Positions 1-64,000 of a stretch of 64,000 nt of DNA are shown here, piece after piece (the stretch's first letter is position 1; every line of letters starts with the position of its first letter). The notes beneath the pieces were generated by a model. It had not been told where the DNA came from, did no database searches, and worked only from the letters and a program-made list of their open reading frames with translations. This stretch comes from Labia minor (taxonomy: Eukaryota > Arthropoda > Insecta > Dermaptera > Spongiphoridae), in NCBI GenBank assembly GCA_963082975.1, contig OY720344.1, forward strand, positions 89,528,107-89,592,106, written 5' to 3'. The position numbers and the translations under genes were made by a program.

Positions 1-827
1 TTAAAAAAGATTGTTTCGGGATAAGGATTTTTCACGAAACAATCCTTTTCAACCGTTCGTCCTTTCTTCTGTTTTGTCCCTGGTACGGCACCATCACTCC
101 TTAGTGGACTCTGCAGCTTCCCGGCCTCCTTCTTCTTCCGTGCACGCTCCTTCCAAACGGATCGTAATTCCAGCGGGGTCATCCCTCCCCGTCCTTCGAG
201 GAGTTTCCTACTTATACCTATAATTAATCCTAGTAACAATCTCGAGGACATCCTCTAACCAGTTTCGAACTGACGTTACTGCTTGCCCCAGGCGTCGTGT
301 TTTGGTCTTTATCTTCCTTTAAATTTTATACTCTGGCATTCAATTCCACCAGATCTTCATTATCTAGAGTGTCAAAAACAAACGAATTTTTAGAACGTGC
401 CCCCCGCGTCTACCAAACCACGTCGACTTCGCGCCAGGGTAGCATTTCACTCAAATGTGAAATAATCCCCTCCGTCATCTCGAAACTGGTTTAACATATG
501 GCATATCCTCCTTAAAATCTATCAACCTCAACGGTTCCCGTTCGAAGAGAGCGTATCGGTCATCCTGTAATTTCTCCCGAGACTCCCTGATGACCGATAC
601 CTTCTCTTTAATATATGAATAAAGAAAGATTAATTTATTATACGTCGACTTGTTCAAAATAAATTCCCAGTGGCATTACCTCTTCCCTCTCCCTCGCCGA
701 CTTCCCCATTGCATCGTTATTCTGACCTATTCGGGAAGGAACAAAGATACATTACTCCCGTTGTATTTTAATGAGACAAGCAGTGGGTCTTCTTAATTTT
801 AGTCCAATTGGGCGTAATTTGTTTGAT

Positions 828-1126
828 ACACGTGAAAGACCGCGGTTCCTGAACATAGTATGGCAATTCGACGTGTTATATCAAGTAAACAGCATGAAAG
901 CTAGCCTCCAATGTATGCAAATAAAAGAAGACCACGGTTCCTGAACATAATATAGAAATCCGACGCGAATGCGTTACATCAAGTAGACAGCATGAAAGCT
1001 AACTTCCAATGTATGCAAAATAAAAGAAGACCACAGTTCCTGAACATAATATAGAAATTCAACGCGAATGCGTTACATCAAGTAGACAGCATGAAAGCTA
1101 ACTTCCAATGTATGTAAATAAAAGAA
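828..1126. repeat. Three tandem copies of a 92-99 bp unit
   Basis: The phrase GTTCCTGAACATA recurs at about 845, 937 and 1036. Each copy is followed by a block containing AGCATGAAAGCTA and CCAATGTATG. The first copy is about 92 bp and the next two about 99 bp; copies 2 and 3 differ at only a few positions. A short GATACTGATCA duplication follows at about 1130-1175. The array lies inside the retroelement region and has no long ORF. It is probably an untranslated or degenerate segment of that element. Confidence 0.8.
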
Positions 1127-1330
1127 GACCGATACTGATCAGTTTTAAGACCAAATTAAAGTAACCGATACTGATCAACCCATGCTAGTCTCTCATCCAA
1201 AACCCTACCCCCTCTTTTGGGTGGGACCCCGGCGGGTGGTTCACGAATACTAATATTCCCTGTCGCCCCAGCTGTTGGGGAAGTGCTTGTTCTCGGGCTT
1301 CCGGTGTTGAGCTGGACCTCCACGCCACCC

Positions 1331-1890
1331 CTAACCGTGGCATCCATATTGGAACTTCTGGTCTTTCTTCGTGAGGGTCGTCAATGGCTTCGTAGTCGCG
1401 TTGTTCCTTCTTCCTACCCGCGAGGCTTGTTCTGTTTCCCCTTGACTAATTCGCTCACCAGTCTCGGTCTCCTGTCGCCGAGACTCCGAATCCCCTCCAT
1501 CAACCCTGCGGGATTCCTCCTCCCCTTCTGGCTCGCTCTCCTCTTGCACTTCTTCTCCCACGGTGACCAACGGAATGCCACTAATGGCTCCAAATTCCGT
1601 GTCATCGTGTTCAGTGCTGACTACTCTGACTCCCCCGTCTTCCGCTTGCACTTCTTCTACCACGGTGACCGACGGAATGCCACTAATGGCTCCAAATTCC
1701 GTGTCATCGTGTTTAGTGCTGAAGACTCGTCCTCTCACGACCTCCTCTTGCCCTTCTTCTCTCTCGGTGACCGACGAAATGCCACTAATGGCTCCAAATT
1801 TCGTGTCAGCGTGTTCAGGGCCAACTACTCCTCCAGGTCGTCTTGCACTTCTTCCTCTCTTCTCTGTACCCCAAAGGTATTGTTATGGGG
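1331..1890 (-). pseudogene. Acidic repeat ORF of the retroelement (three 34-residue repeats)
   Basis: On the minus strand an open frame runs from above 1738 down to a stop at 1331. It extends upstream of its first ATG, so that ATG is not the natural start. It contains three copies of a 102-nt (34-residue) unit with the core EFGAISGIPSVTV or a close variant; the matching DNA phrase lies at about 1581, 1683 and 1785. The copies are joined by glutamate-rich linkers and followed by a very acidic stretch. The plus strand is also open but gives a low-complexity Ser/Leu-rich product, so I treat the minus strand as the real one. The function is unknown; it is probably part of a gag-type polyprotein. 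Confidence 0.4.
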
Positions 1891-2000
1891 CACCTCCGAG
1901 CCTTGTGTCCCTCCCGTTTATCTTCGTAACACCTGCCCCTACTCGCAGGGTTACCCGTGAGCCGTGTCTTCCGGTTTAAACCTCGCCCTTAGTTGTTTCT

Positions 2001-2186
2001 TCACCCATTCCCAAGTGATGTCACTGGGTAACTTCGGACGACCCTCAACGCCGTTCCCTCCATCTTCCATTCCAAGTCCTCCTTCTTCTGGTTGTCGGGT
2101 ATGCTAACCATTTTGACCAGCTGCTCAAACTTATTGAAGAATAGGTCCATTGGCCCCATCCCCGCCCAGGGCGACATCCCCTCCAC
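2001..2186 (-). pseudogene. Gag capsid-like fragment
   Basis: A 61-codon minus-strand frame reads like the N-terminal part of a retrotransposon capsid domain: a Trp/Pro start, FFNKFEQLV, a charged linker, then WKMEGTALRVV. This matches the family pattern of an aromatic helix followed by a Leu-x-Gly-x-Ala helix. It lies between the candidate primer-binding site and the acidic repeat ORF, as expected for 5' gag. The frame is interrupted on both sides, so it is a broken copy. Confidence 0.45.
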
Positions 2187-2532
2187 TATTCCATTGTCCT
2201 GCCTTCCTGCTTATCTCGCTCCTCTATTTCCCATGTTTCGCCTATGTAAACCTCCCCGTAAACCTTTAATTATGTATCTGTTCCTCCATTTCTCGTGGGG
2301 GGTGTTTTCAACTTTGTTATTGAGCAAACACCAGGTCTAGGGTTTAATTTTATCGTACTCTCCCTCACTTAAATACTCCCAAATTTCCGTATCTCTGCTC
2401 TCAGAATTTTACTTTATCTTTGGTTTGAAAGGAATTAAACTATTAACAAAATATTCCCATTTTAATTAAATTTTATCGATGCAATCCTCAAAATTTTGCT
2501 TAATTATTTTACTCTCTACCCCTAAACCCTCA

Positions 2533-2550
2533 ACCCCACACCTGACACCA
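2533..2550 (-). other. Candidate primer-binding site of the left retroelement
   Basis: On the minus strand the sequence TGGTGTCAGGTGTGGGGT lies two bases after a segment ending AAATTACA, the expected TG...CA end of an LTR. Primer sites starting TGGTGTCAG are familiar in Gypsy-type elements. The spacing fits reverse-transcription priming by a tRNA 3' end. Confidence 0.45.
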
Positions 2551-2552
2551 GT

Positions 2553-4140
2553 TGTAATTTAGGGCCGAGTACTTACTTTAAAGCCGAGCATTTACTTGTA
2601 CATAATACTAGAAGGGAAGGAACAAGATCATGCCACCCAGGTCAACGAGCGGGTCCAATTGGTTATTTAAAAACATCATTTAGCTTAAGTTAGTTTATTT
2701 GTCTAATCAAGATACAATTATTAACTAAGTTCGAATTATTAATCCAGTCAAAATACAATTTATTTAATTTGTTCATTTAATTAGGATACAATTATAAAAC
2801 AAATTTAAATCATTAATATATTCAAACACAATCTATTTATTTTGTTCAATTAATTAGGATACAATTATAAATCAAATTTAAATCATTAATATATTCAAAC
2901 ACAATCTATTTATTTTGTTCAATTAATAAGGTTACAAATATAAATAGAATTTAAATCATTAATCTGTTCACATACAATTTATTTAATTTAACTTGTTTAT
3001 TTAATTACTTTCATTTTAATCCATTTAATTATAATTCATATAATTTAATTTGTTTATTTAATTAATTTTATTTTGATCCATTTAATTATAATTCATCTAT
3101 AAATATTTCATTTAATTCATTCAATTGTAATTTACAAAATTTAATTATAAGTTACTTATTCAAATTTATATTACTTTATTCAATTTGATATTAATATCTT
3201 TTGAAAATCTTTCATTTAATTTATTTCAAGTCAGAAATTCATTCACTTATAATTTACAAAATTTAATTATAAGTTACTTATTCAAATTTATGTTACTTTA
3301 TTCAATTTGATATTAATATCTTTTGAAAACAATTTACTTAATTTATTTAAAATACATGTTATTAGACTCACAATTAGTTGTCGTGTCGGCCGAACACTCA
3401 TTATTGATATAACTAAAAATATTAACACTTGATATAATTAAAAATATTAACATAAACATTCACAATCACTTAACAATAATTCATTCCCTTATAATATATC
3501 ATACACTGCACACTTCCCATCCTACCCCCACTCTTCCCCTGCCGGGGGGCCTCCGTGTATCACATCTTACGACCCTTGTAACTTTCTCACTTTCTGACCC
3601 CAGGCCTGTCCGCGCTGTTTCTTTTCTAAGTCTTCTCCCCCTTCTCCTCTCCATTCCCTTCTCCTTCCCTAGGCACCCATCTCTCTTCTCTGTAATGCAA
3701 AAATCTGCACATTATGGTTTCGACTCATAACGGACGTCCCACGCGGTTCCTATTTCACCTACGCATTTCTTATTTCTTTCCCATCACCTTGAGCCATTTC
3801 ACTTGCTGTCTCCTCTGTCTCCATCCTGTCTCTATCTCACTCCCACCCACGTACATCCTCTCGACTTAATCATTTCTTATTTTCTAGCAGACGCTACCTA
3901 TGCGAATTCCATTACCCCCAGCAGCCTTGAACGGGCGGCCAGCGATAATCCATTATCAACATACCTCCGTCTCACTCCCACCCACTACAATCCTTCTTTC
4001 TTATATAACTATTATCATATTTTATTCTCACGGAATTATCATTCCACTAGGAATGCCAGCTAAGGCCTTCCTTCTTCTTATTCTATATATTATATATTCC
4101 CAGGGCTTAACACATTCTTACTCTATGACATAATGTATTT
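2553..4140 (-). mobile_element. Putative LTR and adjoining non-coding DNA of the left retroelement
   Basis: The segment begins TGTAATTTAGGG next to the candidate primer site, so it should be the 5' LTR of a minus-strand element. Its far end cannot be fixed because the partner LTR is outside the window. It contains AT-rich tandem repeats (about 2780-2960 and 3115-3330) and then a pyrimidine-rich part (about 3500-4080). In that part the phrase CTCACTCCCACCCAC occurs twice, near 3838 and 3970. The open frames at 3803-4133 look accidental. Confidence 0.3.
2780..3335. repeat. AT-rich tandem repeats of about 80 bp and 123 bp
   Basis: Between about 2780 and 2960 an 80-84 bp unit built on AATTAGGATACAATTATAA is repeated two to three times. 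Between 3115 and 3330 a 123-bp unit, with ATTTAATTATAAGTTACTTA followed by TTTGATATTAATATC, occurs twice almost unchanged. No coding potential is seen. Confidence 0.65.
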
Positions 4141-5386
4141 TATATAATCTATTTCTACACATTCTAAAGATAACATAATAATATATTTCCATTACACTAA
4201 GATAATATATTTCCAATATATTAAATATAATACATTTCCATCACACCAAGACAATATATCTCCAATATATTACATAAAGAATCAAAAAAAAACATGATAG
4301 GTAAAAGATATAGATTAACTATTAATAGAAAAATTATTAATTTTATATAACCAACTTTATAGCCAACATCATACCTATTTAAATTAAAATACTTGCTTAT
4401 TGTATATGTAAATTATCAATAAAAGTTCAATTAATGATTAAAAATGTTGATAAAGTTTTAATTATACCTTTTCAATAAATTATAACACGACCATATTTAT
4501 TTTAAATCAAATGTATAAGTAGTTATTTAATTTATGGACAAATATACACACTATGCTCATAAATAAAACTATATGAATTGGTAATTATGATTAAATTATA
4601 ATATTCATTAAAAAAAATTAATTATATTTAAGCAGAAACTATATTTTTTCATTAGTTGTTTATAATAATTTTTGTTACTTTAAAATATATGAAATTAATA
4701 ATTTAAGAGGAAATAATTTGTTTTTATTTATATTGAATAATTGACTTAGGTTTTTAAATTAAAAGTACCGGGACCCCGAGCCTCGGCTCGGTACTTAAGT
4801 TAAAAAAAATAATTCATTATTATTGGGTTTGGCTGGTAATATTAATACTTGAGACACCGAGCTGAAATACAATTCTTTAATTATTTATTACAATTATTAA
4901 ATGTTGCATCATTGCATCAATCTGAATAAAATGAATGGAACTTGGTGTCCTCAATAATACATAAATCTTATCTTATTATGCTAGCTAAAATTGTATATAT
5001 GTATTTATCTATATATCATGGTTCTCAAAAACCGCTCTAACGATTTTTTTCAAATTCACACTAGATATAGTATTTATAAAGAAAAATTAAGTTTTATTGA
5101 TGATATCTCTTGAAACATTCAGCTTCATTATTAATTTCTTAATTGAAAATTATATATGGAAAACGTCAAAATTGGCCTCCATTTTTATTTGTATTAATAT
5201 TTTTTTTTATTTAAAATATTTTAAAATTTATTATTTAATTTCGAAATAAAATTAAAAATATTTATTTTTAATAAAATATATATAGATATTTATTAATCTC
5301 TCTCAAAAAAAAAAAAATAAAATAAAAAACATCAAATCTGCCTGCTAAGACAGTAAAAAAATGACAATTTTTTATCTAAATATATT

Positions 5387-5440
5387 TAGTCCAGATGGTA
5401 AAGCGATGTTTTAACGAGTGGATTTCGTCGGTTCGAAACT
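5387..5440 (+). other. tRNA-like Pol III A-box and B-box pair (SINE-type head)
   Basis: TAGTCCAGATGG at 5387-5398 fits the A-box consensus TRGYNNARNNGG at every position. GGTTCGAAACT at 5430-5440 fits the B-box. The starts are 43 bp apart, as in a tRNA gene. A proper acceptor stem and anticodon arm are not evident, so this is more likely a tRNA-derived SINE promoter or a decayed tRNA. The small frame at 5395-5601 overlapping it is not coding. Confidence 0.5.
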
Positions 5441-5814
5441 CTCCGGGTGAATCGTTATTTAAAAATGAAAATGAAAATAATGAATTTGTTATTTTTTTTC
5501 TTTTTATCTATTGTTTACATTTTAATAAATTACTATTTTATATTTATTTATTCATTGTTCTTTTATTAAATTTAATATTTATTAATATTATTTATTATTA
5601 ATTTATATATTGATGACATCACAAATGACATTTATATTGAAATTTGACTCCCGCCTTTTTTTAAAGAATATTGTATTAATATTTTTTTTATATTTAAAAT
5701 ATTTTAAAATTTTTTATTTAATTTCGAAATAAAATTAAAAATATATATTTTAATAATATTTTATAATTATAAATTACGATATATATTTATCAATAATAAT
5801 GAATTTTTACCGAC

Positions 5815-6300
5815 CGACGATAGTAAGGGAGGTATTGTTTTCACACCAAATTTCACATGTGGAGATTTTTACATATCTCCACGAATCATGCATTTTCTAA
5901 ACAGAAACAAGTATTTTTAGCATGATGTCTGTCCGTCTGTCCGTCCGTCTGTCCGTCTGTCCGTCTGTCCGTCCGTATAGATGTGTACAGCCTGAACGGC
6001 TCAACCGATTTTGATGAAATTTGGTATATTTACTTAATGCATCACTGGGATGAATTGATCAACTTTTGGTGCAAATCCGGAAACCGGAAGTGATAGTATT
6101 AGCGATCGACGATAGGAAGGAAAGGGTTATTTTCACACCAAATTTCACATGAGGAGATTTTTTTATATATCACCACGAATCATACACTTTCTATTGGTTT
6201 TATCCTCGGGAAAATCATATTTATTAGTTTTTTCTTGATTTAAAATTATATGACGTCATCCAGCCATTCATGACGTCACAGTCTGGTCTTACATATATAT
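5815..6300. mobile_element. GTCY-microsatellite repeat element (Helentron/DINE-like)
   Basis: A GTCT/GTCC microsatellite runs from about 5928 to 5977. Downstream is the phrase CAACCGATTTTGATGAAATT, common beside such tracts in arthropod repeats. A flanking block with ACACCAAATTTCACATG occurs on both sides (about 5840 and 6135), as a direct duplication of roughly 85 bp. A central GTCY tract is a hallmark I know from Drosophila DINE-1-type elements. The assignment is by resemblance only, with ends undefined. Confidence 0.4.
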
Positions 6301-8440
6301 TATAAATAAAATAAAATTAAAAATATTTATGTTATATGCCTATTTGTTTTTTATTACATTAATAGATATATTAAAATTATTTGAAATTGTTTCTGTAGCT
6401 GGAAATTAATTTACTTCAAACCGTCGGTCGGTTCGGACCTGGCCACAGGTCAACTTATTTTTTTTTAACTTAATTACAGAGCCGAGGCTCGGGGTCCCGG
6501 TATGATCTTAATATATTGTGAGAATTAGATAAATAATGTAGAGAGAAAAAAATATTTAAAAATAGATATTTATTTAAATGAAATAAAATTATTTAATTTA
6601 CAGAATGAAAATGTCTATAATAATGTCTAAACATTTTTTCTTTATAATTTTACATTATAATAATACTAATTACAGTAGTTATAATATATGGGGAATTTTC
6701 AACTTTGACTGCCGATTTGACCATGTTCCCAAACGAATTTTAAAAAAACCAAGACCACTTTACATTTACACATTTTAAGCTCTAATCGAATCCAAAATCA
6801 AAATTTAAAAAATCGAAAAACAAACTCACAGATATATAGATTTTATAAATGAACATTTATACAATTTATTTTAATTAATTTGAAACATTTTAGGAAACAA
6901 ATTTTTAATGGGTCATTTTTAGAAATCCCATTTAACAATTATAATAAATAATTAAAAAATTGTAAAATTTTTAAAGTATATAAAAATAAATTGTATAAAT
7001 TGGTTAAAGGGTCGAGTGATAGTTCGGTGTCCCAGGTATATATTTTATATTAACACGCCTACTTTTCTGTATAATAAAGATATAAAGAATCATATTTTAA
7101 TTTTTATATAACCAAGAAATCATTTTTTCACTTAAAATATAGTTGTAAAGCCCAAATCTCCGATCCATATAACATCATCGACTGGGCCGCTACCAAAAGG
7201 AGTCTTCTCTTGCTCTGACTAGGGCCACCGGTATTTGCCATTAGTCTCGAAAAAATAATATTAAATTTTATATAAATTTATAAATTAGAATATTTGAATT
7301 TGTTTAAATTTTAACACATGTAATCAATCATATGCATAAAGAATAGAAAATTTTGAAAATCAACTTGGTATTAAATTCAGAAAAAAAAAATACTCATATA
7401 TAGAATATATAGACTATTCGAATATAATTGAAACTCTTTCTCTCCCTCTATTTTAAATTTGAAAAAACGGAGTGTTAAGAAATTAAGATTCCTTATACAA
7501 CATGGATGGTTAAATGAATTGGGCTCCCTACCTCCCTGAGAAATTCACATTAAAAATGTTTATAATATTTTAGTTTATTAAATCAAACTATTATTTTTTT
7601 ATTTCAATATTTTTAATGTTAATACAATAATTTTTATTTTATAATCTATAAAATAATTTAATTATTTTTAAAAACAACGGTCTTCAATTACAATTTTTTT
7701 ACTCTCTACTGACTGTTCATTTCATAACTGAAAATAGTGTCGAATAGAAATAGACGATATTACTTGGATTAATCTTATTATGCTAGCTAAAATTGTTTGT
7801 TTGTATTATTGAGGACCCCAGTTCAATTCATTTTAATCAGATTGATGCAATGATGCAACATTTAATAATTGTAATAAATAATTAATTGTAGATTAATATT
7901 TTTTAAAGGGTCGAGCGACAGCTCGGTGTCCCAGGTATTAATATTACCAGCCAAACCCAATAATAATGAATCATTTTTTTTAACTTAAGTACCGAGCCGA
8001 GGCTCGGGGTCCCGGTACTATGTATTATTAGGTATGTTTCTAAGTGAATGAATATGTTTTTTTATTGGAAGAATGATAAATATTTATCGTAATTTATAAT
8101 TATAAAATATTATTAAAATATATATTTTTAATTTTATTTCGAAATTAAATTAAAAATTTTAAAATATTTTAAATATATAAAAATATTAATACAATAACCT
8201 TTAAAAAAGGCGGGAGTCAAATTTCAATATGGATGCCATTTTTGACGTCTCCATATATAATTTTAAATTGAGAAATAATTAATTAAGATGTATTTTTCCT
8301 GAGATGTGATCAATAAAAATCAATTTTTCTTTATAAATACTATATCTAGTGTGAATTTGAAAAAAATCGTTAGAGCGGTTTTTGAGAACCCATGGCTATA
8401 TATATATACAATTTTAGCTAGCATAATAAGATAAGATTTT

Positions 8441-9365
8441 GTCATAATATATTTAAAAAAGGAAGGACGATAATAAAAATAATAATATATAATAAAATAA
8501 TAATTTAATCAATTTTTTTTTTTTTTTTGTAAATCTTATAGATACATAAGTATATTATATACCTATAGATATCTTATTTTCTAGAGAAAAAAAAAATAAT
8601 TTCTCTAAGAAATAAGATCAAATGACAAACATTTTCTCAAGTAAATTTAAAAACTTTTTGCGCCACCTTGGAATAAAAAATATAAAATCAAATTAGATTA
8701 AATCTTTGATAACTTAATCTAAAGTTTTAGATTTATATACATTTATATTTATATAAAAATATATAATATAAATAATATATACATACATACATGATATTAA
8801 ATAGTGTCATATTTTAAGTTATTATTTTTTAACATATTTATAGAATAAAATAAAAGAATATATTTAGTGTGGTGGTCATAATTTAATCCTTCCCATAAAT
8901 ATATAAAAATGACAACCAAATGAATCAGAACAATTTTAATAGTTGCCTAACTCTCAGGGTGTCTACTTATAAGGTTTTCAAAGAGATTTAATTATCTCTT
9001 GAGAACATTTGCTGTTTTCTTACCTTTTTCTTTTTAGCAAAGAAGATAATTTTTTCAGTTTAATTCCTCAGGATAATGAATTATTAAATCATTGTTGTGT
9101 AAGTTTTGGACCTGATATATTATCTACATTTATAAGCATAGTTATACACAAAAGTAAGAAAATATTATTTAAGTTTTAAGAAGGTTTCAATCACACATTA
9201 TACCAAAAATAAACTCCATTTAGATTATAAATTATATTTAACCTAATGTTTTTGGTTTGATAATTTAATTATACTAAAAATAAGTTATATGTATTGTATG
9301 TGTAATGTGTGAAATGTTTAATTGTTTGGATTATCTAATATTAATATGTAATATCTTGTTTGCAG
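8441..9365. other. AT-rich intron upstream of the GPCR exon
   Basis: This is AT-rich non-coding DNA with poly-A/T runs. It ends in the splice acceptor TTGTTTGCAG at 9365. I searched it for upstream GPCR exons (TM1-TM4, a DRY-type motif) and saw none. Confidence 0.5.
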
Positions 9366-10107
9366 TCCAATTATCTGCATAACCGAGTTCAGCGATTTTA
9401 CCTACTGGGACAATTCTACGGAATTCATATGCACAACCAATGTGGATCTCTTCTGGGCTATGGGATTCTTTCTGCTGTCCATTCTGGTCTTCTTCCTCAT
9501 CCCTTTGGTCATTCTGATTGTGGTTTATGCGGTAATTGCAAGTCACTTAATGGAGCATCATTTAACAACGGCGAGAAATACATCCGGCTCGGGGGTGGAC
9601 TCTAGTCGATATCATCGCGCACGGCGACAAGTTGTCCTCATGCTTGGCACAGTCGTCATCAGCTTCTTCATCTGTCTGCTTCCTTATCGAGCTTTTGTAG
9701 TTTATCTTATTTTCACACCCGATAGTCAAATCCAATCCTTGGGCCCGGCAATGTATTATAATGCACTCTATTTCTGTCGATTTATGTTTTATTTAAACAG
9801 CGCGATTAATCCTATCCTTTATAATTTGATGTCTTCAAAATTCCGTCAAGGTTTTCTACGTTTATGCTCTATCAAGAAACGACCTCCGTCCGCGAGCACT
9901 ATTTTTAGAAAAGGCACATTCACAACATCAACCACAGGTGGTACATCAGCAGGAGTGACTAATAGCACGACTTTTGGATTGAGAACCACTGCATCCCCGG
10001 AACAATTCTGGAGATTGAGACCTCCATCAAACCATGTATTAATTAATAATGATAGACACCACCATATTAATACAACAACTCATCTTTTACATGAAAGTTT
10101 TGTATAA
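9366..10107 (+). CDS. TRH-receptor-like (EFLamide-type) GPCR, last coding exon
   Basis: A class A GPCR C-terminal half begins at a clear acceptor (TTTGCAG, ending 9365) with one base of a split codon. It encodes about 246 residues to the stop at 10105-10107. In order it shows the second extracellular loop with cysteines (ICITEF, FICTTN), TM5, a basic third loop with RARRQVVLML, TM6 with FFICLLPYRAFVV, and TM7 with YLNSAINPILYNLMSSKF including NPxxY. A Ser/Thr-rich tail follows. The PYRxxVV and YLNSAINP blocks closely resemble vertebrate TRH receptors, whose arthropod relatives are receptors for EFLamide-type neuropeptides. GTG at 9442 is an internal valine, not a start. TM1-TM4 exons are not in view. 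Ligand identity is inferred. Confidence 0.8.
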
Positions 10108-13100
10108 TTTAACAAAACATCGTTTTTTATACATTGAAAAGAATTCATTTAATATATATATGAAACTCGACATTAAAAATTAATTCAAAGAAAATTAACT
10201 AATTTTTATTTCCCTTTTTCAGTTAATAATATTATTTAAAATTGCAACGAATGAAAATTAATATATTAATTAAATAAAATTAAATATTTTTTTTTTAAAA
10301 AAAAGTAGTTAATTTATTGATTTGTTTAAATTTTGCTATTATATAAAAGAATTAAATGTCGTATATAAAAATGACTATGAGAATGATTATAAATATAAAT
10401 AAATAAATATTCAGTTTTCTAAAGAATTAAGACGAACCAAAGTGGGATTTCTTATCATAACATTAATGCTTATACTATATTTGTAAAGAATAATCGCTGA
10501 GAGAGAGAAAACGGATTAACTACCATTTGGTTTACAATATTAAATTCTTTGAAATATTACACAAGGCTCTCACAATATAGACTTTAATATATTTGATTTT
10601 ATATTTAGAAATTTATGTTCTTTTAATAGACTCGTTTAGAAAACGTATATATATATATATATATAAATATAATAAATAAATAAATATATAAATTATATAG
10701 ATTACAAATCATTTAGATAAATAAACAAATTAAAAACAGCCAATTGTATATTAAATAATTTTTAACAATAATTACATTAAATTAAAAATAAAATGTTTTC
10801 GATTACATATTCAAATTAAATATCTAAAATCTAATAATATATTTATATTTTAGATATTTCTAATATTATTTTTTTATATTTACTACCTATTGGATATTTT
10901 AAATTTTTATTTAAGTTTAATTAATTTTTGTATTTAAAAATTTTAAAAATAAATTAGCTTTTATACGGTTGACTTTCAGTGTAAAAGATCACATAAGAAT
11001 AAAAGAATTATATAAATTTAATTGATAATCTAATTTATAAATAGTTTTTAACATTATTTTCAATTTGAATTTGTTAAACATGAATAAAGATAAACTAAAA
11101 TGGTAGTTGTTCAGTGGGTTGGATTAAGATGGTGGGATAAACTAACATTTAACTTTGTGGAGACGATGAAATCAGTTGATATAATCAACGATAAGGATGA
11201 TACTTCTTTTCGAATAAAAATAATTTCAAAGATGTAAATCTAATTAATATGTATATTTCAAATCAACTAAATTCATTTTTAGAAATAAAATATTAAAAAC
11301 AGGAAAAAATAAGAATATAAAAAAAAAATTAAAAAATTTCTAGCATAGTAAATTAAATGAAGATTAAAAAACAAAATGTAAAAGAACAAATTATATTGTA
11401 AAAATTTATCTTAATATTTTGTTAATTTGGAATTGTTCTAATTCATTTAAAAAAGATGATGTTTTGATTAATTCTCTTAAGATTAGATTAAGAATAATTT
11501 TTGAAAAAAGAAAAAAACTGATAATGATTTAAATAATTTTTGATAATTTTGATGGCATTTATAATTATGTAAGTCAGTGATCTCTAAAATTAATAATAAA
11601 ATTTATCTTAGTTGGTCAGGAAACTATCGAAACGGTTCTGAATAAAATTATGTAGTATTTTTAAGTTGTACGTTTGTTTTGGAAATGAAATTGAAAGTGA
11701 AATTATAATAAAGTAATAATAAATGATTTTGATCAAATATTTTTAAAAGAATCACATTGCTTAATTATGATCCGCCTAATTTAAAGGCACATTTCATAAA
11801 AAGTATAGGTATAGGTAAAATACAACTAATACCATTAAAGAAACAGATAAAAAAATATTAATAGTGATTGTAAAATGACATATTGTTTTAATTACAATGC
11901 TATATTTATAATATATAATATACTGAAGAAGACATAAAAAACATAAATCATTATTATTTCTACAAAATGAAATAATAAAAAAAACAAAATCAATAACTAA
12001 AAATAATAAATGAAATTTATAGCAAAGGATTATTTAATGTAAATAATATCTTAAAAAATATTATTTAATTTCAAATATTTTAAATTTAAGAGATCTTAAA
12101 TTAAGCTAATAAGAAAAAAGCGAGAAAAAAATGTCACAAATGTGAATATTAATATTAATAAAATTATATAATACAATTAAAAATAAATAAAATAAAAAGA
12201 AATCAAGATTTCTTTAAAACGTTCTTTATTTAAGAGTATATAATAAAATTAGTATTTGTTATTTATTTTATTTATCTTTAGTTCTTAAAATGCATTTACT
12301 TATATTATTATATCATTATAAAATAGAAAATAAACACATATATTTTTTACCTACATATACTTTAATTATTTAAAAATATATATTATTTATTGTATGTATT
12401 CCTTTTAATGTACAATAATAAATATTTATAAAAATAAATAGTTAATTAAAAATTGTTTCTAGATAATATAAATAATATTAAATATATATATATTATTTAA
12501 ATGTTATAAACTTTTTTAAAAAAGATGGAACAGTAAAAGAGAATAATTTCAATTTTTCCTTTTTTAATTAAATAATTGTCTAAAAACAGATTCGTCATAT
12601 ATTAATTTATATATAGTTATTTAATTCTTAATTCAAAGGAATATATATATATAACTGAAAATTATCGAATAAAAAAAAAAGATTTCAAAATGAAAATTTA
12701 GACTAAAAATAAAACCAAGATTTAAATATAAAACGAATTTATAAATCTTTCAATCGTCCATCATTAAAAGAACAAAACTATATAATATATATATAAATAT
12801 GTAAATAATCGCTGTGATATTTTCATATTAAAAAAATGATTAAACTTAATCAAATTCTGATTTATATTGCAAATTTATTATATCGCATTTATTGAAATTT
12901 TATCTAGAAGACATCGAATTCATTCCTAATCATCATATATCTAGTCTTAAAACAGGGTTTGCTTTTAAGAATTTATTTGAAAGAGAAATAGCCATATTCT
13001 TCTAGAATTTCATTATTTTTTTGGTAATATATAAATAATCAATAATTACTTACTTAAAATATAAAAATATACATATATGTTGTAAATATATATATATATA

Positions 13101-15371
13101 TGGTTAATATTTTCATAGATCTAACCATTTTTCCAATTGATTAATGTATTATTTTTATTATGAATACAATGAAATAAAAGTAAGATTATATGATTAATAA
13201 TCTATTTATATTGTGATGAAAATAATAATAGTTTAGCATTTCTGTTATCAACCATATTTAGATTAAAAGTTGACAGATGTTACCATAATAAATGATTATT
13301 TATTACTTTTCACCCAAGAAGAGTGCAACTAGTAGTTGTGATTCAATTTCAAATAATCTAACAAACAATTATCAAATACATTGTTAACCAATATTTGATC
13401 GTAAATTCAATTATTAAAGCCCAAGTAAAACTAAATTAATTTATCTTTTATATATTTTTATAATTACACATTTGAATCAAACTATTAATAATATAATAAT
13501 AATTATTATATTAATAATATAATAATAAAATTAATAATGAAGATAATAAAAAACATTCTGTTACTAACTTAACTATTATTAAAAATTTTTATTTAAAATC
13601 CAAAAATTTTCTCAAGAATGATACATATATTTAGTTTACAATATAATTGATCAATAACAAAATTTCAATCTACTTTAAGATCTTTACAACGATTATATAT
13701 ATATATAAAAATCAAATATTTATCATTTATTTTTATTAATTATTCATTTAATATTGTTTATGGTATGTATAAATTTATATGTTTCTTTATCATTTAAATA
13801 TAAAATTATTTAGTAATAAAAAATAGTTGTTTTAAATTTATAACAATAAAAAAATATTTTTTTTTTCTAAAATCACTATCATTGTATACTAATATATTTA
13901 TTTATTTATTTGATTCCTCTCTCCATCCGCTTATTTAAGGATTAGCGGATATAACATTATTTACCTATTATTCTTCAGACATAACATCTAATATATTTTG
14001 AAAAATATATTATAAATTCCAAATTATAAAAAATTGACATATAACTACTATATTTCTTTAAATTATTTTTAAATTTAAAAATAACAATCTTGAATAATCC
14101 CATAAATTTGTTCTTATGTAAAATTGTAAAACAAAATAAATTAATGATCTATATACAAAAAAGAATAATAATATTAAAATAATTAATGTCAATCAGAAGA
14201 GACGCTTCTTGCATTTAAATGTATTAATAATCGTATGTGATAAATTGTCTATTGAAGAAAAATGTTATATATTAGATATATAATAAGTATATATTTAAAT
14301 TAATTAATATATAAAATTACATATAATATTATAAATGAGTGTATATTTTAATCTAAAAAGTAAAATAAAAATATTTATGTTCAAAAATTGATTTTTATTC
14401 AAATTTTATCACAACAAAAATGTATTTTTGTTTACTTTCAGGGAGGTAGGGAAGGAACATTGCGAACAAAACTTGTCACCTATCTGACGTCACAGTCGCC
14501 ATTTTAAACGTAGTGTACCATAACATTATATTTCCCATTGATCTTAATGTTAATATATCATCAAATTTCGGGCCTTTTTTGTGGAAAATTATGTGAGCAA
14601 AAATTTCCTCATGAAGAAAAAACTTTAAATTTTATTTTATTTGAACTGCCGGCCGTTTTGATATGCATATATGCTTAAAAAAAATTAAATGTTGCGGCAA
14701 TCATTCCCTTCATTATGCTGATGATTAGTCAATTAAAAAAAGAAACTATCATTAGTTTAATGGAAAAATAATTACAAAAAATATATTTATTAATGTATGA
14801 CGCATCAAGTGCTTACAAGTAGAGCCGGCCCTGAAAAGAAATCACTTAATTTTAAAATTATGTGGGGGTAACAAAGCAAAAGTCGTGATTTTTTAGATTA
14901 ATATGTTTTTTTAATAAAAATAAATGAAGTATTATATATATATCACAATAGAACTCATAAAGAAGCATAAGAAAATAAAAAACATGTTATGATAATTATT
15001 TTTAAAAACTAAAATAAAATAACAACTATTTATAATCTGTCTATAACCTAAACCCAGGTGTAAACATAACCAGGTCTTAGAAACAAGTTAAATCTAATAA
15101 AAAATAATTTAATATTAAATACAAATTAAATTATTAAAAACTATTTCTAATTATTAAATATATTAACTAAACTATAAAATAAAGAAGAAATAATTAAGAA
15201 AAACTTTCAAACATACGAGAAAATTGGAATCAGAAATGTATTATATCTTATGGAAAATTCAATGTTTTGGTACATCCAAAATAGACGACAAGAATTTCTC
15301 CCTACTTTTTTGGTGCCACCTCCCACAACAAAAAACAAACGGAATGGTACCTCCATATACCTCCATGTTTA
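10108..15371. other. Long AT-rich non-coding stretch
   Basis: I see no gene in this stretch. It is AT-rich with many TA and A/T runs. Two GC-richer islets stand out. At about 14440-14600 there is a patch containing TGACGTCACAGTCGCCATTT that looks like a repeat fragment. At 14819-14833 there is an orphan transposon-like terminus, AGAGCCGGCCCTG. The first few hundred bases probably hold the 3' UTR of the GPCR. Confidence 0.5.
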
Positions 15372-15379
15372 CTTTAGAT

Positions 15380-15720
15380 CAGCCCTGGCCAACCTAAATG
15401 AAACTCCATGGGCCTCTTCGATTAGGAGCAATGCTACAGGGGCCGCATTTTAGGGAAACGTGCAACAATGTATTAAAAAACACTTTTAATACTTTCTTGA
15501 TGCTTAATGTTTAATGTTTTTATTTATTATTTTTCCGCTACTTTTTTAAATAAAAATAATAATATAACAATGTAAAATAAAAAAATTAATTAATTATAAT
15601 TATTTCAATTATATTCTGTTTTTGAATATACAGACGAGAAATGAAAGTTACAAAAGAAATATAAAGTTATCTGGCAGGCCGCACAATTTTTAACGGTGGG
15701 CCGCGGGTTGGCCAGGCCTG
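15380..15720. mobile_element. hAT-type MITE, 341 bp, with perfect 8-bp target duplication
   Basis: The element starts CAGCCCTGGCCAACC and ends GGTTGGCCAGGCCTG, giving a 15-bp terminal inverted repeat with one mismatch. It is flanked by the exact 8-bp direct repeat CTTTAGAT (15372-15379 and 15721-15728), the hallmark of hAT insertion. The interior has no transposase frame; the frame at 15250-15453 merely crosses its left end. It is a non-autonomous element. Confidence 0.88.
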
Positions 15721-15728
15721 CTTTAGAT

Positions 15729-16658
15729 AAATATTCATATAAGAATTGTAAAAAGTTATATAAACATTATAAAAAATTTCTAATTTTTCATATCTCTAGG
15801 GCAAAAACAGATTTGAAGAACGGATCATAAGCTAAATATGAGCTGAGGAAGTGTAATTTGCAATAACAGATCTTGGATGAGCCTTTAAATTTTAAGAATC
15901 AATATATATATATATTTACGATTGATTTAGAAATAAAGATGATATTAATAAAAAGAATTTGTACATAAGTCAAGTCATACACATTTATTTAGTTATTTTA
16001 TCTGAAATAATGTAAGTGATTCTTGATTGTTTTTAATTTTTTAATATAAATATATAAACAATAAATAAATTATTTTTTCTTGACCCTTTTTTTGAGAGTC
16101 GATTATAATTTACTTGTGATTATTAAAATAAATTTTAAATAAAAATAGATTATATTTATATAGAATAATAATAATGAAAAAACTAAAAATTTGAATACCT
16201 GAAATTTATTAAATTAAATTAAAATAAGAATTTTTAATTAGGTTATCAAATTTATTGTAAAATATAAAGGCTCGCTATTCCTTATAATTTAATGAAATCA
16301 CCTTTTTTAGATTATATTACTGGAACTGTTTACTTGGCTAATAAATCAACTAGGGTTAATTTAGAGGATTTTCAATAAATGTTTGAACTGAAATTTCACG
16401 AACATAGCCCGAAAAGGCTTTTAGCCAAAATTGAGATTTGAGCTAATCAATCAATCTTAATCAGTGTTTTTTAACATTGTCATTTAAAGTAAAATATCTT
16501 AAATATCTGTAATTTGAACCTGAAAATGGATTTCTATTTATCAACAACCCAATGATTGATTTAAAGGCAAATATAATTATATCTATGGAATTAAATTTGT
16601 CTTCTATCATTTTACATTTGAAGTACAAATATTAAAAAATTCGGGAGTGTCCTCCCCT
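15729..16658. other. AT-rich non-coding stretch
   Basis: I see no gene, RNA or structured repeat here beyond simple AT-rich sequence. Confidence 0.5.
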
Positions 16659-17234
16659 AGACTTTCCCGCATATAAATAGGTAATTAGGTTATTATTATT
16701 ATGTTTTAACAACAATAAAAATAAACAAACTAATTAATTTAAATTATAAAGTAAAATGGTTTAACACTATTATATAATTATATTTATAATTTACACCTAA
16801 CGCTACTTGTATAGGTAAAATGTCACTTCTGGTAGTCAGATCATGATGAAAATTGGTATCTGAATTTTTTTCAAATTTTTAAATCTATATACAAAATAGG
16901 AAGCAAATATCTCGAAGCAAACTGGTACTTTACTTGAAAGGTAAACGCAACCAGTGTAGGTAAAGTACCACTTCCGGTTAACCGATTTTGACGAAATTTT
17001 GATAGAAATCTACAAACTGTGAATAATATCGGTGTACCAAATTTCGAAGTCCTAGCTTGATTAGTTTTTGAGTAAATTTGCTCACAGACATTCACACACA
17101 CACACACAGACATAATTCGAAAAATGGTATTTTCCGACTCAGGGAGGTCTAAAACGTCAAGATCTATCGAAATCTCGAAGTCGAAATTTTTGACGATTCC
17201 AATACTTCCCTTATACGAAGTATGCGGGAAAGTA
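16659..17234. mobile_element. Small TIR element with TTTCCCGC ends
   Basis: The left end ACTTTCCCGCATA is matched inverted by TATGCGGGAAAGT at the right end, giving a 576-bp element. It contains a short AC microsatellite near 17093-17107 and the phrase CCGATTTTGACGAAATTTTG, which echoes the ATGAAATTTGGTA phrases of other repeats here. The 16871-17113 minus frame is not conserved-looking and I do not call it a gene. Target duplication is not clear. Confidence 0.55.
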
Positions 17235-20125
17235 AAAAAAACATTGTTTTTTTTAAAAATATATAGCTAAATTATTAAGGTTTTATCTTAAATTTATATT
17301 ATATTTTAATGTATGCCTGGATTTATCTTGAAATCAATTCTTAAATTAAGGACCAAGATAAGAAAATAAAATTTGACTGCTTCTCTTTTTGGTGTTTGAA
17401 GGTGAGTGATTTTCTTTTTCTTCAACTTGATTATTTTGTCAAATATGCTGTTCGATCCAGATGACAGCAAAAGCTAAATGAGTTGACATTATCTCACTTG
17501 CCATCATAATTTGTCACGATTCAAAAGGGAATATAATTCCAATGTTGATTTAGCAACCTCAATGGATAATGATTTTGATATCAAGTTCTATAAAATAATC
17601 ATAATAATAAGAATACAAAACTTTGGAGGTCATATTGATATTTGGATATTAAATTATATCATAAAAATTTTATTAAACTTGAAAGATCTTTTTAGTAAGA
17701 TAAATGCATATATTTATTTAAAATCCTTTTAATTGGTATATTAGTTTAATCAATATAACACATAATTGTTTAATTTTTTTCTTTTATATAATATCAAAAT
17801 AGTCTTAATTTATAATATTCAAATATGTATATACGTATCGTATATTTATATTTATAGGATTGAAGGCGCAATCCTTGGATGTCGGTTAAAAGGTAAGGAT
17901 GAATGGTTGATTTGAATTTAAATTACATATTTGTAGTTTAAATTTATAAAATGTATAAATTAATAAAATTAATTTATTAATATAATTAATTTTTTTTAAT
18001 TCTTCAAAGTATCTTTAAAAAATCAAATCTATGTTGTAATATTTAAATTGCATTCAAAATTATTTTGATTTTTAAGATGATGGTTTTTTAACTTTTTTTT
18101 AAAAATAGACATTATTTCTTTTGTATTGCGTTTTTATGATTTTATCTTTCTCTTAAAAAATAAAAAATAAGTAAATTAAAAATATATTGGTAAATGTAAA
18201 TATTTAAAAAAAAATTTAAATTAAAATAATAGAAATTTTCAGGGGTATGTATGAAAGTCTACAAGAAAAAATCTTTAATGCTGGTAAAATTATGCGAAAT
18301 GCGAATAAGGTTAATAAATATATTTTTTAATCAAACCAAGTGTTAACATACGAAATTACTATTTTATAAATGTTAATTGATTAAATTTAATTTCCAAGAT
18401 AAGAATAGGATTAAATATGTTTGCCGACAGTAAAGTGCTGTCATCTTCATGTTGAAGTCGGAAACGTTTGATACCATCTTGTGCTTAAAATAGTTTAAAA
18501 AACAATTGAATATTTTATGTATTTTTAACATTTAAATATTTAAATTCAAACTATATATATAATACATATTTTAATTGATTTAATTTTATAGATGATGGTG
18601 TTTTTATATTAAATTATTTTATTCTTAATTTTGGTAATATTATTATAATATTAGAGGAGGAAAATACTGATAGTTCAAAAAACACGTCTCAAAAAAGAAA
18701 TATGAATTTTCACATCAGTGACTATTTAAACTTATATATGTTGTTTACTCTTTTTGCATAAATTATCCACATTCTCAATATTGGGAAATTTAACAGCTTT
18801 AAATAAGGAAGCAATTAAAATATCTATAAAAGAGAGAAGTATGGGATAAATTGCATACAAATAAATGAAGTAAAAAATGTGAAATAAAAAAAAAAGTGGG
18901 AAGACCTGACCTGCGAACATCTTGAAGTCTATTCCAATCATTGTAAATAAAACTAAGAGAGGAGGATAATGACCGTCTGTCTGACTGTCCATCTGGTTGT
19001 CAGCCGAATGACGAATGGAAATAAACAGAACGATGAATCGAAGAGAGCGGCTCAAGCGGATGTTAATCATTTATTCAAAAAGAAATCAACTCAAAATTAA
19101 ACTTTTATTTATCTTAGGTAACCTTTGTCATTCTTTAAGTAAATTTTCTTCTAAGAAAAGATTACTATAAGAAAACAAGTTTTTTGCCAGATTCTTAAGA
19201 AAACAAATTAGGCTCTAATTATAAAACAAACATTAATTTATATTTTGAATGAAAAAAATAAAAACAACACCTTGTAGTCCAATTTTTTTTTTTTTTTTTT
19301 TTGTTTTTTGTATATTTTTACAAATCCTACTTAAATACAATTAAATAATAATTAAGTTAAATAAGAGACGACATTACTATACTAAAAAAGAATTCGTGGT
19401 AACATTTTTGTTTTGCAAATACTAAAACTTAACAAAAAAGTTTTTGTAGTTTATTTGCAGGATTCACACAATTTGTAAGAAGAGAGCTTCTGATGATGGT
19501 GAAATTACTGAAAGGCACATCAAGCTAAAAAAATAAATAATTTGAAACTTCACAATTATCCTCTAAGTAATATTCTTATAGGGAAAATTACAAATTTTAT
19601 GGAAAGCGAATAAAAACTACTTCAAAGTAATATTGGAAATAATTTATATTGATGCATGTATACCAAATATTCAAAAATAAGCACACACACACAAGCATAG
19701 AAATTAAATATAATATACTAATTCAATATAATATAATAACAAGGTAACAATATCTTAATAGGAATAACTAAAACAACAACAATAATACATTTAAATTAAA
19801 GCTTAAATTTAGAATGATTATTAATATTTAAAATTTTAGTGTAGTATATATAAAGGTGGTATAATAATTACTAATATTGTCAAACAGGGTATTATTATAA
19901 ATAATTGATTAAACCTATTAACACCATTTTTGTAGAAAAAATTAATTTCTATATTAAAAAATTGAATATAAAATAAATTGAAAATGGAGGTTTAAAAATT
20001 ATATATAAATTATGTTCAAAACAACCATGATTATTTTATTTATATTTATATTTTTATTTATATTCTAATACAAATTTTATAACTAAGAATATTTCTCTTA
20101 TTCTATAAGTATTTCTATTAATTTC
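17235..20125. other. AT-rich non-coding stretch before the LTR element
   Basis: No gene is visible. Small GC-richer islets lie at about 17400-17500, 18410-18480 and 18940-19060, each too short and broken to assign. A poly-T run lies at about 19285-19302. The frames at 17511-17732 and 18732-19070 look random (hydrophobic AT-rich codons, no motif). Confidence 0.5.
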
Positions 20126-20129
20126 CAAC

Positions 20130-21036
20130 TGTAAGGATGACTAATCGAGCCAAACGTTGGGCTGCCACTTTGTAAGGAGGACCGTTTCAAGTTGGGGTCA
20201 CTTTGTAGACGATCCTCTTACGTTGGGTGCCAAATTATAAGGGGATCTAAGTATGAGGCACTTGTAATGACCCACGATGACCGTGAATTGTTAATTATGT
20301 TAAGTTAATGATGGGCGCCAACTTTGGATATCCCAAAGTAAAAAGAGTGTTGAAAAATTAAGAGTAAAGGGAAAACAATAATAATGTTCACATTAATTCA
20401 CTTTAATTAAATAAAATAAAAAAATTAACAAATAAAGTATACAAATTTTAAATAGAAAAAAATAAGAAAATGTAATTCACTATTGTCACTGGAATTAGCA
20501 GAAATAATTATCACAGGGGGTGATGATAAGGATTATACACAAATAATTATATCACGGGACGTGATAAGTATAGGTTATATCAGGATGATATCACTTGTTC
20601 GACTGTATCACAGGGTGTGATAAAAATGATTATATACAAAATAATTATATCACGGGACGTGATAAATACCAGGTCATATCGGGATGATATCACTAGTTAA
20701 ACTGTATCACAGGGTGTGATAATAAAAATGATTATATACAAAATAATTATATCACGGGACGTGATAAATACAGGTCATATCAGGATGATATCTCACTAGT
20801 CCCACTGTCCATTCTCAACTGTTTAAAAATATTAGAACTTGGAGGGATGGTACCTCCCCTTAGTCAAAAAAATAATCTCTATATATATATATTACATTTT
20901 AAGAATAATGCGACCAAATAACTTTGTTAATAAAATAGGGGAATAGAAAAACAAAATAAACTAAAAAAATAGATAAACAAAATAAAATGTATAATAAAGA
21001 AAAATAACTAAGAATATAAATACTTTGTCCGTTACA
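20130..21036 (-). repeat. 3' LTR of the gag-protease element
   Basis: This 907-bp direct repeat begins TG and ends CA on either reading and matches 23590-24496 base for base in the lines I compared. It holds four degenerate echoes of the primer-binding site (20141-20326) and an array of short palindromes (about 20505-20800). Confidence 0.93.
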
Positions 21037-21048
21037 TCCTCCCCCTCT
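21037..21048 (-). other. Polypurine tract of the gag-protease element
   Basis: On the minus strand AGAGGGGGAGGA abuts the start of the 3' LTR (TGTAAC). This is the standard position and composition of the plus-strand primer in LTR retrotransposons. Confidence 0.85.
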
Positions 21049-21080
21049 GATTCCGAGGTCTTTTGATTGAGGGATCAGCC

Positions 21081-22970
21081 CTAGGAACGGACAATTCTTG
21101 GCCTTCCTCGCTTACGTAGAGGAACTACTGGAGTAGAACGCGTGTCGTTACATAGACGCAAAGCTGATGTATGAGGGGGAACAAGTCCTTGAGTAAATGA
21201 ATGTTTTTGAGTTTGTGATGGCTCCATAACTCCTGGTGGGCCCCGATGGGCTCTCGGAGACCCCACCAGCTGTCTATATCGGACAGCAGGATCTTCTTTG
21301 CTGACTTTGGTACCGTCCATGGAATCGACAGCCCTTTGCAGCGCATTCAAACAACCGCCTGTGTTTATATCATGTCCAGCGTAAGGAGTTGGCTCTCCCC
21401 CTGGTTGAAAGACAGTTTCATGTTCTTTTAATAAGTGGGCAAGTTTTATGTTCTGTTCCTCAGTTAGCTGAATAGTGTTTTCAACAACAGTATTATTTTC
21501 TTCAGTGGTGCAGAGATTTTCTCGAATAAATTTGTATTTTCTCTTAGGATAATTATGAAAATACCAGCGATTGTTTCGCATATCTAATACTAAACCTGCT
21601 TTTCTGAGGAAGTCAAGACCTAATAGTGATCTATTTCCACTAACATTGGGTAGGAATATCATTTCTATATGTATTATTTTATTTTTGATTTTTACAGGAA
21701 CTGTAGTTAATAACACGGAATGTATACGCTTTTTCCCGTCAGCTAGAGTTAAGGAAAGTTTTTCTACTTTAAAATGTTCTCCTCGTTGTCTTAAATAGCT
21801 GAGAAGACGCTGACCGCCAATTGAGCGAGTGGCCCCGCTGTCAACGCAAATAGAACCAGAAGCTTCATAGATGGAGGCTTCTATTAGAGCGAGTTTAGTA
21901 TCTCCATTTGTAGTGACGTCACACTGCAAGGCTTGTGCGTTGGTAATTTCCTGCTTCGGATTGCAAGTTAGACACCTAGGTTTGGTGACTCCTGGAGTTC
22001 CGCAGCCGTAGCAACGAATTATTGAAGAGTCAGTCTCTTCTTTTTGTTTTTCACGAGGTTGTGAGTTTCTAAGGGGTTTCCGATCATAATATTTCGATTT
22101 AGGGGGTTCGATAGATTTATTTGAAGTAATTGTTTTTGAAAATGGGACCCTTAAGTTATCATAGGAGTCGAATTTTTCTGCGAGATCGAGGGGATCTACC
22201 AATGTTTCCCAAGAGTCGAGGAAGTGATCTTTGCATTCGGATGAACACTTTCTCTTCATTTGATCAGCTAGGATCAAATTTTTAAGTTGATCAAAATTTT
22301 CAATTTTTAGATCGGATAGCCAGGCTTCTAGATAACCGCGTAGATTGAAGTAAAAATCTTTCCAAGTGTTTTCCGATGTCTTCTTGGAGGTGGAGAAAAG
22401 TTTTCTTATTTTATCCGTAGTTAATTTAAATCGGTGAAGTAGGAGCTTCTTAATATGTTGATAGTCTTGGGCGACTTCATTTGGTTCTCTAATTATTAGA
22501 GTAGTAATATCTATGGGTAAGACCGAAATAAGATAAGTGACCCATGCATCCTCAGATATGCCAAGAAAATTCATTTGTCTTTCGAAAAGACGCAGATACG
22601 TATTAATATCGTCATCGTTAATTTTAAATAGTGGTAAGAATTTCAATATATCTACTTTCGGTTGAAGTGGGGTTGGTGATTCTACCTGGTTCACTACGGT
22701 TTGAATTCGGAGTTTCTCTAGTTCAAATTGTCTTTCCTTCTCCTTTTCTTCTCTTTCATCTTTCTCCCTTTCCCTCTCTCTTTCTTCTTTTTCCTTCCTA
22801 TCCTCTATGATGGTCATAAGTAATTCCCGTGTAAGGTCTTCATCATAATCAGGCAATGACGTGATGTCATTTTTTATATCGATCCTACGAGAATCTAAAT
22901 TCATAACTATTCCTAATTCCTGTGCTAAAAGGATAAGATCCTCCTTTTTCCCTTTGCCGAAAAATGACAT
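21081..22970 (-). CDS. Gag-protease polyprotein of a non-autonomous LTR retrotransposon
   Basis: The 629-residue frame starts at ATG 22970. Residues 1-100 form a charged leader with a Glu/Lys/Arg helix (about 56-90). Residues 108-275 read as a SCAN-like gag capsid domain (LPLFKINDDD, LFERQMNFLG, LILADQMKRK). Residues 320-336 form a CX2C-X9-CX2C zinc knuckle, so all four ligands are cysteine rather than CCHC. Residues 374-462 are a retropepsin with the catalytic DSGA (377-380) and a second conserved block LLGLDFL (449-455). Residues 520-538 still match the linker before reverse transcriptase (GEPTPYAGH). After about residue 539 the reading changes to a basic tail ending RKRGRPRIV, as if the polymerase and integrase cores had been deleted and the C-terminal end joined on. 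Confidence 0.88.
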   Translation of the reverse strand: MSFFGKGKKEDLILLAQELGIVMNLDSRRIDIKNDITSLPDYDEDLTRELLMTIIEDRKEKEEREREREKDEREEKEKERQFELEKLRIQTVVNQVESPTPLQPKVDILKFLPLFKINDDDINTYLRLFERQMNFLGISEDAWVTYLISVLPIDITTLIIREPNEVAQDYQHIKKLLLHRFKLTTDKIRKLFSTSKKTSENTWKDFYFNLRGYLEAWLSDLKIENFDQLKNLILADQMKRKCSSECKDHFLDSWETLVDPLDLAEKFDSYDNLRVPFSKTITSNKSIEPPKSKYYDRKPLRNSQPREKQKEETDSSIIRCYGCGTPGVTKPRCLTCNPKQEITNAQALQCDVTTNGDTKLALIEASIYEASGSICVDSGATRSIGGQRLLSYLRQRGEHFKVEKLSLTLADGKKRIHSVLLTTVPVKIKNKIIHIEMIFLPNVSGNRSLLGLDFLRKAGLVLDMRNNRWYFHNYPKRKYKFIRENLCTTEENNTVVENTIQLTEEQNIKLAHLLKEHETVFQPGGEPTPYAGHDINTGGCLNALQRAVDSMDGTKVSKEDPAVRYRQLVGSPRAHRGPPGVMEPSQTQKHSFTQGLVPPHTSALRLCNDTRSTPVVPLRKRGRPRIVRS

Positions 22971-23568
22971 TTTTAATAGGATAATTAAATTTAATGTTAA
23001 CCAAAGAGAAAAAAAAATTAATTAATCAAAATTAAAAGTTATTTAGTCGCGTACAATTGAATTATACAATGTTTAATTATAAAATAAGATAATTGTAATA
23101 TAATTTAAAATATGTAAAAAGTATTTAAATATTTGAAAATATAGTGATATTTTATCAATTTTATTAATTCATTAATTTAAATATAATGTAGTAGAATAAA
23201 ATTTAAAATCAAAAAAAAATTTACAAATTAAACATATAAATTAATTAATTATAACTAATAATAATATTAATATATTCAAACTATTTTTATTGAATTAGAA
23301 TTAAATAGATAAATATTCTATTTGTTAGATAAATGTGAAAATTAAAAATAAAAAAAATAATTAACAAGTGTTAAATATATTATTATAATAGACAAGGAGA
23401 TATGAGAGATTTATTTAAATTTAAAGTATAAAAGTAAAAGTTTTAAATTTTTATTTTATTAATTAAATATTAAATTGTACTATAAGTCCGTTGAGATGAA
23501 AAAGTGATGATACTGCTCACCAAAGATGAATAATGTACTTTTCTCAGGAGCCGTGGTGTACTAATCGG
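22971..23568 (-). other. Untranslated leader of the gag-protease element
   Basis: This is AT-rich sequence between the primer-binding site and the gag start. No ORF or clear packaging signal can be recognised. Confidence 0.6.
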
Positions 23569-23586
23569 GCCCCACGTTGGGCGCCA
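23569..23586 (-). other. Primer-binding site of the gag-protease element
   Basis: Read on the minus strand, TGGCGCCCAACGTGGGGC begins three bases (AAG) after the 5' LTR. Primer sites starting TGGCGCCCAACGTGGGGC are common in Gypsy-type elements and match a tRNA 3' end. Confidence 0.8.
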
Positions 23587-23589
23587 CTT

Positions 23590-24496
23590 TGTAAGGATGA
23601 CTAATCGAGCCAAACGTTGGGCTGCCACTTTGTAAGGAGGACCGTTTCAAGTTGGGGTCACTTTGTAGACGATCCTCTTACGTTGGGTGCCAAATTATAA
23701 GGGGATCTAAGTATGAGGCACTTGTAATGACCCACGATGACCGTGAATTGTTAATTATGTTAAGTTAATGATGGGCGCCAACTTTGGATATCCCAAAGTA
23801 AAAAGAGTGTTGAAAAATTAAGAGTAAAGGGAAAACAATAATAATGTTCACATTAATTCACTTTAATTAAATAAAATAAAAAAATTAACAAATAAAGTAT
23901 ACAAATTTTAAATAGAAAAAAATAAGAAAATGTAATTCACTATTGTCACTGGAATTAGCAGAAATAATTATCACAGGGGGTGATGATAAGGATTATACAC
24001 AAATAATTATATCACGGGACGTGATAAGTATAGGTTATATCAGGATGATATCACTTGTTCGACTGTATCACAGGGTGTGATAAAAATGATTATATACAAA
24101 ATAATTATATCACGGGACGTGATAAATACCAGGTCATATCGGGATGATATCACTAGTTAAACTGTATCACAGGGTGTGATAATAAAAATGATTATATACA
24201 AAATAATTATATCACGGGACGTGATAAATACAGGTCATATCAGGATGATATCTCACTAGTCCCACTGTCCATTCTCAACTGTTTAAAAATATTAGAACTT
24301 GGAGGGATGGTACCTCCCCTTAGTCAAAAAAATAATCTCTATATATATATATTACATTTTAAGAATAATGCGACCAAATAACTTTGTTAATAAAATAGGG
24401 GAATAGAAAAACAAAATAAACTAAAAAAATAGATAAACAAAATAAAATGTATAATAAAGAAAAATAACTAAGAATATAAATACTTTGTCCGTTACA
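23590..24496 (-). repeat. 5' LTR of the gag-protease element
   Basis: This is the upstream LTR in element orientation, 907 bp, offset by 3,460 bp from the other copy with no difference seen. It should carry the promoter of the element. An evident TATA or initiator cannot be chosen confidently in AT-rich sequence. Confidence 0.93.
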
Positions 24497-24500
24497 CAAC

Positions 24501-25082
24501 TCATTTATAACATTAAAAAAACTTGCCATTTATTTTTTATATATAGAATTTATTTCTATTCAAATTCATTTCGTTTAAAAATTTAAATTAGAATATGATT
24601 AATTGATGATTTGTATTAAATGGCATGTATAAATAATTTGTTTTTTATTTAATATTTTCTTCTGAATTGAATTAATTAATTGAAATAAAAATATCTAAAT
24701 TAAAAAGGAAATAATTTTTAATAAAAAAAATTAATACTATACTTATATTACTTATTAAAACTTTAATCAAAATATGAAAATGAAGTAAATAAATAATATC
24801 TAATAATTTACCACTCAAATATCTTTCTAGGTCGCACTAATACTAATCTTTTTTTACGCTTATTAAATAAATGATAATTATTATTAGGTTTTATCTTTAA
24901 ATATGATGCATTAATCATGTTTCATTATTCAATTCAATGATAATAATAAAATGACTCGATTAGTGACTTCAGTTAAATCGATTAATTTCATTAAAAAATC
25001 TAACTAAATTTATATGGATAAATTGTTAAGGATTAGTCTAATATTAATCTTAGAATTTTATGAGAATTCAATCCTATGTTAG
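24501..25082. other. AT-rich spacer
   Basis: I see nothing but AT-rich sequence between the LTR element and the hAT-type termini. Confidence 0.5.
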
Positions 25083-25481
25083 ATCTATACCACGGATGGC
25101 GAACCTTTTTCAATGTCCGTCCCACAAAATTATAAAAAATCTTTTTGAAGTAACTAGCGTGCCACAAGATTGTGATTTTATTCTCTACCAGCTTAGCTTG
25201 AATATATAATCGAATATTTTTGTATAACTTCTAACTATCCTGTATAAAAGTGTTATATTTTAAATATTAAACTTTATTCCAAAAAAATAAAATGATTATT
25301 AAAAAATGTGCAGCATCGTACACGTGGCGGAAGTGAAACTTCTTAGAATCTAGAGAATAAGAGAAATTTTAGTTGAGAGTGTGAGTGAGAGAGAAATAGA
25401 GAAAAATAAAGGGATCATTTCGAAAGACATATAACAGTATAAAATTTTCGTAACAAATATTCGCTTTATTATTATTATTAT

Positions 25482-26051
25482 CTACTCTATCATCATATCT
25501 ACATTGCCTGTACTATTGTCGGTTGGTGATTCAATTGGTAATACTGATATTAATGGCTTGTGATAACTAAAATAAGATATATATGTTCGTGATTCGATAT
25601 TTTCTATATAACGTGTAAAAACAGCATCTATTGTAGTTCCAGATTTTGTTGTTGATTCCTTGGGATCGTTATTTATAAGCAGACCAAATGTTTCTCGAAG
25701 AAAGTTGATCAACGGCAACGAATCATCAGATCCAAAATTTACATTAAAATCTCCCCCGAGAATTAGAGGGATTTTATCTTCGCCTCGTTCAAGTGCATTA
25801 GCACCTGTGTGGCTATAAACCAGTAGTGAACGGTGTATGAAATAAATAATATCGTCTAAATTTTGGTCGTTATTTTTTTTCGGCATAGTGAAATCTGTGG
25901 AGTAGAGAAAAGCAGTTTTAAATGCAATAATAATTTTAAATTGATTTAGTAGTGTTAAAGTAATGTTGAGATTCGGATAAATAACGTGAATGGTCATCGA
26001 CGCACATAACTGTATGTGTTGGCGTGTGAATCGCCGACCATGTTCACACAC
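25482..26051 (-). pseudogene. Helentron-type endonuclease fragment (EEP domain)
   Basis: A 189-codon minus-strand frame ends in the C-terminal half of an exonuclease-endonuclease-phosphatase domain. It shows GGDFN at residues 99-103 (the catalytic Asp-Phe-Asn block), GTTIDAVF at 138-145 and SYHKPL at 162-167, where the family has its final catalytic histidine. This block order and the phrase IPLILGGDFNVNF match endonucleases carried by Helentron rolling-circle transposons in arthropods, from memory. The first 80 residues look non-homologous, so the true start is lost. No Rep or helicase motif is visible in the window. It is probably a remnant of the C-terminal endonuclease of a RepHel-EN protein. 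Confidence 0.6.
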
Positions 26052-26153
26052 ACAATTACATGCGTCGGTATGCGTGCACGCTGTATATTTGACTTGAGAA
26101 TTTTAATTATTTCACGATATATATATATATATATATATAAATATCAATTTTTA

Positions 26154-26250
26154 GTATTGCGATCACGAAAATTTTCGATGTTGAGATTTTGATGTTTTTA
26201 TACGTTTTGAAGGTTCCTGAATCATTTTCACTAAGGTTGAGAAAAATGTT

Positions 26251-26328
<78 letters not shown>

Positions 26329-26786
26329 GGCAAGATTACGCAAAAACGGTTTGAGCTAGAATGATGAAATTTGGTACATGGACATTATTCAAAATTCATA
26401 GTTTTCTATCAACTTTTGAGAAATGTAGGTCAACCGGAAGAGGGTCATTACCTACAACGTTTTGATTTTTTTTCCTCTAAAGTGACCGTAAAAATAAAGA
26501 TATATGTTTGATAATTTTTCACATGATTAATAATTGTATAAAACTGCTATATATAGAATTTCAGCTTGATTGATTCGCTAAAATTACCAGAATTAATTTT
26601 TTAACACTGCAAATCTCACGCGCCAACACGTAACGTGGTGCCATCAACAAAAAGCCAAACATGCGCTGGTTTAATATTTATTATTTATTATTTATAATTT
26701 ATAATTAATAAATTTAATTTAAATATAATATATTATGTTATTTAATCCAATTCAAATTGCGAGATAGTCGAGTGGAGACACTCCAG
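26154..26786 (+). mobile_element. Non-autonomous Helentron-like repeat, copy 1
   Basis: It begins GTATTGCGATCACGAAAATTTTCG-like and includes a long TG microsatellite (about 26256-26318) and the phrase ATGAAATTTGGTACATGG. It ends with TTGCGAGATAGTCGAG followed by the perfect hairpin GAGTG-GAGA-CACTC (26770-26783) and CCAG. A 5' start, central microsatellite and 3'-end hairpin are the layout of HINE/DINE-type elements. It matches 27114-27707 and 62796-63269 closely. Confidence 0.65.
26256..26318. repeat. TG dinucleotide microsatellite
   Basis: An uninterrupted TG tract lies inside Helentron-like copy 1. On the minus strand it creates the His-Thr repeat frame at 26107-26343, which is not a gene. 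Confidence 0.95.
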
Positions 26787-27113
26787 CTAATTATATATGA
26801 CTTAACTAGCGCGCATGCGCGTCATGGACTTTGGACCTAGAGTGGGGATTAGAACGAAAGACAGCACAAAAGGGAGACGCAGATAGAGGCTATCTCACTC
26901 TCACTCGTTATACCTATATCTTCTTTCTCTCTTGCGTTACGAAATTTCAATTTTTCAATTCACTCTCCATTCTCAACCAAATGTCAGGACGCCGCTAAAG
27001 AAGTTTCACTTCAAAAATTTGGAATTTATTTTTGGTAAAAATATAGATATAAATAAATATTCAGTACTTCAAATTTCATAAATTTTAATTTGAATGTGAT
27101 TTATTTATTACTA

Positions 27114-27707
27114 GTATTGCGATCACGAAAATTTTCGATGTTGAGATTTTGATGTTTTTATACGTTTTGAAGGTTCCTGAATCATTTTCACTAAGGTTGA
27201 GAAAAATGTCTCTCTGTGTGTGTGTGTATGTATGTGTGTATGTAACCAAGATTACACAAAAACGGTTTGAGTTAGAATGATGAAATTTGGTACATGGGCA
27301 TTATTCAAAATTCATAGTTTTCTCTCAACTTTTGAGAAAGATAGCTGAACCGGAAGAGGGTCATTACCTACAACGTTTTTATTTTTTTTTTCCTCTAAAG
27401 TGACCGTAAAAATAAAGATATATGTTTGATAATTTTTCATATGATTAAAGATTGTATAAAACTGCTATATATAGAATTTCAGTTTGATTTAATCTCTGCA
27501 AGTACCGAAATTAATTTTTTAACACTGCAAATCACGCGCCAACACGTAACGTGGTGTCATCAACAAAGAGCCAAACACGCGCTGGATTAATAAATATTTG
27601 TTATTAATTTTAATTTATATTTTTTAATTAATTAAATTAAATTTAAATATAATATATGTAATTTAATCCAATCCAAATTGCGAGATAGTCGAGTGGAGAT
27701 ACTCCAG
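27114..27707 (+). mobile_element. Non-autonomous Helentron-like repeat, copy 2
   Basis: It has the same order as copy 1: start block, short TG/TATG microsatellite, ATGAAATTTGGTACATGG, CACGCGCCAACACGTAACGT, then the 3' hairpin with one G-T wobble pair. It lies in direct orientation about 330 bp after copy 1. The spacer between them contains a GCGCATGCGC palindrome near 26810 and an inverted match (GAAGTGAAACTTCTT) to sequence at about 25330. Confidence 0.65.
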
Positions 27708-27842
27708 ATATTTTTAATTTATTTCTATTGTAAAAAGTTATAATTATTAAAAAAATAATTTTGTCTTTATGCGTGTCATGAAATTTTTCAAACGTGCTAC
27801 TTTTGGCACGCGTGCCTTAGTTTCGCCATCCCTGAACTATAC

Positions 27843-29300
27843 TATAACAACTTTTATTTAAATTATACTTTTTCTAAAGAAATGTTCAATGAGGCCGAGA
27901 CTTTGCTGTTCTCTTTGATTGTTTTATAAGACAATAGTCTTATAGTATCGTTCTTAATGAACTGTGATCCTTAAATAAATATAAGTACATAGTCAAAAAA
28001 ATAAATGATTTCAATTAGAATCCAATATATATCGATAATTAATGAAGTACCAAAATTTCTCTTTCGTATTATTTATTCGCAATCACTTTATTTGTATAAT
28101 AAAATAATATTTTTTTTTATTATCAATAAAACTTCACATTCAATGGTAAGTTATTTGTATTTTTTATTTTTTTTATTTTTTAATAAAAATACATTTAAAA
28201 AAGATTTGACAGGCTTGAAATGACAATTGGTTTCATATACATTTAGTCAGGCCCGTATCCAATAAGTACATGCTCGTTTGGACTTATTATATTAACTATT
28301 TAAATAAAATGTCACAATTCGATATATATGCATTTTTCCACTGGCTTGTCAGGCTATTCTTTAATTATTTTACCAGTAATTAAGTCATTTCCTGGAGCCT
28401 TTTTTGGTTTGTCTATCGTATAAAACGTTTGATTTTGGTTGTTTTTATTATATTACTAGCTGTTCATTGAAATCGATTTTTCATCAACTTTAAATTGATC
28501 TAGACTTTTGAAAATTTTTATAGATATTTCAATGGATCACTAGAGGGTATGGAAGAAATATAATTGAATTATAATTAATTGTAATCTAATTAGTGATTAA
28601 TTGCTTTTAGTAACTAACTCTTTTTGTATTGCTCCGATTATTTTTTTTCAATGGATTCTAAAGCATAAATATTGATTTCAGGATAGATTTTCATTTTGAA
28701 AGTAATAAAAAATATTTTATACCATTAAAATTAATGAAGTAGGAGTAGGTTTCTCCTCAATTGGCATAGAGGAAAGAAAATGAAACAAAGCAATAAAAGA
28801 AAACCTTTTTTATGAAGATAATATAAGTACGAGATCCTTTATATACATTTATAAAATCTCATATTTTAATTAATTATTTATTTATAAATATAATATAATA
28901 ATTATTATTCAATAATAACATTTACTTAACATAAATACATAAAATTAGTTAAAAAAATTAAAAAATAATTTCCATCAGACTTAAAATTCAGATTTTATTT
29001 ATTTATCATGTTATTATTAAATATTTTATAACTATAAAAATTCAAATTCTTCAAAAAATTAATGTTTTTTTTTTTTTTTTTTTTTTTTGTACAGGAGTTG
29101 AAAAACCTTCAGAAGGTCTATTAATAATATTAAAATTTCTGATATTATTTTATTATTTATATTTAACTCTTTTGATTAGGGCTAATTGTAATTTTACTCT
29201 TAATGATAAATATAGGAAAGAGTATTTTTATAAAGAATGTAAAATTATTTTTTACTTTGAACCAAATAGAATCTCTTTAAATAGTACAATAAAGTTAACA
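27843..29300. other. AT-rich non-coding stretch
   Basis: No gene is seen. There is a long poly-T run at about 29064-29088, followed by GTACAGG. The frame at 28005-28223 is AT-biased and has no motif. Confidence 0.5.
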
Positions 29301-29529
29301 TTTATGATCATTTAATAAAAACTAGCAGCGCGGGCCACAACATGATTCCCTAATTGTTAGAATATTTCAAAGGTATATATTATTTAATTAGTACAAATTA
29401 TCAATATTATTATTAATATTAATTTAAAATAAATATCACTAAACAAAGTCATTTGTGCATGCACCACCCAGGTTATCTATATATTTTCTCCACTGGTCAC
29501 TTCCTCTCTCTACAGTACCGGAGCTCGGT

Positions 29530-29840
29530 TTGTCAAAAGATTCCAATATAAAGAAAAATTAAAGAGTCTATTGTATTTCTTGTCACTAATATCGATGCTT
29601 TAAATGACTCAAAATGTTTTGATCATTTTTGCAATTCAAAGCTATTTTTAGAGAAAAATCTAAATACAGAACAATTTAAAAGACTTAACCAAAGTATTTT
29701 GTGCAACAAATTCTATTGAGTTTTCTAGTGAATTATTAAAAATTTGTGAATTTTTTTTTGCAATACCTGGACAAAATGCAAAGGTAGAAAGAATATTTTA
29801 TAAGATATAAGTTTGATGGAGAGAGAATGAAATAAATTAA
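29530..29840 (+). pseudogene. hAT transposase C-terminal remnant
   Basis: A short plus-strand reading gives ELLKICEFFFAIPGQNAKVE then RIF before a stop. This is the hAT dimerisation motif, in which a Cys/Glu-Phe helix leads into IPGxNAxVERIFS. Shifting frame, the downstream bases still echo the usual W...RN.L...ETV block. Stops and frameshifts make it dead. A possible terminus, CAGCGCGGGCCAC, lies at about 29326, but no partner was found. Confidence 0.6.
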
Positions 29841-31703
29841 AAATTTCCATTGTTGAATTTTAAAAGTGGTATATAATAATAAAAAATTATCATGCATCGA
29901 TTTTTATATATATATAGACGAAAGAAAATCATAAACTAATCTACAAATTTAGTATTGTGGAGGATTATAAAATTATTAGTGAAACTGAGGAAAATGAATG
30001 AAATATGATAAAATAATATTTATAAGGTGAATTTGTTGTTTGTAAATTGTTTAAAGTTATGAATGAAAAAAAAAAAATAGTAATAAAATTTTTCCAAAAA
30101 ATGTTATTTTTTGACAACCCTAAATTTATGGATATTTAGAAGATTTTGATTAACATAAGATATATCATTTAAGTCTTAAAAATAATAATATTAAATTTGA
30201 GCTCACATAGTTTATTGGTAATGATATGTTTTTTTAAATATATAAAACTCTTAATATCTCCAACCTCTAATATAATTTCATCACTTAAAATCTTTGCTAT
30301 ACACTCACCTATTTTGTTAGGATTTAGAATAATTTTAAATGAAGTATGTTTATAAAAAAAAAATTATATTTAATTATATCAAGGTTCACATGTTAAGGTT
30401 TCAATACCATAAAAGTATACTAATTATTGATTGAATTAACTTATTTAATCTTAATCAAATATTATATTTTTATAATCAATTTTTAAATTTAGAAAAAAAT
30501 CTAATGATATTGTACCATTAGAATATATATATATATATATATATAATCATTAACTCAAGAAAATTATACAAACTAGAGATTTAGTGAATCAACCTATAAA
30601 AATAATATTAAATAATAAATAAGTAATAGACATAGGTTATAAATATAACTGAATAATGATTTTATATTTAAGTAAAATTTATTAATTTATTTGACAAATT
30701 TAAAAATAGTTTATTATGGTTTAATATTTAACAAACTATTTTAAGAAGGATGAGTGAATATTTTATACTTCAAACGTCATTTGAATCATATGTTCAATAC
30801 AAACCTAACAATATTTGAAATTTCTATAATCTTAATTTTTTTTAATACATTTCGCCCTTTTATAGGTAATTAACTATATAAATTTAAATACCCATTACTT
30901 GTTTTACATTGTGATTTTGTATTTTACATATATATTTTGATTTCATTGATTGGTTATGATGAGTCGTGTTGGTATCATAAATCAATTTTGCAAACTGTTT
31001 TTGTAGACTGCTTCTAGAAGAAAGAACAATTTTTTTATATTTTATATATAAAATATGCTATATTTTTTTATTAAATAAATATAATCAAGCCGCAATTAAA
31101 AAGGTACATTACATTTTAATTTTATATTACTTCATTATTTTTTATATAATTTTTTATAAATATTCGAATGAGATATATATAAGCCATCTTCATTTAAGTT
31201 TTATTTATAATTTAAACAGTTTTATATTCTAATTTAAATTACTATTCAAAATAATATAAAGTATTTTAATCATTGTTCTTTTTGTTTAATATTTAGATAT
31301 ATAAATTAGGTTAGCTTTTAGACATTTATTCTTGTGTATACAATAGAAATGTCATTGTTTCTTTGTTTCCCTTAATTTTTTAAAGAAAATGATAATAAAA
31401 GAAATAATCTTAAAATAATTATTTAAATTTTGTTTATTATTATAGTTAATTAAAATAATTTATTAATACTATTGAAAACTTTAATTAAAAAAGTTCATCG
31501 TCTAGTAATATTATAACTATTATGGCACCTCACAAAAAATTAAATTTAATTATTATTTTAAATATTTTACTTGTTAAGTTACGATGACAGCTATTCTTTT
31601 AAAAATTTTATTTTAATTATATATTTATTAATTATAAAAGATGACAAATTTAAAATTTTTTAAGATATTTTATATATCAAATTATATTTCGTTTTTATAT
31701 TAA
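29841..31703. other. AT-rich stretch, probable Mats 5' flank and 5'-UTR intron
   Basis: No coding exon is visible. The stretch ends with TTAATTTCAG, a good splice acceptor a few bases before the Mats start codon. It therefore probably includes an intron in the 5' UTR and, somewhere, a non-coding first exon that I cannot place. Confidence 0.45.
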
Positions 31704-31719
31704 TTTCAGAATTGTCGAC

Positions 31720-32379
31720 ATGAGCTTTTTGTTTGGGAGCCGATCATCTAAGACCTTTAAGCCCAAGAAAAATATTCCAGAAGGAACTCACCAATATGAT
31801 TTAATGAAACATGCTTCAGCTACTCTAGGATCTGGAAATCTTCGATCTGCGGTCAGTTTACCTGATGGAGAAGATCTTAATGAATGGGTGGCTGTAAATA
31901 CAGTCGATTTCTTTAATCAGATCAATATGCTTTATGGCACTATTACTGAATTTTGTACAGAAGATTCCTGTGCAATAATGTCAGCTGGCCCTAAATATGA
32001 ATATCATTGGGCTGATGGGTGTACTGTTAAAAAACCTATTAAATGTTCTGCTCCCAAATATATAGATTATTTAATGACTTGGGTTCAAGATCAATTGGAT
32101 GATGAGACACTTTTCCCTTCAAAAATTGGGGTTCCATTTAAAAAGAATTTCTTATCGATTGCTAAAACTATCTTAAAGAGATTATTTCGAGTTTATGCTC
32201 ATATATATCATCAACATTTCACTGATGTTGTACAATTAGGTGAAGAGGCTCATCTTAATACATCATTCAAGCATTTTATTTTTTTTGTCCAGGAATTTAG
32301 TCTTATTGACAGACGAGAATTGGCTCCTCTTCAGGAATTGATAGATAAATTAACGGATAAAGATGAGCAGGTCCGATAA
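31720..32379 (+). CDS. mats: MOB kinase activator 1 (Mats)
   Basis: This is a 219-residue protein, almost colinear with human MOB1A/B (216). It starts MSFLFGSRSSKTFKPKKNIP. MOB1 binds and activates the NDR/LATS kinases in Hippo signalling. The zinc ligands Cys79, Cys84, His161 and His166 are all present, as are Thr12 and Thr35, the known Hippo/MST phosphosites. The NDR-binding face (EEAHLNTSFKHF, LIDRRELAPLQELI) is intact; the main change is a slightly longer C-terminus (DKDEQVR). The whole CDS is in one exon. A splice acceptor 10 bases upstream of the ATG points to a 5'-UTR intron, arguing against a processed retrocopy. Confidence 0.97.
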   Translation: MSFLFGSRSSKTFKPKKNIPEGTHQYDLMKHASATLGSGNLRSAVSLPDGEDLNEWVAVNTVDFFNQINMLYGTITEFCTEDSCAIMSAGPKYEYHWADGCTVKKPIKCSAPKYIDYLMTWVQDQLDDETLFPSKIGVPFKKNFLSIAKTILKRLFRVYAHIYHQHFTDVVQLGEEAHLNTSFKHFIFFVQEFSLIDRRELAPLQELIDKLTDKDEQVR

Positions 32380-33476
32380 GCTGGTAGTGGCTCTCTAACT
32401 CTCTGGCCCTGGGTTTGCTTAATTCTAAGGCAGGGTCTACCCAGGCACTTATTACTTATTTATGCCCTAGATCTGAAACAGTATCTAAGTTAGTTCTAGA
32501 TCTCTATAATCAGGGTTTTTAAACTTATAATCCTGTCCTCACATCCTAGGAACTCTTAGATAGATGCTTCTCCACCTTTTTCTAATCACTCTCTAGGTCT
32601 TGTCATTTTGCTTTATTAGGACCTTTTCAATGTATTTAAATCACATCTATCATGACCTTAAGCACGAAATCCACAGTTTATTTTTTTTAAGAGAGAAGGG
32701 ATAGGATTAGAGTGTATAATAAAATTATGAAATGTTTCACCTCTAAAATGAAAACTTGCCTTACCTTGCTTTTAATTATTTATGTATCATTTAAAAAAAA
32801 TATTTTTGCTGTAACTTTGTCAAAGTAAATGTATATTTTATATAAAAAATAAAATAGATTAAATTAGAAATCTACCCTTCCAGAATCCTGCAGATATTTT
32901 ATTGTCTGGAAGGTAGTTAAATTTTTACCTCCCCCAAAAAAATAAATAAATAAAAACTCCCCTTTATCTAATTCTAAATCAACATACAAATAAATATTAA
33001 ATATAATGGCCAGGGTTTAGCCAAAGTATGTAACTAACTACACGGTTAGTGTAGAATATAAAAAAGGATGTATTTTTTGTGTTACGTTTTAATTTCTTCT
33101 ATTTAAAAAGTCGTTATTTTTTCTAAAATAATAATAAATAAAATAAAAATAATATTCATATTAATAATATATACTTTTTCTATATATCATTTTGTATTTG
33201 TCCTATTTGATAATTAAATTTATTGAGATTTATGTGTTCTTTCATTATACAAATATCCCCTCAAAAAATTTGCTGAAAATTATTTTCAAATTTACTAAAT
33301 AGAAAAATTGTAGAAAAAGTAAATAAAAAAAGTCCGTTTATATATAGATTTTTTTTCATTTCAAAAGTATTTGAAAAGAAAAACAAAGAAGTGAGTAAGT
33401 AAAAAGTCATTTCATGGAATTTTAAAAAATTTACAATGAGCTTCATTATAGATATATAATAATTATTATAATAATG
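32380..33476. other. Convergent 3' region between Mats and the coiled-coil gene
   Basis: It holds the Mats 3' UTR (plus strand, candidate AATAAA run at about 32938-32955) and the 3' UTR of the minus-strand gene (candidate AATAAA at 33219-33224 on the minus strand). The two genes converge with about 1.1 kb between stop codons. The frame at 33261-33446 is not coding. Confidence 0.5.
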
Positions 33477-36332
33477 TTATTTTGATCTAGTTTTTGTGGA
33501 TGTGGGCGTCATTGAACGTCTGGAATTGGCAACAAGGGGGCGAGAAATACTTGAAGACAGACTAGTCTCACTTGGCTAAAAAATAAAAGCAAGATAAAAA
33601 ATTTGTTAGAATATAACAGAAATTTCAAAAATTAAAAATTTATTTACCGCGGGAGATGGTCGAGGCATCGTAGAATCTCGTCGTTCAGGTAAAGCAGGAC
33701 TTTGATCTTTTTTGCTTCTTTCAACACTAAAATATATTTAATAAAATTTTATTTCAAGTCAAATATTTGGATCGAGAAAGGATATTTTAAAGAATTAGAA
33801 ATCAGAACTTATTAACAAACAACAAAATAATTTTAAGCAATCAAGAGAATATTTACTAATAAATTAGCAGCTACAGAAACAATTTCAAATAATTTTAATA
33901 TATCTATTAATGTAATAAAAATATACTAATACTTAATCTTTTTTAGTTATCGTTAAAAAGATTTTTCAGTACTTGAATCTTGTAAGTCATTAAGAAAATA
34001 TAAATAAATATTTTAGGAAATAAATCAGGAAAATAGAAAAAAAGTTATCATTTTAAAAAAAACAAAGGAATAAATAATATAAATTTAATAAATTATTAAA
34101 TTCATTACCTGCTACTTCGTGATCCACTTTTCTTAAATATGCCTGTAAGTTTTTCTTTTAAATCTTTTTTACTTCCTCTGTCTTCTGCATAACTTGCATC
34201 CGAATCATATCCCTAAAATAATTTTTTTAATTAGAAAAAATTCCTAATAAATAGAAATAAAATAATTGTAATACTTGGTATTCGCCTCCATGCGTTTCAT
34301 CTATACTCCTGGATTTTGTAAGTTTCTTTAATTTGCCTAACAGCCCTTTTTTCTTTTTCTTTTCAATTGGTACTTCACTTGTGGTAGATCCTCCAGAAAG
34401 ACGGCTATAATAAAAAGCAAAAAGAGAAAAGATGTATAAAAAAGTTCTTTAATATTTTTTTTATGATATAGTAATACAATTAGTATTATATTTAATTTAA
34501 TGTGAACAAATATTTAATTCCTGTGGCTAAAAAACTGCTAACTTTATCGCAATGAGGTTTAAAATTTCATTTTTAAAATAATTGATTTATCAAGATCTGA
34601 ATGGGTTTATCTTTTCTATAATTGAAGAGATATGAATTCAAAAGGTAATACCTGTCCATTGGAGATTCCTGTCTTCTTTGAAGTGAATAATACCGGTGAT
34701 CCATATCAGAACCTGTCGATTGAAGACTTGTTAAACTTCCATCTGTTTCTTCATCCTTCCAAATTCCCTAAAACATTTTAATTTTTATAATTATTATTAT
34801 TTATATTAATATTTTTAATAAATTCAATTATCGAATTCATACTCTCTCTGGCTTTTTATTTGTCTGCTCTAGAGATAACGACTTTCGATAAAGATTCCCA
34901 TCTTTATTTATTCCCCTCGTTTTTCCTTTTGTTTTATTATTCTTCACTTCTGTTGTGTCTGATTCTGTAGATGCGGCTCTGAAATTATCAAGATCAATTA
35001 ATATTAATTAAAAAATATAGATCAATTATTATTTACCTTCTTATTCCTGATCTCTTTGCTCTTTCACGATCACGTTCTTCTTCACTTAAACGCTGATATT
35101 TTCGCAATTCATCTGTTGCTTCTGTCAACCGTTGAACCGTAGCTTGGAGTTGGATTTTACGATCAACAGAGGATTCTATAAAATATAATTTAATTAATTT
35201 TTTATTTATTTAAATATTATAGATATCTCTAAACATAACAATCACATTTCTATTTATCTAAATCTGAGGTGAGCAATCCGCGGCCCGCTGAACAGATTTG
35301 TGCGGCACACTAAACATAATAGTACAATATCATTTTATTTTTGAGGGCCACTTATTTGCTATTAATTTAAATATATATTATAATAATCACTACAACAATG
35401 AAATGATTTTTAAGGCCTTGAAAGAGACATGAATTATGTCTATTATTCATTAAATATTTAACGTTTAATAATTTATAAAGTTTTGTTTTTGTTTGCGTTA
35501 TGAAAGTAAATGTTGAACTTTCGTTTCGTAATGAAAAACGATGCTCACCCCTGATCTAAATCGTTTTTCAAACATTTAGAGAAGAACATTTTACAATAAT
35601 CTATAAAAATACAGACATATTTTTTTAATATAATAAAACTATATTATTTAAGAGTTTTAATCATTAAATGAAATGATTTTAATATTTTTATAAATAGGTA
35701 ATTTCGGCAATCAATAATTAATTAAAAAATTATTAGTGATTGAATGCCAAAATTAAGTTCCCTTTTATTAAAAATATTTAATCTTTATATATTCCATATA
35801 GCGATAAAATCTAAAAGTTTTTAGTCAAAGACATTAAAACAAAATCAAACTTAATTTTTTTTGATTAAAAAAACTGTTTTTAATAAATTATGTAATTACA
35901 TTTATATATGGAAAAATTACAATATTATTTCTTTGCATGCCCATTAGTTAAAAAAAACATTTAAGTTTAATAAAATTTATTAAGATGATATATGCACATT
36001 CATCTATCTCATCTCTTATGTTTTGTTCCAATTAAGAGTATTAGTGAAATTTTATGAAAGTAAATTTTGTAAGTATCTATTATCTTACAAAATTGAAAAT
36101 TAATAATTACAATAAAAAGTTATTAAAATCATTTAAAGCAAACCAAATTAATTTTAAATTTATTTTTTATATTGGAAGAAAACAAATTTTTATATAAAGA
36201 AGTATATTTTCAATCCAAAAATTGGTTTAGTTAGATTTTATATCCATCAGGCATTCATTCTTTTTTTAGTTATGTACCTTTTACAAATTCTTTTCTCTCT
36301 AAACCGGGAGAAGATTCTCGAGATTTGGGTCC
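33477..36332 (-). CDS. Coiled-coil gene exons 31-38: basic Ser-rich tail
   Basis: The exons are 36278-36332, 35037-35175, 34843-34978, 34652-34767, 34275-34404, 34109-34212, 33648-33726 and 33477-33575. After a last short helix (VDRKIQLQATVQRLTEATDE) the tail is hydrophilic and basic. It has two similar modules, KKGLLGKLKKLTKSRSIDE and KKDLKEKLTGIFKKSGSRSS. It ends in a Ser/Pro/Arg-rich stretch finishing STKTRSK. A basic tail is consistent with microtubule or membrane binding, but that is inference. Nearly all of these exons are too short for ORF scans. Confidence 0.82.
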
Positions 36333-39300
36333 CTGCATTAAATATATATTTATTATTTAATTATACTATAACTATATCAAATACATAATATGTAGAATTA
36401 TATATATTAAATAAAGCTTTAACAAAATTTTAAATAATAAATTATAAATAAAGGATGTAATTATCAATAAATTTATTTAGTTTAATCTATTATTTGCTTT
36501 TGAGAAACTAACAGCCATGACATATTATGCTATCTGATAATATGAAATTTGTTAGTAACTTTTTAATTGATTCTTTATATAGGTAAATATAATTAATAAA
36601 AATAATAAATACCTTTAATCTTCTTGGTGGTGTAGGCGTAGATGGATCCGGGGGAGGTTTATTACGTTGTGGAAAGAGATCAGGTGCAAGTTTCATCAAT
36701 TCATCAATCTGCAAAGAATGAAAATTATTAGTATATATTAAAAAACTCTAATTCTTATATTTTGGCTGAACAAGGTTCTTGTTAAGTACATCTCTATTTT
36801 ACGTTTGTTACTTTTTAGAAAATAGATATATAAATAAAAATAAATGAAAGTTAACCTGGTTTAATATGGCGTTAATTTTTTTATCTTCTTCAAAATCAGC
36901 TCGTCTTCTTCCTTGAACAACTTGTCTGTATTCTTCTCGATCTTTATCATATCTTTCTCTTTCTCTTCTTAATTTTTCATTGGTTGTTCTCAATTTAGCA
37001 TGTGCATCTCTTAATTCTAAAAGATCACATTGTAATTCAGTTATTTTACGTTTGGTTTCCTCTTGTTCTTCTTCCGATTGTTTGCGAAGTTGCTCTTGAC
37101 GTCTCTTCGCTTCTAAACGCTCTTTATCGCGTTCTCTTTCAACCTAAGTTATATAAATAAAGAATATCAATTTTACGAAAAACATTAAATTTCAATAAGA
37201 ATTACCTCAAAAAGTGTTTGTCTAAGATCTCTGGCAAGTGTGGAAGTTTCCTGAAGTAGTCGATGTTGTTCTTCTCGTTCTTTATGCCATGCTAATTCCA
37301 TTCGAGTTCGCATTCCTGGAATTTTTGTCCGTCCACTTGCAACTATTCTGTCTTCTTCCAACTAAAAAAATATGATATAATTATAGTTAACAACTTATAT
37401 GCCCAGATATTTATTATATAAATAATCAAAAAGTCAATCAACTAGTTAACATGTGCTATTTATACAAAATTATCAACTTAAATATCTCTGAAGATGAATT
37501 TTTAAGATAATTATTTTGAAGATGTAGAATACTTACTTCATTAATATGACTTTGCATTTCAGAAAGCTTCACTTCCCAAGCAGAACGTTCAGAAACTAAT
37601 TCAGTTTTGAGCTTGGACGATTGGAGCCGTGCTTCACTTAATTCATCCTCCATACATGATACCTGTTGCTCGAGTGTAGCAATTTTCGTTCGAGTTTCCT
37701 CAGACTAAAGTAAACCAAACAATAGAGAATATTAAAATAATATTTTTATTAATTTTTAAATTGATAAAGACTTTTTAATAACCTCATCTGCGCTGATTGT
37801 ACCACTATCTCGTTTTGATCCACCAACTTGTGCTTTGAGATCTGCAATAGTTCGTTGAGCAGCCTCAGTCATATGTCTATAGGTATCACGTTCTTTTTTA
37901 AATCTTGATAACTGCACTTGTAAGGAATGCAATTCTTCTGAGATTAATGCGACACGACCATCGTATCGCAATTTTAAAGATGCAATTTCGCTTTTCTTCG
38001 ATTTTTCTTCCATTTCTAATCTGAAATTAAAGGAGATTAAAAAAAAAATAGAATAGCATTTTTAATAATTTAATAAAAATACTTGGCTTGTGCTTCACGT
38101 AATTCTTTTTCTACAGCCGATGTATCAGCACTAATATTCCTTTGGATTTTATTCACTTTATCATAATCTTCTAATTTTTTTCTAAGTTCTTCATTCTAAT
38201 AATAAATTAATTTATTATTATTTATATTAAAAACTTATAAATTATTAAATGATTTTTACTTCTCTTCTTATATGATTCATTTGATCTGAAAAACTATCTC
38301 TATCCCGTTTATATTGGTCAGCTTCAGCTCCTTTATCTTCTATAATTTTCTTCAAACGAATTCTTTCATTAGTCCAAGTATCAGTGTCAGTGAAATTTCT
38401 AGCTGCTTTTTCTTCTAATTCTTTCAAACGTTCCTAAAAAGTAATATTAAGAAAGTTACAATAAAACTAAAATGAAAATTATTAATAACTCAAATGTATT
38501 TTTATTATTTAAAAGTTATTTTTTGGGTTAACTTACATGTAAATCTAATTTTTCTTTAATCCACGAATCTTGTTTATTATTGTATGTATCCCTTAACGTT
38601 TTCAATTCTGTTTCAATTGATTTTAATTCTCTAGATGTTGTTAAATATTTCCTGTAAAAATATAAGAAATTAAATTTTAAAACATGCTTGTATTTTGAAT
38701 AAAAATATTAAAACATACTCTGTAACATTTTCTTTTTCCATTACTAGTTGAGCTTTTGTTACAACATGTTCCTCTTCTAACATTTCATATTTAGTTGTAA
38801 GGTCTTCATATTCTTGACGCTCTGATCTCAAATCATTTTCTAATTCTAAATAAAAAAAAAGGTAAAATTTATTGATTAAACATTTAAAGAAGAATATTAA
38901 TCTCAATTTCGCAGTATATTCTTACTTTCAATTTTATTATGTAATTCTTCTTGAATTTTCTTTGATGTCGTTGTACCTTCTGAGGATTTAAGTTTTGATT
39001 TTAAATGGGTTAATTCTTGTTCTTTGCTTGATAATTCTTTTTCGTGATTATTTTTAATTCGTTCAAGACGTTTACGTTCCGCCTTCAAAATGAAAATCAA
39101 TAGTTATTATTAAATTCTTTAATTAATTTTTCAAATTAGCCATTCGTAAAAACAAAAAATCCAAAGAGAGTTGATCTGCTTGAATGAAATAATTAGAGGG
39201 ACAATGAATTATTATAGTTCTTTATAAATGGAAAAGCAGCAAATGAAGATTGAAGAAGCAGGCTATACAAAAATTGAAAAATAATGGGTCTCAAAATGAA

Positions 39301-42300
39301 CAATAATAATAATAATAATAAAGGCAATAACAAGGGTTCAATATATATATATATATATAAAATATCAACAAGAAGCTGAGACCTGGACAGACTGAATAAT
39401 AAAAGACAGAAAAAAGAACAACTTGAGTTGAAATATTACTGAATATAAGTAATGTCTTTTATAGTATTTAGAAACAGATAATGAAAGTAATAGATAAGAA
39501 ATAACATCGATAAATATGTTAACAAAAATACAAGACATAATAATATCAACTTCATTGAGATATCAAAGATTTTGATGAAAATATGAAAGACTAAATGGAA
39601 AGGGTAATAAAGAAAGAAAGAAATTCAAAACCATTTGTTATGTAAATTATATAGCTAAAATCTACGACTACTACGCCAAAATACTAAAAAAAACAATATT
39701 TTATAATATCGTTATCTTAAAATACTGATAAAACCATGCCATCGTAAGAGATTCAATATTCTACCTTCACTCAATCAACCAACCAGTTTAACTTTTGTAT
39801 TTTACCTCTAAATCCATATCAACATCAGAAAGTTTTCGTTCAAGATATTCATTTTCTTTTCTAAGTGTATCTTCACTTTTCTTATGTTCAACTTCTTTTA
39901 CTTTTAGGGATTTTTCTGACTATATAAATTAAAACTTTGTAATCAAGCTCAAGACGTATATACATATAAACAAATAAAAAAGTTACCTGTTCTAACTCTT
40001 CTTTTAATTGTTCGAATTTGGTTTTCCAGGATGTTAGTTCTTCTTTTAATGACACTACTTCTTTACTTCCAGCAGTTATTGAATTAGAAACATTTGCTAC
40101 TTTTGAAACTGCTTCGGAGGAACGTTGCTTTTCTTCTTTCAAAGATGATTCCTAAGGAGATATTTACTATTAGTAATTTTAAATCATTATATATTTCTTA
40201 ATTATGTTTGTAATTATTTAGATTAATAATTTTTTGATTGATCATTTAATGTTTGTTTCAAAGTATTGGGAAACTTTCCAGTAGTTTTAAATTTAAAAAA
40301 ATCAATTTTTATATATTTTTAATTATTAATTAAGAGAGGAATTATTCATTATTATTCAATTTATCAAGTAATTTTATTAGTTATAAAAATAACAACAATA
40401 AAAGGGTTAGAAAATAGTAAAAAAAATATATGCCTTTTATTTACATTTTAAGAACAAAGTGCATTTATATATTAAAAAAATAGTAAATAAATTAAACAAT
40501 ATAGAATAAGAAAATATGACCATATCTTGAATATACCAATTTTTCAATTGACGTTTCTTTGGCTGCTACAGATGATTCTAATTCACTAATTCGAGTTTTA
40601 AGAGCATCTCTATCCTTTAACCACCCAGAAGAAAGTTCTTGATGAGAAGTCTCAATACGTTTATTTTTTTCTTTTTCCTCAGTTAGCTGATGATTTTTAT
40701 TTAGAAGAAAGAAAGAAATGAAATGAAGAAATAGAGAAAGAAAGAATAAAAATGAAAAAATAAGTAATAAGTAATAAGTAATAAAATAAAAAATTTAAAT
40801 TAGATTAGTTGCTCTTTTGAAGAAATTATTAAAATATTATATAAGAAAATTAAATAAAGATAATTATTTGAAAATAAAAATTAAAGAATAAAGAATGAAT
40901 TAAATAGATAAAATTTTAAAATTTCTTGAAATAAATCACCTCTTTTTCTGCTTTGGTCACTTTTGTTTTATTAAGAGCTAATTGTTTCTCTATTCGTTTA
41001 AGTTTTTCTTCTGTTTCAGTGAGACGTTTTGTTTGTTCTTGCCGAGCTTTTTCTTTTTCAGATTCATTCTTAGTAGCAGTTTCAAGTTGTTTTTTTAGAC
41101 TAGATGTTTGCCGGCGTTCTTCTTCAAGGTCCTTCTTAACAGATTCAAGTCTTTCAGAAGCTCCCAATAGTTCATCTCTTTTGGAAGATGCAGCCGCTAT
41201 TATAAAAGAAATATTTTTGATAATAGTTTTTATTAATTCTAGTTTAACTTAACGTAATATATACCTTTCTCTGAAGTCATTTTTTTAAGATCCTCTTCCA
41301 ATTTCTGTTTTTCTTTGTTAATTTTCTCCTTTTCTTCTTGTAATTTTAATTTCTCTTGTTCTACCTTTTTTCTTAAATCTTCTTGTTTCTTCAAATTTTC
41401 CTCCAATTGTTTTTTATCTTTATCATATTTTTCCTTATCATCTGTGGCTTTCTTTTTAGCTAAATAAAAACAAAAAATTAATTTCATTCAAATAGAATGT
41501 TTTGTTTGATTATTTACCTTCAGTTGATTGTTTTCCCTCTGTTTCTAATTTTTTCTTTTCACCTTCAAGTTCTTTTTCTATTTTAGTTAATTTATCTTTC
41601 GTATCTTTTAATTCTTTTTCTAATTTGTCAGTATTTGAATCTTTCACCTCTTTGTTCTCCTCTTTTACTTTATTCTTATTCGATTCTTGAGATTTTTTTA
41701 ATACAGTAAGAACATCACACATTTCTACTTCGAGATCTTCAACCATCCTTTTCAATTGTAATTTTGTTGTCATATCTGTAGGTCGTTTAGGGGTTCGTTT
41801 TTTATAAAAATCCGTTGCTGAACTAAGAGAATCATCTCGAATTCTTTTCAAAGTTTCTAATAATTTAACATTTTCAGACTCTATCTAAAAAAATCAATAA
41901 ATAACAAAATTTTTTTAAATAAAAAATATAATTTTTTCAATTAAATAAAATAATAGATTTTTGTATATACATGGTCTAGTATTTATTATTATTTTAGTTC
42001 AAATATTTCATAATAAACTTAATTCTATTCTCATATTATTAGATTTTGAAAAAATAAAAATAAGTTTTACTAGCTATAAGTAGTTCGTGAAATCATTAAA
42101 ATGTTTAATTATTCTCTATTTCACTAATTCTTTTGTATTTAAAAACATTGAAAAAATAACAAAAACAATAAAATTTTACGATCAGAAGATTAAAAACAAA
42201 TTATTAATATTTCAATAACAAAATTAAGCCAATCAATTTATAGGATGCCCTTAGTCAAAATTTTGGGCAATTATTGCTCAACTTTGTTAAACTTACAGAT

Positions 42301-45300
42301 CCTAGATGAGTGGCCTCAATTCTTTTGTTCTATATAAAGCATTAGAAAATGGCACTTTGCCAAAAATTAACAAGAATTGAATAGAGAAATTTAATTAATT
42401 ATTTGAAAGTCCTTGATTCATATTGTGACTTAGTTTAAAATTTATATGCATAATTATTTCCCTGACTATTACAATTACAAAATAAATATTATTAATGTGT
42501 AATAAGAGCAATTAAATATTTATTTTATTTTCATGAGAAAAAAAGTTGAAAAATGGGGAAGAACACATCTTTAATAAAAGTGAAATTTTTTCAAAAGTTT
42601 AACATATAGGCAAAGTAATTGGATAAGTCTACATAATTTCGAAATAATTCAAATCCAGTTTTGATTCAATAATTTAGAATTACTTAGTAGATAGTAAGAT
42701 TTAACTTTTGAGAGTAAAGAGACACTATTTTAAAAGGTAACGTTTTTTAATAGTACTTAATTTAAAATGGTATAAGATGTTTTTTAGAAATCTTTTAAGA
42801 TTTTTTAATATTTAATATGATTGCATCACATCACAATATTATTATTTAAATTAAATTTCATAATTATTTAAGTGAACTGATGATAAAATCTATACATCTG
42901 AAATTTTGTTTTATACACAAAATACATATATTATAAATATTTGACGGAAATTGTGCATATAAAATATTAATATTCTTATAAAAAAAAAATTTAATATTTA
43001 TGGAATATATAATATTAAAACTTACTTTAGTAAATGAAATTTTCATCTTATCGAAATCTTCTGTTTTGGTTTTAAAATCTTTTTTCAATTTAATAATATC
43101 AGCGGGTTCTTTAGTTACAGCATTAGAATTCTTTGTATCATTTTTTTCATTTTGACTTATCTTGTCTTTCAGTTCATTAATCTGAAAAAATATTATAATT
43201 TATTCGATAAGAAGAGAGAAATAGTTTAAGGTTTTATTTTTCAATCAATTATGAATGTTGTGGATATATCTATATATAATTATAATAAAAAACAACCGTG
43301 GAATATTCATATTTCTCTAAATTTCCTCAGCCTTCCATATCCTCCCATTACTACCACTTTTTATTTTAATGATCTTAGTTTAATAATTTAACCAAATTAT
43401 AAAATATCTCAAAAATTTAGATGAAAGGACTAATTTAGTGGTATCATGGATTCATATCTAATCATGCAATAAGATTTCCATCAAATTATTCCATAATGGA
43501 TTCTTTATAAAAACCTAATTTTAAGGATAAAAAAACGATGAAATTAAATGAATGTATTATACTAGAAAAATTTATTTAGTAATAATATTTAAAATTCTCA
43601 AATTTTCAATTTTATTAATATTTCATTTATTTTATTTGTAATTTTAACGTAGGCGTCCCATTCTAAAATTAATTTCGCCCAATAAGATCCATTGAATATA
43701 TGGACATAAAAAATAAATATTTAATTCCCATTAAATTATATTTTCTCGTTTTTATATCCATTTTCAAAAATCTATTCAAACCTTATTATTGGCTTCTGTA
43801 AGTTGCTCTTGGAGAGATGTGATTTTTTCTTTGTCAGCAGTTGTAGATGTTTTATTAGTAACACCTCGAGACAATTGCAACTTTTTATTTTCCGCCGTTA
43901 TTTTCTCATTTTCAGACTCGAGTTGTTGTGCTCGACTCCTTAAAACAGAGGCTTCTGATTCCATTAAAGTTAATTGACGTTTTAAATCCAAAGCTTGTTG
44001 TTCATTTCCACCATCAAGAGATCTAAATAAAAATTAAATTATCAAAGATTAAAAAAACATTTATCATTAATAAAATAATTTCTCACTTTGATTTTTGTAT
44101 TGCCGTTTTGCTGCGTTTTTGAGTTACTGCTAATTCAGCGTGTAATCGTTCACAATCTCGATCTTTTTCTATAAGTTTCTTTCTTAATTCTGAGAGTTCT
44201 TCTTCCAAAAGCTGAAACAAATATTAATTGTTTATGAATTTAATATAATATTTTTAATATTCTTAATTATTTAGTTAATATATTTTTGTAATATTTTTCT
44301 AATGAGATTTTATAATATGATTATGTAAAATTTTATTTAATTTTTTCATTGAAAAGTCTAAATTAACCAAAAATTAGAAAAATCATTTGATTGTGAAATT
44401 TTAGACCAAAAAAATCTTAATTTTGTTTATGATTTGTTATTTTTGTATTTTGTATAGACCAAACTAATAAAATTTAAAATATATTTTTATTCAAATATGC
44501 AGTTACTTATTATAACTTACTTTAATCTTTTGATCTTGAAGGGAATCATGATTGGTGGCAGAAGAAATAGAAGGCGAAAGAGATCTGCGTGTTAAAGGTT
44601 TCGCAGATAATTTATCTTGTAACTCTTTGTTTTTGCGTTTGAATGTTTCTCTTTCTTTTTCCAAGTCTTCAACTTTTCGTCGTAAAACGGCTGTTTCTTG
44701 TTCATTAAGCTCTAATTGTATTTTAAGTTCAGCCGCGTCTTCAATATCTGAAATACCTTCATCTTTTTCGACCGCTGGTTCAGGAGTTAATCTTGCTGGA
44801 CTTGGTGATTTTTTCCTACCTAGAGTAAACAAATATTATAAATAGAATATAATAACTATAATAAAATAATATAATAATAATAATAATAAATAATATGAGA
44901 TTATATTTATTTTAATTTAAAAAAAATCTTCAAAATTCAATAAAAATTATTTTTTTTATAATAAACTATACTCTCTCTTTACTTTTTATTTAGATAATTT
45001 AGATTAAGCTAAATTTTAAAATAAAAAAAAAGAATTTAAGAATAAAATTAAGAATTATTATTAGAGAATATATATATATATAAATCCCTGACTCTTCTTT
45101 TATTAATTAATAATTGAAAATAAAAGTTTCCCGAATAAAAAATACATTTTTGTAATGGATAAGAAAAAATATAAAATAATCTCGTCTAGGACAATTACAA
45201 ATTTAAAATAAATTGAACAACACAAGAAAAATAAAATAAAAGAATTATATGAATTATTAAAAAATTAAAATAGTTGCATGCAGAAATTTTGTTATTCAAA

Positions 45301-48300
45301 AAGTTAGTACCCCAGCCAGAAGAAAATGGCTGTCAAAATAAGGAAGAATAAATAAAAATAATTGAAAAAAATAAAAATTTATATTAGGCGCAAAATCAAC
45401 CCATTGCATTGGCGTGGACACAAAAAAAGATTTTTGTCAACTATCCTTGTCCTACGGGGTCTGACACTCTATTAATAGGTTACACTATAAAACGCGGGGT
45501 CACTATTTTTGGTTTGACGAAATATTTAAACAAAATTATCAATGACGTTCTAAATATATCTAGTCAACGAGCCATGTTTTTCATCAATGCATTGGGGGGT
45601 TAGGCTTTGACAAAGAAAAAAAAAGCAAGTTTTTTAGTAGAGGCGGGGGTCGGGAGGGGAAACAGTGCCCATGGCTCAAGTCCAATTTTTTTTTCGCAAG
45701 GGCAATATCTCATAAAATAAAATTCGCGACCTACTTCTAGCCTTGATAGCCATTTTCTTGAGCTGCAGAACAAGGGACTCGTTGTCCTCCTCGAAGCGAG
45801 AGGCTTTCCGTCGCAGTGTCTCGGCCTGCAACACCAGGTTGCCTCGGTCGGACTTATGCCCAAATATACTATACTAAAACTATGGTTATATTTTCTAATA
45901 TATACATATATTTTTTATATAAAAAGAGCACAAAAAAAAATTAGTTAAAAAAAATCGCAAGTCACATTAATATAGTATTCTCAAGAATATTTTAAAATAA
46001 ATTTTTAAATTTAAATCGAGGAATAAATTTAATAAATAATAAAATAAATTTCATAAATATCATTTTAGGACCATAGGTACCGGTAGATTCACCGAATCTA
46101 AAAAAAATAAAATTTAGTTTATAAATTTACTACTATAGTGTAGTTGATGAATATTTAAAAATAACAAATTTGGACTAAAAATATTGAAATAAAACACGAT
46201 CATTATCTTATACTATTCTTACTGATCACAATGAAAACAACAGGGTTGAAGTATATTTAAGAAAAATAAATTTTAATGATTTAATAATAAAAATATTTAA
46301 AATTGTTATTATATTTTTTTTAAATTGTGTTTAGAATAAAATTAATGAAAATATTTAATTGAAATATGTAAATTTCTTTGATATGATATTGGTATGATAT
46401 TTATATCTGGAATATTTTATTTTATTTATTTATTTTTAATGATATTTTTTCGAATAAAAGTAATTTTACATTTTCTAAAAGATTTTTTTAAACATGAATT
46501 TAAATAAATAAACAAATTTCTTTACAACCTCACAAAAGCAAATAAATACAGCAACGATGAATAAACATATTGGAATTTACGAGTAAATTAAAGCACCTAG
46601 CAGTGTAGCCATAGGCGATCCAGATGAGACAAGACTTCCTGCTGGAAAAACAGTAGAAAGCGAAAACTGCAAATGTCTCATAGAAAATGGTAACCAAAAT
46701 AGTCCTCCGGGAGTAAAGGAAGAGGAATCTTCTTTGGAAGATGTAGAACTAGATTTATCCAAATTATTTAATTCAAAATCATTTTCAGCAAACATTTCTA
46801 AAGTGGCTGATGTTTGTAATTCTTCAGCCAGTGCTTTATCAATACTGGAAGTCTCTTTCTTTTCCTCACTAGTTTCTTGTTTTACCTCTTTTGATTCAGA
46901 AACATTAACATTATGAATAAATAAGTCATTTACTATTGATTGTTCAACTGGTTGGACTTTTTCAGGTTTTATCATTTTCGATTCGGAGACATCATCTTTG
47001 TTAAATAATTCAGTTTGTGTTTCTTGTTCAATTGGTTTAAAATTTTCTAAATGAATGATAAATAATTCCTCATCTGTTTGAGTTGTTATATCAAATATTT
47101 CCAAAGAATCGGTTTGCAAAGCAATAGAAATCCTATTTGAAATTTTTAAATCATTTATCAAAAGGCTTGAATCAATTTGATTTATTGCTTCTTTTTCGAT
47201 TTGAAAGTCTGTTTGTATCGAAGAATCACAAAGATTAATTTCTTCTGTTTGTTGACCTACAGAGAGTCTTGACTGAGCGGTTGACACCGTTCGGGAAGAT
47301 CCTTTAGTTTCAACTATTAGAGGCCTTGATGACCACGCTCGATCTTCCACAAGGTGAAAGGTCTGTGTGGCTTTGGCCTGTCGTGATATCACAGATGTTG
47401 TTGATGAAATTAACCTTGCAATCTAAATTTATAGTATTGTTACTATTATTTTATTATTATAAATTATATTTAAATTTAATTCATTAAGAACGTAAAAATA
47501 TTAATAAGTTCTTTAAAGAAAGATTGTCAAACATTTTGATAATATTATCTCTCAATAAACCTAAATTTTTTTAATATCTTATTTCATTTATTAAATTATT
47601 TGATTATAAAATGACTCGATATTTGGAATCATATTTTTACAATACCTCCTTTAAAAAACTCTAGTATAATATTCAGCATATTTCATATAAAAATATTTAT
47701 AAAGAATAATATTTTAATATTTTGTAATTATAAATTATGCTGAATATGCATATAATATATAATAAAAAACATGAAAATCTTACTTCCTCCTCTGCAAATT
47801 TAAGTTGTTCACGCATGTCTGCTTCCCGTTCTAGTGAATCTTGTAGATCTCTCAGTAGCTGTTGTGGATCCTCTTGAGAGCCCCCCCGCATAGATTCTCG
47901 AGATATTTTTTCTCCACTTGATGTTCGACCAAGAGCTGATAACATTGGTGGTTTCTTTTTAGAGATTGGACCTTGATCTTTAGAAACTTGCTGTAAAGCC
48001 TCATCCCGAGCTTTTAATTTAACTGTAAGTTCTTCCAGATCTTTTTGAAGTCTTTTACCTACCTAAAAAATTTTATCTTGTTAATTGAAATTAATTGAAT
48101 AAATACCTAAATTAAATTAAATTCATAATTAAATAAATTTTAGAATTGGGCTCATGATTTTATTTCATTAACAAAATATTTATTTACCCTGAAGGTAATA
48201 ATATATTTATATATAATATATATAAATATGATATTTATAATAATTAATTATTAATATTTCTGATGAAGTAATCAATAATTATAAAAAATATTTTTAAAAG

Positions 48301-51300
48301 TATAGAGGTATAATTTAAATTAAAAATATTACAACAATAGGATAATGTTTTAAATTAATAACAAAATATAAATTTAGTGAAATATATCAAAGAGAAAATG
48401 AAGAAACTCACTTCATTTGCTAATGAAAGCTCTTTTTCTAAAGTTTTAATCCTTTCGACACTACTTGCTCCAGTTTGATGATTTTTTGCTTCTCGTTCTA
48501 ATTGTGCTTTTTCTGTCTCTAATTGTTCTGCCCTACGCTCGGATTTTCGTAATTTAAAAGATAAAACACGACAATTTTTATTTGTTTGTTCAAGTTCTTT
48601 TTTTAATGAGACATATTCGTCCGCCTGGTCTTCACGAAAATTGTCTTGCATTTCTTCGATTTCTTCTTCTAATTCGCGCATTTCTTTTTTCATATCTTCA
48701 TTTTCATCCATTAATTCTTCACATAGTTGTTCAGCAGCGGATAGTTTCGATCGTAATTCTTCAATAGATTTTTGAGTTACGTTTTTATCAGGTCTAGAAT
48801 CGAGTTCATCTTCAAGCTCTTTAACACGTAAAGATAAACTTCGTTTTTCATCTCGCATATCTTCCGTAGTAGTTTGTAACTCATTTACTTTTTGTTGTAA
48901 TTTTAAAACCTTAAAAATCAATATAATTACTATTATTATGTTAATATGTTATGATTAAAAGCGTAAATAAAATTCAAGATTATTTCCAACGAATTATAAA
49001 ATTATAAAGTTAAATAGTTGTAATAAAAATTATTTAACTATTTTTTAAAAATAAATTATTAAATAAAATAATTCTTTAGTTAAACATTTATTAATAAATT
49101 TATTTACCAATTTAGAATAAAACATGTAAAAGATCAAACGTTATGGTAAAGAATCTACATTAAAATAAAATTTGAAATTAAATTCAAATAAATAAAAAAA
49201 AAAAAAAAACACTAACATTTAGTCAACAATTTTATAATTGTATTTTAACAAAAATTGTTTTATATTTAATTAATAGAACAATTTAAATTTGACATAAGCA
49301 AAGTTAATGTTAATTAATAATTAAGTATTTAAAATTTTGACTAATTTATATTTGTAGAATTACTACATTAATAATTTATTTTATTAAAAATAAAATTTAA
49401 ATAAAGTTCTTTTTTAGATAAAATAATTGTTTCAACAATTTGAATTGTTATACTTCACGCTCTCCCTCTAGATCCACTAATGAATTATTTAATAATTTAA
49501 AATAAAAACTTTAATACCTCGGAAGCCGCAGTCTTGCTAGGTACTGTATCTAAAGCAGCAATTCGTCTTAATAAGATATCACTTTTTTCTCTTTCAGCTT
49601 TTTCACATCTCGCTTTTACAGTTTCTAATTCTGTTTTTAAACTTTCAATTTGTTCCTAAAATAAAATAAAATAAAGTATAAAACATTGTAAAGCTTAAAA
49701 AGATCTAGCCAAGCAGATATTATTAACCTTGGGGGTGTAACTCAGTGGTAGAGTGTCTGCTTCGCATGCTGAAAGTCCTGGGTTCAAATCCCAGCACCTC
49801 CAAAAATTTTTTTTATTTTAAATTAGAAAAAATAATTTTATACAATTGTGTATTTAGTTTGTAATATTTATTTTCAAATCAAAATAGTTAATTTTTATAA
49901 CTAATTTTATTTATTAAAGATATGAATAAAGATGAAGTTTATGTGATACTTTTTATTTTAATTTAAATATAAAAAAAATTTTTACATTTTTTTTCTAAAC
50001 TATATTATTTTTATTTTAATTTTAAAATACTTACTTGAAGTTCATGCTCGTTTCTATCAATAAGTGTTGTTTCAGTTGTTTCTGTTCCAGCCAAACTTGA
50101 TAGATCGTCATCTTCACAACTACTATCACTTGAACTAGAAGTTTTAGATTTATTTTTTGATTGTTTTACCTGAAACAAATTTTTACAATTTTTCCTACAA
50201 TAATTTATTATATAATATTACGATTAATTTTATAATTGATAACTTCTATGCATACTTTAAAACTTTATATTTTTTTTGATAATATTAAAATTACCTGTAA
50301 TATAAAATCAACTTCAGGATTCGATGGTTGTTCAATTGATCTGATTTCTTTAAACGCTTGAATTCTAACAGGACGTGTTTTGTTAGTGGAAGACGAAGTC
50401 GATGTAGTAGTGCTTTCTTTAGATTTTTTAACATCCTTATTTGGAGTCGTTTTTTCTGGACTTAAATTCCTCCTTCGAATTGTGGATTGAGAAGTGGTAT
50501 TTGTATTTATTCCTGTCGATGTTTTTGTAGATGATGTTGTTCGAGTATTGGAATTGGAGGGCGAAGTTGTAGTTGGCGTTTCATTCACTTTGGGGGTTGA
50601 AGAACGCCGTCTAAAAGTGTATTCAGTGGAATATGCTGAAGAATCTATAAAAAATAAAAAAAAAATACAAAGCAATAATTATTAATTAAATAATTTCAAA
50701 AAGTAAAGAAAATTTTTCAATATTGAAGAGTTTTTATTTTATTTGAACGCAAATTAATTAAAAAATTAATAATTTCTATAAATCAGCAACGGTGCATCTT
50801 TAAATATATACTTATATAACGTAAAACATAAAGGATTTTTGATCAAATCAATTTGTAAAAATGTTGAATGCTGATCTGACAATTTCTAATTTTAAAATTA
50901 ACAGTCATATATATCCAGATACATTGAAATCTTAATTAATTAGTTTGTATATACATCTGATATGATTAAAATTTTTCTATTAAAAAATTATAAAAAAAAA
51001 ATATGCACATATGTCATAAAACTACCTTTTTCTTTCTCTTTCTTTTCTAATTCCTTGATTTTTGAAGAAATTTCAGGTAGGGGTTGAGTTCGTCTTCTAG
51101 GTAATGTCAAAGAAACAGTTACTTCAGCAGACGTATCATCATTTAGATTTCCTAAATCTGGAGTAGATGTCCAAGAAGTAGCCGGTCGTGATGACCCAAA
51201 CCTATAATTAATATTTATTTACATTTACATATTTTTATATTCTAATCAATATATTTCTGATTATTATAATTATTTTTTTAAATAATTATTTATTATAAAT

Positions 51301-52816
51301 AAATAATATTAATAAAAAATATTTTTATAAAATTCTATGATTGATTATTTTTTTAAAATAAAATTTATTGTAGAAAGTAAGTTATTTTTAATAAAAAAAT
51401 AATATTAGTAAATTACAATCAGAATGGCGATGTGAATGTGTGACTCAGTAAAGTCAGTAAAAATAAACATTTGGATACTATCCATACACAATGTGATTTC
51501 AACTATTTCAAAACGAAGTTACTAGGTCATTTATTCAAGAAATATATTTACCTGGAGCTATTACTACTAAAGCCTGATGTATTAGTTGTAGTATCATCTG
51601 ACTTATTTGATGAACTTGAAGATGTAGAAGACGACCATCTTTCCACTGAAGACTCTCGACCTCTAAAAAGGAAAAATGTGACAAAATTGATAGTAATATA
51701 AATAATAATAAATAAAAAAAATCCCTTACTTTGACCATGATGAAAGATTGGGAGATGATACCGTGGTGTCTTCACGACGAAGGGAATTAGAATCATCTTT
51801 ACCTCTTCCACCGTGTTCCTTATAATCACTTTAAAAAATTCAAAATGTTAAATTTAAAATTTAAACTCAATTTCATTTTGGTGAAAAATATAATTAATTA
51901 AAAAATTCAAAAAATATTTATATTATTAGTTAAGACACTAAATTAAATAAATTATTATTTTAATTTTTGTTTTGTAAGTTTTATAATTATAATAAAGGTT
52001 ATAATATTAATATTATTGTTCCGACAATTATAAATTAATTAATAAAAGTTTTAATAATTGGGATTTATACAAATTTAAATTTATATAAACGCCAATATTA
52101 ATATTTGATTATATATTTTATTATAGTTATTAGAATTTATGTTAAGTTTTAATAAAATTGTTAAAATTTCAAATATAAAACAAGAGATCCTTTTTTGTCA
52201 ATAATGTTTGTTATTAGATCAACTTAATCCACATAAAATAGTATTCGCCTCATTTATTGAAAAGAAATCTCTCCTTCCTGAATATCAAAATAAATCGGCT
52301 TTAAACTTATTATTATTCTTAGTTTATAAACAAGTTCAATGATATATTTATATAATGATGGTTAAATGTGGTAAGCTATTTATTGTTTGTTTTCTACAAA
52401 CCATCTAAATCCAGTAGAAGAAAATAATAGCTGATATTTTTGGTAAAATAATGATTATTTTATATTTAAGAATTAATAATAATACATTTTTAAGACAAAA
52501 GTTAATTTAATTAAAATATTTATTTTTTAATCTATAGCTTTGATTTTTATTTAAGTATATGATCGATAATTATAGATTATTATAAACTAAATATTTTCTT
52601 GTTTAATTTATAGGCATATTTTTTATATATAAATATTATATACACATAACTTCAAGGGAATATCTTGACTAAATTTATATATATATTTATATATTAATCA
52701 TAATATTTATATAAATACCGGAAACATCTTTTACACCGAGTAGGCCATCGAACTTGAGGATGAAATCCCAAAGGGCAAAGGGGGTCCCCTTTGGCCATAG
52801 GATAGAGATGATGCAT
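33477..52816 (-). CDS. Large coiled-coil protein, MTCL/SOGA family-like (whole gene)
   Basis: I joined 38 coding exons over 19.3 kb. All boundaries are GT-AG and every phase agrees. The total of 7,269 nt gives 2,422 residues with the long exon 10, or 6,534 nt (2,177 residues) if the 91-nt alternative is used. The start is ATG 52816, preceded in frame by TGA; the stop is TAA 33477-33479. Order: a short Cys-containing N-terminal module, a Ser/Thr-rich region, a long heptad-rich coiled coil, a conserved distal coil, then a basic Ser-rich tail. The blocks EIEEMQDNFREDQADEY, NKNCRVLSFKLRKSERR and KTELVSERSAWEVKLSEMQS recall MTCL/SOGA microtubule-crosslinking proteins. I rely on memory for this; a different giant coiled-coil family is possible. 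Location and binding are inferred: cytoskeletal, microtubule-associated. Confidence 0.85.
35264..35553. mobile_element. hAT-type MITE, 290 bp, inside a coiled-coil gene intron
   Basis: It starts CTGAGGTGAGCA and ends TGCTCACCCCTG, an inverted repeat with one mismatch. It is flanked by the exact 8-bp duplication ATCTAAAT (35256-35263 and 35554-35561). It lies in the intron between exons 31 and 32, away from splice sites. There is no transposase. Confidence 0.88.
36613..37704 (-). CDS. Coiled-coil gene exons 27-30: conserved C-terminal coil
   Basis: The exons are 37537-37704, 37206-37361, 36856-37143 and 36613-36708. They encode KIATLEQQVSCMEDELSEAR, KTELVSERSAWEVKLSEMQS, MRTRMELAWHKEREEQHRLL, LRTTNEKLRRERERYDKDRE and IDELMKLAPDLFPQRNKPPP. 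This is the least degenerate, most family-specific part of the protein and the main basis for the MTCL/SOGA assignment. Confidence 0.87.
37783..40151 (-). CDS. Coiled-coil gene exons 19-26: distal coil
   Basis: The exons are 39987-40151, 39806-39919, 38926-39082, 38719-38845, 38537-38651, 38260-38433, 38083-38195 and 37783-38020. All encode continuous charged coiled coil. The last exon contains SLKLRYDGRVALISEELHSL, QVQLSRFKKERDTYRHM and AQRTIADLKAQVGG, a recognisable conserved-looking block. The intron 39083-39805 holds purine-rich sequence, an AAT triplet repeat and a TA run. Confidence 0.85.
40537..44819 (-). CDS. Coiled-coil gene exons 11-18: central coil
   Basis: The exons are 44521-44819, 44087-44211, 43782-44022, 43026-43181, 41518-41884, 41265-41459, 40940-41196 and 40537-40686. 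Exon 11 begins with a proline/serine hinge (RKKSPSPARLTPEP). The rest is strongly heptad-periodic and Lys/Glu-rich; the 41518 exon carries a basic hinge (YKKRTPKRPTDMTTKLQLKR). Introns are mostly short. The largest (41885-43025) is AT-rich with no recognised element. Each short open frame here is one exon of this gene plus intron read-through. Confidence 0.85.
45735..45825 (-). CDS. Alternative exon 10b (short): coiled-coil continuation
   Basis: Acceptor GGTGTTGCAG/GCCGAG and donor GCTAGAA/GTAGGT give 91 nt, phase 0 in and phase 1 out. The product AETLRRKASRFEEDNESLVL then QLKKMAIKAR runs directly from AEEE of exon 9 into SRKKSPSP of exon 11. It keeps the heptads and is what I would expect for the family. 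Base composition is strikingly different from the rest of the gene: codons such as GCC GAG, CTG CGA CGG and GAG GAC AAC are GC-ending. A GC-rich patch extends outside it (about 45395-45860). Confidence 0.75.
46597..47422 (-). CDS. Alternative exon 10 (long): 275-residue insert with seven QT motifs
   Basis: Acceptor ATAAATTTAG/ATTGC follows exon 9 in phase 0. Donor CTGCTAG/GTGCTT leaves phase 1, which fits exon 11 (reading MATLLGRKKSPSP). The exon is not heptad-like. It has QT motifs at exon residues 20, 58, 70, 103, 115, 136 and 203 (KATQTF, GQQTEE, SIQTDF, ALQTDS, TTQTDE, ETQTEL, ELQTSA). Several fit the TQT-type recognition motif of dynein light chain LC8. Reading through the donor gives a stop at 46577, so it could also serve as a terminal exon. 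It cannot be spliced with the 91-nt exon without breaking frame. Confidence 0.7.
47784..49655 (-). CDS. Coiled-coil gene exons 7-9: conserved SOGA-like coil
   Basis: The exons are 49518-49655, 48412-48909 and 47784-48062 (about residues 324-628). Exon 8 is a continuous coiled coil with CEELMDENEDMKKEMRELEE, MQDNFREDQADEY and NKNCRVLSFKLRKSERRAEQ. This is the part most like the SOGA domain (formerly DUF3166). Exon 9 adds the linker ISKKKPPMLSALGRTSSGEK and then the heptads LEREADMREQLKFAEEE. It ends in phase 0 at the alternative-exon choice. Confidence 0.85.
49731..49802 (+). tRNA. tRNA-Ala (anticodon CGC)
   Basis: This is a 72-nt cloverleaf. The acceptor stem GGGGGTG/CACCTCC includes a G3-U70 wobble, the alanine identity element. 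The D arm has ACTC/GAGT, the anticodon loop is TTCGCAT (CGC at 49763-49765), and the T arm is CTGGG-TTCAAAT-CCCAG. The discriminator is A and no CCA is encoded. A T run from 49806 can end Pol III transcription. The anticodon stem has one central U-U mismatch. The gene is antisense within the intron between exons 6 and 7 of the coiled-coil gene. Confidence 0.93.
50035..51828 (-). CDS. Coiled-coil gene exons 2-6: Ser/Thr-rich region
   Basis: The exons are 51730-51828, 51552-51662, 51026-51201, 50295-50644 and 50035-50169. The encoded stretch (about residues 33-323) is low-complexity and hydrophilic. It has a Ser run in SSSTSSSSSNKSDDTT, a proline/arginine patch LTLPRRRTQPLPEI, a Thr/Ser/Asn-rich block and an acidic Ser patch SSSSDSSCEDDDL. 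It looks disordered and rich in phosphorylation sites. Such a region commonly precedes the coil in cytoskeletal crosslinkers. Confidence 0.8.
52719..52816 (-). CDS. Coiled-coil gene exon 1: Cys-rich N-terminal module
   Basis: This first coding exon starts MHHLYPMAKGDPLCPLGFHP and continues through RWPTRCKRCFR. The codon for that last Arg is completed by exon 2, which starts DYKEHGGRGKDDS. The donor is CCG/GTATTT and the acceptor of exon 2 is TTTAAAG. Three cysteines (C-x13-C-x2-C) plus a histidine could bind a metal, but this is not a family I can name. The exon is about 890 bp upstream of exon 2 and would be missed by a simple ORF scan. In-frame TGA just upstream supports this start. Confidence 0.75.
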
Positions 52817-54385
52817 TTTTAGAGGTCACACGTAAAACCACCTGAGTAAAAAGAGTAAAGTTCATCAACCAGAGAATCAACGGAATTATTTTGGTTGAGA
52901 AGATCATTTAAAATCATAATTTGGAAGTATTTTCAATGAAATGAACAGGAAATATCTTTCGTAAAAAAAATAGATTATTTAGTTGATAAATCGCTTAGAG
53001 TAAAAGCCTTTCTAGGTCTAAAATTAACTCGTTTCTCAGGCTGGCATAATATTTCACTGTAGTAGCACACAGCAACACATACACATACGAACACGCACTT
53101 TAAAACGCCACCAATTGACGGGTGCGCACATTTCGTCTAAAAATAATAGATATATCTGAGGACTGGTTTTGTTTGCGATTCGTTTATCAAGGAGGTGGAG
53201 CTTGTTAGGGGGTGGGGTTCCGAGGTGAATTTTACGTAACAGAACACAATTACTCACAATATCAATTAATTTATGAACAAGTAGAGAAATTCATTCCCCA
53301 CATATCCTTAAATGCGAATGGATATTTGCATTGGAAATGAGGGCCCTGGAGAGTTCAAACAATGTATCATAATGAATAAGTTCATGGGGGACTAGGAATT
53401 AACTCCTTGAGTTGCTTTCACAGGGCTAAAACCATCTCAGACTAAAAGGATCATCGACGACGAGATGCCTTGGAGCAAAGCCAAAGAGACTTGCTAAGAT
53501 CTGCACCAGAGGACAGGAGTTCTCCTAAACATTTTTTTTTTAATGGAATTAATTTCCAAAACCCTTGATAATTTAAAATATTACTATAATTAAAAAAAAA
53601 TATATAAATACATATATTAATATTTTTCAAATAATTTGTTGAAAAATATTTTTTAAGAATAATTTTAATCATATTATATAAACTAAAATTAAACTTAAAA
53701 CTGTAAACCTTCATAAAAATATTTTTTTATTAAATTATTAAATTATTATTTATTGATAAATATGATAATTTAAGCCTGCTTCTTTTTAATTCTGGCTTCT
53801 GATAATGACAAGTAAAATGCTCATAAAGCAAATATATCATAACATGAAACTTTATATTATTAATAAGGTATATATTTTTTAGTTTAATTATAAATTGCAT
53901 AATATAATCAAAATGTTTCAACGAATACAGAAGGTTAAATTAATTAAATTAATTTATTAATTTCATAATATTTAATTTGTTTTAAATTATATAGAATTTT
54001 TGGACAAGAGCGATAATAGGGATCATACTATCTTTTATAGTTGCATCTGGTTTGCGGCGGATTTTATATTAGAACTTTTAAATATATAGCAAATTCAATT
54101 TATATATTTAACATACGTAATTTGTTTATCTTCTCATAATGTAATTAACAAAAAGTCTCTCAGAGGTGTTGATAATTTTTTTTAATCTAGATCAAAAGTC
54201 AGGAAAAAATTTTATTCGTAATTTCAAAATCCTGTCAATAACAAATATATTTTTTTACCATATATCATAATATTTAATATTGACAACAAATTTATTTTAT
54301 TAAATTTATTAAAGATAAATTGTTTTCATAATTAAATATATATAGAATAAAAACTTTTCATTAAATTATTAAAGCTTTGGTGGCT
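52817..54385. other. 5' flank of the coiled-coil gene
   Basis: The part to about 53530 is GC-richer than typical intergenic DNA here and includes CA-rich and G-rich patches (CACACAGCAACACATACACA, GGGGGTGGGG). It may hold the promoter or 5' UTR of the minus-strand gene. No coding frame is convincing; those at 53054-53257 and 53451-53714 have no motif or splice context. Confidence 0.4.
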
Positions 54386-54626
54386 GTTTTTATTTATAAG
54401 GGAATTTTGTAAATAAAAGCACATATTGATATTTGTTATTGTAAATTTATTCAAAAAAATACACAACTACTTCTGCAATCGAAACTTTGTGTATTATAAT
54501 GTTTGTGTTGTATAATATTTATTTGCAGAAGTAGCAATCGAAACGTTGTGTATTTTTTTGAATAAATTTACAATAACAAATATCAATATGTGGTTTTATT
54601 TACAAAATTCCCTTATAAATAAAAAC
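54386..54626. mobile_element. Long-hairpin MITE, 241 bp
   Basis: Two 82-bp arms, 54386-54467 and 54545-54626, are inverted copies with very few differences; they begin GTTTTTATTTATAAGGGAAT. The loop contains a smaller inverted pair (TACTTCTGC and GCAGAAGTA) and a duplicated AATCGAAAC. It has no coding capacity. Transcribed, it would fold into a long stem. Confidence 0.8.
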
Positions 54627-55674
54627 TTCTCATTTTTAGTTGTAACTGATACCTCTTATGGTCTTGTGTTTAGAAGATTCTTAAGCTATGTTTCTGTTTC
54701 CACATTCAAAATTGTATAATATTATGTTTCTTAGAAAATAACTTTTTATACTTTTCATAATTTTAATATATTACTATAAATGTTCAAGATAAAGCATAGC
54801 ATATAGAAATATTATTTGATAATTATAAAATTTAATTTGATTATCGAGGAAGAATTTGCACAACACCAACTAGCTTAGAAGAAAACAAATTTTAAAATTC
54901 TTTACTTTACTTTTATTTTAATTATCTTTATAAAATAGTAATGGTGGCTCTAACTGATATATTCTAATAATTTATATATTAAAATATTAATATAATTTGT
55001 GAATATCGTATTGGTAGATTTCTTGTTAAACATGTCAGTCCTAAGAGTTAGTCCCTATATATATATATAATTTTAAGGATTATCTTTTCTCTGCACCACT
55101 GTTTATAACAGTATTTGCTACAATATTTTACTAATATAACTTATTCAAAATCAGAATTTTTTTTCTAAAATGATTGTTTTATTTTTAAGTACTTCCTATT
55201 TTAAATAAAAATATTAATCTGGAGTCATAGTAATTATTGTTCTAAATATAATAGTTAAAAGGTTGCAAATAATTTATTTTTTTTAATTTTTATCAAAAAT
55301 TAGTATTATATATTTTTGAATAAAAATGATGAAGTATTATTTGAAAAGGAAATAGTTTCCATGAAAATCTACTTAATGTTGTTAACATTTATAGAAATTA
55401 TTTTTAGTAGGGTTGAATTTAAAATAAATTTCACATTATTATGTTTAGTATTATTCTTTTATTTATAATTATTTAATATTTGTTTAATATGTTTAATTAG
55501 CTTAATATTTATTTAAAAAATTATCCAAGTAATTCGTAAAATAGGAATTGTTTGGTTTAAAAAAAATATACAAATAACAGTATTTTTATATAAATATATT
55601 TAATGTATATGAAAAATATATGTAAAAATATAAATATATATTAATTACCCTAATAAAACTTGAATAAAAAACAT
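54627..55674. other. AT-rich spacer downstream of HMG-CoA lyase
   Basis: I see no gene here. The 3' UTR of the minus-strand HMG-CoA lyase gene should occupy the right end. Confidence 0.5.
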
Positions 55675-57517
55675 TTAATTATTTATCCTTCTAAGAGCTT
55701 GATTCACTTTAGATCTTGAAATTTGACCAAGAAATGAAGAAATAAAAGAACCGGCCTCGATTAAACGAGAAAGATCAACTCCTGTTGATACTCCTAATCC
55801 ATGTAGCATATACACAAGATCTTCAGTAGCAACATTACCAGTAGCACCTTTTGCATAAGGACATCCCCCGAGACCTGAGACTGAAGAATCAACTGTTGCA
55901 ATTCCCATCTGTAATACAAAACATATTGCATTAGATAATAAATCATAAATTAATTAAATAGTGCTATATTCATTTATATTTTATACCGATGATAATTTTA
56001 AATATAACAATTCAATTAGAAAATTAAATTATCTTTTAAATTAAGAGAAATAATTAATTACCTCTAGAGAAGTTAGAATATTTGCAAGGGCTTGTCCATA
56101 TGTGTCATGAAAATGCACTGCTAATTTTTTAACAGGAATATTTAACATGACTTCTTTGAGCATGGCACGACTAGAACCAGGAGTGCCTACACCGATTGTA
56201 TCTCCAAGACTAATTTCATAACAACCTAAATTCAAAAGTTTCTCAGAAACCTAAATTACCAGAAAAAAGAATCATATTTCAATATAAATATATAATTTTT
56301 AAATTAAGTTTTTATTATTTATTGAATTATTTTAAAAGTTTTACCTTTGCAACTGAACTTGGACTAATTTTCCCTTCATATGGGCATCCACATACACAAG
56401 AAACATATCCTCTTACCATCAAGCCAGCTTCAGTACTTTTGTTCATAATTTCTTCAACCCTAATAAATAAATAATAAATATATAATACTATTTATAAAGT
56501 AACATAACAAAAATATATTTTTTTTAAAATTTTTTAAATCAGAAATGTCAAGAAATAGAAAAAATAGTGGCGATTTCAAAATGAGGAAAACTAAAAAAAT
56601 AATTTCCAAAATTTTTTGAATAAATACTAAAAACGAATCTATGAATTTTTCTAAATATATTAAAAATATTTAGAAACATTAAATACTCTATTCTTTTTAC
56701 AAACAAAAAACCTGATAAAAATATTGATTATCTCAACCCTTCTTCCCAATTTTTAAATTCTTAGGTATATCCTAATTCGATCAATTTAGATTCGATAATT
56801 ATAAAATTATAATATACTTAACATGAACCTAAGATTATGAAAAAAACTTTAAATTTAATTTGTGAAAGGGAGATGAATTCAAGAAATTATATTAATAAGT
56901 TAGTGAAAGTGATTATTTATTATACCTAAATTTTATTTAAATAAAAATACCTTTTAAAAGATTCCTCAATGGAACAATTTGTATTTTTTTTAGAAAATGT
57001 TTCACTAGCTGCGACAAAAACAGCTACTTCTTGTGCCCCAACTTTAATCTATAAACCTTTTAAATGTAATTTTTTTTATAACTTAAGATTAATTCAATCT
57101 AACTTACCGCTGTTTCCAATCCTTTTATATTAGGGACTAAAACTGGATAATTAATGCTAGGCTTTTTCTTAATTCCCTGAAACACTTGAATGTTATCCGA
57201 TAATTGTGGAATCCATTTAGGTGAAACAAAACTTGTTGCTTCTATTGTTTTTAAGCCTGTTTCTGATAAAAGATTAATAAAATCGATTTTAATTTCAGCT
57301 GGAACTTGTTTAGGTTCATTTTGTAATCCATCCCGCGGTCCCACTTCAACGATTTTAATACATGGTGGATATTCAGGTTGATATTTCTAAAAAGAGTTAG
57401 TAAATTCATTAAAAAAATATTAATTAAATTATATAAACTCGAATTTACATGCAATTTGTCAAATGATCTTGATGATAATTGTCTTCGAAAAAATATATTC
57501 ATACTGTTACAAAGCAT
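55675..57517 (-). CDS. Hmgcl: Hydroxymethylglutaryl-CoA lyase, six exons
   Basis: The enzyme cleaves HMG-CoA to acetyl-CoA and acetoacetate in leucine breakdown and ketogenesis, in mitochondria. The exons are 57449-57517, 57108-57386, 56951-57048, 56345-56459, 56062-56250 and 55675-55908, giving 327 residues (human 325) with all phases consistent. The catalytic and metal residues fall at the human positions: Arg41-Asp42 ([10 protein letters not shown]), His233 and His235 (HFHDTYGQ) and Cys266 in [15 protein letters not shown]. The N-terminus is Arg/Ser-rich ([10 protein letters not shown]), as for a mitochondrial presequence. The C-terminus lacks the peroxisomal CKL signal of the human enzyme. 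Residue 234, Cys in human, is Phe. Confidence 0.96.
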
Positions 57518-58256
57518 TTTTAATTATTGGGATATATTATATAATTCTTATTCATTATCAGTTTGTAAATATGTTTATATAAAACCCACATGACATTTAA
57601 AAAAGATTAAGAAACAAAATTTGACAGATAAATTTGTCAGCTAAATAGCCGAGAGAGGGCATTTGTTTCTACATTTTCCTACTTTATTTTAAAATGTTAA
57701 AATATAAATTTTTATTTTAATTCATTTTCTGACTTTAAAGAATAACATTAAAGAAGCGCGATTTTGCTTAATTAAACTTAAAAGTGAAATACAATTAAGT
57801 GTTTCCGTATATTATTATAATGCAAATTACCTAATTTATCTAATCTAATCTAATTAAATATAGATAAAATAAAAAAATAAAAACAATATTTATAAAATTA
57901 TTTAAATAACTACTTTTTGGTAAGAATATATTAATTATATATTTATGTAAAAAATATGGAAATTAATTTTATAACATAATTTTTTTAAGAAAGAGGAAAT
58001 TTAAATTATCTTCCCTCTATTTCTCTTGATGAGACGTCAATGAAAAAAAATTGTTTAGGTATAAATGATGAGTGATGATTGAAAATTGGCCCAAATTGCC
58101 TTAGATGCTGAACTGCCTTTAAGTCCCAAACAATAATAATAATAATAATATTTTCTCTTTATGAGAAATAATTTTTCTTCTGAAATGTATAAATATTATA
58201 CTTACATATTATATTGTTAAATATAAAATTAGTTTATTTTTTAGTTTCCGTTATAT
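57518..58256. other. HMG-CoA lyase 5' flank
   Basis: This is AT-rich DNA upstream of the minus-strand gene, with an AAT triplet tract near 58131-58150. The frame at 57378-57593 is antisense to exon 1 and not a gene. Confidence 0.45.
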
Positions 58257-58638
58257 TATATATGTAAATTTAATTATTATATTAAATTATATTCACTAAT
58301 ATAAGATAATCTGAGGTTGCTAGGAAATTGTAAATAAAATAAAGCAACTTGCAGACACTCGCAAGAAAGAACTTTTATTCAATTTGTGAGTGGATTTTCA
58401 GGAATTTAAACGATTCTGTGAAATATTAAGTTTTATTTACAATATTTTACAAATACACAATAAATAACCAACAAATTAAATTATATTCACCTGTAATATT
58501 AAGAATTGAATAAAAGTCTTTTCTTTAGTGTGTGTCGATCTGCTAGTTGCTTTATTTTATTTACAATTTCCTAGCAACCTCAGATTATCTTATATTGGTG
58601 AATATAATTTAATATAATAATATAATTTACATATATAA
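58257..58638. mobile_element. Long-TIR MITE, about 380 bp
   Basis: Arms of about 100 bp at 58257-58355 and 58540-58638 are inverted copies sharing TCTGAGGTTGCTAGGAAATT. A weaker inverted match continues inward (AACTTTTATTCAATT near 58370 and its complement near 58507). It has no ORF and is a non-autonomous terminal-inverted-repeat element. Confidence 0.75.
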
Positions 58639-58803
58639 TTTAAATTTATAATAATTTAAATTTATATTAATTTAAATAATTTTGCAAATATTTCTGTTTT
58701 TATTTCATAATAAAATTTATTTAGATTGAGTTTTGATCATAAATTACAAAATATCTATCATTTTGGATTCGCAAGTTCTGGAGGAAACAATATTCCTCTA
58801 TCT

Positions 58804-59252
58804 TAAGGTGACCAGACGACCCGCTTTTGACAGGACAGCACCGATTTTTCACAATTTGTCCCGCGTCGTTTTTCAAAAGTTCCGACTTTTAGAATTAAGT
58901 TAAATTTTATATTTATGAAAATCATTGTTTTGCGTTCTAAGAATTCTATGTGGACATCAGAAAAATCAAAATTAAGAGTTGAAACTTTGAAAGCCATTTT
59001 ATGTGTCAAATATAATTTGACAAATTCTTGTGAAGATTTTTATAATATTTTAAAAAATGACAACAATCTACTGAAACAAATTCACTCAAATAAAAAATAT
59101 GTCAAGGAATAAAATATTATACATTTTTTATATTTATAATTGTACTTATGCTAAAAAATAAAAAAATATTACGATATTATTTGTTGATACCCCCGCCCCT
59201 CCCCTCCTTCAGAGTTGTCCCGCTTTTCCCATCTAAAAATCTGGTCACCTTA
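58804..59252 (+). mobile_element. hAT deletion derivative with perfect 8-bp target duplication
   Basis: It starts TAAGGTGACCAGA and ends with the exact inverse TCTGGTCACCTTA. It is flanked by CTCTATCT on both sides (58796-58803 and 59253-59260). It keeps the last part of a transposase gene (58915-59112) but has lost the rest, so it can move only in trans. Confidence 0.9.
58915..59112 (+). pseudogene. hAT transposase C-terminal fragment
   Basis: This 65-residue frame reads NSMWTSEKSKLRVETLKAIL then CEDFYNILKNDNNLLKQIHS, ending in KKYVKE. The pattern Trp-Thr-x-x-Lys...Val-Glu-Thr followed by Cys-Glu-x-Phe-Tyr and a final Lys-Tyr is typical of the C-terminal end of hAT transposases. The catalytic core is absent. 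The ATG is simply the first Met after the deletion joint. Confidence 0.65.
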
Positions 59253-59260
59253 CTCTATCT

Positions 59261-62200
59261 GTCCCTAGCCTGATCCACCTCTATCCAATTGCTATCTCCG
59301 ATTCCATTTTACTCAGCAAATAGTAAACATTTTATAATTATAGTATTCTATTTTATTAATTCATTCAATAAAAAAAATAATATCTATATATTAAATTTGA
59401 TCTTTTAAAAAATCTATTTGTTTTCCAAAAAGAGTGAATAAATTGTTGATGCAAATGTCGATATAATGGAATTAGATATAAAAAAAAATTTATCTGACTA
59501 TTTATAAAAGGGTTGTTACAAAAATGCATGAACCATTTGTTTCACTTCAATATCAAGATCATGGATGTCTTCGGCTTTTATATCTTACGATTGCTAACAT
59601 CTTTCCTGGAATGGCAGAGAATTACTGACCAGCCCACTCATAAACCATGTTTTCCAACCCTGGTGGCCCTGTCTCTTTCAAGTCTATTGACAGAAGGTGT
59701 ATACATATCTGCCCTTTGGTCTCATAGTGTTTAAAGAAATAAACAAATCAAGATGATAACACATTTCATCTATCTAATGGGAAACAGTTTACTTTTATTC
59801 AAATATATCAAAAAAAACAAAAACAAAATATATATATTTTTCCTTTTAGATTAAAGTAATATAAATAAATCTTTAATCTAAATAATAAAAAACAGGTTTT
59901 AAACGGATATTTATAAAATAAATAAAATAAAATGACATATCCAATAAATTGAAAAATAGAAATTTATATAGAGTAAATTATAAATATTTTTGTGCGAGTA
60001 TTTATTTATGTTTAAATAAACAAACTTGCTCTTATGAATGATTATATTTTTTTTTTAAACTGTAGTCTATGAAACCATAAGATTAATACTCTACTTTCTC
60101 CTCTACACTTTTAGTTTAACACTACTATACTTAACACTTATTATTTTAACACCCTAAAAATTGAAATGATTAAATATTAAGTAATTATAATATAAATATT
60201 AAAAATATTTAAAAAACTATTTGTTCATACAAGTTCATTTACATACAAGATAATATATATAAAATTATACTTATTAAAAAACTATATAGGATATTTTGTT
60301 AAATACATTTAAGTATACAAAATAATTTATATCCATCTTATGAAATGTGATCAATTATTTTTTCAATTCAGTCAAATTTCAACACCTTTCTAATTCTTTA
60401 ATTGATTTTTTTTAAATTCATTATTTGAATTTTTTATTTTGGAGGAACCAAATAATAATAATATTTTCAAATCATATCCTTTATGAAGTACTGAAATAAA
60501 CTTTCTTTATATGTATAATAAGATCAAAATTTCACCATACACACACGCTTGTTTATTGATTATCACGAATTTTCTATTCATAATAAGTTTGAAGAAATGA
60601 ATACTATTAAAGGGCGGATGCAATTCAAATTGACACGATCAAGGGTCATATGGGTGAAACGACGCCAATCCTTGAAATAGTTATGTTCTAATACATGGAA
60701 ATAGGAATATTATGTTCTAATCTTGAAATCTTCTCGTTCATAATATCATAGGTCATTTTCATAAAAAAATAATTATATTAATTTACCCCTTTTAATTCAC
60801 CCAACTTTCATTTTTTATTCTAATAAATTAATTGCAAAATCTAAAAAAAACTTTTATAATTAAATAACTCTCAATATTACTAATCTGCGTCGGTCTCTGT
60901 CCGCATGTTAAGTCCTCCTCAAGAAACCTCATTCAGCCTGAAGATATATACATATATAACGATGAGTATTATTTTATTTTAAAATATATTATTTAATATT
61001 AAATTAGTTATTATTTTGTTATTAAATGATTTAGAAGTTTAAAAAATGCTGATTAATTTTAAAATCCTTTATATCATTATTTCTTTCAATGTATGAATTT
61101 ATGAATGTTTTTTTAAGTAAAATTCCTAACCACATAATTATAACCTAAAAATACTCATAAAGACTATATTTACTATTATATTATAGTTAAAAAATAAAGT
61201 TATAAATTAATTTGTTGGTAATAAATTAATCCTTATCACATCACATATCAATTGCTATTTAACAACTACATCTGTCCCTAAGAAAACCAATTTAAATTAA
61301 TAATATTATCGCTCTTTAATAACAATAACTATAAAACTTATAAATTATCTTTTACTTATTTAAAATTTGTTTCTTGATATAATAATAAAAATTATTATAC
61401 TGTCTGATTTTATAAAAGTTGTTTCAAAATATATTAATATTATAAATTTATACATTTAATGATGATTTTATTAAAGAGCCTCAATTAAAAAGGAACCTCT
61501 TTCATGGGGTGATCCTCGTCAAAAAACTGCCGAGAAATGAATGATGATCTGGATGGGCTTCATTTAAGACTAATAACCTCCAAGGGAAGGGGCTTAATTA
61601 TCTTGGCTGCATACATCTAACAGATAGGATGTTTCTAAAATATCCACAAAGATTAATTATAACATAGAAATATGAATAGAATATATGAAATATTTTCAAA
61701 CATTTACTTTAGACGTTTTATCAAGGTTCTATAATTTATATGTAGCCTAAGGAAATATTTTTTATGTTATGAATTAATTAGAAGAATAAAAAGGAAAAAA
61801 AATCAAGGGAGTTATTTTGGCACTAGAATTAAATAAACAATTCCTAGTGGATAAGAATTCTAAGAATGGTGTTATATTCAATTTATCATTTACTTAAATT
61901 CTGCATGTCTTCTGGTTTGCTGATGAAAAGAACATTGATAGCGATTTTTTTATTTTATTTTCTGTATAGGTATTCTGTGAAGTTTTTGTATACCTAAAGT
62001 TATAATTTAATGTAAGAACTGCGCATGCGCAAGAAGTCAATTTTTCGATGCAGAAAATGTTGGAATATTTTGGAAAATATTTTCCACCCTCTTTCCATTT
62101 ATATAGTATAATGTTATTGATTTTTCAAAATTAAATCTATTTTATTTCTTTAAGGTAATATAGAGTATTATGTTTTTCTCTCGAATATTATTCTATTAAA

Positions 62201-62795
62201 ATTATGTCCATAAGGAGAGGAAAATATCAATGTGGGTTCAAGTAGTCCAAAAACGAGATAGATTGACAAGATAAAACGTGAGAGTTGGAACTCAGGATAG
62301 GGACGGTTGGAGGAATATAGTTGTTGCGGCTAAGAACATTCGAGTTCCGTGCGGTCACAGAGATGGATAGATAAATAGGTATTTATTTTTTATTACTAAA
62401 GTTAAATATTTTTTTTTATTTAAAATTGATTTTTTGTTTTAGATGACAGGTTTTGCCGAATTACCCATAATATATGTATATATAGTATATAAAATAAATT
62501 TAGAGGAGAGTGTCTCACCTTGGGACACAGTACACCTCGAGAGAGTTTGTTTTATGCCTTAAATTTTAATTTTTAATGAAAATATTTTTATTTAAAAGGT
62601 ACTATAATGAAATTGATAGTATTTTCTAATTGTTCTGGTGCTAAGTCTAAAGGCATGGCATTCTAAAGTTTGTGAATGTTTCACCTTGGGGCAGGTTAAA
62701 ATGATTCACTTTGGAAGCTAAGATATGCCAAGCTAACTTTTATTTTATAAAAATATATTTTGTTTAAAATAATTTTTACTATCTCGCCAGGGATA
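59261..62795. other. Long non-coding stretch with a few odd patches
   Basis: Mostly AT-rich. At 59540-59740 there is a GC-richer patch with a 73-codon plus frame and a minus reading ETKGQICIHLLSIDLKETGP; neither has a family match I know. At 62020-62031 lies the palindrome TGCGCATGCGCA (NRF-1-type site). From 62230 to 62371 there is a GC-richer block ending in a plausible donor AATAG/GTATTT. An acceptor TTGTTTTAG follows at 62442, directly before an ATG that opens a 38-codon frame. These could be exons of an unrecognised small gene, but support is thin. Confidence 0.35.
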
Positions 62796-63269
62796 ATCAC
62801 GAAAATTTTCGATTTTGAGATTTTTATACGTTTTGAAGGTTCCTGAATCATTTTCATTAAGGTTGAGAAAAATGTCTGTGTGTATGTAGGCAAGATTACG
62901 CAAAAACGGTTTGATCTAGAATCATGAAATTTGGTAGTTTTCTATCAACTTTTGAGAAATGTAGCTCATTCGGAAGAGGACCATTACCTACCACATTTTC
63001 ATTTTTTTTCCTCTAAACTGGCCGTAAAAATAAAGATATACGTTTGATAGTTTTTCACTAAAAATTGTATAAAACTGCTATATATTTTCAACAAGACTGC
63101 TAGTCACGCGCCAGCACGTAACGTGGTGCCATCAACAAAGAGCCAAATCCGCGCTGGTTTAATATATATTTATTAATTTTAATTTTAATTTATAATTTAT
63201 AATTAATTTAATTTAATTTAAATATAATATATTTTAATTAATCCAATTTAAATTTGCGAGATAGTCGAG
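62796..63269 (+). mobile_element. Non-autonomous Helentron-like repeat, copy 3
   Basis: This is a diverged, slightly shorter relative of 26154-26786. It has ATCACGAAAATTTTCG at the start, a reduced TG tract, AACGGTTTGATCTAGAATCA, ACGCGCCAGCACGTAACGT and TTGCGAGATAGTCGAG at the end. The terminal hairpin is truncated after GTCGAG. Confidence 0.6.
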
Positions 63270-63761
63270 ATTTATTTATATATTCTAAGAAACTTGTGTT
63301 TATTAATAATTAATATTTCTTCTTTTAAGAATTTATTATGCTTAAAATTAACAATGCTTAGAAATAAGGTAGAATAAAAAAAAACAAGTAGTTTGTTGTA
63401 AACAAAATTAGAAAATATTAATTTATAATAGTTTTTAGGTAGTACACATTGGGACACAAGTTGGAAGTCTATTAAATATTTGTTGTTTAATTTTTCTATA
63501 ATGGTTAAGAAAAGAAGAGATTTAATAGTGTAGGCAAAAAGGTTGAACAAACATTAGGTAAAATTTTGACAATAATTCATCAATATAAAACAATCAGAAA
63601 ATATATATAAAATAGAATTCTAAGATGTTCTAAAAGAATTCATTGATTGATATTTATTATTTTTTTGGAATATAAAATTAAATTCATAAAATGTAATGTA
63701 TAATAAAAACATATTCGTAAATTTCTAATTTTATTTATTTAATTCTGTTGTGCTATTCAAT

Positions 63762-64000
63762 TCATTTAAATTTGTCACATATAATTTCAATTAATAAAAT
63801 TACGATTGAGATTAGTATTCCAAAAAGTAAAATTAAAAATGTCCAAATAATTTGATAAATATCAACCTCAGGCCACCATCGTTTAATTTCATTTATATTT
63901 GCTTTTGTGAAATAATCTATATATATTTTATTAATGACTCCAGTTTCTCGTAATTTTTGAAGAACATTATCAACTAGAGTTGCGTATTTCCATGATTTTT
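63762..64000 (-). CDS. Ionotropic receptor-like protein, C-terminal exon (cut by window end)
   Basis: An open minus-strand frame enters at 64000 and ends at TGA 63762-63764, giving about 79 residues. It reads LVDNVLQKLRETGVINKIYI, a Trp-Trp linker, then the hydrophobic helix IIWTFLILLFGILISIVILL and a short tail CDKFK. This is the layout of the ligand-binding-domain end plus last membrane helix (M4) of ionotropic glutamate/chemosensory receptors. The phrase Leu-Arg-Glu-Thr-Gly-Val-Ile is typical just before M4. The long AT-rich sequence to the left (63270-63761) would be 3' UTR or intergenic. Whether it is an IR or a classical iGluR cannot be decided from this end. Confidence 0.7.
   Translation of the reverse strand, partial: KSWKYATLVDNVLQKLRETGVINKIYIDYFTKANINEIKRWWPEVDIYQIIWTFLILLFGILISIVILLIEIICDKFK

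Follow-up and report, generated by a model that had tools for sequence, protein, structure and literature searches.

Within a SOGA/MTCL-like gene of the 64,000-nt window, the whole stretch of DNA analysed here, a candidate alternative exon encodes seven QT dipeptides whose clustering is not due to chance. Judging from its sequence, we consider it an evenly balanced proposition that this exon is an alternatively used module, adding a flexible multivalent docking segment for LC8 to a SOGA/MTCL-family crosslinker-like protein. The original prediction, a multivalent LC8 dock with seven sites, survives in part: the array is non-random, it resembles known multivalent clients, and the cognate LC8 is encoded in the same genome, but seven sites are too many; we would count three TQT sites as plausible and add one or two weak ones, perhaps three to five overall.

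The QT cluster and its host gene

The host gene was modelled without the QT exon and runs in frame to its stop (Table 1). Its spliced first 895 residues match Pfam SOGA (PF11365) at 46.5 bits against a cut-off of 31.1, with the best stretch at residues 811-890, and we therefore regard the gene as SOGA/MTCL-like, in agreement with the earlier suggestion of a microtubule-crosslinker-like gene; searched exon by exon, it gave two SOGA matches of 30.2 and 19.4 bits, under the same cut-off. In the 2177-residue model, the Pfam scan covered residues 1-895 and the C-terminal 573. Human MTCL1 presumably carries the Pfam SOGA domain as well. No orthologues emerged from a scan of viral contigs with exon 8 or of genome contigs with exon 28. 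When the QT exon was compared, as DNA and as protein, with its own genome (604 Mb in 71 contigs), the best candidates scored contained only the exon itself, so that neither a paralogous array nor an origin from a repeat family is indicated. Its best Pfam match, CReP_N (15 bits, E 0.012), lies under the cut-off of 25, and its best match in the PDB had an E value of 0.18.

Several other features were noted in the window. A tRNA-Ala (CGC) gene lies at 49730-49803 (+), antisense within an intron of the SOGA/MTCL-like gene, and a MOB1-like gene occupies a single open frame at 31654-32379 (+; Pfam Mob1_phocein, 7e-82). Also present are a rhodopsin-type GPCR exon at 9352-10107 (+; Pfam 7tm_1, 7.8e-19), a gag-type retroelement open frame at 21081-23021 (-) with a weak Pfam aspartyl protease match under the cut-off, and HMG-CoA lyase-like exons at 55675-57500 (-), recognised by eye.

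Translation of the minus strand from 47422 to 46577, a stop-to-stop frame of 281 residues, confirmed QT at exon residues 20, 58, 70, 103, 115, 136, and 203 in the sequence contexts first described. The first 236 residues were shuffled in 200,000 rounds, the excluded last 45 being free of QT. Against the seven QT present, the shuffles held 1.36 on average and reached at least seven in 14 rounds; the enrichment extends to [TIVLSM]QT (six versus 0.63, a count reached in 4 rounds), [TIVLSM]QT[DE] (four versus 0.12, reached in none), and TQT (three versus 0.11, reached in 14). Among dipeptides occurring at least four times in the exon, QT is the most over-represented (5.2-fold), and T follows 7 of the 16 Q in the first 236 residues versus 7 of 102 in the exon-less model (Fisher P 0.0004). 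The remaining 2177 residues, those of the gene model without the QT exon, contain neither TQT nor QT[DE].

Some of this enrichment may have a simple origin. The exon contains a 46-nt direct repeat (74% identity, spacing 84 nt), of which the copy at 47002-47047 includes site 6 (PIEQETQTELF...) and the copy at 46918-46963 (PVEQSIVNDLF...) is devoid of QT, and a second direct repeat of 24 nt (75% identity, spacing 57 nt) touches sites 5 and 6. The 46-nt repeats point to duplication as the source of part of the array. That the QT cluster as a whole merely reflects internal duplication within a linker that evolves fast, with no appreciable LC8 binding, is in our estimation unlikely: the repeats, the QT-less copy, and the four of seven anchors that are not TQT, with IQT and LQT having failed published tests, speak for it, whereas the enrichment reaches the +2 position, where D or E is found at five of the seven sites (P 0.003), and sites 1, 2, 3, 4, and 7 are covered by none of the direct repeats of at least 12 nt found in the exon.

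The TQ pairs embedded in the array could also be read as an S/TQ cluster for ATM/ATR-type kinases instead of LC8 sites. An S/TQ cluster domain is defined by at least three SQ or TQ within 100 residues; the exon has three TQ (residues 19, 114, and 135), but these are its only ones, SQ is absent, and their span is 117 residues, so that no such cluster is present. All three TQ, moreover, sit within TQT, and four more QT occur without TQ, which leaves this reading scarcely credible.

Table 1. Positions in the window of the host gene, the QT exon with its neighbours and alternative ends, and the seven QT sites
Feature	Position	Strand	Description
SOGA/MTCL-like gene	33477..52816	-	38-exon model omitting the QT exon; one frame of 2177 aa ending in a stop
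Exon 9, upstream neighbour	47784..48062	-	93 residues, with modelled helices spanning 2-29 and 66-92
QT exon	46597..47422	-	826 nt (275 codons and a further base); entered in phase 0, left in phase 1
Continued frame as far as a TAA stop when the 46597 donor goes unused	46577..46596	-	alternative last exon reading
Internal strong donor GAG|GTAAAA	last exon base 46886	-	score 10.0, phase 0; 179-aa in-frame cassette, six QT
Exon 10	45735..45825	-	91 nt, AETLRRK...; phases match QT exon; in-frame alternative
Exon 11	44521..44819	-	phase 1 in; in-frame junction with exon 10 or QT exon
Site 1 (residue 20)	47357..47380	-	QAKATQTF; TQT anchor, K at -3, F at +2; matrix 7.2
Site 2 (residue 58)	47243..47266	-	LSVGQQTE; QQT anchor, atypical; matrix 8.9
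Site 3 (residue 70)	47207..47230	-	CDSSIQTD; IQT anchor, D at -4 and +2; matrix 11.7
Site 4 (residue 103)	47108..47131	-	ISIALQTD; LQT anchor; matrix 2.6, judged fail
Site 5 (residue 115)	47072..47095	-	FDITTQTD; TQT anchor; matrix 11.3
Site 6 (residue 136)	47009..47032	-	IEQETQTE; TQT anchor; matrix 10.6
Site 7 (residue 203)	46808..46831	-	LAEELQTS; LQT anchor; matrix 3.0, judged fail

Splicing layout of the QT exon

The QT exon lies in the intron separating exons 9 and 10, and it matches exon 10 in both phases, an agreement expected by chance in one case in nine. Exon 9 joined to the QT exon and then to exon 11 gives an open frame, and adding exon 10 after the QT exon produces a stop; taken with the matching phases, this suggests a mutually exclusive choice between 30 coiled-coil residues and 275 flexible ones. 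The acceptor of the QT exon is ordinary (score 5.0, with 8 of the 37 in the gene lower) and its donor at 46597 is weak (2.5, with only 2 of 37 lower). The exon boundaries as first proposed are plausible, with the reservation that the 3' end depends on this weak donor. Three layouts are possible, in which the QT exon replaces exon 10, serves as an alternative last exon, or is used as a shorter cassette.

An alternative last exon would arise if the weak donor were skipped. No stop interrupts the frame before 46577, where the joined short form would also end, yielding an isoform of about 909 residues that would lack the SOGA domain and the rest of the C-terminal half and carry the QT array as its tail, an arrangement compatible with LC8 docking. 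We take this possibility seriously without favouring it, as it is opposed by the GC-rich stretch that ends near 46597 and by the agreement of both phases with exon 10.

For a shorter exon, the internal donor at 46886 is strong and fits exon 10 in phase, and the resulting cassette before exon 10 would likewise be compatible with LC8 docking. Coding potential, however, does not stop there. The minus-frame coding score is positive in all five segments of the exon and is highest, at 0.98 per codon, in the segment beyond this donor (46885-46721), and only 22 of 20,000 shuffles leave the interval 46580-46885 free of in-frame stops. This extension past 46886 disfavours the short cassette as the only form, and we consider the layout improbable. 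The full run of 281 open codons was reached by none of 5000 shuffles of the exon DNA.

The end of the exon is open in an antisense frame as well (46590-46920, plus strand; KAPSSVAIGDPDE...). The last 123 exon bases are strand-ambiguous, with coding scores per codon of 0.59 antisense versus 0.35 sense, and the next segment scores 0.27 antisense versus 0.98 sense. A gene antisense to the exon end, which would require further exons, was set aside by judgement. Exon 10 and its flanks (45640-45860) are GC-rich (0.54 in the exon and 0.67 at third positions) in a setting of about 23-27% GC. The GC-rich in-frame stretch extends upstream of the acceptor used for exon 10, and by eye the acceptor may lie 27 nt further upstream in the same phase.

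Disorder and LC8 motif scoring

The description of the segment as disordered-looking is borne out only in part. A single-sequence AlphaFold model of the QT exon is unfolded, with a mean pLDDT of 34.6, although such a model is a weak test. By composition, residues 1-236 are borderline (H 0.440 versus a Uversky bound of 0.444): residues 141-236 are clearly disordered (0.396 versus 0.454), residues 56-140 fall just under the bound (0.464 versus 0.472), and residues 1-55 lie on the ordered side (0.481 versus 0.446). Modelled in the same way, exon 9 has a mean pLDDT of 76.9, and its second helix runs up to the splice junction.

For motif scoring, we built an LC8 log-odds matrix from 27 published binders and tested it with 31 non-binders (leave-one-out AUC 0.88). 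The 8-mers were typed from published tables and passages, and re-runs used 25 binders, leaving out two consensus peptides. Left out before counting were four peptides annotated as weak, a weak ASCIZ peptide with TMT, one MUC4 duplicate, and 12 non-binder rows that lacked a clear anchor or were themselves shifted or duplicated. The analysis also made use of background frequencies and of hydropathy and disorder scales. The top five sites of the whole 2421-residue isoform all lie inside the QT exon, a result that held at pseudocounts of 4 and 10; with pseudocounts of 1 and 20, fifth place went to one peptide outside it. At a matrix score of at least 8, the exon has four sites versus a shuffle mean of 0.17 (0 of 3000 shuffles); at a minimum of 6 it has five versus 0.40 (0 of 3000), and at a minimum of 3 it has seven versus 1.53 (2 of 3000).

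Scoring of each QT site, which had been put forward as a check on the array, gave a mixed outcome. Five of the seven score at least 7.2, a level also reached by 16 of 31 published non-binders versus 26 of 27 binders, and sites 103 and 203, the lowest two, fail. The matrix remains permissive at 10.6 or more, where 8 of 31 non-binders are found versus 20 of 27 binders. A second score, contrasting binders with non-binders (leave-one-out AUC 0.79), places the seven sites between -1.2 and 1.6, with positive values only at 58, 70, and 115. As a putative positive control we used YAKQTQTV, which the genome encodes in its dynein intermediate chain, since the excerpted text of PMC5746249 names intermediate chains as the best-conserved LC8 clients. 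This peptide scores 7.8 with the matrix and -4.5 with the second score, and with the QT sites so close to zero the latter decides nothing.

TQT occurs only at residues 20, 115, and 136, and in the published LC8 peptide table none of three IQT peptides bound and the sole LQT peptide, from PLK1, was non-binding; it is for these reasons that we consider a count of seven too high. A CCL25 peptide with TQTF also showed no LC8 binding in published tests.

Two features of a multivalent LC8 client are in place, namely two or more TQT-type anchors (the exon has three) and a cognate LC8 in the same genome. The latter is encoded by two exons on contig C2, and the joined protein is identical at 89 of 89 residues to PDB 1rhw, a solved LC8. 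The same contig holds a second Dynein_light match of 60.5 bits (G000:C2:485422-485583), a divergent LC8-like chain.

A putative docking mechanism and known LC8 clients

Human MTCL1 is described in part of PMC5546597 as a parallel coiled-coil dimer along its length, and by analogy we infer that the protein studied here would also form a parallel dimer. Exon 9, which ends in a helix in the single-sequence model, would provide a coiled coil leading into the QT segment, and in a parallel arrangement a pair of QT segments would therefore emerge from it next to each other. This would be the geometry in which LC8 dimers bind as staples, and they could then link the paired segments into a ladder. The likeliest docking points would be the TQT sites at 20, 115, and 136, aided by avidity, with 70 and 58 as possible weaker additions and 103 and 203 probably non-binding. 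If the QT exon replaces exon 10, as the phases would allow, 30 coiled-coil residues would be swapped for an LC8-stapled flexible segment with the frame intact; use as an alternative last exon or as a shorter cassette would leave the docking mechanism unchanged. The main role of LC8 would be to hold two chains together as a dimerising staple, and less to connect them with the dynein motor, a view of LC8 taken in the abstract of PMC3078936.

More speculatively, splicing might act as a switch between a continuous coiled coil (exon 10) and an LC8-stapled flexible ladder (QT exon), with LC8 docking independent of the vertebrate MTCL1 motif. We offer this proposal tentatively and regard it as doubtful in its full form. 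If true, exon choice would set the LC8 occupancy of a microtubule crosslinker, converting a rod into a stapled, adjustable hinge. Independent LC8 docking in the same family would also suggest that regulation of these crosslinkers by LC8 recurs, and docking in SOGA/MTCL proteins would go back further, or have appeared more often, than the reported restriction of the motif to vertebrates implies.

The closest likeness for the array is with Drosophila and human ASCIZ, Chica, and Nup159, which share with the exon several TQT-type motifs joined by variable linkers in a single segment. Sites 5 (FDITTQTD) and 6 (IEQETQTE) resemble Drosophila ASCIZ peptides with LDMETQTE (14 µM) and RDIETQTP (7 µM). 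Individual Drosophila ASCIZ peptides bind LC8 at 7-20 µM, apart from one whose affinity was below measurement; the entire segment nevertheless takes up seven LC8 dimers per two chains, and LC8-binding peptides gain 80-fold or more once dimerised, as stated in part of PMC3078936; weak single sites are therefore no obstacle in principle. The exon differs from these clients in having three TQT anchors with the others IQT, QQT or LQT, in its coiled-coil, cytoskeletal-type host, and in the placement of the array on one candidate alternative exon. The distances from Q to Q among sites 20, 70, 115, and 136 are 50, 45, and 21 residues, exceeding most ASCIZ linkers. Long spacing in ASCIZ leads to heterogeneous, less cooperative complexes (PMC10046861, in part), and by these rules the exon would be expected to form loose, heterogeneous complexes unless the coiled coil keeps the two strands in register.

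Splicing-controlled docking beside a coiled coil has a precedent of its own in exon B of myosin Va. We take this exon to be short, with one LC8 site, and to belong to a motor protein, whereas the QT exon has 275 residues and several candidate sites. Syntaphilin has a single LC8 site. Going by two titles cited in PMC3995210, exon B is an alternatively spliced exon beside a coiled coil that confers binding of LC8 (DYNLL2). According to the excerpted text of that paper, the LC8 site adjoins a coiled coil in Swallow, where it is single, and in syntaphilin, and LC8 makes the coiled coil, or the dimer it forms, more stable (PMC3995210). Both are unrelated to the protein described here.

Human MTCL1 is the nearest comparison by family. 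The original prediction professed no knowledge of an LC8 link among vertebrate MTCL/SOGA proteins; human MTCL1 is in fact already treated as a known LC8 partner in the excerpted text of PMC5746249, and among the literature matches listed it appears beside LC8 or dynein light chain in that paper and in PMC4057234. The two proteins share the family by Pfam SOGA, a coiled-coil dimer (known for MTCL1, predicted here), and LC8 as an established or candidate partner. They differ in that the MTCL1 motif is reported in the same excerpt as not conserved beyond vertebrates (PMC5746249), whereas gene content and an AT-rich genome suggest a non-vertebrate animal here, and in that the excerpted sources mention no array or alternative exon for MTCL1. 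Literature searches for invertebrate MTCL, or for LC8 with alternative exons, gave nothing usable among the matches listed. Set beside ASCIZ, myosin Va, and MTCL1, the union of a candidate LC8 array, a candidate alternative exon, and an MTCL/SOGA-like gene appears to be a new combination within the literature searched.
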